DNA from: Watersipora subatra | Taxonomy: Eukaryota > Bryozoa > Gymnolaemata > Cheilostomatida > Watersiporidae | NCBI RefSeq assembly: GCF_963576615.1 | Contig: NC_088717.1 | Location: forward strand, 22,595,344 to 22,659,343 | Direction of reading: 5' to 3' | DNA length: 64,000 nucleotides | Part shown: in pieces, positions 1 through 64,000 of the stretch | Position numbering within the stretch: the stretch's first letter is position 1 | Layout: each line of letters begins with the position of its first letter | The notes under the pieces: generated by a model | What the model saw: only the letters and a program-made list of their open reading frames with translations | What the model was told of the DNA's origin: nothing | Database searches by the model: none | Position numbers and translations under genes: made by a program

Positions 1-640
1 CACAGTTTATTCTACAGTAAACTAATTTATTGTTCAGAAGGATGGGGCATTACCGCAGAGTGTCATTTGGATAAAATATTTCTGATTCAGAAGTGTCTAA
101 CGCAAATAATCTTCCATGAAAAATTCAAACACCACACAGTTGATGTGTTCTAAAAGGCTAATGTTCTTCCAATTAAAGAGTCATAGAAACTTCGTTTAGG
201 TATTCTCGCCCATTCATTATTTTATTCTGACACTCATGTTCAACAACACTCTTATGCTATTCGTAATTCTTCTTATGCCTTGCCTTACCCTAAGTCTACA
301 TCTACAGCTGGACATTGACAGGTAACTTACCAGTAGTCCAGTATTTGGAATGGCCTACCGATATCGATCAGGTATATTGAAAGTTCAAATAGTTTTAAGA
401 TTGCTTTAAAGAGGCATCTGCTTGGCTCATTGGGATGGCTTTAGGTCTTAATCTGTGAACATTTTTACATTAGGAAAAATTTCGACGCGGGCCCTGCACC
501 TTGATTAGCCCTGCTACTGTGCACATGGTCTTTCATCACTCTCTATTGTATCATGATTGCTTATTCATATATGTATATTTATTTAGTTTGTCTCTGCGTG
601 CATCTGTTTTCATGATGAAAATAAACTAAAAAACAAACAA
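1..640 (+). mobile_element. LINE 3' end (ORF2 C-terminus and 3' UTR), copy 1
   Basis: Matches the 3' end of the LINE at 20365-24150. The first 444 bases encode, with frameshifts and stops, the C-terminal region of ORF2; the conserved WNGLP motif near 348-362 and the final LLGSLG segment before the stop at 442-444 are typical of CR1/Jockey-like LINE polyproteins. A short 3' UTR follows and ends in an A-rich tail around 613-640. It is truncated by the window edge. Confidence 0.85.
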
Positions 641-1585
641 TAAACTTGCTTGAAAAAGCATCAATATTTGTATAATGAGTAGACTAACTAGCATACAATA
701 ATTAAATCTACATTGTTCTCACCTCATAAGCTGTAACATAGGATAACACCTTAGAGCTACAGTCACACAAGGTTTCAATAATTGGCTGGTAGGCTTGGTG
801 TGTCCATGAATTTAGGTGACATGTCTTGAATAAGGCTGCAAACAATTATAGCTGGCTCTGTTCAGGGGTATTAACCTTGCTGAACAAGTGTTCTTTGGTA
901 ATGTAGTAGCTATTTTAATTTGGTGAAAGTGTTCGAATAAAACGGACATCTAGACCCATCGGATTGTATGTTTCTCTACCTAAATTACTTGGTATGCCTT
1001 ATTTTTGAGCGACCTGCGCGTTCATTTGGTAGTCATGACCAGTTCAGGAAAATAACGATTGGGCCAATATACTGTCCAATGCTAACGAATCAGCTTTTGG
1101 TTCATAATAGCAGGGCACTCTTCAGTCTCATTTTATTATGCAAGTATCTGGTCCAACTTTGTCGGGCCAGTCTTTGGTACAACTATCTTGGGCCAGTATT
1201 TTATTTAAATTCTGCAAGGCCACTATTCAGTACCACTCTACTAGATCAGTTTTAGTTCCATTTCATCCAGGTCAGTATCCGGCTCAGAATCAGACGTGAT
1301 AACAGTCATAAGGTGTTGTGATTACGCTTTTTATAGATTCATCTTTTTTACCTCATACTTTTCTAGCGAAACTCATCGTAGCAGAAAGAAGTGTCAGTCA
1401 ATCAAATCAAAAGTCAAACAAGTGAACACGAGGTGACTCAATGAATGTCATTAGGTCTTAAATAAACATGATTACGATCGGTGAAGGCAGAAAAATGCAT
1501 CCTTATTTATACTATTGTGTGCAATCATTAGATGTGTGCATATACCAGCGTAATAAAATGAATATTTGTATAAAATTGTGTGTTT
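641..1585. other. No gene recognised; short degenerate repeats
   Basis: AT-rich DNA shared by both duplication copies. Bases 1060-1255 hold loosely repeated units built around gggccagt and ggtacaact, which produce a spurious 95-residue frame at 968-1255. No domain, splice structure or RNA gene was recognised. The equivalent in copy 2 is 24151-25100. Confidence 0.5.
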
Positions 1586-2100
1586 AGGGTGAGGTTATTT
1601 TGTGTTGTCCTTTGGACAGAGCAAAATTAATGCTCTCGGCCTCAGCTTTGTTGTTAAACCGTTGTCATACTTGTCAAACTATAAGACCAAGTTAAACAAA
1701 GAGCTGCTGCGAGTAAGAAATACTAGTCGAATACAATTAATAATTACTTCGGTAGTGTTGCATTCAAAATTGAGAAAAAACTTGATATGGTGTTCCGAAA
1801 GAGCATTTTTTTTGTTCATTAAAATGCTTTAAAAGTTTCAGGCCAGATAGCTAACAATATTACTGATAAACCTAAAGGCAACGTATCGGATTTAGACCTT
1901 GGTGACTTTGGATCATAGTGTAGTTCTGATGATTGTAGCAATCAATCGTGGCAAGTACACTGTCACTAAAACATTGACATCAACTATAGCAAAACCAAAA
2001 TAATTAATTGTTATTGATCTAGTCGAGTCATTATTACAACTGCTTTGGGCACATTTTTTCACCAATCCTATTTTGGGTATGATAATAAGTAATTGCATAG
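1586..2100. repeat. Internal direct repeat, unit 1 of copy 1
   Basis: Diverged direct repeat of 8212-8705 (same order of blocks: ttttgtgtt, cctcagc, aattaattgttattgat, gtcgagtcattatta). Identity is roughly 70-75 percent by eye, much lower than between the duplication copies, so this repeat is older. Minus-strand frames in both units share the string SITINYF. Equivalent positions in copy 2 are about 25105-25600 and 32930-33410. Confidence 0.7.
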
Positions 2101-2778
2101 AATTGTGCTTACAGAAAGGCATTTTTTTACTAGTCACTGATTATTATACCTTGCATACTTGAATATACTTGCATACCCCATAGCCATTTAGAAAAAAACC
2201 TACACAGTCACTTAGTTTTCTTGCATCCTTCGTTTTTTTGACATCATTGATTTGTGTGCACATGCGCACATGCGCTTGATCACGGAAACGCCGCCATATT
2301 TGTGGACAGTCTAGCGACATTATCTATTCACCCGGCGTATTCTCGTTCACATTTTAATAATATTTCTAGTATCATGTCGAGTTTATATCGGGATTCTCTA
2401 GAAGCTAGTGTTCAGTATTGGTATGATAAAAAACCAGTGACATAAGTGGATTGGATCCGTATTCCATTGCAAAGAAAGGCTTAAACAACGACAAGGAATC
2501 CTGGCCTCGTATAACCATCGTTGATTTAGTAGAGTTTTTAATGTTTAGGAAGTCTCATTATACGACAGATGAACTCCGAAGTTGCAAGTCTCTGAAAGCA
2601 TATAAACTTTTTTCAGGACGAGTGGATCAAGGAAATCCTGCACAAAGAAATCAACTCATTTCATCTTCTGAAAGCAAAGGTAAGAAAAATTGTCGACATG
2701 TTAAAATGGTAATAAAAGTAAACGGATTTTACTAGACCTGAAAATGTGTTAAATATAATGAGTTATCTCTTGCAGAAG

Positions 2779-3885
2779 ACTACCCTAGGACACTTATATT
2801 TCGCTAGTATTTAGTTTCGTGAGTAGCATACAAAGTAAAATTTCACTGCAACTTAATTTCGCAACTCTGATTAGCGCGAAAATATAATGATGTGAAAATA
2901 AATGCAGTGGAACAAACATAATTATATTCCTCAGGTTCGGTTCGCGGGTAAGAAAATGTTTTCATTTTGGGACTAGTTTGTAATTGTGAACCACAGGTAG
3001 AATGGTATGGCCGAGATCGATAATGCAATGTGATCGCTTGCTGCCATTTGTTTCTTGGACTACTGTAAAATGGAATTTAATTACGCTGAAAATTTTAGCG
3101 TTTTTGTCACAATTTAGCTTGTTTTTATATTAACGTATTTTAATTTAAACGATCAACGGTGCTGCGTATAGGTATTAATTTTAACAGTTTCCCAAACACT
3201 CACCTGCTGCTAATAATTGCTGAACATCTTTATTACAGTAATTACAAGTTGTATACAAATACATACATGATACAGCTGCTAGTAATACCACAGATACTAG
3301 CACAGTGCGTAGTTATTATAACTTCTTCTCTTCCTTTTTTATTAGTGTTATTTATCAGAGCTAACTCTTTCTCTATTGCCTCATCTTCTGAACCATCACA
3401 AGTTATTGAAGAGGTGTCAGTGGTAAATCCAAACCTTTCCAGAGCCATGCTGCTTGTGTAGTACTGTGAGTGTCAGTGGGTCTTATTTTCTTTCAACACA
3501 CGGTGCTCACTGCATTGATTGATGTCCCCAACAAACGATAATGCTACTAATTCGTGTGCATTGACATCAAATTCCTATCATTATAAATCATTATTAATGG
3601 GAAAATAATCATAATTAATTGCAAAATAATAACGTAATAAATTTTGACAGTCAAATTATTTTGTTGGTTTATATTTTAACGATGCTATAGTGGTCGTTAA
3701 AAACGTTAAAATAAATGTCGTTATAAAATTCCATTCTACAGTATCAATGAACAAAGCTATTTAATTCCACGTTTTCGCTCGTTCGTTATGATAGTTTAGT
3801 TTCGCTCATAAAATTTTCGCAAGAGGATGACTCCGCGAAAACGCGAAAGTTAGATGAGGTGAATACATAAGTGTCCTAGGGTAGT
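2779..3885. mobile_element. MITE-like element with 19-bp TIRs in SWIM intron 1
   Basis: Perfect 19-bp terminal inverted repeats: actaccctaggacacttat at 2779-2797 and its reverse complement at 3867-3885. The interior is non-coding and carries a second, nested inverted-repeat element (3063-3741). Target-site duplication is unclear. The superfamily is not assigned. Copy 2 equivalent: 26305-27411. Confidence 0.75.
3063..3741. mobile_element. Nested mariner-like MITE
   Basis: Inverted ends starting ctgtaaaatggaattt (3063) and ending in the near reverse complement aaattccattctacag (3741), flanked on both sides by TA (3061-3062, 3742-3743), as expected for a Tc1/mariner-type target duplication. It sits inside the larger 2779-3885 element. 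Frames at 3159-3461 and 3242-3448 lie in it and are not considered genes. Confidence 0.65.
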
Positions 3886-4922
3886 ATATTTTATGTCACA
3901 CTGATAATTCATGTCAGCGAACAAAGGATTTGACACAAAAAAATTTCCTACGTTTGCTCACTTCATTTAACGATCATATCTAAATTTGAAAGCTGTTAGT
4001 GAGACTAATGTTTGCTCATTTGTACAAGTTTCGGAGCAAGCATGAATTATATTGGAAAACCTTTAGGCCATGAAACGAGGATGTGATGCATTATAAAAGT
4101 TACAATAAAATTACTAGTGTTCTCGTTTGAAACTAATGTATAATTTTAAAGGAGCTTTGCATACTGATATGTGTGCAAGTGTGTATACGTATGTGCATAT
4201 ATGTATGTGTATGTTCAGGCCCTCATATTGATAAATTATCTCTCCAATTTAAGATTGAATTTAGATGTCAAGTTATAGTTGATTCATTTTGATGCTTTAG
4301 GTCTATCATTCAATGCGGATCCGGGAGAAGCCTTTGGAGTCCTGGGTTATTGTTAGCAGCAAAGGGGGCATAAAGAGTGGTCACTGCACCTGCATGGCTG
4401 GATTGGGGGAAGCCTGTACTCATATAGCCACCTTAATGTTTGCGGCTGAAACATGGACAAAAATTAGACAAGAAGCATCAGTCACATATGTGCCAGCATA
4501 CTGGATGTTGCAGTCATCAACTCAGGTACACCGTGAAATGAAGAATTATGTGAATATAAAATAATTGGACTTTTTATATAGGATTTTACGCAATACTTTT
4601 GTCATGTTTACAAGTATTCACGGCAAAATTTATTCGTAAATAATTTATGTAAAAGAAATAACTCGCTAATGGAATATAACAGAAATACAAAGAAAAATTT
4701 GTTACTGCTTTATATTTCTTGAGTTAATTCTTAATTTGGATTTTAGTTGCAGCATACACACAAACAAATAAGAGACATCAACTTTCAGTCAGCGTCAAAG
4801 AAACGAAAAACTAGCAAAGTTTCAACAAGCAGTCCCTACATATCAAACCTCCCTTCTCCCACGAAACAGGAAATGCAAAGTGCATATTAGCACCTGCACC
4901 GAAATGGAAAAGTCCTATACTA

Positions 4923-5264
4923 TCCTATACTATAAAGTCCTTTTCTTGAAAATTTATGCTTCCTGCATGCATCAGCCTCTAATAGACGAGCCTTATTGTC
5001 ATTTTCAATTTTTTCAATAAAATCTAATGTCAGCTCTGTTGGAGTAGCTGCACCAGTAGTAGATATGAAACTGTCAGTTTGTGTCCCTCTTTCACATGTT
5101 GTAGTTACCAATTCTGTAGGTACTTCTAGATTATCTTTTATATGTGAGGCTCGTGAACTCGTTGCATTGTCATGTTCATGGATGATGTTTTCATCAGCAA
5201 AGCAAGGGTTTTTGAGGGCCAACAGCGATGATATGGCATCCACTTATTTTCTTTTGCCTACCTG
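4923..5264 (-). pseudogene. TQTD-motif exon, likely second exon of THAP gene (copy 1)
   Basis: Minus-strand exon after an acceptor-like caaacaacag; the frame reads AISSLLALKN, then CERGTQTDS, then DFIEKIENDNKARLL. A THAP domain followed by a Ser/Thr-rich linker with TQTD and a coiled segment is the layout of many invertebrate THAP/DDE transposon-derived proteins, so with the THAP exon upstream on the same strand I read both as parts of one gene. A TAA next to the first codon of the long frame (near 5244-5246) interrupts KRKEADA-type sequence that stays open in copy 2. No DDE catalytic exon was found. Assignment to THAP is inference. Confidence 0.5.
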
Positions 5265-5429
5265 TTGTTTGCTACAATAATACCTTGCGTGTGATTGTTC
5301 TGGCATAGTATCTGTGTGCCTCAAAGCAATCGTTGGTAGCCGTGACGGATTATTTCAGTCATGCAAATATGCATTGTCACCTATAACAGCAAAAATAAAC
5401 TGCATACAGATGATATGTTAACCGTATAT

Positions 5430-5447
5430 ATACACACACACCGATGG

Positions 5448-5483
<36 letters not shown>

Positions 5484-5560
5484 GTATATATATATATATA
5501 TATATGAGCAATCTAATAAAGATTGCACATATATATATTATATATGTGAGCAATCTTTAT
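5430..5560. repeat. (TA)n microsatellite and inverted repeat
   Basis: Long alternating TA/TG tract followed by an inverted pair built on gagcaatct...agattgc. Copy 2 equivalent: about 28960-29090. Reading frames through it are artefacts. Confidence 0.9.
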
Positions 5561-5579
5561 CGGGGTAATGAATAGTCAT

Positions 5580-6248
5580 ATTTGACAATATGTTTTCCAC
5601 AAGGTACCACAGCAAGTAAACTAACCAAAAAGCGGTGTACAACAAAAAAATGAAAAAGAACGCAAGAAACTATAGTCTACTTAAAAAACTATTGAATAGT
5701 CTTACTAATATAATAATGTTGAAACTGAATGCATAAAATATGTAAAACGCAAGCTTGAGGATTGATATTCATGAGTATTGTTTAAATAAAAAGTGGAAAA
5801 ATAATAGCTCTGTGAAAATAGTATGCATATCTATGACAACAAATTTTTAGTTATGAAAACAACGTATAATATAAAAATGTTAAAATAGGTAAGCCTATAT
5901 GGTGAATGGTATTATTGGTTGGAGGATATAAGTCGTGAAGCTTTTTTTGTAAAATAAGTAGTGTGTTGGTATATTTTACAGGTGTTGTAGGGTAAAACAC
6001 ATTGTAGGCCATATATAAGATAAAAATGGATAAAATTATATTGATATTCTGGCAGTATCAAAGATCATAAGATGACGAATGTTATAAAATAAACGTAGGT
6101 TAGATGATATTTTATTTGAAATTAATGATATGTGGTCTAGCCATGTTAAAGAGTCGTTGCTGATAAAGCCAAGTAGTTTAGAAGTAGATTGTCTTGTTAG
6201 GGCACAGTCAAATATAAAAATTGTCAGAGGAAAATTCAATGATAACAC
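5580..6248 (-). mobile_element. LINE fragment, RT C-terminal region (copy 1)
   Basis: Minus-strand sequence reading KLLGFISNDSLTWLDHIS and SNKISSNLRLFYNIRHLM, the region just after the RT catalytic core in CR1/Jockey-like LINEs, followed after a frameshift by FIHFYLIYGLQCV and KKASRLISS. It lies between the THAP exon and the TQTD exon, so it may be an insertion in the intron. It is heavily decayed. Confidence 0.75.
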
Positions 6249-6328
6249 AGTATATTTAAACGTACATATACAAATTAATGTCTAAGAGATAAAACTGCTT
6301 CTTGCTATAAAATAAACTAAACACATAC

Positions 6329-6551
6329 CTCGAACAAAGTGTGTTGATCAAACGCGTATTCTATCCCATCTATCCTCTGATGTGATATCTCTTCGATGGA
6401 TTGCTGCCTTCCAAAGTCGTCTTCGATCTTCCGATAATTTCTTTGTTTCTTTTCCTTAATGCAGAATAACTTTTGGCACCTTAAAATATCGAAGATGACT
6501 TTCTCTGTTGTTGCAGATGGAGCAAACAAAGACGCCACAAATTACTGGCAT
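6329..6551 (-). pseudogene. THAP-domain exon, two in-frame stops (copy 1)
   Basis: From ATG 6551 the minus strand reads MPVICGVFVCS, later RYFKVPKVILH, then after a TAA GKETKKLSEDRRRLWKAA, then RRDITSEDRWD, then a TGA where THAP domains have the third zinc-binding Cys, then STHFV and a good donor (cgag|gtatgt). THAP domains are C2CH zinc fingers that bind DNA; the first Cys pair and the final HF are visible. Both stops are shared with copy 2. A CRE-like tgacgtca and an atggc YY1-like site lie just upstream on the minus strand, so a promoter was probably close. Confidence 0.75.
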
Positions 6552-7039
6552 TTTAACTTTAAAATTAATTGCAGAAGCTTCGCATTTTCAACGGTACAAG
6601 TTGTCTATAATGATGGCAGACTGCGCTAATTCACAGTCCTGCGCTCACGGAATGACGTCACAAAAAAACGAAGGATTGGTTGAGAACCTTCCTCTACGGT
6701 ATAAATAACGCTGTATGAATGTTTATTTCCATTCATGTGCACAATACATGACTAAACGACTTTCTCCAGATTTTTTTTACAAGTAATAGCCGGCTAACAG
6801 TCTTCTGCATTGCATCAGTGACAATTAATCATTGTGATAGACTGGATTGACAGTTTTCCATATTGCACCAGCATTCAATGCAACAGTAAGCATAATCTTG
6901 AATAAGTAGGTGAGTGGGGAATCCTTATATATTGCACCAACAGTCACAGTGCCCAAGTAAGCATAATCTTCAATAAGCGGTTGAGTGGGCAATCTTCTAT
7001 ATTGCACCTGCAATGACCTCATTCCTGGCTGTGTAGTTA

Positions 7040-7407
7040 AGCCGGGTTCCCATATACGTCGCAAAGCACCGGCAACACAACGCAGGCTATTAGCAATGAA
7101 ATGGGAACGTGTGCGCCGAGGACCGCCGAGGATCGCCGGTAGTTGCCGGCGGCATCGCAATAGTTTAGCGCTGTTCAAATTTCGCAAACTGCCGCAGGTA
7201 AAACCTTCTCGAAATGCACTGTACAGGTAAAGGTCACCATTATAAGAATGGCCTGGCGAGCGAACATTTTATTTGATTACGCAATTATGTTTACGATATT
7301 ATTAACGATGTGGCTTTTATGTGAACATTAAACTGCGCCGAGCACCGCAAGTGTTTTGCTGCGCGATATTACAGCCGGTGCTTTGCTACTTATATGGGAA
7401 CCAGGCT
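7040..7407. mobile_element. PIF/Harbinger-like MITE (copy 1)
   Basis: About 34-bp TIRs beginning agcc(g/t)ggttcccatata, with gcaaagcaccggc at the inner end, flanked by TTA on both sides (7037-7039, 7408-7410). A 3-bp TTA target duplication is the PIF/Harbinger hallmark. The interior is GC-rich and non-coding. Copy 2 equivalent: 30642-30999. Confidence 0.8.
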
Positions 7408-8211
7408 TTATGGTCAAATTGCACCAATACTCCAAATTCTTGCCAAAAGACATGGTTTTCAAATTGCACCATCTGAGCAGCTGTGGCATCCCTGGTCATT
7501 TCCGTTTGTCAAACGCCAAAAGCTGCGATATATTTCAACAAATGATCAGAGATCAGACAACTCCAAATTAACCTGCCAACCTAAATCCACTTAAATTCTT
7601 ATTCCATCTTTATACTTTCTTAGTTGAGGGTAAGAACTATAAGTATATATTTCCATGTTCTTAATATAAACATGGGGTTGTGGGAAAACCTCTCAAAATT
7701 TCTTTTTGCGAGAAGATTTCTATAAGAGATAACAGCCATAATTACCCAAGTAATAGATAGATTCAACTCGATACCTTGATCACCTCAATCATCATGGTAG
7801 TTTGGTAGCAGCAATCACTAGTAGCCATAACTAAACCCTGATCTAAGTGATTTAAGGTATCACCTCTTAAATTAAAGGTTCTCCTATTTGATAAGATCAT
7901 GGTATTTCCCTAGTCTCATTGTTCGAGTGATGGATAGGATAATGAAATACTGCTAATTACAGTCATAATAAAACTATGAATAAGTTTCATGAGAATAATA
8001 CAGAATATATACAGTAAAACTTATTGTACATGCACATACTGTAAAGCCTCCATTTAAACGCCTTGTCACTGTACTTTTAACCCTTTGCCTATTGTAACAC
8101 TTTGTTAGAGGTGACGTGTCAATAAAAGGTATTCTTGGCTGACTCATCAGAATTTTGCGAAAATGAACTTAATCCTTTTATGTATGTGCTAGGGGGTGCT
8201 AATGCCACTTA

Positions 8212-8705
8212 TATTTTGTGTTCTTCTTTGGATGGAGCCACAGTAATGTCGTCGACCTCAGCAGTTTTTTAAAAATCTTATTTCATATTTGTTAAAGTAT
8301 CAGAACAAGTTAAACATGGAGCTAGTTTGAGTAAAAATATTAATTGAATACAGTTATTAAATAATTTGATGGTGTTTCTTTCAAAGTATTAAAGAGGAAA
8401 CTAAAGAAGGTTCCTAAAAAGTACATTTATCATTTATTAAAACACTTTAAAGTTTTTAGGTCTGATAGTAAACCACATTTTGAATGACCTTGAAGACAAC
8501 GTATCGTACTTATATCTTAGTGATTTTGGATAAGAGTGTAGTTCTGACGATTGTGACAATCGATCTTAGCAGGTACACAGTCACTGAAATATACACACCA
8601 ACTACAGCAAAAATAAAATAATTAATTGTTATTGATGTAGTCGAGTCATTATTAACACCATTTTGTAGCAATTTTTTCACCGACCCTTTTCTACTTGCTA
8701 ACATT
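8212..8705. repeat. Internal direct repeat, unit 2 of copy 1
   Basis: Partner of 1586-2100. Together the two units bracket the SWIM/THAP block, so each duplication copy looks like an older repeat-flanked unit of about 7 kb. No TG...CA ends or purine tract were seen, so I do not call them LTRs. Confidence 0.65.
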
Positions 8706-8894
8706 AAAAAATGGTTAAGTGGCGGTCAAATATTGGTGACGTTCAATTAAATACTGGTGTTCAAATAAAGGTTTTACGGTATATATATATGCAGACACTG
8801 CCTTTGACTCATGTCCAAAGGCGACTAGTCTATTACAATGTGATCTGTCCTTCTCTTGTCTCCTTATTGCTACTACCTTGTTGTATCACCTTGA

Positions 8895-9590
8895 TGTATC
8901 ACCAATACTGATGCCAGGCTCAACTAAAACGCGTTTGTGCTTGTGCTGAACAATTTACCAAGATCAAGATAGGGCGTTTTGCTTGCTGAGGGCAGGATAT
9001 CCTGTGCAGTTAAACTGGTTAGCTCTTTGCCTTGTGAATGGGAAGTTCTAAGATATAATCTTTTGCGATACAAATTTTTCATTGCTAGATTTTAATTGTT
9101 ATAGCTAAACATATGATGTACAGAAAAACTAAAAAAACAAGCACCAAGGTTTATAGTGAAGATTTTAACAAAACATTATGAAAAATCTGTATCATGAGGA
9201 GTTGTCTGACTTATCAATAAAAAGCGGCCCTCCGTAAAATTTACGTTTTTAGGGAGAAATGACACTTTCAAGAATTTATGAAAGTACCCTCACAGGAAGA
9301 TCACTGCGCTCAAGCTATAAACCGCTGCTGAGGTCATCAATTTTCAGTAGTCATCAGTTATCTAGAAAAACAATAATAGTCAGCAAAATGTATAAAGACA
9401 GCGAAAGTCTTCATCCACATAAAATCCATAAATGGGTCAGCATTTAAAGGTGATATTAGGCATGTTTATATATTTATTGTAAAGTTATTATAATAAATAC
9501 GTCTTTAGATTCATTATGCTTTGAACAAATACCAAATTTTACGAATATAATATTGTTCTCTATAGCGGCTAAGAATCGGGTTTAGTAATG
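8895..9590. other. No gene recognised
   Basis: Single-copy AT-rich DNA starting at the edge of the duplication. A 62-residue frame at 9259-9447 has no recognisable domain. Confidence 0.5.
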
Positions 9591-10365
9591 CGTGTGATGC
9601 GTGATGAGGCGTGCTGGTTAAGAACACTTCTAAATAACATAAAAGCATTCTGAAACCCTCATAGATGATTTTTTGATGATTTTTCAATCAAGTAAAAAAG
9701 ATTGTGTGACACAGGGTGATGGCTAAAATCATGCCAGATCGTCATAAAATTGCTTCCAATGGCTTACCAGATGCATTTAAAGTAATATCTCAAAAAATAG
9801 AAATATGCATGGGGGTAAAAATTGGTCAAAATTGTGATAAAACTTGTTAGTAACACTTTATAATCTATTAGATAAATCATTAGGAGTCATATTCACACAT
9901 GGTTTTAAAAACTTCTACTTGCATTAGCTTGAAAACCATCATGCCTCATGATGAGTTTTACTAAACTTGCAGGTTTAGTAAAATGTGTGACATGTGAGTC
10001 AGCATGATGATTAAAATTACTTCTGAATAACACAAATCATTCTAAAACACTCATAGATGAGTTTTGGAGAATTTTAAGTTAATTAAATAAAAGCGTGACA
10101 CCATGTAAAGATTAAAAGTATGCCAGATCACCATAAAATTGTTCCCAATGGCTTACTAGATGCATTTTATGTAACATCTCAACAAACTGATGAGTGCTCA
10201 GAAAAACAACTCTTTCTGAAACAACTCAGAATGTTGTGAGAGGGTCAAAATTGGTTCAAAATGAATTATAACTAACTAAAAGACTTTAAAATCAATTGGA
10301 AATAGTCAAGAGTCATATTCACACATGCTTGAAAAAATTGACCTGTATTAGCTTTAAGATAATTT
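9590..10365. repeat. Diverged tandem duplication, two units of about 370-390 bp
   Basis: Unit 1 (about 9590-9952) and unit 2 (about 9990-10365) share ordered blocks: atgatg...aataacac(a)aa, ctcatagatgag-like, atgccagatc, cataaaattg, caatggctta, agatgcattt and gagtcatattcacacatg. No coding sign. Confidence 0.75.
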
Positions 10366-12389
10366 AAATTTGCAAAGAAAATTGCTGAAAACCTCCACAC
10401 ATTTCTAAAAAGATTTGATGCAGTTTGTACATCTTGGCCTGTTATTCTAGACTTCCAAGAGCCTCTAAACTTCTAAAGCTGAGCAACAAAGCCGTACTCT
10501 GTGAGGTGGGTTCCCTTTTCTTAATAATATTAATTCTGCTTTTTACTAGTACTTATTTAGGGAACAGTGATGACATTTAGCTAGTTGTTGTTTTAGGCTA
10601 GAGGGAAATTAAACAAAGGAATGAATTAAGTATCATTGATTCGGGTGAATTGTAGATTAAAAACAAAAAGTATTTACCACAACCGTGACCATGACATGAA
10701 TCATATCAATATATGTTTCAGAAAGAATATCAAGCAGCAGCCCTAAAGGGTGGTCACACGAGAGCCGAAACAAACTAAATGACACAAAACGACGTCTCCG
10801 TCAGTTGTAAACTGTCCCACCAAAGACATTCCTGGAGGAAACGAACTATTTTTGTCCTGCTAGAAATTTCGTTGCGGAACCCCTGCTCTTATTGGCTGGT
10901 TAAATTTCTAGCGAGCAGGCATCACATTTTCCTTATGTGTGAGCAAAGTTAAAAAATAAATGGGACGATACTTTTATTTCGTTAAATAAACAACATGAAG
11001 CAATTTACGACAAGGCTCACCCAGACTTGTGATTGTGTTGTACTTAAGTTTTGCATAAATGTAAGAGAATGCTTATGGTTTTCTTTTGTGTAGAACAGAA
11101 GTAATGTGTTATACTCATTCTGATGAAGAATTCTTGACTGATTTATTTATGTAAAACTACAGTACTATGATAAAGACTGTTTTTGCTTTTTTATGTACTC
11201 AGCATAAAAACATTCATGTTAACAACAATTTTGATTTTGTTGATGGGAAAGGTTGGCAAAATCTTTGTATCGAGTGATTTGTTTTGAGCAGCTAAACGAT
11301 CTTCTGATAAATCTGCTGCGTAATTTTAATTAATAAAGGTTCCTCAAAGTTTTTTTGTTGACAATAGAAATATTTAGCTCAAATACATAAAAACGACCAA
11401 TGAAACAGTGTCCTGTATCCATGCATATATATCTAGAAAGTGAACTGACTTCGGATGCCATTTGACATGTGGCTTAGCCGAACCGAACCCAAACAACCTC
11501 CGAGCCGAACTAAACCTAAGTCGATTCGGCCATCAAGTGACCGCGGTTTTAGGTTCCCTTTAGGCCTGCAATCGTATTGCTTATACATGTACTAACTGGT
11601 TTGATTTTATGTGTGTACTGACAATTATATGATATATTATGTGTGATATATTTTAGACAAATATTTAGCAGAAACATTTTGAGGAGCATTGGTTTACCCT
11701 GACTAAGGCCTAGAAGAGACGTTTGAAAACTGGGGCTATCCTTTCTGTATTTACACACAAGATACCACTTCCTCAGACAGAGAGAGTCAAGAAGCACAAG
11801 GCCATAGAAGACCGACACCAGAGCAGTAGCAGCCATGCGTCTCATGCAGTTGCTTCACCCAAAACTAGCTGCCTTGATTTCCATGATTCTGGCAGTGTTG
11901 GACAGTTTGGTGAGACTTGGTGGATTTTTAATGAAATTTCATGTTGCATTTCAACCTGTGACAAAAATTCCCTCATGTTGACTGCAATTTATGCCATGCT
12001 CTATTTTTGCACATGCAGCCAAGTCAGCACATCAGTACGTATTTTGAGTGTGTAACTGCTGTCCGTGTGGCAGATAACTGCATATGGTACTGCTAGTAGT
12101 GAACGCACTTCAACTGTTTTAGTCATAGATATATAAACCTACATGTAGATTGGCCAATAATAGCTGTTCCCATTGGATGCCCTGTCAGACTTAAATAGCA
12201 TGACATTACATCATTGAATTGTACCTCATGCTTGATTGAACTGTTATTAACAGTGGAGCTAATGAGAAGGTGACAAAATCACATTTATTTTGACATAAGA
12301 ACCTTTTTGGATACGTAATCCAGTAAACTAAAGCAATTATGTGATAATTTCTGATAACAACCATAGATTAAAACTATAAAAGTTATGAA
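10366..12389. other. No gene recognised
   Basis: AT-rich DNA. Overlapping frames at 11549-11845 (-) and 11723-12055 (+) are the longest and show no domain or splice support I trust. Two GC-richer patches occur at 10750-10920 and 11450-11560. Confidence 0.4.
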
Positions 12390-12404
12390 GTGTTGCACAC
12401 AAAT

Positions 12405-12575
12405 CATGAGCCATCAGGGCTCTATTTGTCTCTCACCTCCCCCTCTCCTATCCCCCTTCTCTCTTTTTTCCTTCCACTTCTTTCAAGAAGAAGTGGGAAG
12501 GGAGAAGGGCACACGAGAAAAGGGGGAATGAGAGGGGGGCAAATAACCCACCCACCCAAAGAGCCAGACGCAGGC
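12405..12575. repeat. Imperfect pyrimidine/purine inverted repeat
   Basis: A pyrimidine arm (cacctccccctctcctatcc..., ending tccacttcttt) meets a purine arm (aagaagtgggaagggag..., ending gagagggggg) around 12485. The arms are imperfect reverse complements, and ctctattt/aaata-like bases continue the symmetry outward. It could extrude a hairpin or be a foldback MITE. Confidence 0.6.
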
Positions 12576-12579
12576 TAGG

Positions 12580-13797
12580 TAAATAGACTGATATCATGCT
12601 GAACTAAACCTGACTAAGTATGATGGACATGCAAATAGGTCTTAAGTCAAAAATGAGACAAAATGATTATATTACAGCTGGCTATGTATGTTTGTCACTA
12701 AATCTGAAGTGTAATGATCGTATCACTAGCATCATGGTTGTTACTAACTATGATGACAACTAAGCAACAAATTTCCTATTCACAGTACTTTAAGAATCGT
12801 GGTGGATTGACATTGTCTCCGCTTTTGTCTTCAATGTTTACAGATTATGATCGATGTATGAACGAAAAATTGTCAACAGTTCTATGGAGTGTCGGTACGA
12901 TGTATTTGCATGTTGCGAAGAAAGCGGTGTCTTCCCGAATAGCTTTGTTTTATTTGCGGTTGGGTTTATTTTGAGTTTGAAAGGTCACACAGTAACAAAA
13001 TCACCCATCCTGTCCTAAATAACATACAGGTAGGCCCACATGTAGCTGCACACTACAACTGGTCACGTCTATATAAATATGAAAATTTCTTCTTTACTAA
13101 AACAATTTAGACAACTTTTCCAAAAAAATTTAACCCATGAGTAAGTTCAACAAATATTAATTCTATCACATTAAACTTTAAAAAACTTAACTCTACAAAC
13201 TACAACTGTACAATAGCGACTTGTAAGCGAACTAACTTGCATTGTAAGTATAATATGTACTAGGAAAAGCTTTTAACATAGTTATGCATGCTGATCAATT
13301 CATAATTCCCTTCATCGGTCCTGCATCATCTTACAAAGGTCAGGAGTTCAACTGCTAAGCCTCCATTGGCCAGGCTTGCTGGCTCTAATACCTCATTATA
13401 TTACCATGTTAGCAAAGTAGTTTTCAAACCACAAAAACCTTTCTATTTTAATATCTGAGAGCAGAATGAGTAACAATGATAATATAATGGCAGTGTAATT
13501 GAAGATTTATTCCTAACGGCGTGCAAAATAAAACCTTTTTATTATATATAATGTTATACGTTTATTACAATATAACTTTAGAAACAAACACGATTTATCA
13601 TGAATAATAATACCGCGTTCGACCATTTTTAAGTAACAAAGAATACTGGTAATGACTCATTGACAAGTTTTACTTTAATAAATAACAGTGAATGTATTTC
13701 TAACACAGAAGCATGTACCAAGTCAGTCATTTTTATTAAAGGTTTAATTGCAACAAAATTCACACTACAGTTATTTGGTATCAAAAGATTTACCATG
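12580..13797. other. No gene recognised
   Basis: AT-rich; the 86-residue frame at 12714-12974 has no domain that I recognise. Confidence 0.4.
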
Positions 13798-14557
13798 TCT
13801 TACTCTGTATTGTTGTAGTTGCCAAAAGTGTGAAAAAGTGATTACAAGCTCTTAAAATCTCAAAAACGAAAAGCCGCCGTAGATTGGAATCTATTTATTT
13901 CTCTGACATAGCCACGAAATTTGGTTATCGTCTTTTCATGTATGTACTCATGTGAATTCAAAGACCAATACAAAGCTCAATATAAAACTTATCATAGTAC
14001 TATTTTATGACAAACACTTCGGGTTTTACCGAAGACCTCGTATCAAATAAAGATGCTCGCTACTCTACAGTTTTGTTTTGGCTTGGTCTAATCGGCAAGT
14101 CATAATCTGATCGTGAGACTCAATACTTCAAAAATAATTTCTGCAGCACTTTTCGATTATCACAAGTGACCAACAGGCTCGTCATGATTATCAGACAATG
14201 ATATGTACTCCTTCAAGCTAAGGCTAAAAAATTAAACAAATTTTTGCAGTAAGTTGTAAGATATCACTGCTAAAAGTGACAGCATTACGATGACAATAAA
14301 ACCGACGCATAAGAACAATAGACATGGTTTTATTAAATGCGTGAAGTATATTTGTAAAAATATTTTGACGATTAAGGTTGCAAGAAAGTGTAAACAGAAA
14401 CCGTCTCTCACATCGACATCACATTTGAGCCGTTTTGGAAAGGGAATCCAAACTATGGCGGTCACGAGTGGCTGCAATTTTCTGTTCGTTTTTGAGCTTT
14501 TAAGAGCTTGTAATCACCTTTTCCCATATTTTGCACTTACAACACAACAGAGTAAGA
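13798..14557. mobile_element. MITE candidate with about 70-bp inverted termini
   Basis: Left arm 13798-13872 and right arm 14486-14557 are diverged reverse complements, sharing tcttactctgt at the tips and gtgattacaagctcttaa further in. Interior frames at 14232-14477 (-), with a hydrophobic stretch, and 14290-14562 (+) overlap each other and lack other support. Target duplication is unclear. Confidence 0.65.
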
Positions 14558-17500
14558 TATGATGAAGCTTTTTATATCAAATAATGGTAATGTGATTTTT
14601 CTAGCAAGTCAACCTTTAACAAACTGATGTTCATAATTACAGGAACATAGCTTCTACTAAATCGCTGTCTCAGTTCTCAAATCAGCTAACTGCGCAAACA
14701 AACAAAATTGAGATAATTGCATCTTTTGGGTGTTTACAGGGTTACAAACATATGGACAAATTTTATTTGCTTAGTTTTTGTTTTTCTCTAAGATCTCAGT
14801 CATCAAAATTAGCTAAATGGGTTTACTCTACAATGTCGTCAGAGCTCAAAACCCTCAACTGGTTTGTTCAATACAGACTATATGCTGGGTGTCCATAAAG
14901 TCCTGATACAACTTAAAAATTTAATTACTAAGCCAGTTGAGATATGTTAATCAGATTTGTTTTATTTTTATCAGTGATTAGTAAAGTTTTTTCTGCTGAG
15001 AAAGTTCCCTTTTCCTTTGCAGTCTTAGTTTCAGACAGTTGAAATTGCATATAGTGTATTGTAAAAACTGCTTCATTGCACATACGCAACTCACAAATCA
15101 ACACTGTTTTGTTGCAAGACTTGAACAAGCATGGAGGTTGCAAATAGGAGGCAAAAAGAATTGTATTAAAAAGAGTGAAGTTTTAAACCAGATATCTAGG
15201 TGAGTAGGTTTTGTACATTAGACCGTATTTAAAAAAACTGAACCTAAACTTTTACAGCATTTTTCGTCATCAATATTGAATCTTTTTTTGAATACCGCAA
15301 AATGGTGCTCGTATTATTACAAGTTCTCCTTTTCTATATATAGCATTAAATATGGTATGTTGTAGCAAACCTTGCAATGATGTTGGTGCCAACAAAAAAA
15401 ATGTCATGCTATTTGCCACCTACTCAATATAAAACCAAACAAAAAAACTATGGAAGTCATCTTTTGGAAAAAACACATCAAAAGTATAGTGAAATGACAA
15501 AAACAGGGCATTATAATCTGGTACACTACACCAAGGTGAAGAAGCTTGTTTACCGTGCAGGTAGACTTCAAAATGTTGCTCATCGTAAGCGCACGAATAA
15601 GCCTAGTCTAAGATTGGATTATGTTATAAGTAAAACCCTGTCAAGAGGATCCTCATCTAAGATCAGATTAGCCAATGCTCCGGAAGACAAAAAGGGTGAT
15701 AACGTTAGCTGAAGCAAAAGTCAAAGGTCTCGAGTCAAGGCTTCTATTTTTGACAGAAACAGACAAATCATACGTGAATTCGCTTCTAAAATAAACTAAT
15801 TTTACTATTATAATTTTGTGTTTATGTATACCTTAATGTCGGAAAACTATATGGTTGTTAATCTAAACTCTAAAGAAAGCAAATGCAATATTTGTAAACT
15901 ATTATATAAAAACTATTATAAACCTATGTATTTCTATGCGCTTGTGCATCCTCAGACACATTGTTATGTTTCAATGATATACTATTTGGCTGCTTTGTGC
16001 TCTAACTTCTAAATTAGTTTTTGAACAAACCATTCAACTGGAATTATAAAAAAATAGTTTTTGCCACAATAAATACTGATTGGATAAAAATATTTTGCTT
16101 ATTCATTGTCATCTTTGTCAGGATGTTGTTTACTGGATTTTGAAATTCTATCTAATATTAAAATAGAATTGCAAAAGACCAAAACTTGTAATCCATTTTG
16201 TGAATTTAGCTTTGTTTCCCACATGACTGGTTTGAGAACTAAGCCAGTGAAATGATAACACAAAAGTAAACATCACAGTTTTATTTATAAACATACATGT
16301 ACAATCAGCTCACTGTAATAATGGTGGTAGTATCTAAGAGTTATCCACTCACACTGAAGCATTATGTTACTGTTTCAATCGTAAGACCTGTTGACATCAT
16401 TAGATGTTTGGAACATTTGGGAGCTGTTGACCTCATAACAACACTAGCTCTATTTACCTGCAAGAGATCAAAGGTGACACATTTTGATGATCCTTAACAA
16501 TTCAATGAAATATCATTATTTTGGTGTACTTAGCCCTATGTATACTCTCTAGTTCAGAGTCAAGTATTACAAGTATAATATCTGCCTGCTGGTCGTTTAG
16601 TGACAGGCCTCACTGCGTTAAGAAATTTTGTATGAGGACTCTCTTCTTTCAGGTCTCTATATCTTCTTGCCACTTCTTGATGTGAAGTGACTGACTCAAA
16701 TTTTTTGTTGAACCTGCTGATCCTCTCCTAACTACACTGTTCTTCTCCCTCAGCTTGGCTCCCCTGTACAATTATTCCTATACCCTCAGCTGCCTCCTCA
16801 ACTTGGTCTGCTTGTCTAGTTAATCTTTGTTCAATGCAAGCTGCCACTGGCTGCTTGTATTTATGTGTTTCAACAATTTACCACAAAGCTTGAGATAAAA
16901 TGTTTGCTTTAAGAACTGCAAAATTGAAGGTCGTTGCACCTTACTTTAACATTTATACTTTAAATACCTAACTTAATAACTAATAACAGTAAAATTAAAC
17001 TAATATTTAAATACATGTATACCCTATGTACTCTCAGATTATGGCACTACTGGCTACATACCTCTTGCTGTTTCATGCTTTCATTTCAATTCTGTTTTAA
17101 GTAATTCATTTTAAGTTAGCTTATTTGTATTTTCTTGCCATATATATCATACTTTTAGCAATGATATTATTCCAGTCTATGGTTATAATTATAGATATGT
17201 GAATTAAAGGTGTCATAGACACTTGTGTAGTTTTTGAATGGTAAAGGGTTTATGCTAATATTTGCTGCGATGCTGTTGCTATGTTAGAGATATTTGTTAC
17301 ATTTGTTCTTGGTTGTACTTGTTTATTTAAAATAATATTTATTTACAACTGTTTTGATATGTTGTTACACTCTTGCATGACGTTGAGAATTGCTAATAAT
17401 CCACAATTTACTTGTACTTCCTGCTGTTTTCCATTCAAAAGTTACCATTACATCATCAGTTCAAACAACCAGACTGGGTTGATGTTCTAGTTGTTCACAT

Positions 17501-18170
17501 ATTTCAATTTGTAAAGGTTGGACAGTTCCTGTGTTTGTACTTAATAAATGCATAGCGATAATTTTTCAGCTTGGCTGCTGATGTATTGTACTTGCAGGTT
17601 TAGCTGAAATAATATCCCGCAAACTTCTGTGATGCTAGTGTAGTTTGTATCTAACGAAATTGTTATTTGTCTCAATTCATCAGTTATACATGTAAAGTGT
17701 TTCTAGGTCTGAAATAGCTAAAGAAACAGCCTGCATTGAACTACTAGGTAAATCACTTAAATCCCAGAATTGAATGGGCGTGATATAGGCACTTTTGTGA
17801 CTCCTGCTTCAAAGACATATCGCCTTCGAATATACATTGTGAACAATGTAAGCATGCAAAATGAAAAAAGGCGAGAAAAGGGTAAATAATACAGCAAAGA
17901 GCCCAGTAAGCTGATGAGGTTTTAATCGTTACTTCAAAATTAAATGCTGTAGATTTCACCATAAAACAATGATACATAAAAGTGAATAAACAGTAAAGAA
18001 GAAAAAGAAATGTTGACGGTGCTATAAAAGAAAGCATAGATGATAATAAAACAGAAGACTTATTAATCAGCAGCAGCAGCAAGGAAACCTGAGAAATCAG
18101 ATGCTTCTTAAGTAGAGAGCGCATATACATGTATATAAAGGTTTTATGTGTCTTTGGCTGCCAGATTACG
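14558..18170. other. No gene firmly recognised; one unassigned small ORF
   Basis: AT-rich DNA. The only mildly gene-like frame is 15377-15712 (+), described separately. A hydrophobic 125-residue frame at 17753-18130 (-) has low-complexity composition and no supporting features. Confidence 0.4.
15377..15712 (+). CDS. Unassigned basic 111-residue ORF, possibly a terminal exon
   Basis: Lys/Arg-rich frame with segments such as KKLVYRAGRLQNVAHRKR and SRGSSSKIRLANAPEDK; an AATAAA follows about 75 bases after the stop (near 15787-15793), and acceptor-like tatatatag lies upstream. No family is recognised. It could be the last exon of a host gene, or chance in AT-rich DNA. Confidence 0.25.
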   Translation: MMLVPTKKMSCYLPPTQYKTKQKNYGSHLLEKTHQKYSEMTKTGHYNLVHYTKVKKLVYRAGRLQNVAHRKRTNKPSLRLDYVISKTLSRGSSSKIRLANAPEDKKGDNVS

Positions 18171-18174
18171 GTCA

Positions 18175-18630
18175 GGTATCTGATTAGATGTACAATTCAT
18201 GAAGTCAATTTGTCTCACTCTTGACTCTCTGATTAGATCTACAGTTTATGTGGTCAATTACTTCAAACTATTTGATTAACTCTGAACATATATAGATTTC
18301 CTTCCACATTCTTCAGCCACATCTTCTGCCACATTCTTGCCACATTATTCTGCCACAAGCTTTTCCATAGAGATGTCTAAATAAAAGATGAGAATAGGTT
18401 CAGTTCTCAACAAAAATAATAAAATAATATTCGTAAGGAAACAACAATGCACGCAACAAACTGAAACATCTTCTGAAATTAGCAATTGATATGAAGTCTC
18501 AGAACTAATATTCTCTAACTGAAACTATTCATTGAACTGTGAGTATAGTCCTGAAGAAAGAGAATAAAGTCTCAGAATAACTATTCCTTATCTGAAACTT
18601 GTGATTGAACTGTGAGTATAGTTCGTGGAA
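18175..18630. repeat. Cluster of short degenerate tandem repeats
   Basis: Three successive small arrays: about 67-bp units with ctgattagat...gtcaatt (18178-18290); short tctgccacat-type units (18300-18365); and about 75-bp units with aagtctcagaa...gaactgtgagtatagt (18493-18625). Confidence 0.6.
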
Positions 18631-19115
18631 TTAATTAACTAGAAAGAGTAGCAAATATACTGGTAGCATGACTTCTTTGTTGGTCTATATCAACTGGACA
18701 CATCTATACGACTTTGGAGCTTTATACTGTTCAGGAATCTTTAGCAATAAATGATCAGTAGACAGCAAATAAGTAGAACAATATTTAATAATGATGCGTG
18801 ATTTCAACTTGACTTTGAAACTGTTTAAAATTGTACATTTATGGCCCTACATGTTAAAAATCAAATTAAAATATTTAATCATCGAATGAAAATTGAGACT
18901 ATTTTGTCAAAGTGGCAACAGCCAGGTTGACCAAATCCTTCATCAACAACAGCATTATTTGTTATTTTCCTTCCTCTGTTTAACAGATGAGACCTCTGCT
19001 GTTACTCTTCATAACAACAGTTTTTTAGTTTAAAATGAGCAAGTTGGGAAGCAGTATCTCATCTAATGAGATCCATGTTCATCTGTCACCATGCTAAGAG
19101 TATTAGGAAAAAAGA

Positions 19116-19200
19116 TTGCACTGCACAGGATTTGAACTCAGACATTCCGATTCCCATACAAGCACTACTAACTGCACCACTAGACTACATTGCTGTGATG
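19116..19200 (-). repeat. tRNA-derived SINE head
   Basis: On the minus strand an A-box-like tagtctagtgg (19187-19177) is followed about 40 bases later by a B-box gttcaaatcc (19137-19128), then a T run. There is no convincing acceptor-stem pairing, so I read it as a SINE head rather than a working tRNA gene. Confidence 0.6.
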
Positions 19201-19204
19201 CAGA

Positions 19205-20364
19205 GTAAAGATAATTCTTACATATGATGATTTTTCATGGCACACTGGACTGCTAGCATACTTATATAGATGATAAGAAAGTTGGCTCTTAAGGTGAAAA
19301 CACCATAGATGATTTTATCGCATGCGTCATGAATGGTGCGAAGATATCGCTGGCATATGTCTAAACCCACTTGAAGGATTCACCAGCAAACAATAACGTG
19401 GGCACGCTCACAAGCCACAAATAAAAATTTGTATCATTAATTTTTTTGAACGGTTAATAAATTTAAGTCAATATTGCGCCTTCTGGGAAACGATGTAAAC
19501 AACTTCTGCTTTCTTATTAGGCCTACTCATGTAATGTACACTACAAGAAGACATAAGAAAAAGACGATTCTGGTCTTTTTAACTGTAACATTTTACGACT
19601 TTTATATATAGTTTTCTTTATAGTAGCTGTTTGTGTTTATTATAATAAATATTAACCGTTCTCAAGATGGTCAACCTGCACAACGATTGTCTCCCAAATG
19701 TTGGTTTTAAACTGGTTTTTTTTGCAGTTTGTGTGTGTTGTGTCATACAAGACTAGGTATGCTTTTATTAAATCTACGAACTATTCAGTGTTCATTTTGA
19801 TGATGTTTCAATTGTACCAAAATAGCAAAAGATTGTTGCTGTACATAGGTGAACCTCGATACAAAATAATTACCAGCCATAGAATTGCATTTTCGAAAAA
19901 ACCAACCAATCAAAATGCATCTCGAGAGCAATAAAGTTGTGATAGAGAGTTTTTAGCAATATCGCTCTGCATGAGCTCGCTGGGCGAGTTATAGCGCAGA
20001 TTAGCGCCACCCAGTGCGATGTCTCGCTAATATCGCCTAGTGTGTTTGCACCTGTACTGTGACTCTGCTTTGGTACTAATAAGTTGAAGAATTGGCAGTT
20101 GGCAGTTGGAGAGAGAGGTTCAGCTTATCTTATCTTATCAGTCACACATATCTATAGCTTTATGACAAGCTCTTATGATTAAGCTCTATATATGGCTTAA
20201 TCTCTGAAGCAACAAAACTTTACAAAGTCATTATTGGATATTAGTTTTAAACCAAGTTATCATCTTCTTGTTGAAGTTAGAATATCTGATAGGAAGGACT
20301 GGAATTGACACGAGGGTGAAAATATTTTTAGGATTCATCACTAAATTGGGTAAGTCATCGTTTA
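19205..20364. other. No gene recognised; includes probable 5' UTR of the LINE
   Basis: AT-rich with a GC-richer patch at 19960-20045 rich in gcga/cgag motifs. The last few hundred bases may be the 5' UTR of the LINE starting at 20365; its 5' end could not be placed. Confidence 0.4.
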
Positions 20365-21030
20365 ATGATGGCTAATCTACGGAAACAATCTGTATCTGTG
20401 GAATCTAATTCAAGTGATGAAAACACAGCACTCTTAAAGGATATTCTTTCTTGTCTAGCTGGAATTGAAACAAAAATTGATAAAAGTGAACTAAAAATGG
20501 TTGATCTGGTACAGACTATGAATTACCATCCAGAAGTAGGCAAAGAGCTGAAATGTGACATGGCAAGTGTAAAGGTGGTGCTACCTAAACTTGAGACAAA
20601 GTTAAACCAACTTAAAGATTTAACCACTGGGCGCGCACAGTAGAGATACAAGGTCTTCCACATGAATCTAATAAAAATACTGTGGACATCGTATCCAGCA
20701 TAACCAGAAAACCTGATTTGAACGTATAAGCGGAAACCATTGATGTTAAATATAGAAACAAAAACAAAAAGTCACTCATAGTACAATTTCTACAAACACA
20801 TGTTCGGACTAAATTTATCTCATGCTATAAAAAACTTTGTCAACCTTACATTGCATAGGACATTGGCTACACAGGCAACAGTGACAACATCTTTATAAAT
20901 GAATACTTGAATTTTGACAAAAGACCACTCTTCTTCAAGGCCGGTAAATATCGCAAGACCCATGGCTATAAATATCTTTGGATATTGCATCGGCGAGTGT
21001 ATTTTTGTAAAACAGATGACTCCCTCTCTT
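20365..21030 (+). pseudogene. LINE ORF1 (coiled coil plus RNA-binding domain), broken
   Basis: Starts MMANLRKQSVSVES; residues 30-90 are coiled-coil-like, then a TAG at 20641-20643 interrupts the frame. Beyond it the translation continues IQGLPHESNKNTVDIVSS, then KNKKSLIVQFLQTHVR, and later GYKYLWILHRRVYFCK, the RRM-like and C-terminal parts of LINE ORF1 proteins that coat element RNA. Several further stops show that it is dead. Confidence 0.75.
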
Positions 21031-21130
21031 GCTAATAAGCTCAAACACTCGCTTGTTAGGCTTGAATGAAAAATGAGATTTGAGCTTTGTAGTTTAAATA
21101 TACAAATAATTAAGAATATTTTTTTGCTCT

Positions 21131-23947
21131 ATGGATTTAGTGTCTTCATTTAATTCTTATGACATAGTAGTTCTTAACATTTATGATTACGACAGTTTTC
21201 GTTTTTTGCACTGTAATATACGAAACTTATCAAAAAATATAAATAAGCTATATGAGTTACATGTACTTTCCTCTGTAAAATCTTCTTTTTTGATGTTATT
21301 TCCTCAAGTGAAACATTTTTGTATGACAACCAACAAACATGATTTCAGCTAAAAAATTATGTAATTTTAGGTGAGTGTCGACCAACGAGATGTGGTGGAA
21401 CTGGGGTCTATGTGCACAGTAGCTAGGCTTTATCAGAACATCATTTTGTTAAGTTAACTGGATCTGAAACCATTGCTGTGAGTCTGGTTGGTGATTTTGG
21501 CAGGCCTTTTGCTATTACTACATTTTATCATTCCCCTTCACTGGACACTGCTGGGTTTCTTGTTGATTTTGCATCTTATCTTCATTCCCTCTCTAAACAT
21601 GACCATATCATTGTGGGAGACATAAATATCCTTAACAATGAAAGTTCTAATTCCAACTCGAGTTACCTCTACTTCTAAGACATGTATTGATCACATTCTC
21701 GTTAACTTTGAATCAAATGATATAGTGTGCTGTACTATTACTAAAGACACCTCCGATCACTTTCCAATTTTGGCAATCTTTCAAGATAAAAACTGAGGTA
21801 ATTCCGAAAATATCAAAGCGATGTTTCAAAAATACAAATTCATATAATCTAGAAAGTGTATTTAAAAATGTAAAATGGAACCCTGTATACGGTGCAAGAA
21901 ATGTGAATGAAGAGTTTGATAATTTTGTAAAAATATTACTGGAGGTTTTCGATAAAATTTCTCCTGTCCAGATTGAGAAACAAAAAAGCTGTGTTAATAA
22001 TTATATGATGAAGGGATTGTTTACAGGTAATATTAAAACATACATAAGAAAAAAAGATTCACTTTTTAAGAAATATATTCTGTTTCTTTTTAGTCCCAAG
22101 CTTAAAAAAGCGTACATTGTTTAAATAAACAAGGTCAGTACATTCATTAAAAAAGCTAAATGTATGTTTTATGAAAAGCTAATAGCTGAGTCTTCCAACT
22201 CCGCTGAGATGTGGAAGGTGGTCAAGCAAGCTAGTGGAATGAAAGCCGTCGACGACAACAAAATTGTTAAGCTGCTTTCAGATAGCAATTATGAAATCAT
22301 AACAAACCAACTACAGATAGCAAATAAATTTAACAATTATTTTACCCAGGTAGGACCTCAGCTTGCTAAAGCTTTTCCTGAAAGCCAACTCGACTTACAT
22401 ACAATTAGGTCTAAAAGCTTTCAGGAATTAAAAATATGTCATGTAGACGAAAGTGTTGTTAAAAACACTTTATTTGGTTTAAATAAAAAGAAAGCTGCAG
22501 GATTGAATTTGATCCCCGCTAAGCTTGTTAAAATGTGTGCACCCTACCTTACAGTACCCTTAACCTACATGTATATATATAATAAACTGGCACTGTTCCT
22601 ACTAACATAAAAATTGTGAAGGTACTACCATTGTTTAAAAAAGATCAAAACTGGTGTCTAGCAATTATAGACCTATATCAATTTTACCAGGTTTTTCAAA
22701 GGTTTTTGAGAAAATCGTGAATGCTCAGGTGCAGAATCATTTAGAAACACACCGCATAATAACCAAACATCAATATGGGTTTCAAAAAAGGAAAGGCACA
22801 CATAACGCTCTAATAAATTTTTCAAATCAACCTTTTTTTGCTTTAAATGGAAAAAACATTGTCTTAGGTATTTTTATTGACTTCTCGAAGGCTTTCGACA
22901 CCATAAATCAATCTATTTTGCTTCAAAACTCACATCTTATAATTTTTCATGTAGCATGGTCGAACTATTTACAAGTTACTTTTTTGACAGAACTGTCAGT
23001 ATATCTAATTAAATATACTCAATCGGAGTCACAACAAATTCAATGTGGGGTTTCACAAGGTTCTATCCTTGGTCCTACATTGTTCCTTCTCTATATAAAT
23101 GATTTAATTTATTATTTGAAACCCTTCTCTACTATTTTGTTTGCTGATGATACAAATCTGTTTTTTACTGACAAAAAATTGAATGATAATATCCATGAAA
23201 TCCATGCAGCTTTAGATAGAGTTTCAAACTGGTGTACTGCAAACAAACTAACTCTTAACATTGATAAAACAAAAATCGAAAATAAAACATACTTCAAAAT
23301 AAATTCGAAATTAGCCGAAATATAAGTATCAACGGTAAGGCAATAAATATTGTTACAAATGTGAAATTCTTAAGAGTAGTTATTGACAACTCATTAAACT
23401 GGTTTTCTCATACTGACGATTTGAGAAGTCAACTGCACAAAAATTTGAGTATAATTTTCAAAGCCTCAGAGATTTTTCCAACTGACATTTTGATATTGCT
23501 TTATAACAGTTTATTCTACAGTAAACTAATTTATTGTTCAGAAGGATGGGGCATTACCGCAGAGTGTCATTTGGATAAAATATTTCTGATTCAGAAGTGT
23601 CTAACGCAAATAATCTTCCATGAAAAATTCAAACACCACACAGTTGATGTGTTCTAAAGGCTAATGCTCTTCCAATTAAAGAGTTATAGAAACTTCGTTT
23701 AGGTATTCTCGCCCATTCATTATTCTATTCTGACACTCATGTTCAACAACATTCTTATGCTACTCGTTATTCTTCTTATGCCTTGCCTTACCCTAAGTCT
23801 ACATCTACAGCTGGACATCGACAGGTAACTTACCAGTTGTCCAGTATTTGGAATGGCCTACCGATATCGATCAGGTATATTGAAAATTCAAATAGTTTTA
23901 GGATTGCTTTAAAAAGGCATCTGCTTGGCTCATTGGGATGGCTTTAG
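21131..23947 (+). pseudogene. LINE ORF2: endonuclease and reverse transcriptase, broken
   Basis: Endonuclease remnants: RFLHCNIRNLSKNINKL, then GGTGVYVHS, then DHIIVGDIN and SDHFPI, the AP-endonuclease landmarks. RT pieces at 22164-22610 and 22654-23325 show RPISILPGFSKVFEKI, FIDFSKAFDTI, GVSQGSILGPTLF and the catalytic FADDTNLF. The C-terminal frame 23361-23657 and its frameshifted continuation reach the stop at 23945-23947. These features place it in the CR1/Jockey group. Multiple stops and frameshifts. It is nearly full length, unlike its relative at 1-640, and its 3' end from 23507 belongs to duplication copy 2. Confidence 0.85.
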
Positions 23948-25901
23948 GTCTTAATCTGTGAACATTTTTACATTAAGAAAAATGTCAACGCGGGCCCTGC
24001 ACCTTGATTAGCCCTGCTACTGTGCACATGGTCTTTCATCACTCTCTATTGTATATTATGATTGCTTATACATAAATGTATATTTATTTAGTTTGTCTCT
24101 GTGGGCATCTGTTTTCATGATGAAAATAAACTAAAAAACAAACAATAAACTTCAAAATTTGCTTGAAAAAGCATCAATATTTGTATAATGAGTAGACTAA
24201 CTAGCATACAATAATTAAATCTACATTGTTCTCACCTCATAAGCTGTAACATAGGATAACACCTTAGAGCTACAGTCACACGAGGTTTCAAGAATTGGCT
24301 GGTAGGCTTGGTGTGTCCATGAATTTAGGTGACATGTCTTGAATAAGACTGCAAACAATTATAGCTGCATCTGTTCAGGTGTATATTAACCTTGCTGAAC
24401 AAGTGTTCTTTGGTAATGTAGTAGCTATTTTAATTCGGTAAAAGTGTTCGAATAAAACGGACATCTAGACCCATCGGATTGTATGTTTCTCTACCTAAAT
24501 TACTCTATATGCCTTATTTTTGAGCGACCTGCGCGTTCATTTGGTAGTCATGACCAGTTCAGGAAAATAACGATTGGGCCAATCTACTGTCCAATGCTAA
24601 CGAATCAGCTTTTGGTTCATATTAGCAGGGCAATCTTCAGTCCCATTTTATTATGCAAGTATCTGGTCCAACTTTGTCGGGCCAGTCTTTGGTACAACTA
24701 TCTTGGGCCAGTATTTCATATAAATTCTTTAAGGCCACTATTCAGTACCACTCTACTACATCAGTTTTAGTTCCAATTCATCCAGGTTAGTATCCAGCTC
24801 AGAATCAGACGTGATAACAGTCATAAGGTGTTGTGATTACGCTTTTTATAGATTCATCTTTTTTACCTCATACTTTTCTAGCGAAACTCATCGTAGCAGA
24901 AAGAAGTGTCAGTCAATCAAATCAAAAGTCAAACAAGTGAACACGAGGTGACTCTATGAATGTCATTAGGTTTTAAATAAACATGATTACGATTGGTGAA
25001 GGCAGTAAAAATGTATCCTTATTTATACTATTGTGTGCAATCATTAGATGCGTGCATAATTCCAGAGTAATAAAATGAATATTTATATAAAATTGTGTGT
25101 TTAGGGTGAGGTTATTTTGTGTTGTCCTTTGGACAGAGCAAAATTAATGCCCTCGGCCTCAGCCTTGTTGTTAAACCGTTGTCATTTTTGTCAAACTATA
25201 AAACCAAGTTAAACAAGGAGCTGCTTCGAGTAAGAAATACTAGTCGAATACAATTATTAATTACTTCGGTAGCTTTGCATTCAAAATTGAGAAAAAACTT
25301 GATATGGTGTTCCGCAAAAGCATTTTTTTTGTTCATTAAAATGCTTTAAATGTTTCAGGCCAGATAGCTAACCATATTACTGATAAACCTAAAGGCAACG
25401 TATCGGATTTAGACCTTGGTGACTTTGGATCATAGTGTAGTTCTGATGATTGTAGCAATCAATCGTGGCAAGTACACTGTCACTAAAACATTGACATCAA
25501 CTATAGCAAAACCAAAATAATTAATTGTTATTGATCTAGTCGAGTCATTATTACAACTGCTTTGGGCACATTTTTTCACCAATCTCTATTTTGGGTATGA
25601 TAATAAGTATACTTAGAGAGAATATAATTGCATAGAATTGTGCTTAGAGAAAGACATTTTTTTACTAGTCACGGGTTACTATACCTTGCATACTTGAATA
25701 TACTTGCATACCCCATAACCATTTAGAAAAAAACCCACACAGTCACTTAGTTTTCTTGCATGCTTCTTTTTTTTTGACATCATCGACTTGTGTGCACATG
25801 CGCTTGATCGCAGAAACCCCGCCATATTTGTGAACAGGCTAGCGACATTATCTATTCCCTTGGCGTATTCTCGTTCACGTTTTAATAATATTTCTAGTAT
25901 C

Positions 25902-28418
25902 ATGTCGAGTTTATATCGGGATTCTCTAGAAGCTAGTGTTCAGTATTGTTATGATAAAAAACCAGTGACATAAGTAGATTGGAGCCGTATTCCATTGCAA
26001 AGAAAGGCTTAAACAACGACAAGGAATCCTGGCCTCGTATAACCATCGTGTATTTAATGGAGTTTTAATGTTTAGGAAGTCTCATTATACGACAGATGAA
26101 CTCCGAAGTTGCAAGTCTCTGAAAGCATATAAACTTTTTCAGGACGAGTGGATCAAGGAAATCCTGCACAAAGAAATCAACTCATTTCATCTTCTGAAAG
26201 CAAAGGTAAGAAAAATTGTCGACATGTTAATATGGTAATAAAAGTAGACGGATTTTACTAGACCTGAAAATGTGTTAAGTATAATGAGTTATCTCTTGCA
26301 GAAGACTACCCTAGGACACTTATATTTTGCTAGTATTTAGTTTTGTGAGTAGCATACAAAGTAAAATTTCACTGCAACTTAATTTCGCAACTCTGATGAG
26401 TGCGAAAATATAATGATGTGAAAGTAAATGCAGTGGAACAAACATAATTATATTCCTCAGGTTCGGTTCGCGGGTAAGAAAATGTTTTCATTTTGGGATT
26501 AGTTTGTAATTGTGAACCGCAGGTAGAATGGTATGGCCGAGATCGATAATGCATTGTGATTGCTTGCTGCCATTTGTTTCTTGGACTAATGTAAAATGGA
26601 ATTTAATTACGCTGAAAATTTTAACGTTTTTGTCACAATTTAGCTTGTTTTTATATTAACGTATTTTAATTTAAACGATCAACGGTGCTGCATATAGGTT
26701 TTAATTTTAACTGTTTTTCAAACACTCAACTGCTGCTAATAATTGCTGAACATCGTTATTACAGTAATTACAAGTTGTATACAAATACATACATGATACA
26801 GCTGCTATTAATACTACAGATACTAGCACAGTGCGTAGTTATTGTAACTTCTTCTCTTCCTTTTTTATTAGTGTTATTTATCAGAGCTAACTCTTTCTCT
26901 ATTGCCTCATCTTCTGAACCATTACAAGTTATTGAAGAGGTGTCAGTGGTAAATCCAAACCTTTCCAGAGCCATGCTGCTTGTGTAGTACTGTGAGTGTC
27001 AGTGGGTCTTATTTTCTTTCAACACGCGGTGCTCACTGCATTGATTGATGTCCCCAACAAATGATAATGCTACTAATTCGTGTGCATTGACATCAAGTTC
27101 CTATTATTATAAATCATTATTAATGGGAAAATAATCATAATTAATTGCAAAATAATAACATAATAAATTTTGACAGTCAAATTATTTTGTTGGTTTATCT
27201 TTTAACGATGCTATGGTGGTCGTTAAAAACGTTAAAATAAATGTCGTTATAAAATTCCATTCTACAGTATCAATGAACAAAGCTATTTAATTCCACGCCT
27301 TCGCTCGTTGGTTATGATAGTTTAGTTTTGCTCATAAAATTTTCGCAAGAGAATGACTTCACGAAAACGCGAAAGTTAGATGAGGCGAATACATAAGTGT
27401 CCTAGGGTAGTATATTTTATGTCACACTGATAATTCATGTCAGCGAACAAAGGATTTGACACAAAAAAATGTCCTACGTTTGCTCACTTTATTTAACGAT
27501 CATATCTAAACTTGAAAGCTGTTAGTGAGACTAACGTTTGCTTATTTGTACAAGTTTCGGAGCAAGCATGAATCATATTGGAAAACCTTTAGGCCATGAA
27601 ACGAGGATGTGATACATTATAAAAGTTACTATAAAATTACTAGTGTTCTTGTTTGAAACTAATGTATACTTTTAAAGGAGCTTTGCATACTGATATGTGT
27701 GTGCTTGTGCCTATAAGTATGTGCATATATGTATGTGTCTGTTCAGGCCCTCATATTGATAAATTTTCTCTCCAATTTAAGATTGAATTTAGATGTCAAG
27801 TTATAGTTGATTCATTTTGATGCTTTAGGTCTATCATTCAATGCTGATCCGGGAGAAGCCTTTGGAGCCCTGGGTTATTGTTAGCAGCAAAGGGGGCATA
27901 AGGAGTGGTCACTGCACCTGCATGACTGGATTGGGGGAAGCCTGTACTCATATAGCCACCTTATTGTTTGCGGCTGAAACATGGACAAAAATTAGACAAG
28001 AAGCATCAGTCACATATGTGCCAGCATACTGGATGTTGCAGTCATCAACTAAGGTACACCGTGAAATGAAGAATTATGTGAATATAAAATAATTGGACTT
28101 TTTATATAGGATTTTACGCAATACTTTTGTCATGTTTACAAGTATTCACGGCAACATTTATTCGTAAATAATTTATGTAAAAGAAATAACTTTTTAATGG
28201 AATATAACAGAAATACAAAGAAAAATTTGTTACTGCTTTATATTTCTTGTGTTAATTCTTAATTTTGATTTTAGTTGCAGCATCCGCACAAACAAATAAG
28301 AGATATCAACTTTCAGTCAGCGTCAAAGAAACGAAAAACTAGCAAGGTTTCAACAAGCAGTCCCTACATATCAAACTTCCCTTCTCTCACGAAACAGGAA
28401 ATGCAAAGTGCATATTAG
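25902..28418 (+). pseudogene. SWIM zinc-finger domain protein, three exons, broken (copy 2)
   Basis: Same structure as 2374-4890: exons 25902-26205, 27829-28053 and 28281-28418, with the same splice sites. The SWIM motif GHCTCMTGLGEACTH is intact. It shares the TAA (25971-25973) and frame change before the LDPYS-equivalent, so that lesion predates the duplication. It lacks the extra T of copy 1, reading through to AKLF-type sequence up to the donor, but has lost a base near 26063-26066, creating TAA at 26066-26068. Each copy therefore gained its own break after duplication, arguing that neither is under coding constraint. Confidence 0.82.
26305..27411. mobile_element. Nested MITE pair, copy 2 equivalent
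   Basis: Same nested arrangement as 2779-3885, with outer TIRs at 26305-26323 and 27393-27411. The inner element runs about 26589-27268; its left end has a substitution in the first TIR bases. Confidence 0.7.
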
Positions 28419-28447
28419 CACCTGCACCAAAATGGAAAAGTCCTATA

Positions 28448-28785
28448 CTATCCTATACTATAAAGTCCTTTTCTTGAAAATTTATGCTTCCTGCATGCAT
28501 CAGCCTTTAATAGACGAGCCTTATTGTCATTTTCAATTTTTTCAATAAAATCTAATGTCCGCTCTGTTTGAGTAGCTGCATCAGTAGTAGATACGAAACT
28601 GTCAGTTTGTGTCCCTCTTTCACATGTTGTAGTTACCAATTCTGTAGGTGCTTCTAGATTGTCTTTTATATGTGAGGCTCATGAACTCGTTGCATTGTCA
28701 TGTTCATGGATGATGTTTTCATCAGCAAAGCAAGGGTTCTTGAGGGCCAACAGCGATGATATGGCATCCGCTTCTTTTCTTTTGC
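28448..28785 (-). pseudogene. TQTD-motif exon (copy 2)
   Basis: Equivalent of 4923-5264. The upstream part (KRKEADAISSLLALKN) is open here, but a TGA near 28678-28680 interrupts before the TQTD block, giving a shorter frame at 28448-28639 with CERGTQTDS and AATQTER. Complementary damage in the two copies indicates a formerly coding exon. Confidence 0.5.
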
Positions 28786-28981
28786 CTACCTTGTTTGCTA
28801 CGATAATACCTTGCATGTGATGGCTCTGGCATAGTACATGTATCTGTGTGCTTCAAAGCAATCGTTGGTAGCCGTGACGGATTATTTCAGTCATGCAAAT
28901 ATGCATTGTCACCTATAACAGCAAAAATAAACTGCATACAGATGATATGTTAACCGTATATATATACACACACACACCGAT

Positions 28982-29026
<45 letters not shown>

Positions 29027-29109
29027 CAATCTAATAAAGATAAACAAAGATTGCTCATATATATATTATATATATATGAGCAATCTTTATTGGGGTAATC
29101 AATAGTCAT

Positions 29110-29777
29110 ATTTGACAATATGTTTTCCACAAGGTACCACAGCAAGTAAACTAACCAAAGAGCGGTGTACAACAAAAAAATAAAAAAGAACGCAAGAAAC
29201 TATAGTCTAACTAAAAAACTATTGAATAGTCCTACTAATATAATAATGTTGAAACTGAATGCATAAAATATGTAAAACGCAAGCTTGAGGATTGATATTC
29301 ATGAGTATTGTTAAAAATAAAAAGTGGAAAAATAATAGCTCTGTGAAAATAGTATGCATATCTATGACAACAAATTTCTAGTTATGAAAACAACGTATGA
29401 TATAAAAATGTTAAAATAGGTAAGGCTATATGGTGAATGGTATTATCGGTTGGAGGATATGTCGTGAAGCTTTTTTTGTAAAATTAATAGTGTGTTGGTA
29501 TATTTTACAGGTGTTGTAGGGTAAAACACGTTGTAGGCCATATATAAGATAGGAATGGATAAAATTATAGTGATATTCTGCCAGTATCAAAGCTCATAAG
29601 ATGACGAATGTTATAAAATAAACGTAGTTTAGATGATATTTTATTCGAAATGAATGAGATGTGGTCTAGCCATGATAAAGAGTCGTTGCTGATAAAGCCA
29701 AGTAGTTTAGAAGTAGATTGTCTTGTTAGGGCACAGTCAAATATAGAAATTGTTAGAGGAAAATTCAATGATAACAC
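29110..29777 (-). mobile_element. LINE fragment, RT C-terminal region (copy 2)
   Basis: Equivalent of 5580-6248, with SWLDHISFISNKISS visible in the 29565-29777 frame and the same downstream decay. Present in both copies, so inserted before the duplication. Confidence 0.75.
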
Positions 29778-29932
29778 ATCAGTATATTTAAACGTACATA
29801 TACAAATTAATGTCTAAGGGATAAAAATTCAAAGATAGCACATAAGTATAATTAAAGTATTAATCATACATATACAAATTAATGTCTAAGAGATAAAACT
29901 GCTTCTTGCTATAAAATAAACTAAACACATAC

Positions 29933-30155
29933 CTCGAACAAAGTGTGTTGATCAAACGTGTGTTCTATCCCATCTATCCTCTGATGTGATATCTCTTCGA
30001 CGGATTGCTGCCTTCCAAAGTCGCCTTCGATCTTCCGATATTTTCTTTGTTTCTTTTCCTTAATGCAGAATAACTTTTGGCACCTTAAAATATCGAAGAT
30101 GACTTTCTCTGTTGTTGCAGTTGGAGCAAACAAAGACGCTGCAAATTGCTGGCAT
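29933..30155 (-). pseudogene. THAP-domain exon, two in-frame stops (copy 2)
   Basis: Starts MPAICSVFVCSNCNNRES and otherwise matches 6329-6551, including the TAA after VILH and the TGA at the third zinc-ligand position, and the same donor. Shared stops mean the exon was already dead, or reads in another way, before duplication. Confidence 0.75.
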
Positions 30156-30204
30156 TTTAACTTTAAAATTAATTGCAGAAGCTTCGCATTTTCAACGGTA
30201 CAAG

Positions 30205-30275
30205 TTGTCTATAAAGATGGCGGACTGCGCTAATTCACAGTCCCGCGCTCACGGAATGACGTCACAAAAAAACAA
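30205..30275 (-). promoter_or_regulatory. CRE- and YY1-like promoter sites of the THAP gene
   Basis: The plus strand reads aagatggcgg (YY1-like) about 60 bases upstream of the THAP ATG, followed by gaatgacgtcac, which holds the CRE/ATF palindrome tgacgtca. This pairing is common near transcription starts in animals. Copy 1 has the CRE intact near 6653-6660 but a mutated YY1-like site. Function is inferred only. Confidence 0.4.
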
Positions 30276-30641
30276 AGGATTTTTTGAGAACCTTCCTCTA
30301 CGGTATAAATAACGCTGTATGAATGTTTATTTCCATTCATGTGCACAATACATGACTAAACGACTTTCTCCAGATTTTTTTTACAAGTAATAGCCGGCTA
30401 ACAGTCTTCTGCATTGCATCAGTGACAATTAATCATTGTGATGGACTGGATTGACAGTTTTCCATATTGCAACAGCATTCAATGCAACAGTAAGCATAAT
30501 ATTGAATAAGTAGGTGAATGGGGAATCCTTATATTGCACCAACAGTCACAGTGCCCAAGTAAGCATAATCTTCAATAAGCGGTTGAGTGGGCAATCTTCT
30601 CTATTGCACCTGCAATGACCTCATTCCTGACTGTGTAGTTA

Positions 30642-30999
30642 AGCCGGGTTCCCATATACGTCGCAAAGCACCGGCGACACATCACAGGCTATTAGCGATG
30701 AAATGGGAAGGTGTGCGCCGAGGATCGCCGGTAGTTGCCGGCGGCATCGCAATAGTTTAGCGCTGTTCAAATTTCGCAAACTGCCACAGGCAAAACCTTC
30801 CCGAAATGCACTGCACGGGTAAAGGTCACCATTATAAGAATGGCCTGGCGAGCGAACATTTTATTTGATTACGCAATTATGTTTACGATATTATTAACGA
30901 TGTGGCTTTTATGTGAACATTAAACTGCGCCGAGCACCGCAAGTGTTTTGCTGCGCGATATTACAGCCGGTGCTTTGCTACGTATATGGGAACCAGGCT
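30642..30999. mobile_element. PIF/Harbinger-like MITE (copy 2)
   Basis: Same element as 7040-7407 with TTA at 30639-30641 and 31000-31002; about 10 bases shorter through loss of one gccgagga unit. Confidence 0.8.
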
Positions 31000-31247
31000 T
31001 TATGGTTATATTGCACCAATACTCCAAATTCTTGCCAAAAGACATGGTTTTCAAATTGCACCATCTGAGCAGCTGTGGCATCCCTGGTCATTTCTGTTTG
31101 TCAAACGCCAAAAGCTGCGATATTTTTCAACAAATGATCAGAGATCAGACAACTCCAAATTAACCTGCTAACCTAAATCCACTTAAATTCTTATTCCATC
31201 TTTATACTTTCTTGGTTGAGGGTAAGAACTATAAGTATATATTTCCA

Positions 31248-32370
31248 AAGAGGTGGAACGAGACACGAGACGTCTCGAGTATCGACCTGTCTCGTCTCGG
31301 TCTCGTCTCGACTTAACTATTGCCAAACTCGAGACAGGAAATAGAACTAAAGCGCCTGCGCACGGTTGTTAAAACATGGCTTCTTGCGGTAGCAACAACT
31401 CCATATATTGTAATGGATTGCGGGCAACTGCCTTTAAAGTTATACCCGGTCCGTTACTACTTGTTGCTATTGATTATGTTGGCCACTGAGTCTAATCATG
31501 TAGTCCGGACAACGGCCCTGTTATATTTTAGTTCGGTTCTGTGTCCTTAAAACAGATACCGGGTCGTATCTAATTACTCTTCGGATAATCCAATTTAATA
31601 AATAAGACTTGCGGTTAAAATGTCTATATTTTATCGTATCGTGTTTAAACACGAACTGTCCTTCATAAAATCCGGGCCTCTTTTACGTATGTACTACCAA
31701 TCGCCGGTAAAACTTGCCCGGACACGGAGAAACGAACGAAAGGCCTTGTCGATCATAGTCCGTGTTCGGTTAACAATGACGTTTTGTTAGGTCAATATAA
31801 GAATATATATGTGCATGTATAAAGTAATTAATATAATTTCATGAGTAAAGTTTAAATATAATTCACATACTACAGTTAATACACAAACAACACGTAACAT
31901 TAATGAAACGATAAGAATAAAAGTGTTTTCGTGTGTTCTTTTAGTTGCGGTATTTCTTTGTAGAGCGACGGCTATCGGTTTCATTACATTGAAAAGTAAA
32001 ACCTATTCAATAGATGGTAAAAATATACATGTACAAAGCAATATGTTTATAATAATTATGATCAATCAAGCTCAAAATTCTTAGAATATATAACTTCGGT
32101 ATTTTAGAGCTGTTTGTGTCACTTTTGTTTACAAAAACTACATGCATATCACTATTAAAATGTTGTATTTAAATCGTTTACACCAGGTGAAAATTCAATT
32201 TAAAAATAGTTTTATTAATTTTATATATACCAAGTAGCTAGTACTTGTGTAGTGAAATCATCACTAAATGCTCATTATTTTACTGTCTCGTGTCTCGAGT
32301 CTCGAATTTTTACAAGACAGTGTCTCGAGTCTCGTCTCGAACTTAAAAAACCTGTCTCGTTCCACCTCTA
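31248..32370. mobile_element. Non-autonomous hAT-like element, copy 2 only
   Basis: 1123-bp insertion flanked by the 8-bp duplication tatttcca (31240-31247 and 32371-32378). TIRs read agaggtggaacgagaca at the left and its reverse complement at the right, with many subterminal gtctcgagtctcg motifs. Copy 1 retains the empty site with a single tatttcca at 7648-7655. An 8-bp duplication and short TIRs fit hAT. No transposase is encoded; the frame at 31320-31550 is not conserved with anything I recognise. Confidence 0.9.
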
Positions 32371-33608
32371 TATTTCCATGTTCTTAATATAAACATGGGG
32401 TTGTGGGATAACCTCTCAAAATTTCTTCTTGCGAGAAGATTTCTATAAGAGATAGCAGCCATAATTACCCAAGTAATAGATAGATTCAACTCGATACCTT
32501 GATCACCTCAATCATCATGGTAGTTTGGTAGCAGCAATCACTAGTAGCCATAACTAAACCCTGATCTAAGTGATTTAAGGTATCACCTCTTAAATTATAG
32601 GTTCTCCTATTTGATAAGATCATGGTATTTCCCTAGTCTCATTGTTCGAGTGATGGATAGGATAATGAAATACTTCTAATTACAGTCATAATAAAACTAT
32701 GAATAAGTTTCATGAGAATAATACATAATATATACAGTAAAACTTATTGTACATGCACATACTGTAAAGCCTCTATTTAAACACCTTGTCACTGTATTTT
32801 TAACCCTTTGCCTATTGTAACACTTTGTTAGAGGTGACGTGTCACTAAAAGGTATTCTTGGCTGACTCATCAGAATTTTGCGAAAATGAACTTAATCCTT
32901 TTATGTGCTAGGGGGTGCTAATGCCACTTATATTTTGTGCTCTTCTTTGGATGGAGCCACAGTAATGTCGTCGGCCTCAGCAGTTTTTTAAAAATCTTAT
33001 TTCATATTTGTTAAAGTATCAGAACAAGGAGCTAGTTTGAGTAAAAATATTAATTGAATACAGTTATTAATTAATTTGATGGTGTTTCTTTCAAAGTATT
33101 AAAGAGGAAACTAAAGCAGGTTCCTAAAAAGTACATTTATCATTTATTAAAACACTTTAAAGTTTTTAAGTCTGATGGTAAACCACATTTTGAATGACCT
33201 TGAAGACAACGTATCGTACTTATATCTTAGTGATTTTGGATAAGAGTGTGGTTCGGACGATTGTGACAATCGATCTTAGCAGGTACACAGTCACTGAAAT
33301 AATGACAACAACTACAGCAAAAATAAAATAATTAATTGTTATTGATGTAGTCGAGTCATTATTAACACCATTTCGTAGCCATTTTTCCACCGACCCTTTT
33401 CTACTTGCTAACATTAAAAAATGGTTAAGTGGCGGTCAAATATTGGTGACAGTCAATTAAATACTGGTGTTCAAATAAAGGTTTTACGGTACATATACGT
33501 ATATGCAGACACTGCCTTTGACTCATGTCCAAAGGCGACTAGTCTATTACAATGTGATCTGTCCTTCTCTTGTCTTCTTATTGCTACTACCTTGTTGTAT
33601 CACCTTGA

Positions 33609-34960
33609 GCAATGCTTCAAATGAACGTCCAATGCACTTCACAGCAATATGACACGCCAGTTAATGACATTGATGCAGCTGACCCTCTTCAACTTTGCAA
33701 AAATGGCTGACACCCAAAGTTAGTCTATCCTGAAAGAAAGCTTGGCTAAACAGAAAAAAGATGACATGGAACACTTGGCTTGCACATGAAGCTTTTGAGT
33801 TATGCAGTGTGAACACCTGCTCACATAAAAGTGGTAAAAGCAACTTACCATGGTTTTTGGCATTAACAACTTGAGCTGAAGGGGTCCTGACACTTATTCA
33901 TGGTCATTAAATATGGCCACAGGTTGCTAAGTCAAGAGCGGAATGCAATTTAACCACATAGCCAGTGATATAATTTAGAATGTTCTACTTTTGAAGATTG
34001 TAATTTGGAAGCATTTAATGGTAGTTTCATGCAGCTCATCATCTATTACCACTCATGCAAAAGATTTACGTTTGCAGCAATCAAGAACAAACCAACCCGA
34101 GGTTGAACTACAATCTAACACATTAGAATCAGCAGAAGAGGTCACTGATTGCTTAAAAAAGCCGTTTAGGCGGAGCTGACCTGAAACCAGACGCAGTTGA
34201 GTTATCATTGTGGCCACCATGCCACGGATTTTGGTAAATAACGTTTTGGTGTAGCCCTGAGAAATGCTGGAGGTAGAAAAATAATTTAGCCTTTTTTATA
34301 AAAAAAATTGTCTGAAAGCTTCAAAATGCAGCATCGCGTAGAAAATCTGTAAAATAATAAAAGGAGTGTGTGGCTTAAGGGAGTAAAAAATGTGAGACAA
34401 CAGTAGTTTGTAGCAGAGGGGAGATCACCCCTTATTCTTATTATTAGTTATAATAGCCTAAAGTATAGTTATAATAACAATAAAATTAGTTGGTGGTTAA
34501 ATTGATGGGAGTTGAGAAAAAAGCAATAAGTAACAAAACAAATACATAAAATAAAAATCATTTTATAATAATAATGATTTTTATTATTAAATAGTAATTG
34601 AAAAAACCACAAACACTAAACCTACTGTGTAATAATAAAAACTGTAGTAGTACTAGTAGGTAAGGATAAAAAGAGGAAACGATACTAGTCAGCAGTAAAA
34701 AATGGGTAAGTCAATCATAAATAGCACTAATAGTGAAGTAGTAAATAATAATGAGTTCCGTGCCAGTTGTGGATTGGCCTTAAGAGGGATTCACAAATAT
34801 TGGCTTGGTGGCTAATACTTCACTGGACCTCTGCTGCCCTGTTGGTTAGACCATTGTAATATTTAAGATTAAGGGAAGATAAACATGAAAGAAAGCAAAA
34901 CCCACTATCCGGTAGGACAGATCCTTGACAGAACCAAGGGCTGAGAGAGAAGACTCTGAT
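33609..34960. other. No gene recognised
   Basis: Begins where the duplication ends. AT-rich, with ATAATA simple-sequence patches at 34430-34740. Frames here are short and unsupported. Confidence 0.45.
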
Positions 34961-37080
34961 AGAAAATCAAGAACTCATAAACCATAATGAAATTAAACAA
35001 TGAAAATTAAGATAGCAATGTGAATCCGATGGATAGCCATGCTGATCAACTCTTGTCTGGCAGTAGAGATGTGGAAGACCAGGTATCGTCATCCCGTGAC
35101 AGACAAGACTAGATTGAAAGCATTCAAGATAAGATAATGGCAGTGTGATGAAATGATGTTTTTTAAAAATGCCGGAAGCGGTGAGGTGTCGAAAGAGAAT
35201 GTATAACATCTGGAAAGGAAAGGGATTCTGACATCAGTGAGGAGAGAGTGGCAGATCAAACTAGAAATATACAAAAAAAGGAGAAAAAAAGAAGAAAAAA
35301 AAGAAAAGAAAAAATGAAACAGAGAACCAAACTGAGAAAAGAAGATAGAGGAAGTGCGAGAAAACATGAAAGTTACCAAAAGCCACAGAAAACTGAAGAC
35401 TGGAATGAGTCGGAGGAACAGATATTGATGAGAACTGTAAGAAACCCAGCTTACAAGAAGATCCATTATCTCCCCTTCTAGTTGTGACTGCACATATGCT
35501 GTTTTCAATTCCATTGAGGGAAGCTACTCAGGGGTACAAACTCCGACCAAGCAGACAGGTCAACCACCTTTTATACATTGATGAGCTGAAGCTTTATAAA
35601 AAGACTAAAACAGAGCTAGAAGACTTGGTAAACACAGTCAACGTATTTACAAAGGATATATGTATGAAGTTTGAAGTGCAAAGGTGTGTCACGTTGGTGG
35701 TGACAAGAGAAAAGATGATATTCAGGTATCAGTATGCCAAAAGCACAGATGCTGCAAGACTTAAGAGACAGATCCCAAAAGTACCTAGGAGTACTAGAAG
35801 CAGATCAAATCAAGATGAGAGATATCAAAGAAAAAGTCAGGAAAGAATATTACCAAAAGATAAAAAAGCTTGAGACAAACTGAATGGAAAGAATATACAT
35901 GTAGTTAAAGCAATGAACGCATTGGTAGTGGCAGCAATGCGTTGCAGGAGTAGTTCATGGACTGTTGATGAGTTAAAAGAGATAGATAGAATGACAAAAT
36001 AACTGATAACAATGAATCATTTGCTCCACCCAAAAGCAGATACAGACAGACTGTACATTAGCAGAGATGTAGTTGGTAGAAGAATAGTTTAAACTGAGGA
36101 ATGTGTGATGAGTGAGGAATGCAATTTGTTAGATAGTCAAAGAAAATTAGTTTGGGTGCAGATTCAATTTTGTATGTTTTTTTGTGAAAACCCAGACTGC
36201 AGGAGAACAAAAAAGAGAAAATAACACAGGAAGGATTGAGGGATAACAGAGAAAGGCTCTTCATAGTCAGTATCCTCAAACTGTAGACCCACTCTTGGAA
36301 TCGGGAAAAAAATTGATACCTGAAGAGAGAAACAGATTAATTTTAGCTGTTTGAAACTAGGCATTCCCGCAAGAAATTATATGGTGAACATCATGAAAGC
36401 AATAGGTTGCAAGAAGTTTAGGATGTGTAGTGAGCAAGATGAAATGGGGATGCACCTGCTCATTAAATGAAAGCAGCTAACACAAGGAAAATGTGAAAAA
36501 TACATGACCTTGTGTCTTCAACCATTCACTAGGAATTGCGTGGTACCCATAGATTAATGCAAAGCTAGAACTGATTCGACCACCGGGATGAGTCATTTTG
36601 AAAAATTAGAATGTAAAAATCTTGTGGGATTTAATATAAAAACTGACAAGGTCATAAAGGCTGGGAAGCCTGATACTGATATTGTGATAGTGGACAAGCT
36701 GAGGTCAGAAACACTGATTGTAGACGTTGCTGTCCCTGGTGCTTTCCGAGTGAGGGATGAGTTGGAAAAAATTGGGAATTCACCAGGACCTGGCATGGGA
36801 GGTGAACTGGATGTGAAAAACAAAAGCACAAGTTATCCCCATCGTAATAGGAGTTGTAATGCCAAACATTGAATGGCTGATTGGATGGCTATACTGAGAA
36901 TTAATGTGAAGAAATACATATTGCTACATCAGACAGCAATGTTAAGATCAGCTCACATCCGTAGGAAGGTTCTGTCCATCCCAACCTAATAGAACTAGGT
37001 CGATGGCAGAAATCAACAACAGCTTAAGTCAGGATAAAACAATTAATAAGAATATTATTAATAACAAATAATAATAAAAA
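34960..37080 (+). mobile_element. R2/R4-superclade LINE remnant with REL-type endonuclease
   Basis: A decayed single-ORF LINE. In order: an N-terminal piece (RMYNIWKGKGIL around 35188-35230); QEDPLSPLLVVTAHMLFS just before HLLYIDELKLYKKTKTEL, where YIDE stands for the RT catalytic Y-x-D-D; ICMKFEVQRC; KYLGVLEAD and EKVRKEYYQKIKK in a shifted frame; a Cys/His segment (KCRMCSEQDE near 36410-36440); and a C-terminal domain (FNIKTDKVIKAGKPDTDIVI, then ETLIVDVAVPGAFRVRDE). This order with the endonuclease last is that of R2-like elements. The middle of RT is deleted and stops are frequent. It ends in an AATAAT-rich tail. Confidence 0.75.
36588..36872 (+). pseudogene. Restriction-like endonuclease domain of the R2-type LINE
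   Basis: 94-residue open piece with PDTDIVIVDK and LIVDVAVPGAFRVRDELEKI, matching the PD-(D/E)xK nuclease found C-terminal to RT in R2/R4-type LINEs, where it nicks the target. Beyond GNSPGPGMGG the frame shifts, and PIVIG-type sequence continues in another frame. Confidence 0.7.
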
Positions 37081-37395
37081 TAACAATACAATGTTGGTAA
37101 CACCACTAAAACCACTTTTAATAATAATAATGGAAGAAAGATAGAAACAATGAATACTGTCAATGACAATTAAACACATTCTGCAATGTCTTAGACATCT
37201 ATTGAACCAATTTAGGTTTTATTTATGGGTATAAAAGTTAAAAAAACTGAAATTAATCATACCTACTGTACAGTACATGCTGGTACATGTAAGTATATGA
37301 CATATCATCTAACATTGCAACACCGTACCTCCAACAAAACAATGAAGTGGATTAGCGTTGTTCAACTGACGCGTAGCTCAGTCTCTAGCTAACTC

Positions 37396-40300
37396 CAGAG
37401 CCATTGAGTGTAAGAGTTATGCCATGCTAATAACGCAAAAAAATTGATCCCGTGACCATATGGTCGCCATCTTAGTTCCATTTACCGTATCATAATCAAA
37501 GTGATATACGATATTTATAAAAACTATCACTTTGATTGTACTGTTCTATTAGGATTTCAGTTGTTATTGTAAAAACTAAGGGCTGTTAGTCCATCCAGCC
37601 TCATCTAAATCTAATTTTTTATGATTGCATGGCTAAATCATTACCATAGTTTAAACGCGGGGCTAAGTGGCAATTTTGAGCATTATTTGAGAAAGAACTA
37701 CACCTATTCAAACATTGATCATGCTGATTTGTTAATATTTTATATCTCAGTGTAATCGGTGTGTGTATATATGTGCTGAACTCAAAGTGCAACAAAGAAG
37801 TTACTAGATGTTAGCAGATTAATAGTAGCCCAGTAGTAGCAGCAGTCAACTTTTCTTCAATCAACTTGCTCGTGGCACTAGATTAGATCAATGAGTTTCA
37901 CTCTTTGATTAATAGATAAAAATGGTTAACTGCTGGGCAGTAGGATGCCCAAACAGATCTGAGCACGGATGCACAATGCATTGATTTCCAAGAGATGCCA
38001 CATTGCAAGTTGATACAAATGGTGAGACGAGAGGGTACCATCACTTCTTCATCACAACTTTGTCATGTGAGTATTATATTTACAGAACTCATTGATGGTG
38101 AACATAGCTTCCGCATGAATTAACTGTTTATTGAAGTTAACTATAAATACCAGCATAGACATAATAATTATAGGCCTAACTAATATACAGATATTATTTT
38201 TCAGGCACACTTTGAAGATCAGATGTATGAGCCTAACCGCAAAGATGACTTGAAGAAACTTTGACGCCTTGCTTATCCCACTCTGTTTCCACATCGTTCA
38301 GCTCCCAAAAGACGAAAGCCACCTTTAAAACGAGGTGCAGATGACTCGGGGCCATCGATTGCTTGTTCCTCTGACCACAATTATGCAAGCCGTAAGCCAT
38401 GCCCAACAACTGAAGAAGAACCTGATGTTTTCGTTCTGGAGGTACCATCTTCTCCTGGTTAGCAAATTTGTTTTGTTCATGTTTGCTTTGACATACAATC
38501 ACATTTATTTTGAGTAATATGTGTTTATGATATTTTCTATTAGCAGGCTTGTAATGATCGCGCAAGTACAGTAAGTATAGTCAGTGGAAATGTGTGTAAG
38601 GAATGCTGGGATTTAATTTATTCTTCTGGATGGGACTTAACCATTGCCTCTGTGCATCACTAATTCCTCTGTGTGTCTTCTTTCACATCTAATTTGCACA
38701 CTTTGCTAATCCTAATATGCACAACTTAACAGAACTCATAACTTGTATAACTACCTTCTGATGATATGTTTCTCTATCTTCCACTTATCAAAACTAAAGC
38801 ACCTAGATATACTGAGCTTGCATTGACAAAATTATTTCATTTTACTTTTAGTGGAAATGAATACAACCAGCATTAATGAAGATGACCAGGATACAATAAA
38901 CACCCTGAAGAGAAAGATTTCTCCAGTAAAAACTCAGAATGCTAAGATATAAGACTTTTGTAGATTGTATAAGCTGTATTTGATACTGATGTGCATTACT
39001 TGATGTTTGATGTAATGGGTATATATTAAATTTACTATTTTTGTGTAAGGTACAAAAAAGATGCTTTGATCTTCGCAAGAAGCTCAAGCAGTCCGAGTCA
39101 GCTGTAAGTAAGTTGTTTAATAAGGATTGAACAACTTACTTGAAGTGTTTTGACGAAAGTCTACAAGAAGAATTAAATTGAGCCCGGGAACCATTAAAAA
39201 AGGTCTGCAACTAAGATTTGCATGAGGTTCCACAAGCTACAACATGTTGCTTGAGCAGAATCAACGACTTTTTTCTATTAGAACACTCCAAAGACATATT
39301 CAGAAAGTTCCATTTTTATCTGGTGTACTCAAGGGAGTGTTTGAGTATATGAAAGTTAAGGTAAAGTTCTGTAATTACAGATTAAGATGTGGCGCTTTAC
39401 TCTCTAAAAAACTTATGTTGATTAAATCAAAAATGGCTAATTAAGATTATGACATTGTCTTTTGCTCAAATGTGAAATATGTTTGGTGCGACTAACGAGC
39501 TTTAGTGTTCACAGGTTGAGAAAATTTCTCCCTTTGATAGAGAGTGCTGCCTCACACTATATGGGCTGCTGACTACTCCAGCTAAAGAGTACAATCGAGC
39601 TAGCGGAAGCATCATGGGTGATGCAACTTTACCTGGACATAAAGGAGAAGCCACGCATGGGCATTTTTTCATGTTGGCATGTATAATCTTAGGCCTTAGA
39701 TTGCAAACAAGTAAACAGAAATCATGTTGCAAATCGTTTTTCAAGTCGGTCATAGAGAGTATGTTTCCCGGCTGTTTGGGCTAGCTTGCAAGTCAGAAGT
39801 CGCAGGTCAATATGTGGAATTTGATTCAAGTCACAATTGGTGACTCGTTATTGTTGAAATGTCAGCAATCACACTTTTATTCTTGTTTTTTTTAGATATG
39901 TTGCAAATTAATTAGTTTACTAAAGTTTATTAAGCTACTATTTCTATGTTTGCAGAGCTGGAAACAAGGTAGAAACAGGTAGTAGCTAATTACTACATGT
40001 ACTTTACAGGTAATGCTGTACAAGGTGCTGTTTTCAAGCCGATCATCTCGTACATTATCAGCCATGCTAAGAGCATAGGGTTTCATGTAGTATCGGTTAC
40101 CTCAGATATGGGTCCCTCTAATCGAGCTATGTGGGAAGTCTTTGGTACTATTGTTAACAAGTTTTGTAAACCTTGCACAAGTGTTACGCATCCTAGTAAT
40201 GCTAGCAAACATCTATATTTTCTAGCATATGTTCTGTATCTTATCAAAAACTTGAAAGCATCTTTGCTCAGTAATGGGTCATTCCAGCTTCTTTCAGATA

Positions 40301-42182
40301 TTTTTCAGAAGTGCAATTTGCCTTCTGATAGTTTCTCTTATAGGCCAGTGAAAAGGTTGATTGATTACCAATGAAGCCAAGGGTTGAGGCTTGCCCCTAA
40401 CCTTTCTGAATCTGCTCTAGAGCCTAGTCACTTTGAGAAAATGAAAGTGTACAATGCATTGAATTTCTTCAGTCATAGTGTATCTTGTGCATTGAAAATC
40501 ATGGTTGAATATTTGAAAAGCCCAGATTCTGAGCTTAATGTTCTCTATGTAGGAGGTGAGGTAGAGGAGTTTGAGTCAGCAGCATGGTTCATTGAAAAAT
40601 GTAACAAATGGTTTGACTATATGTCGAGTAGGCAGCCAGTAATGACTCTATTTAACAATAATATGGAGTCGTACAACTTAGATGTTGAGTCACTTAAAGA
40701 GTTCATTGTAGTTATTAAAGGTATGAAGGTAGGTGCAGGTGATTGGAAACCTGTGCAGACTGATGTGATTCTGTCCACAACATCTATAATTGACATGTGT
40801 GAGGGATTACTCCAGTCTCACAACTTTCTTCTCACTTTAAGATTTACTCAAGATTGTCTTGAGAATCTATTTAGCTCAGTTAGGATCAAGAATCCAGTTC
40901 CAACAACACTTGAGTTTAGAAATAATTTGAAAATTATTATGACGGCTCAATTTTTGAAAGTCGCTCAAACAGGTAGCTATGATATTGATGAAAGTGACTA
41001 TCTTGGTAACCTATTAAGCTCAGATACTGAGCCCGAACCAGCTGTCGATCAAAGAACATCACAATACATGATGTCATTGTTTTTAGAATCAAACATTTTT
41101 GATGGTGAGAAAAATTCTCTCTATTACGTTTCACGGCTACTGTTTAAAGTCTTTTAACAAGCGAAAACTGGTTTGTCAAACATGTTTTCAATCTGCATCA
41201 ACTTCGGATGCATTAGATAGTGTCAGTAAGTTGGTTCAACTTAAGGGTTATAAAATGGGGGCTTTATGCAGTGTTGCTGAACCCGTATATAATGCTATGC
41301 TGAAATGAGAAAAGATTTTCAGGGCAAATGTAGAACAAGCATCACATATATAAACATCAGGAGAGCGCTGATCGATGGCTGTGGTAGGGTTGCCAGCATA
41401 GAGTACATTGTTCTCAAGTGTCATAACTTACCATCCAAGTTGCTTAGCACTTTTAGAGACACTAGGCTTAGGTTTTTTGCAAAGACCAAACAAAAAAAAT
41501 AGGTCAAAGTCAAACTGTAGGATCTACCAAGGGGAGCCACTCTACATTCATAAGGTCAATGGCCAAAAAGGCAAAGTAATCATCCATACTTTTATTTTGG
41601 TTCATGTTTACTTAGTGTCTGTAGCAGCTCTACTAATAGGTTCTAACTGCTATTAACTATTATTAACAATAATTATATATGTATGTTTCTGACAACTTCA
41701 TTAAATTGTCTGTATATATTATATACTAGATATATTTGGTCATACTTGGTGCATTTGAATATACTATATAATTATGTTGTTTGCAAACCCTTCCCCAACC
41801 ACATGACATATGTAATTTGTCTATTTAATTTTACTGCATTTGATTATGTGTGTGTGTGTGTGTGCGTGCGCACGTATGCATTCTATTTGCTAATATATGT
41901 GCATGTGTAAAAACCTCAACTCAGTTTTTATGGATTTGTGCTCTTTTTTGCTTGATCAGAGGCAATAAGGATGTCAAAGATACTACATCATGTTAACTGA
42001 AGTATCATACGTTAGCAAGTATTGCCTGTCATGCAAGCTTACTGGCCAATATTCACTTTCGTGACTTTTTTTGGCTTGCAAATAACATTGCCTATAACAA
42101 TGAAATGAAACCATTGCGCAAGGTGGAACTAAAACGGCGTCCGTAAATTGTTGGTGGCATAACTCTTACACTCAATGGCTCG
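37396..42182. mobile_element. Complete P element with TIRs and 8-bp target duplication
   Basis: A 27-bp inverted pair (37398-37424 against 42155-42181; core attgagtgtaagagttatgc) is perfect. Immediately outside lies gctaactc on both sides (37388-37395 and 42183-42190), the 8-bp duplication expected for P elements. Subterminal cttagttcca/ttttagttcca motifs also match. Between them is a THAP-plus-P-transposase gene in the plus orientation. All landmarks are present, but the gene carries stops and frameshifts. Confidence 0.88.
37922..41515 (+). pseudogene. P-element transposase, THAP DNA-binding domain to C-terminus, broken
   Basis: THAP exons 37922-38066 (MVNCWAVGCPNRSE) and 38205-38457 (HFEDQMYEPNRKD, AYPTLFPHR), then coiled-coil exons near 38852-38945 and 39050-39103, then catalytic-core exons 39160-39360 (PGTIKKGLQLRF, RTLQRHIQK), 39515-39680 (GDATLPGHKGEATHG) and 39956-41515 (YFTGNAVQGAVFKP, SDMGPSNRAMW, LTLRFTQDCLENLFS, a frameshift near 41110, then LRFFAKTKQKK at the end). 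P transposases cut and paste the element using GTP as cofactor. Four in-frame stops are seen, all TGA (37982, 38262, 39223, 40372), plus a frameshift in the THAP exon and a 10-base insertion near 39965. Not functional as it stands. Confidence 0.85.
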
Positions 42183-42682
42183 GCTAACTCCATTTCGCTC
42201 GGCGTATGCGCCTTTTCTATTTTCGCCTGTCCCAGAGCTGTATAGTTTCACAGAGTCCCGTGACCAACAGAAACGTATATGGGAGCTCGCTCGATTCCAA
42301 ACAAACTGGCCACACCCACTATTTTTATATAAGTTATAATGGAGAGGCCGCAACATTAACCACAAAAAATCAGTCCCATGGGCAGTCGCTCTAGAATTGA
42401 TGGTTGCATTATACACCATTTGAAAGAGGACAAAATTCCCTACAAGAAGCTATTGATAATTTTTTTCTATTTAAGAAACTAACCCTTTCAAGGCCTAAAT
42501 TAAAAAACATCTTACCTAAATCGATTTATAGCTCGAGTACTGATAGGTTTTGTATTGGCAACCAGTTTCTGTTTGGGTTTCTAAAGAAATTACGTTGTAA
42601 TTTTGTGTAAAAACCATGGATGCCGCGACTAATCAGATATGACATAGTGGCTGGCAGCAATATTCATTTGAATATATTAAAC
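42183..42682. other. P-element right flank, no gene recognised
   Basis: Target duplication then anonymous sequence. Frames 42129-42419 (-) and 42206-42394 (+) overlap and have no domain. Confidence 0.45.
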
Positions 42683-42746
42683 TTGAAGGAAATGTATCCA
42701 CAAGCAATATTCATTGGAATATTGCTTGTGGATACATTTCCTTCAA
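42683..42746. repeat. Perfect 30-bp hairpin
   Basis: Arm 42683-42712 and arm 42717-42746 are exact reverse complements around a 4-base loop (attg). Just upstream (42658-42677) the inner part, gcaatattcatttgaatat, is repeated in diverged form. A 30-bp perfect palindrome is unlikely to persist by chance; it may be a foldback end or a hairpin-RNA source. Confidence 0.9.
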
Positions 42747-43152
42747 TTCTCCGTCTCACAAACACCAGGTATTATCAGCTGAAGATCATTTAAGCAAAAC
42801 ATATTGCATATACATGTAGTATCACAAGACATATGCAAAAACCGGGCTCAGGCAAGCAGTTACATATATTAGGATCATCTGCACGCGACTAAATAAAAAT
42901 ATAATTTATGTAGCAGTGACAAACCACAAAAACAAAATAATAGGGCAGTAAAATTTGGAATTTTGATAAAAAGCATTCGCAACACTGGTTTCAGGTGAGC
43001 AGTTAGATACTACTAATATTTTGACAACATAATAAGCATAAGAGAATATAAACCGAGCGAGTAATGAAAAGAACATTCGGTTAGAAGGCGCTCTTCGGTT
43101 CTGCTCCTCAACAGACGCTTTAAGCTAAGAGTTAACTGATGAAGCCAACTCT
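42747..43152. other. No gene recognised
   Basis: AT-rich spacer between the hairpin and the 3' end of the minus-strand P transposase. Confidence 0.45.
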
Positions 43153-45242
43153 TCACACAAGATCTCGCATTGCCATTAAAGCACTCCCAAAGCTCACAGA
43201 CGAACCATTTTTCAGCGCTTCAGTGGCTTTTCTACACATGAAGTGCAGACGTACCATTACGAACTTCTTCACCAGACGATGCCCTAGCTGATGCTGGCAG
43301 CTTATCGATGTCAGTGCACGGCAGCCGGCGCTCAGTTCTAAGCAATGGTTGGTCAATGCTTCAGCTATTTTTGTCAGATGAGTTTTTGCTTCATAGGCAC
43401 GTACAGCAACCTCCCATTTCATAAACTCAGCAAAGAACTCATCGCTCACCTCAAAAATGGTACCATCTTTAAAATTCTGGAGCTGAGTGAACCTTGATTG
43501 GTTTTGATGATAGGTGTCCGCAACACGGAGTTGGTCTGTGCAGGTCTTGCACAGTTGCCGCAGTTTCATCAACGATTGAACGCAGTATCCACCGAGAAAA
43601 TAGAGAGACTGCTGCTCAGCTTCACATAAAACACTTCCAGTTGTGAATGCTGATGGAATCTCAACAGTAGAGTCTTCATCGACCGAAGGCATTAGGTTAG
43701 CAGGCAGAAACTCCGCTAAATATTGACGTTCATCAATCGCATAGTGTCAAGTTTTATCTTCTTTTAAATGCTGAGCGATACAAATATTTTTTAAAGCATA
43801 TTTAAAGTCACGGGGTGATGGTACAGGGTTTTTACTGCAGATAACAGATAAAAGATTTTCCACACAGTCTTGTGTCAGCCGTGATGTTAACAGGAACTGC
43901 AACTTTCCAGAATCTACGAGTGATTTACATAGATTTAAAACAGTGGTTGTAGATAGTTGTATACCTGCCTGTACTGGCTTCCATGTTGCTTTCTGTCTGA
44001 TTTGACAGGTTAGATCTGTGCTTATGTCTGATTTGACAGGATTTGGACAGTTGTGAGAAAATCACTAAGAAATGCAAGTGCAGCAGTATACATCGCAGGG
44101 TTATTTGTGGAGTGAGCCATTACAGGATGGCGGCTGCTCATCAGATCAAACCATTTGTCAACGGCTTTGACAAACCAAGCTGTAGTCAGGTATGACACAG
44201 GTCATCCCTCCTTCTTGACGAGATACTGCAGGCCTGCACCGACTGAATTACTAAATATGTGCAGTGCCTTGCCAACATTCATCATTCTAAAGTGAGCGCT
44301 GCTAGTCAGATCATCGCCTAACTTAAGGTAAGGTGTCAGTTTAAGATCTTTATCTTCCTGGAATCTAATGAGGTCCTCGACGTGACCTATCTCCACTGTA
44401 TTCCCAGGCAGATGATGTTTGTTGACTGTGGTAGCAGAGAGAGTTAATGTCCTGTGATTGAGGAAAGCGTTGGCAAGGTTTTTGATAACATGCGACACAT
44501 CAGCTATGAACTCAGTAGCACTGCCTTCAATTACTGCTGATGTAACTAGACTGTTAGTTTTGCTGGTGACTCCAAACTGTCTCCACATACTCCGGTTACC
44601 AGGACCCATGTCTGATGTGATTGCTATGACATTCAGCCCAAGTGCTTTCGCCTTAGAAATGATATCTATTATGGTGATCTTTAAGCTCAAAGCTGACATT
44701 GAGCAACCAGAAAAATGTTACCCGACCACTTGCTTCCATATTTTGGCTATGGCTGCAAAAATCACCCATATGTAAATGTGAAAGGATAAATGGGTATAGT
44801 TTGAATTTGTGATAATAATGAAATTGAAGGATGAATTGAGTCAAGCTAAATACAAATAAATCATGAATTGCCTATCACTGTTGTTTAGTTCATGAACAAC
44901 CCTTGAACTCTAAGAAAGCCATGAAAATCATGTATATAAGCCGACAACATGGAATACCAAAAATCTATTCCATAAAAAAGCTTGATCCCAATATGTAGTT
45001 ACAAAGCTAGCTACTGTTTCCATTACATCTATGAATTAAACCCCTATTCTTTATCAATCAGAAGACATGCTCTTACCACCCAGCATGAAGACCAATCCAT
45101 GATTTGCCTCGCCTTGATGGCCTGGAAGTGTTATCTGGCCCAATACTTTCTTGCTCCTAGGGTCATACTCTACAGCTTTTTTCAGTTCCATCTCATCAAG
45201 GGTGAGACAACAGAGCTTGTCAACATCTCTCATAGAAGCAAC
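43153..45242 (-). pseudogene. Second, divergent P-element transposase, 5' part missing
   Basis: Minus strand. Exon 45242-45077 reads DEMELKKAVEYDPRSKKV, LPGHQGEANHG and VFMLGG before a donor. The next exon starts IAKIWKQVVG at about 44747, has TAA (44720-44718) at a conserved aromatic position, then SDMGPGNRSMW, FIADVSHVIKNL and VEDLIRFQED. Further down are WFDLMSSRHPVMAHS, SRLTQDCVENLLS, a TGA at 43749-43747, and the C-terminal frame 43692-43153 ending near KKFVMVRLHFMCRK. Sequence is far from the 37396 element, so this is another P lineage. No THAP exon or TIRs found; the LTR element at 45813 sits where the 5' part would be. Confidence 0.8.
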
Positions 45243-45454
45243 CTAAAGTAGCATACAATAATCACTGTAAGATCTAATGTATAAATTATCTTAATATATA
45301 TATACATCTTTGGACTTTATAAAAATGATCTCTGACAACTGGGTACATTTTAACAAACATGAGATAGGAGCGAACGCCAACAGTTTCATATGTTCACAAT
45401 AAACAAAACTTTTGCAACTTATTTATGATAAGACTTTTTTGCTGGACCAAGACT

Positions 45455-45545
45455 TGTCTAAAAACATAACATATATATAATATATATATTATATATATAT
45501 AATAATATATATTAATATTAACATATTATATATGTTAATATTATT
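45455..45545. repeat. AT palindromic tract
   Basis: Alternating ata/tat repeat with local inverted symmetry (taatatatat...atatatta). Confidence 0.8.
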
Positions 45546-45812
45546 ATCATGTATCAGTATCATGGAGTAAACCTAGAAAGGAAAATGAACATTGAGCAAT
45601 AGACATTAAGCTTCTTTAAAACAACTTACAATATTCAATTACTCAGCTTTCACGCTGTCCTGTGCTTCTCACCCTCGTGTCTAAAGATGATGTTTAAGGT
45701 AGATGAAAGGTTGAATGACAAAAATGTCACAGCTTTATCAAACATATATCATACATAATATATCATATAATTTTCGGTACACACATATAATCAGGCCAGT
45801 AAGTACATGTCC

Positions 45813-45992
45813 TGTTGTATAATCGAGCTGGTGGGCCGCGGGCTGCGCTAATGTCCAAGGTCACGGTAGTTACAGGTAGTTACGAGAGGTTACGGGAAGA
45901 TACGAGAAGTCAGGGAGTATATAGGCATTGGGAGATGCGAACGGAGTTCTTCTTTGCTTCAACCACATGTGAGTACGCACATTTATACAACA
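45813..45992 (+). repeat. 5' LTR of the short gypsy-type element
   Basis: Begins tgttgtataatcgagctggt and ends acatttatacaaca. Contains gggagtatatagg as a TATA-like site near 45917. Pairs with 49078-49254 with a few substitutions and a 3-base gap. Confidence 0.9.
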
Positions 45993-46274
45993 TGGCACAG
46001 TTGACAAAATTCTGATTTTTTTTCTTTGTGGGTTAACGTTAGCGATAATTTTTCTGGTTACGGGGTTAAGTTTAAACGGTTGATTAGACCCTTTCACGGG
46101 TGTGCAGGCAAGGTGACGTGAGGTAGGGTGGTGTTGTGAGGTGTTGTGGCAGTGAAGTAGCGGTGTTGTTGAGGTGTAAATATTTATTACATATTCGGAG
46201 GTGGGAATTACACTAATTTCATACGAGTGGGGTAGAGTGAATTTGTGGCGAGAGAGATATTGTGTTGGGTAGAG

Positions 46275-47342
46275 ATGGAGAGTGGGTTTCCGAAGCTGGT
46301 GTTTGGTGAGCACGGTGATGGGTCGTGGGAGAGATTTATAGAGGAGATGAGTTTATGTATTGAGAGTGCTGTTAAGAGAAGAGGTTACGAAGGTGAAGGT
46401 GACAATAGACGCCCTATTATGAGAGGTAGAGGTAGGTTAGTGCCACTATTGAGAGCTATTGGGCACAGTGGTAGAGAGGTATTGAGGAGTGCAGGGTTTA
46501 ACGTAGATGGCGTAAATTCTACTTATGAAGGGGCAGTGGAGGTTTTGCAGGATTATTATAGTAGACAAGAGAGTATGTTCGTAAAGGGGCATAAGTTCCT
46601 TACGGCTAGGCAGGCACTTGGGAAAAGTGATAGAAAATATTTACAACGGGTAGAGAGTTTGAGCAGATATGGAGAGGTGACTAACAATAATGATAGGGTA
46701 AGGTTTGCCCTTATAGTGGCGGTTAAAGGGTTGAGAGATAGAGAAGTAAGCAGAGAGTTAATGAAGAATGCCAGTCTTACTTGGGCGTTATTGCAGGAGG
46801 CATTGAGGGCTCGTGAAATGGCCAACAACTCTGATAGATTTTTGAGAAATGAGGGTAAAAGTGCCGATTTAAAGAGTGAGGTTAAGCAAGAAGTAGCAAA
46901 GGTATCAGAGTTTGATAGTCGAGCACAGTACAGGAGTAATGATAGAGATAGAAGTTATGATTCAGCAGGTAGATCTTCCCCTAGGGGTAGCCCTAGGAGT
47001 AGTAGAGAGTATTATGGTAGTGAAGAGCACGATACTAGTAGATATGGGACAAGAGGCCGGGAGTATAACAAGGACAGTGACAGTAGGAAGTATAGAGATA
47101 ATAGCAGGGAGAGGCATGTCTCTAGATATAGAGCAAGCAGTAGAGAAGGCAGTGAAGATAGAGTGTGCTACAATTGCAAACGTAGTGGCCATGAGATGAG
47201 GAGTTGTCCCTCCATCAAATGTTTTTGTTGTGGACAGCGAGGACATGTATCCCGTTATTGTAGGGATAGGAGAGATGTAGGTTATGACAGGCGAGGTAGT
47301 AGCAGGAGGTCAGGAGGTAGTCGGGATAATAGCTATGAGTGA
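46275..47342 (+). CDS. Gag-like protein with two zinc knuckles (short gypsy element)
   Basis: I take the start at ATG 46275 (MESGFPKLVF); the frame is open 30 bases upstream. The first 200 residues are the capsid-like region (SRQESMFVKGHKFLTAR, DRKYLQRVESLSR), followed by a long Arg/Ser-rich stretch and two CCHC knuckles, CYNCKRSGHEMRSC and CFCCGQRGHVSRYC, which package element RNA. A TGA at 47340-47342 ends the frame, but the same frame continues with more Arg/Ser-rich sequence to a TGA at 47566-47568 and then into protease, so the first TGA probably cuts an originally longer Gag or is read through. Confidence 0.8.
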   Translation: MESGFPKLVFGEHGDGSWERFIEEMSLCIESAVKRRGYEGEGDNRRPIMRGRGRLVPLLRAIGHSGREVLRSAGFNVDGVNSTYEGAVEVLQDYYSRQESMFVKGHKFLTARQALGKSDRKYLQRVESLSRYGEVTNNNDRVRFALIVAVKGLRDREVSRELMKNASLTWALLQEALRAREMANNSDRFLRNEGKSADLKSEVKQEVAKVSEFDSRAQYRSNDRDRSYDSAGRSSPRGSPRSSREYYGSEEHDTSRYGTRGREYNKDSDSRKYRDNSRERHVSRYRASSREGSEDRVCYNCKRSGHEMRSCPSIKCFCCGQRGHVSRYCRDRRDVGYDRRGSSRRSGGSRDNSYE

Positions 47343-47568
47343 TATGGTAGCAGGGATAGTAGTAGGGAGAGGTATAGGGGCCGAGAAAGCCCCCGCAAGA
47401 TTAGAGACAAATTTAGCAGGTACAAGGACAACAGTATGGATAGGTTTGAGGAGGAGAAGTATAAGGAGGGGTGCGCGACGAGCCAGTATGAAGGGTACCG
47501 AGATAGTAGTAAGGGCAGAAGTGTTAGGTTTTCTGGTTCTAGGGATAAGTATGAGGATGACAGCTGAC

Positions 47569-48311
47569 TAGGAAGGAGAATTGTACAGGTTTTAAAGGTC
47601 AACGGGAAGAACGTTGAATTTGCGTTTGATACTGGGGCAGAGGTGTCGACTGTAACGGAGGGGACGGCCAAAAGGCTGAACCTACGGCTAGAGGAGCCAT
47701 CTACTGTCTTGGTGGAAATAGATGGTCGTAAGCTAAGAGTAGTCGGTAAAGCAGGTGTTCAGTTGGAAAGTAAATATAGATTTATGGAGACAGAGGTATA
47801 CGTGGTGAAAGGATTGAGAACAAACTTCTTGGGCATAACTGGGTTAAAGCAGCTTAAATTATTTGTTGTTGTAAATGCGTTATGCGAAAGTAAGTTTGAG
47901 GCTGTTGTGGAGTGTAGAAATATTAAGCCAGTTAAGCCGTTTTCGTCAAGAACCATTATTGCTGGGTCAAGTTATGTTTCAAATGATGTCGAGTTGCAAA
48001 ACCTGACAAATAAGTCTGACAGAGAGAGTGAAGTTAAGAGAGGTCACACAGGTCAAGATTGGTGGACTTGTAAAATCAAGGGAGTGAAGAGTAGCGAATA
48101 TGTGGAAATTGGTTGCCAACAGGGGACGGCCCAAAGCACCAGAGATGTGCAAGTGTCTATGGGGTGTGATAGAGAACAGAGTCATGATGAGGTAAGGGAA
48201 GGTGCTGAGAAAGTAGCTGAACCAGTGTCTGTAATGGAAAAGGTTTGCTCTTTTTTAGCCGAGGTATCCAGCAATGGAATGTTAGACAGAGAAGGTCATG
48301 AAAAAAGGTAG
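47569..48311 (+). CDS. Retroelement aspartic protease, C-terminal part replaced (short gypsy element)
   Basis: Same frame as gag, directly after a TGA. The catalytic motif FDTGAEVST is intact (about 47624-47650), with GKAGVQLES and LGITGLKQLKL as expected downstream. After FVVVNALCESKF the similarity fades, and the frame continues without RT motifs to a stop at 48309-48311. The frame position suggests Gag-Pro made by UGA readthrough, or a Gag stop followed by separate initiation. Confidence 0.65.
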
Positions 48312-48349
48312 CAGAGATTGAAAGAGAGGAAAGGGAGGTGAGAGGAAGT

Positions 48350-49020
48350 CGAATGAAAAATTGGCTAAGCTGAAAGCCAAACGGGAAGCAGCAGTCATGG
48401 AGTTGGAAAATGTCAAGGCATTCAGGGTGGTGGTGCAGGAGTTAGCCGAGGTTCAGAGGAAAATTTCTGGTAGCAGACCTGCACTGGTTGCAGGTGAGGT
48501 CGAGCTAGATAGGTCTGGGCCTATGCCAACTCCCAGCTCTGTGGTGCCATCCCCTGTGCAGCCGGTTACGGCCTAGGTGGAGACCTCCCACAGGAAGCCT
48601 GTCGAGCCTGCCTCTTACTGGGGAGAGCGAGGTAAAGATGGAAGAGATGGAGATGAGGTTGAGGAGTCATTACTGACCCAACCAAAAGACTCCGGGCTAG
48701 TCAGGGTTGGTGGAAGTAGTGTTGGAGATGTTGGTGGAAGGAGTGTTGGTAGTGACAGTGGTCACGGTAAAAGTATTGGTAGCGGCGGTGATCAGAGTGA
48801 TGGAAAAGCCATTGCAGACTGGCAATGGAGCTGGCAGTAGCGAGAAGAGTACATTGATTTACACAACAGCGAGAGTGGAGGATCAGGAGAGTGAGGAGAG
48901 TAGTGCGGTCGAGTACGACGGCAGCCCCGGGTTGCTCGAGAGTGATGGTACACAGGATGTGTTGATGGACCAAAACCTGGGTTAAAGAGTAAGGTAAACT
49001 TCACCAGCAAGGTGAGTCGC
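48350..49020 (+). pseudogene. Pol C-terminal tail remnant (short gypsy element)
   Basis: Two low-complexity frames with a frameshift near 48840: ELENVKAFRVVVQELAE; YWGERGKDGRDGDEVEES; SSEKSTLIYTTARVEDQE; PGLKSKVNFTSKVSR. This looks like the acidic tail after integrase in gypsy-type Pol. The catalytic domains that should precede it are deleted, so the element could move only with a helper. Confidence 0.5.
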
Positions 49021-49077
49021 TGAATGAGTTCAAATGTATTTCTGGAAGGTGGCCGCATACAAAAAAGAAAAATGGCA

Positions 49078-49254
49078 TGTTGTATAATCGAGCTGGTGGG
49101 CCGCGGGCTACGCTAATGTCGAAGGTCATGGTAGTTACAGGTAGTTACGAGAGGTTACGAGAAGGTACAAGAAGTCAGGGAGTATATAGGTGTCAGGAGA
49201 TGCGGACGGAGTTCTTTGCTTCAACCACATGTGAGTACGCACATTTATACAACA
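49078..49254 (+). repeat. 3' LTR of the short gypsy-type element
   Basis: Matches 45813-45992 and is preceded by the purine-rich tract at about 49058-49077. Confidence 0.9.
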
Positions 49255-49361
49255 TGTACAAGCAGTATGATTGCAGGCCCAAGGCTGTTGTATGGAAATA
49301 CTTCGAAAACAAGATACCAGCAGGGAATGTAGCCAGACCGCCGTACATGCATCTATTTTGT
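49255..49361 (+). other. Spacer between the two LTR elements, possible BED-finger scrap
   Basis: Open plus-strand piece reading KAVVWKYFENKIPAGNVA, which resembles the first half of a BED zinc finger of hAT-type proteins, but the paired Cys are not seen. It may be a fragment of an older element into which the LTR elements inserted. Confidence 0.25.
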
Positions 49362-50150
49362 ACAAGCATCAAGACACCTAAGAGACATCAAAAGATTCCC
49401 TAATTGGAAATGTCAGAATTAGTATACATCAATCTTAGAAACTGATGAGTCAACACCGTCAACACCCCCTGTGGGAACCGCCAAGGAATTTGGGAGTAAT
49501 TATATCTATCCACCCATCACCAAGCACTACCAAAAATAACTGAACTTACCCTCACCCTAAGCCAGTATTTTTCTATGACATATTGCAGTGCCAACGGAAA
49601 CAATATTATGTAATCCTAGCATCCAGCCACAGTTTCGGCGCTCTCCATGGGACGTATCCAAAGACGGTGTTCCTTCCAATGGACTTACTCCTACAACATA
49701 GTATATGATACGAACATTATATATACCGTCCTCAGGCTATCCTAAATGCCTATAAAAGCTAGCGTTTTTAGTAGCTCAGCCTCTTTGGCAGTGACACTTA
49801 CAGACGTGTAAGACTGAGCTTTAAGGGCAGACACAAGCTTGCTGTTGGCATAAGAGATTTATATCTTACTTAGTTTTACTACTTGTCATCTATCTTATAT
49901 TTTAGATTTTTGCTACTTGTGTATTGGGTTTTGGTTCATAAGAATAAAGTATAATTGACTATCATAATCCACCTTTAACATTCAATATATCTAGGCTTGC
50001 ACAAAGATCAGGGTCAAGTTATTAGCAACCATTACCTAAACATAATCAATCACATTAGCATAGTTTAGATTGAAGTGGAACTTGTAGTCATTAATCATTG
50101 ATGTTATTGTGCTGTCAAGTAAGTCAAATACTTCGATAACACATATAACA
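49362..50150 (+). repeat. 5' LTR of the 13.7-kb element
   Basis: 789 bp shared with 62308-63096. A TATA box (tataaaag, 49751-49758) and AATAAA (49943-49948) fit U3-R-U5 organisation. It ends acacatataaca. The shared region starts acaagcatc rather than TG, so the outer edge may be eroded or atypical. Confidence 0.92.
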
Positions 50151-50175
50151 TTTTTGGTGGAGGTGCCTTATCGGT
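50151..50175 (+). other. Candidate primer-binding site region
   Basis: Directly after the 5' LTR the sequence is tttttggtggaggtgcc. A tggt start close to the LTR is usual for tRNA primer sites, but I cannot assign a tRNA. Confidence 0.35.
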
Positions 50176-50611
50176 CACCAACCTTTCGCATGGCTAAGTG
50201 GGTATTCCCCGAACGCTTCAAACCTTTCATAACACTTTCATAATATTTCGTAGCGCTTACCATAGATCTAACATCTCCATCTTTATTCATATCTGGTTGC
50301 TTGACTATCTAGAATATTTTATTTTTGGTCACTATATTCTACTGGGCAGGTAGATAATTAACGTATCTATTGTGGGACTAATTACAAAGTCCATGTTAGC
50401 TGAGGCTTGGTGACTAATCTAGGTATATCTTTTAGTCAAAGCATAACCTTTCGTAACACCTTCGTTATACTTGCGCAGCGCTTAGCTACAGCCTATATTG
50501 GGATTGATCACCCACTTGCATACTAATTATGGGCTTGAGGATCCTAATCTATTTTAAGAAAATCTGAGGTCAGATTTACATTTGCCTAGGAGAAAACAAC
50601 TAATTCCTAAT

Positions 50612-51012
50612 TTCTGACTGTTTCGGTTTGCAGGGAAATTACACATAAACAATTTCATAGCCGCGTGCCTTCACTTTATATTGCCATAGTGTCCATAATT
50701 TCTGACTGTTTCGGTTTGCAGGGAAATTATAATTACATAGCCGCGTGCCTTTCATAATTTCTGACTGTTTCGGTTTGCAGGGAAATTATAGCCGCGTGCC
50801 TATAACTTCTGACTGTTTCGGTTTGCAGGGAAGTTATACATACATAGTTCACAGCTGAGCACTGTTATCACTATACTATATGCTTTCTGACTGTTTCGCT
50901 CCAGGGCAAACTTAGATCAGAACTTGATACACGTACAAATTCACAAATTTCTTAGGACACTCACTACCTTGATCTACCTTTCTGACTGTTTCGGTTTGCA
51001 AGGAAAGCATAG
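50612..51012 (+). repeat. Six-copy repeat array in the retroelement leader
   Basis: Core ttctgactgtttcggtttgc plus agggaa occurs at 50612, 50699, 50759, 50807 and, diverged, at 50884 and 50979. A second motif, atagccgcgtgcct, follows three of them (near 50658, 50738, 50788). An array in the untranslated leader recalls the Su(Hw) insulator array of Drosophila gypsy, but the motif differs. It may bind a host factor, or act in RNA packaging. Confidence 0.9.
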
Positions 51013-51805
51013 ATCTATTTATACATTGGCAACTTCTTATGTACGTGCAATTCTGCAGATTCATCCAGTCACACGCTCACACTCATTCTATTAGTGACTG
51101 TAGATACACGGAGCTCTAGAATATTACACCTAACATTTACATACGTATAAGGCCTAATAATAATAATACACCGGTTATAAAACAAGTTACATCAGCTTGA
51201 CTCATAGACAAGCACACTAATATAGGAAGCTTAAACTCGAGTATATATATACTTCATACAGATATTAATATAGTTTACAAACTATACCTAGCTTCCCAAC
51301 CTATTCCTGGACAATACTAAAAAACTGCTAGTCTATAACAGCAATCATCTACGTTCATATGCTAATTGCACTAATCCTGTATATATTATTACGCTGTTTA
51401 CTGATATATAAACGTTACAGACTCATACTTGCGGTTGAACTCCAACCATTTGGAAAACAACCATCTCTATATAGAATAACTTTCTCGTTGACAGACATAA
51501 TAGACTACCTAGTCTTTGTCACTTACTCGCTACTCGTCTTAACATAATTACAATTAAAAAAAAAAATTCTGTCAACTATATACATATAACAGTGCCTATA
51601 TATATATACTTTAGAGCACGTTACTCTTAGGTTGCATGTTAACTAAGTTTGTTATAGCAGACCAGAACCTACACAGCCTAGTCACACACCCAGGAGCCAA
51701 ACCAGCAGTGACAAGAGAATACCCGAAAGGAGCAGCCAAAGCCGGCATTGAGCTACTCCCATAAACCGGATAGACTGACCCAAGGCGCAACAGCCAGACT
51801 ACGAG

Positions 51806-53320
51806 ATGGTAAAAAAGAGAGTTAAGAAAACACCTTCTGTGGTAAGGAGAGCACTGAGAAACCGAATCATCATTGAGGACCAGAGTCCACGTGGTGAACA
51901 ACTCAGCCCGGAAGATGTCGAAGCCCAGGAACAAAGCCCAAAAGGTGGAAAACCAACCGTGGACGACTCCGGAAGCTACACAGGACCTGGTGTAGCACCG
52001 AGAACATCAAATGGAGATCTACTTTTCCCACCCCGGACGGGACCACCCATCATCAGCGTAGTGCTGAACGTCGATAACATAGAGCCATTCAAGGAAGGAG
52101 ATAACTTCGAAGATTACCTAGATTGATGGGAAATACTGATGGCTCAATACAACTACGACAACAGACGACTAGCACAAGCCCTACCTGCTAAACGTGTTGG
52201 ACCAGCGTGGGAGACCTACAGAAATGTTATAAAGCTGAACCCTAATTGCCCGAGGAGCTACAGCTCCTTAAAGAAGGAATTGATATCGGCTTTCCGAGTC
52301 GACCAACCACTCCGAGAGAGGAACCTATGGAACATCAGCCAAGGGAAGAAGTCGATCAACGACTTCTACTCTGAGATGGTGGTTGCAGGCCGATCAGTTT
52401 TTAAAGATTTACCAGAGGTAAACCGTGATCAAGTTATAAAATCCGCATTCATTGGAGGCCTGAAGGAGAGCTATCAGAGATCGATTCTGAGGCATGAGAA
52501 TATTACTTTACAAAAAGCTCTAAAAGAAGCCAGAAACCTGGAAGCTATAGATAAAGCAGTGACAAGAAACAAGACGATGAGTGTTAATCAAGTAGACACT
52601 GACCCCCTCGCACCATTGACACGACAAGTACAAGGACTGACCATGCTAGTGAACGATCAAGCAAGAAGAATAAAAGAAAACGAAACAAGATTTCCAAGAA
52701 GAGAGGCGACATCGAAAAACTACAGAGGTAGAAGAGGTTATTCGACTTCAAGGAACAATTATGATGACCGCCAACGTTATCAACAACAACATGGAACGAA
52801 CTCGTACAACAGAAACTATAACCAAAGGAGAAGGGATGACAAAGTCTCACCACGAAGAGACAGATATTCTCCACCTCGAGGACCAAGACAACAAGGAACA
52901 CAGAATGAATACCGCTCGAGAGAACCACAATACAGACGCTACAATTCACAAACTAGAGATGACAGCTCACGAAGAAACCAAGAATATGGAAGGCCAAGAA
53001 GTACTAATACACAGGCTTACTGTAGAAATTGGAGTAGGACTCACGAATTCGGAAGATGTCCTACAAGATATCACGCCGCAGAAGTATCAAACTCTTCTCC
53101 AAAATCCGACGACGACTTATCAACACGAGAATTCGTACACAATTTTTTGACAACTAATCGAGATGGCGCTGTCTCACAAAACGCGAGACGACCCCGAGAA
53201 GACAACCCTTCATCTGAAACGGTCAACTGTATAGAAACTACTAAAATTTTACGTTCGGAAAACGTAGACCGACGACCTAAACGCAGGAGATTTACCGGAG
53301 GACGGCTAGGCTTATTTAAC
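51806..53320 (+). CDS. Gag of the 13.7-kb element, with one in-frame UGA
   Basis: Starts MVKKRVKKTPSVVRR at 51806 and stays in one frame, except for TGA 52124-52126 inside what should be the start of the capsid domain (FEDYLD before it, WEILMAQYNYD after). Capsid-type segments follow (GPAWETYRNVIKLNP, SINDFYSEMV, IKSAFIGGLKESYQ), then a basic Arg/Tyr/Gln-rich region and a knuckle-like YCRNWSRTHEFGRC in which the second Cys is Trp. Gag would form the particle. The frame runs on without a stop into env at 53321. The UGA is either decay or a recoding site. Confidence 0.75.
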
Positions 53321-55297
53321 ATGGCCAGCTACTTCCAATTCAGCCTCTTATGCTTAGCCTTATGCGTTACCGGGACGACAGCATCCAAAGGACAACCAAA
53401 CAACCCCATGATTTGCGGCACAGGAGAAAACGGTTCTCCACAAACATTTCGAGTAAAACAAGAATACGAATGCTCAACGGACACCAGCAAACAATCAGAC
53501 ATGGCACCTCAGAAAGTTAACGTTACTATCTACAAGAAGAATATGATCAAACAAAAGACTATCGCCTACCAATGCACGAAGTTCACCACACACGTTACGA
53601 CACAAATTTCGTTTTTCAGAGACATTAAGACCAAGACAACCTCAAGCAGCACCCAGAAAGTAACATTAGAAGAATGCACCGACATGGTAATACATAAGAA
53701 GTGCCAAGCAGGAGTTTTACATGGAGGAGATGGAATGTATATTACGAACAAACCAACCAATGCTATGTATGTATGGTGCTGCCAACAGAAAACCTTCAGC
53801 GCGAAGCAATGCAGTTACGTGGAGACCTACTTGTACAAGAAACACGGATCGGATGAATTCGAAAGCACAGCCGGAGACGTCAGTCACTGCAATTACAACG
53901 ACGGACATTGCGAATTAAATGACGGATCGATGCTCATGTGGGACCTGGACATAGTTGAAACATGTGAATACACACCATGGTTCAACGAATCAGGAGAATT
54001 TCTCGACGCACACTTTGTCTCTAAGAAACGAGATCTAGCTCTAACATTTTATAATTCAGGACTGAACTCGCAAATGGACTGCAACAACTCTAACGTTTCG
54101 CTTTCGGACCAAGGCCTTGTGGTAAAATTTCTTACACCCCTAACGAATGTTACTCTCAACGACACGATAAAAGAAAGAGTATCAGTAGAAGGTCGAGACG
54201 CTGCCCTCTTCAATACAATGTTACAATCACTTGCGTACCAGCAAACTAAGATAGCTCAAGATCTATTCTGGTCAGCTTACTTCTACACCTGCCACAACCT
54301 AGCAGAGACCCTACAGATAATTACCATGCTATTGGGAGAGCACCCAACACTCAGTGCAAGATATTTACTGGACAAACCAAACGTTATTGCTACAGCAGGT
54401 CCTGGTTTCCTTCAAATTTACCATTGTACCATACTTAACTACAGTCAATACGAAGTACTGCCAATGGAAGAGAATAATTGCACAGAGTTTATTCCGATGA
54501 AGATCAAAATAGCTGGCACAGAAAAGATTGGATATTTTAATCCAAAAGACAATGTGATACACCCAGACACCTATACAGTCAATTGCAGGACAAAAAGAGG
54601 CACATTGATGATGCTGGAAGGTAACATTTCTGAGTATTTCCCAAACGGAACGATTTCATCAATGAGGGAGACCACCAACTTGAGTATTCCGGACATCAAC
54701 CTCGGCAGCCAGCCTCTACAAATACAAGAAACCATATTTAGCAGAGCTCACGTGTTAGGATGGTCAAACACAGACAATTACGGAGGACTGAATGAACTCC
54801 TATCTACCTTAGACAGACAGAAAAGAGTACTAAAGGCTATGGGAATCGTCACGAACCGCCATAACACCCTACATTACAACACCATAGAGAGCAGAGAGAA
54901 ACTGTTTGGCTCATCACTATTCAGCTTTCTATTCGGAGGACACGTAGCCTCAGGTTACGAGCTATGGACGTTCGCTTGTAACATCATTCTTACATTAATG
55001 GTTTTATCTACAGTCATCGGAGGAATCACAAAAGGATGTTTTATATACCGAGCAAGAAAGAGAGCCATGGTAAATGCTTTAGACGTAGAGACGGCACTCG
55101 AAATAATCGATATGCCAGAAAGAGAAGACGAATCCGAAACAGAATCTGACATCAACCCATCCGCACCACCAGAGAGTTCAGAGATCGACTCATCATCAGA
55201 AGACTTAAGCAGTGCACCACCATCATATAAACCTTACGTACCCCGATATTCTCGACCCGAAGTTACTAATGAAGAACGTGAATGTTTGAGAGCATGA
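53321..55297 (+). CDS. Envelope-type glycoprotein fused in frame to Gag, upstream of pol
   Basis: From the internal Met at 53321 there is a signal peptide (MASYFQFSLLCLALCVTG), then an ectodomain of about 540 residues with many Cys and N-glycosylation sequons (NVT, NES, NVS, NDT, NYS, NCT, NIS, NGT). A furin-like RQKR lies at about 54815-54826, an SFLFGG segment before the membrane span (from ELWTFACNIILTLMVLS, near 54959), and a tail of about 85 residues with PSAP and PPSY, both ESCRT/Nedd4-type late-domain motifs. I cannot place the family; the Cys-rich layout is compatible with a captured viral fusion glycoprotein. It probably needs a spliced mRNA, or processing of a Gag-Env polyprotein. 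Ends at TGA 55295-55297. Confidence 0.72.
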   Translation: MASYFQFSLLCLALCVTGTTASKGQPNNPMICGTGENGSPQTFRVKQEYECSTDTSKQSDMAPQKVNVTIYKKNMIKQKTIAYQCTKFTTHVTTQISFFRDIKTKTTSSSTQKVTLEECTDMVIHKKCQAGVLHGGDGMYITNKPTNAMYVWCCQQKTFSAKQCSYVETYLYKKHGSDEFESTAGDVSHCNYNDGHCELNDGSMLMWDLDIVETCEYTPWFNESGEFLDAHFVSKKRDLALTFYNSGLNSQMDCNNSNVSLSDQGLVVKFLTPLTNVTLNDTIKERVSVEGRDAALFNTMLQSLAYQQTKIAQDLFWSAYFYTCHNLAETLQIITMLLGEHPTLSARYLLDKPNVIATAGPGFLQIYHCTILNYSQYEVLPMEENNCTEFIPMKIKIAGTEKIGYFNPKDNVIHPDTYTVNCRTKRGTLMMLEGNISEYFPNGTISSMRETTNLSIPDINLGSQPLQIQETIFSRAHVLGWSNTDNYGGLNELLSTLDRQKRVLKAMGIVTNRHNTLHYNTIESREKLFGSSLFSFLFGGHVASGYELWTFACNIILTLMVLSTVIGGITKGCFIYRARKRAMVNALDVETALEIIDMPEREDESETESDINPSAPPESSEIDSSSEDLSSAPPSYKPYVPRYSRPEVTNEERECLRA

Positions 55298-56893
55298 GAA
55301 GAATACTTTTCACAGACATACGGTATGCAAGGTCCACAGAGACAACACGAGCAGATCAACGGTGTCACTAGCGCTTCAAGAGAAGATTGTAGAAGAACCA
55401 CCATAGATGTAAAGATCAACGGATTTATTTGCACATCACTCGCTGACGCAGGAGCCACAATAAGCCTGATCAACACAAGGCTCGCTCACGAATTGCGTCT
55501 ACACTTGCAAACAAGCGACCTGACAGCTACGGGTGTAACCAAAGACACTCTGAAAATCCTCGGACGATCAACAGTGATTTTGAACATCGGAGGCGAATGG
55601 AATGAAAAACATCGATTTTACATAGCAGATGGCATCTCACATGAGGTAATTCTAGGAACAGACTTAATGAGCAAACTTGGCGCAGTTACTTACAATTTCG
55701 ACAGATGTACTCTTCACATCAATGATGGACCAGCCATCGCCATGGGAAAGAATTGCTCCACCAGCTCAGCATACGTCTGCAACAATGTCCAAGTAGCACC
55801 ATTTACAGAAGTGGCAATCGTAGCAAATGTAGATAGCGACTACGAAGGAAAAGAATGCTTATTTGAAGGAAACACTGACACTCTGAAAAGACTGATGATT
55901 GGCAGATCAGCCACCCGAGTTGACCAAGGTAAGATAATAATCCCTATTATCAACCCAACCAGCACACCTTTTGAGTTGAAGAAAGACACCATGGTTGGAA
56001 GCATAGAAAGCTTAGATGAGGACTTACGATTGCTCAGTGTGCCGACAACTCCTGCAGAACTGGAGAAGCTCCGCTCATCTCCGAGTGACCAGCTGGATAT
56101 CTTGAAGATGAATTTAACGGAACAGCAGTTCAACGAGTTGAGAGAGCTCGTGGACGAGTTCACAGACATCGCAGGAGAAGGGATCACCGAGCTTGGGCGA
56201 ACATCAATAGTAGAGCATGTCGTAGAAACACTGCCAGGTACCATGCCGATACGGAGCAAGCCATATAACATACCAGTAGGAGTGCGAGCTGAAATCAAAC
56301 AACAAATTGATCAGATGCAAGAAAAGGATCTCATTACCCCTAGCACAGGCAAGTGGACGTCACCAGTTGTTTTAGTACGAAAAAAGGATGGCAACTGGAG
56401 ATTTTGTGTAGACTACCGCAAACTCAATGCAGCCACGGTGAAACAGTCCATGGCCATTTCTTCAATCAACAGCGCAATAGAGATCATGCATGGGAAATTT
56501 TTTTTTAGCTCGATAGATTTGTGTTCAGGATTCTTTCAAGTTTCTCTACACAAAGACTCAAGGGAAAAATCAGGTTTCATCACCCCATTCGGATGCTATG
56601 AGTTTAATACCATGCCACAAGGGATGTCAGGCAGCCCAGCTACTTTTACAAAACTAGCATTGGCCATCATGGCGGACCTGATTAGCGAAGGCAGCAGCTG
56701 TGTCTATCTAGATGACTGGCTGATGACATCAAGGACTTTTGAGGAACACATCCATCTACTGAGAACCGGCTTCACCCGTGTTCGCTTCGCCGGACTGAAG
56801 TATAGACCATCTAAGAGCCAACTCTGCCAAAGAGAAATTTTGTATCTAGAACACATCATATCAGAAGAAGGTATAGCAGTCGCAGATAGATAA
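55298..56893 (+). CDS. Pol part 1: protease and reverse transcriptase
   Basis: Same frame as gag-env, beginning right after its UGA; the first ATG is 55325, and an acceptor-like tacttttcacag ends at 55315. Protease motif reads LADAGATIS, that is DAG instead of D-S/T-G. RT shows WTSPVVLVRKKDG, FCVDYRKLNAATVKQ, SSIDLCSGFFQV, MPQGMSGSPATF and catalytic VYLDDW (residue about 461). TAA 56891-56893 ends the frame shortly after EREILYLEHIISEEG-type sequence, where a small deletion has shifted the frame relative to the rest of Pol. The RT core residues are intact, but the protein is truncated. Confidence 0.85.
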   Translation, partial: EEYFSQTYGMQGPQRQHEQINGVTSASREDCRRTTIDVKINGFICTSLADAGATISLINTRLAHELRLHLQTSDLTATGVTKDTLKILGRSTVILNIGGEWNEKHRFYIADGISHEVILGTDLMSKLGAVTYNFDRCTLHINDGPAIAMGKNCSTSSAYVCNNVQVAPFTEVAIVANVDSDYEGKECLFEGNTDTLKRLMIGRSATRVDQGKIIIPIINPTSTPFELKKDTMVGSIESLDEDLRLLSVPTTPAELEKLRSSPSDQLDILKMNLTEQQFNELRELVDEFTDIAGEGITELGRTSIVEHVVETLPGTMPIRSKPYNIPVGVRAEIKQQIDQMQEKDLITPSTGKWTSPVVLVRKKDGNWRFCVDYRKLNAATVKQSMAISSINSAIEIMHGKFFFSSIDLCSGFFQVSLHKDSREKSGFITPFGCYEFNTMPQGMSGSPATFTKLALAIMADLISEGSSCVYLDDWLMTSRTFEEHIHLLRTGFTRVRFAGLKYRPSKSQLCQREILYLEHIISEEGIAVADR

Positions 56894-56894
56894 A

Positions 56895-59231
56895 TTCCCC
56901 ACACCTAGGAATAAGACGGAAGCTAAAAGACTGCTAGGACTATTCGGATACTACAGGACATTTATAAAAGGATTTTCAAAAATTGCTGCACCCATCACAC
57001 AGCTAACAAGTAAAGACAAAGAGTTCGAATGGAGTCCAGAATGCGAAGAGGCAATGCAAATTTTAAAGTCACGCATCACCACCGCCCCTATACTTAGTTT
57101 CCCGAACTTTGATGAGACATTTATTCTAACTACAGATGCATCATCTACCAACATCGGGGCAGTACTGTCTCAAAAGCAGGCTGATGGAAAAGAACACCCG
57201 ATATCTTTCTACTACAGAACATTGACCAAAGGCGAGAAGAAATGGGACTCGTGCGAGCAAGAGCTATTCGCCATAGTAACTGCAGTTAAATACTACAGAG
57301 CTTACCTGATGAACGTACCTTTTAAGATCTTCACAGACAATGCGGCATGCACCTACATCCTGAAGAAGCCCGAGTTATCTCCACGCTTAGCCAGATGGGC
57401 TATCCAACTCTCAGATTACACCTTTGAAGTAGAACACAAGATAGGCAGTCAGAATAAAGTGGCAGACGCTTTATCAAGAGCAGTCACAACCATTAACACG
57501 GATTCACCGTCTTCAGCGATAGATGTTGACATGAGAGAAGATCAGAAGAAGGATTTCTTTCTGGGACCCATTTGGAGGTATCTCGCAAAGTCTAAATTTC
57601 CACAAGATACAGGAAAAGCAAGAAGAAGAGAAATAGTTACAGACAGTGAAAATTTTGTGCTGAAAAGAGAAGTTTTATACCGAAAACAGGATGAGAAATT
57701 ACTACTTGCCATACCTGCAGTGCAGCGGCCACTTCTACTCTACGCGATCCACGACAGCTTGACAGCGATGCACCCAGGAGTGACGAAAACCTTGCTGAAG
57801 CTCAAGGAGAAATATTGGTTCCCAGCTATGTCACGAGAAGTGGAAGACTACATCCGACACTGTATCTCCTGTCAACAAAGGAAAAGCCCGCACGCACCGA
57901 CACGAGTACCACTTGGCACCCAGATGGCTAAAGCACCATTTGAAGTCCTATCTGTCGACTTTCAAGGACCGCTAACAGAGAGCTCATGTGGAATGAAGCA
58001 CATACTCGTTTTCACAGATCACTTCACAAAATGGGCAGAGATTATACCAACTAAAGACCAACTAGCTACAACAGTTGCTAAAGTGTATGCAGAACAGATA
58101 TTCTGCAGATATGGAGCTTCAAAGATTCTATTGAGCGACCGTGCTAAAAACTTCATGAGCGAAATGATCGCAGAAACTAACAGACTTCTAGGAGTGGAAC
58201 ACAGATTCACCAGCCCTTACAGACCACAGACAAACGGACAAGTCGAGATTTACAACAAATCAATAGCTAACATGCTATCACACTTCGTAAACCTAAGCGA
58301 CCATAAGGACTGGCCTCGATACATACCATTCTGCCAACTCGCACACAACTCATCCAAGCACACTATTCTACAAGCCTCACCCAGCTCACTGCTAATGTGC
58401 AGAGAAATGAGACTACCCTACGATTTGACAAAACCATCACCAGAGCCAATTGAAGCGGACGACAGCACATACAAGTCAAAATTACACGAGAGAATGACAG
58501 CAGTTTGGGAAAAAGCTAGAGAGCTAATGGAAAGGGGAAAAGCCAGACAGAAAAGCTACTGCGATCAAAAGGCTACACCCAGTTCACTACAAGTAGGAGA
58601 TTATGTCTTCTACTATGACAAAAGGGGTTATAAGAAAAAGACGTCGAAACTGATCAAGAGATGGAAAAATGCCTACGTTATTAAGAGCAGGACCGAGACT
58701 AACGCAGCCATTCAGCCATTCGATCGCCCAGACCAACCAGCAATTACAGTACACCTCAACATGCTTAAGCCACACTTTGGACCACTAATTAGAGGGGAAC
58801 ACACAGACATCACTCTCGAATTAAACTCACCAAAAGGAACAGATAGTGAACAAGACGAAACAGGACAAGATAAAACTGAGGTACAGGATAAGACCACTCC
58901 ATATGAAGACAACGAACGACTTGATTCAGACTTACCAAAAGATATGATGATGGAAGAAGACATGAAACTACCAGCGAGCACGGGAGTACGTTTCCAGCTT
59001 CCAGAAGAAATAATAAATCCTTACGGAGAAGACCAGTACGATGACTTATCTGAAACAGAAAATCAACCATTGATGACAGAAAGTAATCAAAAATCAGATG
59101 GCGAATATGAACCTCAAACACAATTCATGAAAGCAACAACAGAACATAGCCAGGCCCCATCACCTAGCTATGAACAAGAACGAAAGAAAGAGCTCATGGA
59201 CTCCGAAGAAGCCCGAAGCCCAAGCGGATAG
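56895..59231 (+). CDS. Pol part 2: RT connection, RNase H and integrase
   Basis: Open in another frame from about 56895 (KFPTPRNKTEAKRLLGLFGY), with first ATG 57054. RNase H: LTTDASSTNIGAVLSQ, EQELFAIV, IFTDNAACTY, KVADALSRA. Integrase: zinc-binding HD...MHPG with CISC, then the DDE triad in LSVDFQGPL, ILLSDRAKNF and NGQVEIYNKS (D about 302, D about 362, E about 397 from 57054), then a long acidic Asp/Glu/Gln-rich tail. All catalytic residues are visible. In an intact element it would be one polyprotein with 55298-56893. Confidence 0.85.
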   Translation, partial: FPTPRNKTEAKRLLGLFGYYRTFIKGFSKIAAPITQLTSKDKEFEWSPECEEAMQILKSRITTAPILSFPNFDETFILTTDASSTNIGAVLSQKQADGKEHPISFYYRTLTKGEKKWDSCEQELFAIVTAVKYYRAYLMNVPFKIFTDNAACTYILKKPELSPRLARWAIQLSDYTFEVEHKIGSQNKVADALSRAVTTINTDSPSSAIDVDMREDQKKDFFLGPIWRYLAKSKFPQDTGKARRREIVTDSENFVLKREVLYRKQDEKLLLAIPAVQRPLLLYAIHDSLTAMHPGVTKTLLKLKEKYWFPAMSREVEDYIRHCISCQQRKSPHAPTRVPLGTQMAKAPFEVLSVDFQGPLTESSCGMKHILVFTDHFTKWAEIIPTKDQLATTVAKVYAEQIFCRYGASKILLSDRAKNFMSEMIAETNRLLGVEHRFTSPYRPQTNGQVEIYNKSIANMLSHFVNLSDHKDWPRYIPFCQLAHNSSKHTILQASPSSLLMCREMRLPYDLTKPSPEPIEADDSTYKSKLHERMTAVWEKARELMERGKARQKSYCDQKATPSSLQVGDYVFYYDKRGYKKKTSKLIKRWKNAYVIKSRTETNAAIQPFDRPDQPAITVHLNMLKPHFGPLIRGEHTDITLELNSPKGTDSEQDETGQDKTEVQDKTTPYEDNERLDSDLPKDMMMEEDMKLPASTGVRFQLPEEIINPYGEDQYDDLSETENQPLMTESNQKSDGEYEPQTQFMKATTEHSQAPSPSYEQERKKELMDSEEARSPSG

Positions 59232-59361
59232 AAGATTTCGAATATTACGAATAGCTGTAGTTCTTACCTACACGATCGGAACAAGATTTTGGACTAAAGA
59301 CAAATTCTTCCTCAAGAATTAAACCCCAAGGATTATGATTAACAAGACAAGTTCAATATAT

Positions 59362-59367
59362 TTTATT
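59362..59367 (-). terminator. Possible polyadenylation signal of AS2
   Basis: AATAAA on the minus strand about 180 bases beyond the AS2 stop, in an A/T-rich stretch, so weaker evidence than for AS1. Confidence 0.35.
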
Positions 59368-59544
59368 TTTTTCGTTTATAACAACAGACAACAATAACAA
59401 CAATAACAATCACCGCCACACCCCGCAAACAGAGAGGCACCACGAGCCTGGGATCTAAAAGAAGACAATAACCACTACACGCTCGAGACAACTATTTAAA
59501 AAAAAAAAGAAGAACAATTTTTTTTGTACCTCAGTTTCATTCAA

Positions 59545-60106
59545 TTAAGACAAGTTTAACAACCTACCGACGACCACTGGAAGATCAGACGTGACATCTG
59601 CTCCCATTATAAGGCGAGAAAGCCACGCCGAGGATTGGCGTAAGGCCGGATCAGTTGAAATTTCAGGCACTACAAGGAACCAATAGTGGAAAGAAGCATT
59701 AGCACTGACATCAGGCACGACGGAATAAGAAAACGGACGAAAATAACAAAAAAAAAAAAGAAGTTCCCACTTACAAGCAGTCGGGACAGTGATACGCGCT
59801 AGGATGGTGCCCACCCCAGCCATAATCGTACCCCAAGCATCCTTGCTAGTAATATCCACAGCGGGTGCACCGGTCGTCAAGCTTATACAGGCGCTGACCT
59901 TGCCGAAACAAGTGCACCTAGTAAGGTCACATGGCTAAAAGGAAAAGATTCAACCCAAAAATTGTCCACAGGCACGAACTACTATCATCTAGTAATCACT
60001 CATACGCATATGATTAAAGAAATAAACTTACCGCTTCTGTGATGGGATAAGGCCAAACCAACGGCCAAAGTATAATCAAGAAAAACACAACCCTGTGGCT
60101 GTACAT
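59545..60106 (-). CDS. Antisense gene AS2: secreted-type protein, three exons
   Basis: Minus-strand model: exon 1 60106-60032 (25 codons, phase 0, donor gaagcg|gtaagt), exon 2 59934-59775 (acceptor ccttttag, donor ctgctt|gtaagt) and exon 3 59669-59545 (acceptor ccttgtag, stop TAA). Total 119 residues. Exon 1 encodes a signal peptide (MYSHRVVFFLIILWPLVW). Exon 2 starts PCDLTRCTCFGKVSAC with four Cys. Exon 3 has SSAWLSRLIMGADVTSD. Introns are 97 and 105 nt. Intron 2 is a multiple of three without stops, so retaining it gives a 154-residue isoform. CCAAT and GGGCGG sites lie upstream near 60205-60245. No family recognised. It lies wholly inside the retroelement. Confidence 0.6.
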
Positions 60107-60555
60107 GTTTTCCCTTCAATTACACAAAGAAGAATGAAGGGAACAAGACTAAGAACTCGCCGTAGGACAGTATACTGATCATATGACACCAGATGGGCTC
60201 CATCATTGGCCAATATCTTCCCACCAGCCAACCAGTAGCTCCGCCCACTTTCCAAGATCAACGATTGCGCAAACCATTGAAGCGACCTCCAGACAGGAAT
60301 AGAACAACTACAAGCTAACTACACTTAATACATCATCACACAGTCAAGCGTTGATTAACTAGATTCAAGGTTAACATGACTTATTACGAAATATCCCCGC
60401 TACGACTGACAAAATCAACGACACGATGATGATGACTAATTGACAACCATTATTCTCCTAGCCACCCCAACCTGACAGCCACAGCAGCTTCTTCCGGTAA
60501 ACTACAAAGGACAGCCGATTGAAACACATGCAAACAAGTTCAGCTATTTACAAGA

Positions 60556-60561
60556 TTTATT
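60556..60561 (-). terminator. Polyadenylation signal of AS1
   Basis: AATAAA on the minus strand, about 60 bases after the AS1 stop codon. Confidence 0.5.
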
Positions 60562-60621
60562 ACGCGAGGTATTGAGGTATACAGTAGAGGAAGGAAAGGC
60601 TAAAATTAATAGAAGGACTAA

Positions 60622-61316
60622 TTACACCCCGTTAGCACACTCACACCAGAGATCTCGGTGGGTAAAATTACCGCAATCGGTACAAAACCGAGCCCCGTGG
60701 ACGCACCGCCTATAGCCTCTCCGTACCCAGGCCAGACATTGCGGCCCACACTCTGTCGAGTTTGTTGACCCCACCGCCTCCGCCTCCTCCTCCTCCTCCT
60801 CCAAACTTTCCTCCCCTGCTGGGAGCCCTCGCGGAGCTTGTAGCCTATAATGAAAACATGGAACTTCTGCATGACCACTGATTCAGATACGGAGGATGAC
60901 AAGATGATACAGATATACATAAACACGCCACGAAGACCCACCTAGCTTGTTCCTCCAAGTGGCGGAGGAGCCTTCCTCCCCGCCCCGAGACACTCCTCAT
61001 CATCCGGAATGACACCCCCCTCCTAGCCATCGGCACAACCCGCTGCACAGGCCTAAACAGCCCTGATGAGGTGGCCTCCGTCTGTGTGCTGGCATCCGAG
61101 GTGGAACGCCTTCGAGCACCAGGGAATTCCCTCTCGGTTATCTCACTGAGTCTACCCATATAGAACCCGATCCATACATGATTGGTGAGTACCTTGACAT
61201 AATAACATTGTACCACTTTAATCTAAAAGTTGCTCGCTTATTCTCTAACCAACTTACCTCCTCACGAATGCTAATAACTCAGCTATTACAGCGTCAATAA
61301 ACGTTCTGCTTGCCAT
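60622..61316 (-). CDS. Antisense gene AS1: cysteine-cluster protein, three exons
   Basis: Minus-strand model: exon 1 61316-61258 (MASRTFIDAVIAELLAF, donor ggag|gtaagt), exon 2 61151-60942 (acceptor atgggtag, donor gctag|gtgggt) and exon 3 60844-60622 (acceptor cattatag, stop TAA). Exons of 59, 210 and 223 nt join with phases 2 and 2, giving 163 residues. Exon 2 carries LSEITEREFPGARRRSTSD and STQTE; exon 3 has a Glu run and a C-terminal cluster of eight Cys/His-type positions (CGPQC, FCTDCGNFTH, WCEC). Introns are 106 and 97 nt. A TATA box lies 36 bases upstream and AATAAA 60 bases downstream of the stop. No family recognised; a zinc-binding regulator is an inference. Confidence 0.65.
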
Positions 61317-61351
61317 GTTTTCTGGGAATGCTGCTGAGAGCCTCCGCTCTG

Positions 61352-61359
61352 TATTTATA
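61352..61359 (-). promoter_or_regulatory. TATA box of antisense gene AS1
   Basis: The minus strand reads ggtataaatacag, placing a transcription start about 30 bases on, near 61328, just before the ATG at 61316. Confidence 0.6.
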
Positions 61360-61369
61360 CCCTGCTGTC

Positions 61370-61900
61370 GTTATGGATTCTTTGCGAACACCCATGCTTA
61401 CCACTAATTGTTGTACACCAATTGCCGCATATTAACACCTACATTTCCTTGACAGGTACACCGTGCTGTATGGTTTTATCAATAAGTAGCTGATTGATTA
61501 CCTAACTTGATTAAATACACGATTCATTCAGCCTTGAGATGGAAGCTAAATTTAGCCACTAAAAAAAAAGAAAAAAAATATAGCCATTATTGGCGTGTCT
61601 CACTCATGTAACAAAAAATTGACTTTTGAATTTTTAGGATAGACCTTATTGTGAAATAGACACGGCACATACCAGAAAACGAACTCATTTAAAACTGTTA
61701 ATTTCTATTGTGACTTTCTATTTTTTTAGGATAAGACAGGTTAGTGATGAAAGCAGATGCTTGGACAATTTTTTCTTTCTGTAGGTAGCTCCAGCAGTGG
61801 AAAGTGAAAATGTCTTACACGCAACTGAGTCATGCATGTTATAACACTTATTTTGTGATTTTAGAATTCTAAAAGACACGCCAGTTTTTGATATGATGTT
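61370..61900. other. Retroelement 3' region, nothing recognised
   Basis: AT-rich; includes a purine run (aaaaaaaaagaaaaaaaata near 61560) that could be a displaced polypurine tract. Confidence 0.4.
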
Positions 61901-61905
61901 ATGTG

Positions 61906-62085
61906 AAGTTTCTATTTCAAGATTTAGCTTTCTTTCTTGACCATAAGACCAATGACTACCCGCCGCATACAGCCACCCATACATACCGACATTCGGGAGG
62001 ACCCGTTTACTTTGCCAAGGGAGACGCAATACAAAAACCAGAACAAAAATACGCGACACCGAAAGGACAATTGACACTCACATAA
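61906..62085 (+). CDS. Possible sense-strand 3' exon near the 3' LTR
   Basis: Acceptor-like atttcaagatttag is followed by an open plus-strand stretch reading HSGGPVYFAKGDAIQKP and KGQLTLT before TAA 62083-62085. It has protein-like composition and lies where a spliced accessory exon would sit, but no partner exon was identified and the opposite strand is also open (61718-62077). Confidence 0.25.
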   Translation, partial: KFLFQDLAFFLDHKTNDYPPHTATHTYRHSGGPVYFAKGDAIQKPEQKYATPKGQLTLT

Positions 62086-62307
62086 ACCATATGGCAAACT
62101 AACAACCATATACTTCTACTACTAACCTAAACCTTATTGCTTTGAGAAAATCAAAAAAAAAAGACTTTTATTTCCACTTTTAACATCTTTATGTTTTTGA
62201 ATTTTATTCATGGTTTTGGTTTTACGAATTATTATATAATTTTTTTTTAACTCGGGTACATGGGTTTTAAATATCGTTATTCTAACCACAACTTCCCACA
62301 ACTAACC

Positions 62308-63096
62308 ACAAGCATCAAGACACCTAAGAGACATCAAAAGATTCCCTAATTGGAAATGTCAGAATTAGAATACATCAATCTTAGAAACTGATGAGTCAAC
62401 ACCGTCAACGCCCCCTGTGGGAACCGCCAAGGAATTTGGGAGTAATTATATCTATCCACCCATCACCAAGCACTACCAAAAATAACTGAACTTACCCTCA
62501 CCCTAAGCCAGTATTTTTCCATGACATATTGCGGTGCAAACGGAAACAATATTATGTAATCCTAGCATCCAGCCACAGTTTCGGCGCTCTCCATGTGACG
62601 TATCCAAAGACGGTGTTCCTTCCAATGGACTTACTCCTACAACATAGTATATGATACGAACATTATATATACCGTCCTCAGGCTATCCTAAATGCCTATA
62701 AAAACTAGCGTTTTTAGTAGCTCAGCCTCTTTGGCAGTGACATTTACAGACGTGTAAGACTGAGCTTTAAGGGCAGACACAAGCTTGCTGTTGGCGTAAG
62801 AGATTTATATCTTACTTAGTTTTACTACTTGTCATCTATCTTATATTTTAGAATTTTGCTACTTGTGTATTGGGTTTTGGTTCATAAGAATAAAGTATAA
62901 TTGACTATCATAATCCACCTTTAACATTCAACATAGCTAGGCTTGCACAAAGATCAGGGTCAAGTTATTAGCAACCATTACCTAAACATAATAAATCACA
63001 TTAGCATAGTTTAGATTGAAGTGGAACTTGTAGTCATTAATCATTGATGTTATTGTGCTGTCAAGTAAGTCAAATACTTCGATAACACATATAACA
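62308..63096 (+). repeat. 3' LTR of the 13.7-kb element
   Basis: Same length as the 5' LTR. TATA near 62697 and AATAAA at 62889-62894. The sequence just upstream (aaccacaacttcccacaact) is not purine-rich, so a classical polypurine tract is missing at this boundary. Confidence 0.92.
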
Positions 63097-63109
63097 AGGC
63101 TGCTGCTTG

Positions 63110-63755
63110 ATTTTCTTCTTGAAACATATATTGATGTGACTATATTAAGACGACTCTTGCTGAGGTTACTGAGACATTAGAAACAAACAGAAATAAATTC
63201 AATGAGATGAATAACCAACATCAGACTCTTGAAAAGTCGTATGCAGATGTTGCAAAAGCTTTGGAGCAAAATAGTCTTAAAGTTCAAGAGAATTTTGCAA
63301 GGCAGGCTAGTTCCTTGGTAGCCCAGTTGGAGGATAAAGAAAAGCAAGACAAAGACTCTGAATTTAGAGCCAAGAACCTGATCCTTTTTGGAATAGAAGA
63401 GAGTGACAATAGAGAGGAATGGGCACAGCAAGTAGACAAAATCATTAAAGATTGCCATATTGACATGAAAGTAGAAAAAAATAACAACTATAGGTTAGGT
63501 AGGTACGATGCTTCAAAGCACAAAGAGCGACCTCGCCCTCTTAGAATATCCACCAGGTCTGAAAATCAAATGTTTGAGTTGTTGAGCAGGATTAATGGCA
63601 TGAAGCTGTCAGGTATTTTTGCTAGAAAAGATCTTTCTAAAAAAGAACAAGAAGAGGATTTTCGGCTTCGAAAGGAGTTGAAAGAAACGAGGGAGGCAGA
63701 CCCAGATTCTGCGTACAAAATCAAAAAAGGGAAAATAATAAAAGTGAACAAGTAA
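63110..63755 (+). CDS. LINE ORF1 protein, C-terminal part
   Basis: Open from about 63126, first internal ATG 63207. Residues at the start are coiled-coil-like (TLEKSYADVAKALEQNSLK), followed by RAKNLILFGIEESDN and RPLRISTRSENQMFELLSR, the RRM-like region of LINE ORF1 proteins. Ends TAA 63753-63755. The 5' part is missing at the LTR junction. Confidence 0.7.
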
Positions 63756-64000
63756 TAACATCGATTAAAATCTTGCTGCTCAATGCTAGATCTGTCAGAG
63801 GCAAACTGAATGATATCCAAGTTCTGTCTTCGGAATATGATATATTGTGCATAACCGAAACCCATCTTGATCCATCATTTAATAATGAAATGATTCTGAG
63901 CTCTTCTCAAAAAATTATATACAGACATGATCGAGATTGTCATGGTGGTGGTGTTTTGTTAGCTTTGACAGCCAGTTTGCCTCAAGAACAAGTCTTTTTC
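63756..64000 (+). CDS. LINE ORF2 start, endonuclease domain (runs off window)
   Basis: Frame overlapping the end of ORF1 reads SIKILLLNARSVRGKLNDI, then DILCITETHLDPSF and GGGVLLALTASL, the N-terminal motifs of LINE AP-endonuclease, with the catalytic N and E (ITETH). It continues past the window edge. Clade cannot be set without RT. Confidence 0.75.

What the first reader, a model, noticed from the sequence alone, without database searches (positions are those of the whole stretch)
60622..61316. Spliced antisense gene with its own promoter inside a retrovirus-like element (AS1)
Three exons on the strand opposite gag-env-pol join with exact phase through two GT-AG introns (106 and 97 nt), with a TATA box 36 bases upstream of the ATG and AATAAA about 60 bases after the stop. 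The 163-residue product ends in a dense Cys cluster. The best-known analogue is HBZ, the spliced antisense gene of HTLV-1; internal antisense genes are also known in some plant LTR elements. For an animal gypsy-type element with env I know of none.
Basis: partly seen in the sequence, partly recalled or inferred. Interest (0 to 1): 0.9.

Follow-up and report, generated by a model that had tools for sequence, protein, structure and literature searches.

The report
Alternatively spliced antisense gene in retroelement
A virus-like jumping element in a bryozoan (moss animal) carries a small gene read backwards relative to its other genes, with its own start signal and introns and two alternative cysteine-rich endings that evolution has preserved across many copies.

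Summary
Confirmed and extended. The window is from the bryozoan Watersipora subatra. Between pol and 3' LTR of an env-bearing Ty3/gypsy-type element lies a minus-strand gene: TATA, ATG at 61316, three exons joined by 106- and 97-nt GT-AG introns, a 163-residue product with a seven-Cys tail, AATAAA 60 nt after the stop. Twenty of 24 further loci were fetched at first. TATA is in 19 of 21 copies; 12 of 20 read to the conserved stop by canonical sites, 9 in frame throughout. The Cys tail has pooled pN/pS 0.14 (12 chosen open copies). A second isoform was missed: a GT at 60726 removes that tail and joins exons 4-6 (59934-59478), giving another Cys module, recognisable in 19 of 21 copies (pN/pS 0.20); NCBI protein P0002 follows this route. 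All 21 listed pol loci of at least 65% identity have the gene or remnants alongside; 0 of 5 more distant ones examined do. No RNA reads were available. The role is inferred: a self-encoded regulator of element RNA or transcription, perhaps dimerised by LC8. Antisense accessory genes are known elsewhere, so this is a new variant.

The parts
49362..50150 (+). 5' LTR
   Evidence: 98.35% identical to 62308-63096 over 789 nt, no gaps; 13 differences, K2P 0.0167
62308..63096 (+). 3' LTR
   Evidence: no target-site duplication recognised by eye
51779..55297 (+). gag and, in the same frame, env (frame interrupted by an in-frame TGA at 52124-52126)
   Evidence: ORFs 51779-52126 and 52127-55297; Retrotrans_gag E 1.6e-6; env part matches 13 database proteins, of 5 scanned 2 carry the Monjiviricetes fusion glycoprotein model; the window's own env does not match it at E 1
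55298..59231 (+). pol in two overlapping frames: protease-RT (55298-56893), RNase H-integrase (56877-59231)
61352..61359 (-). TATA box (TATAAATA) of the antisense gene
   Evidence: starts 43 nt before the ATG; G[GA]TATAAATA present in 19 of 21 copies
61258..61316 (-). antisense exon 1 (ATG, amphipathic helix)
   Evidence: same first exon in P0002; ATG in 19 of 20 copies
61152..61257 (-). intron 1, 106 nt, GTAAGT..AG
   Evidence: 105-106 nt in 17 of 20 copies
60942..61151 (-). antisense exon 2 (TQT motif DASTQTE, basic helix RGGRLLRHLEEQAR)
60845..60941 (-). intron 2, 97 nt, GTGGGT..AG
60727..60844 (-). antisense exon 3a (acidic stretch and first Cys pair CGPQC), shared by both isoforms
60622..60726 (-). 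exon 3b: Cys tail and stop of the short isoform (163 aa); removed as intron in the long isoform
   Evidence: 12 of 21 copies used, pooled pN 0.103, pS 0.740; L010's tail is also open, L017's and L021's readable with Cys lost
60556..60561 (-). AATAAA of the short isoform
   Evidence: AATAAA or ATTAAA within 200 nt of the stop in 10 of 12 copies, 13.7% in shuffles
59775..59934 (-). antisense exon 4, alternative Cys module PCDLTRCTCFGKVSAC (long isoform)
   Evidence: matches P0002; phase-0 junction behind a T-rich AG acceptor; recognisable in 19 of 21 copies
59568..59669 (-). antisense exon 5 (long isoform)
   Evidence: matches P0002 in phase
59475..59491 (-). probable antisense exon 6, end of the long isoform with stop
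   Evidence: T-rich acceptor; short tail resembling P0002's; weakest exon call
59362..59367 (-). AATAAA after the probable last exon, 131 nt short of the pol stop

Best explanation
The feature is a real accessory gene of this retroelement family, read from an internal TATA promoter against gag-env-pol. One pre-mRNA gives two proteins with a common N-terminal part (amphipathic helix, TQT motif, basic helix, acidic stretch, first Cys pair). If the third donor is ignored and the first poly(A) signal used, the 163-residue protein ends in a Cys/His tail. If it is used, that tail is removed and exons 4-6 supply a different Cys module (about 221 aa). Shown: position, orientation, frame, splice signals, conservation, selection. 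Inferred: that both RNAs are made; that the Cys modules bind zinc and nucleic acid; that LC8 dimerises the protein; and that it acts in trans in the nucleus on the element's own transcription or RNA export, its own promoter letting it be expressed when the LTR is off. The confidence given is for the gene and its two isoforms; for the regulatory role I would say about 0.4.
For: P0002, an NCBI protein from another copy, uses the same exon junctions; 134 of 214 aligned residues identical. Against it the long product shows no stop and no frame loss; in simulated neutral decay to that identity the chance of no stop was 0.019, and of no frameshift at most 0.005 under assumed indel rates. 21 copies: TATA in 19; pol oppositely oriented downstream in 15, 3' LTR upstream in 16, at least one of the two in 19. 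Pooled pN/pS: exon 1 0.26 (16 copies), exon 2 0.47 (15), exon 3a 0.43 (12), exon 3b 0.14 (12), exon 4 module 0.20 (19). In those chosen copies stops per frame in exon 3 are 0 in the antisense frame and 7 to 25 in the other five; in exon 2, 0 and 27 to 43. 21 of 21 listed pol loci with at least 65% identity have the gene or remnants alongside. Two deep relatives (L034, L040) keep the Cys/His spacing though most other residues differ.
Against: No RNA reads were available, so transcription, isoforms and translation are unproven. Eight of 20 copies do not read to the conserved stop by canonical sites and three more do so with an out-of-frame stretch. The second NCBI model (P0001, the L012 copy) starts from a different first exon and has a frameshifted Cys tail. 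The exon 3 set was chosen as open with the Cys pattern: L010, L017 and L021, readable but with altered junction or lost Cys, were left out; pairs are not independent; L022, L028 (exon 2) and L011 (exon 3a) carry out-of-frame stretches inside the sets. Donor 3 being GT in 12 of 12 is not independent, because GT also begins an invariant Val codon. No known domain passes its cut-off and both structure models are of low confidence, so zinc binding and role are inference. Exon 6 rests on one acceptor and a weak resemblance.
Confidence: 0.85

Rival explanations
1. Chance: free choice of GT-AG sites produced a long spliced ORF in non-coding element sequence.
For: 163 aa or more reached in 4 of 150 shuffles and in 3 of 82 other window stretches.
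Against: Frame, TATA, splice sites and both Cys modules are conserved across diverged copies, pN/pS 0.14 to 0.47; the antisense frame alone is free of stops in the compared copies (copies partly chosen for this).
Confidence: 0.02
2. The conserved thing is the antisense RNA, not a protein: a convergent non-coding transcript that silences the sense transcript or feeds dsRNA or piRNA pathways.
For: About 2 kb of the antisense gene lies opposite the 3' part of the sense transcript; a plant review raises this possibility for antisense ORFs (PMC7264820, passages).
Against: Selection is codon-phased and strongest on the Cys modules; synonymous sites are near saturation while protein is kept. Does not exclude an RNA effect in addition.
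Confidence: 0.05
3. A host gene, or a nested unrelated transposon or virus, was inserted once and merely travels with the element.
For: Protein searches gave only two W. subatra proteins and one from an unnamed contig; five more distant pol relatives examined lack it, so it was gained in, or lost outside, this clade.
Against: Beside 21 of 21 listed pol loci of 65% identity or more; same side and orientation wherever pol or LTR was found in the first set; no long terminal inverted repeats around it. Selection over deep divergence suggests the element uses it, whatever its origin.
Confidence: 0.1
4. Counter-silencing protein: the TQT motif captures LC8 away from a Panoramix-like piRNA silencing complex, so the gene protects the element from co-transcriptional silencing.
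For: TQTE in the window product and in 3 of 3 database relatives; the wider motif [DS]xx[TVI]Q[TV][DE] occurs in 169 of 50,000 shuffles of the protein, the core alone in 1,262. TQTE is encoded in the exon 2 stretch of 17 of 20 copies in some frame, L022's out of frame. In Drosophila LC8 dimerises Panoramix through TQT motifs and is needed for transposon silencing (PMC7861614, abstract and passages).
Against: LC8 binds over 100 proteins (PMC10046861, abstract start in a listing); the K at -3 of the motif in PMC3078936 (abstract start in a listing) is absent; L018, L023 and L027 lack TQTE. Panoramix is described there for Drosophila; no bryozoan counterpart was sought.
Confidence: 0.1

Closest known systems
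Antisense additional ORFs of plant Ty3/gypsy elements (maize Grande gene23, Retand TRP28 ORFs, RIRE2)
   Same: Between pol and 3' LTR, opposite to gag-pol; Grande's has its own promoter and a nuclear product (PMC7264820, PMC11963269: passages and a cited title).
   Different: No TRP28 or other shared domain found; here multi-exon with two conserved alternative C-termini, in an env-bearing animal element. The word 'intron' does not occur in the main text of either paper.
HBZ of HTLV-1 (and APH-2 of HTLV-2)
   Same: Spliced antisense gene near the 3' end of a retroelement with alternative isoforms.
   Different: HBZ starts in the 3' LTR and has a bZIP (bZIP recalled); here the TATA is 949 nt outside the LTR and the C-terminus is a Cys module.
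MchSLE-1 antisense RNA of the mussel Steamer-like element
   Same: Antisense transcript with an ORF in an animal gypsy-type element (PMC10974842).
   Different: 67-codon single ORF under the 3' LTR; no splicing of it or conservation shown in what I read; gag and pro-pol only.
CERV of C. elegans Cer1
   Same: Spliced accessory protein of an animal Ty3/gypsy element with a Cys-rich loop needed for genomic RNA export (PMC10309623, passages): the best functional precedent I found.
   Different: CERV is on the sense strand, shares exons with gag, 517 aa; sequence relation not tested.

Membership tests
HBZ-type retroviral antisense gene | antisense to gag-pol-env, 3' part of the element | tested here: met
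HBZ-type retroviral antisense gene | promoter in the 3' LTR | tested here: not met
   TATA at 61359, LTR starts at 62308; sequence signal only, no start site mapped
HBZ-type retroviral antisense gene | bZIP domain | tested here: not met
   no Pfam match at cut-off for the short product, P0001-P0003 or the Cys tails
Plant antisense aORF (aORF-3R) | location between pol and 3' LTR, antisense | tested here: met
Plant antisense aORF (aORF-3R) | own promoter | tested here: inconclusive
   conserved TATA only
Plant antisense aORF (Retand TRP28) | TRP28 domain (PF04195) | tested here: not met
Cellular or viral zinc-binding domain | match to a described zinc-finger family | tested here: inconclusive
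   sub-threshold RecR_ZnF (11 of 12 tails, best E 0.0026), zf-CCHC_4 (9 of 12), IBR (8 of 12), Zn_Ribbon_1 (1 of 12); best PDB match E 0.19
LC8 client | TQT-type linear motif | tested here: met
   binding itself not testable here
Protein-coding gene under selection | dN below dS in this frame | tested here: met
   copy sets partly chosen as open
Protein-coding gene under selection | spliced transcript observed | not testable with these tools
   no reads available; Ensembl's annotation of the assembly was made mainly from transcript alignments (PMC12902671, passages), but how P0002, listed as an NCBI protein, was built is not known to me

The most novel reading that the evidence does not exclude
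An animal retroelement lineage has evolved a two-headed antisense regulator: one gene, expressed independently of the LTR, whose leaky splice site swaps one zinc module for another on a common LC8-dimerised body, switching the element between two regulatory states (for example RNA export against shielding from piRNA-guided silencing).
Probability: 0.15. Interest if true: 0.92.

Novelty: new variant of a known kind. Interest (0 to 1): 0.8.

Why it matters
Antisense genes are well known in human retroviruses and reported in plant retrotransposons, but my searches of the held open-licence library showed no report of a multi-exon, alternatively spliced, selected antisense gene in an animal Ty3/gypsy element (listings; subscription papers and bioRxiv mostly not held). 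If expressed, it shows complex-retrovirus-style regulation from the opposite strand in a third setting. Whether antisense ORFs of retroelements are functional becomes testable with a standing copy series and existing RNA data.

Tried and rejected
Pfam, PHROGs and PDB searches of the products gave no family. Scans of viral contigs with the antisense alignment and with an env alignment found no relative (records near the window's genome may be left out there). Structure models of P0002 and of exon 3 alone were low-confidence (mean pLDDT 48.7 and 53.9), so no fold search was run. The bacterial promoter scan is not informative here. A nested transposon was considered: only short, partly A/T-rich inverted repeats were found. 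Troyka elements were considered as the host family and dropped, since they encode no env (PMC12440569, parts 1-3 of 5 read). P0003 (unnamed contig) is a wrong-frame translation of a copy with a break in exon 2; its visible changes in exon 3 fall at third rather than second positions of the antisense frame (16 against 5; control stretches 4 against 7; Fisher p 0.034; first positions are mostly invisible in this test). The four changes visible in P0001's tail are shared with P0003 and are not independent. In one search a loose Cys pattern also hit L029 (low complexity) and L032 (opposite pol); neither matched the gene by tblastn.

Full report
What was checked. The coordinates were read directly. 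On the minus strand a TATAAATA begins 43 nt before an ATG at 61316. Exons 61316-61258, 61151-60942 and 60844-60622 join through GT-AG introns of 106 and 97 nt into a 163-residue frame ended by TAA at 60624-60622, with AATAAA at 60561. Taken alone this is only moderately unlikely: free choice of splice sites gave an equal or longer product in 4 of 150 dinucleotide shuffles, 1 of 150 if a TATA was required, and in 3 of 82 other stretches of the window.

The element. LTRs of 789 nt at 49362-50150 and 62308-63096 differ at 13 sites, so the insertion is fairly young. Between them are gag, an env in the same frame as gag, and pol in two overlapping frames. The env part matches 13 database proteins; of five scanned, two carry the Monjiviricetes fusion glycoprotein model, while the window's own env does not at E 1. 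The gag frame has an in-frame stop and pol is in two frames, so this copy may be damaged. No target-site duplication was recognised.

The host. A protein search with the spliced product gave three relatives, two of them NCBI proteins of Watersipora subatra. The window's assembly has 783.72 Mb and a contig of 66,545,008 bases, the scaffold N50 printed for the W. subatra assembly (PMC12902671, one section and passages). Small differences to the published assembly remain (239 against 240 sequences; 783,720,542 against 783,752,486 bp).

A second isoform. P0002 follows exons 1, 2 and the first part of exon 3 and then leaves at a GT that in the window is 60726. It continues in exons matching the window at 59934-59775 and 59669-59568, in phase and flanked by AG and GT. 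A probable last exon at 59491 gives a 221-residue product with 134 of 214 aligned positions identical to P0002.

Other copies. The genome search with P0002 gave 59 matches, which I count as 25 loci including the window. I fetched 20 of the other 24; a 21st, on C7, came later inside L036. In the first set of 21 copies (20 plus window) pol lies downstream in the opposite orientation in 15, a 3' LTR upstream in 16, at least one of the two in 19, and neither in L018 and L021. One extra 28% pol match in L017 points the other way. The TATA is in 19 of 21; L017 has other sequence there and the L024 contig begins inside the gene. Of 20 copies that hold exon 1, 19 have ATG and 20 a GT at its end; intron 1 is 105-106 nt in 17 of 20.

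Integrity. With canonical splice sites 12 of these 20 read from ATG to the conserved stop. Nine are in frame throughout: window, L009, L013, L014, L015, L016, L021, L026, L027; L021 has lost the first Cys. L011, L022 and L028 are open but contain out-of-frame stretches. L010 (no canonical second acceptor), L012, L017, L018, L019, L020, L023 and L025 do not reach the stop. This mixture is normal for a transposon family and counts against any claim that every copy is functional.

Selection. Pooled Nei-Gojobori pN and pS: exon 1 0.168 and 0.640 (16 copies), exon 2 0.277 and 0.592 (15), exon 3a 0.193 and 0.453 (12), exon 3b 0.103 and 0.740 (12). dN was below dS in 56 of 58, 93 of 93, 61 of 61 and 29 of 29 pairs with a defined dS, out of 120, 105, 66 and 66 pairs. 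Not given to the call: L011, L017, L020, L023, L024 for exons 1-2, and nine of 21 for exon 3 (L010, L012, L017-L021, L023, L024), chosen by an open tail with the Cys pattern. L019's exon 2 was dropped for a stop that lies at the start position I had set; L015 and L016 carried two codons too many there, and L025's was cut short. Pairs share ancestry. In these copies the antisense frame has no stop, partly by choice of copies; the other five frames have 27-43 stops in exon 2 and 7-25 in exon 3. The exon 4 module PCDxxxCTCFGxVSxC is recognisable behind an AG acceptor in 19 of 21 copies (not found in L023, L025), pN 0.164 and pS 0.840; L010 has a stop in it and L014, L018, L026 each lack one Cys. 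In the 12 tails 22 of 48 positions are invariant, all seven Cys among them; L021 and L017, not in that set, have each lost a Cys. Both alternative Cys modules are thus largely kept at the protein level while synonymous sites are near saturation.

Clade distribution. A pol search listed 82 matches, scored from the best candidates only. I count 21 loci with at least 65% identity. Thirteen have the gene in the first set of 21; the other eight (L034-L041) have the gene or remnants. Weakest are L035 (exon 1 with TATA only), L041 (E 0.004), L034 (E 0.005) and L040 (E 7.5e-4); L034 and L040 keep the Cys/His spacing. Of the remaining matches I examined five (L029-L033, 53-60% identity): none gave a tblastn match at E 0.5. 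The gene thus looks like a trait of one clade of this element. Integrase core identity to the window is 89-98% in 12 of 13 copies with a match (L017's is a spurious 26%), while exon 2 falls to 40-58% in 14 of 19: the middle of the antisense protein evolves fast around its Cys modules.

How it may work. The gene has its own promoter and poly(A) signals and ends before pol, so it could be on when the LTR is off. The third donor varies (GTGAGA, GTACGG, GTCCGG, GTTAGG, GTTCGG, GTCTGG; GT in 12 of 12, but GT also begins an invariant Val codon), and an early AATAAA or ATTAAA is present in 10 of 12 copies against 13.7% in shuffles; this suggests a balance between the two forms, as with suboptimal retroviral splice sites (recalled). 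The common part holds an N-terminal helix, the best-predicted piece of a poor model, and an LC8-type motif (motif from the abstract start of PMC3078936). CERV of Cer1 is a precedent for a Cys-rich accessory protein of an animal gypsy element, there needed for RNA export (PMC10309623, passages). I therefore favour a nuclear regulator of the element's own RNA or transcription; this step is inference.

Comparison and novelty. Plant antisense ORFs (PMC7264820, PMC11963269, passages) share place and orientation; HBZ shares splicing and strand; the mussel element shares an animal gypsy host (PMC10974842, passages and Discussion). None of the passages read describes alternative, selected C-terminal modules. 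Hence a new variant of a known kind.

Noticed in passing
50601-51020: Six copies of a motif like TTTCTGACTGTTTCGGTTTGCAGGGAA (some varied) in the 5' leader; it reads like a repeated branch point, pyrimidine tract and AG, that is an array of 3' splice-acceptor-like sites.
   Followed up: partly
52127-55297: gag and env lie in one open frame upstream of pol, an unusual gene order; 10 of the 13 database relatives of the env part are 1,134-1,369 aa long, and 2 of the 4 longer ones scanned have a gag model above cut-off.
   Followed up: partly
L016 (G000:C1:42683886-42690086): Mosaic antisense gene: exons 1-3 of the L015 type joined to exons 4-5 of the window type, suggesting recombination around intron 3.
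   Followed up: partly
L009, L010, L012, L015, L016, L022, L024 compared with the window: Integrase core 89-96% identical but integrase C-terminus only 59-75%, a sharp step that suggests mosaic elements.
   Followed up: no
1-8900 and 23500-33600: Segmental duplication at 95-96% identity, about 23.5 kb apart.
   Followed up: partly
45807-45994 and 49072-49256: Direct repeat pair (91-100% identical) flanking about 3 kb with very strong GC skew (0.49), next to the 5' LTR; possibly another element.
   Followed up: no
63135-64000: Overlapping ORFs right behind the 3' LTR that look like a non-LTR retrotransposon (by eye, recalled); no Pfam match at E 0.01.
   Followed up: partly
49362 and 63096: The left LTR end is not TG, no purine tract precedes the 3' LTR and no target-site duplication was seen by eye.
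   Followed up: partly
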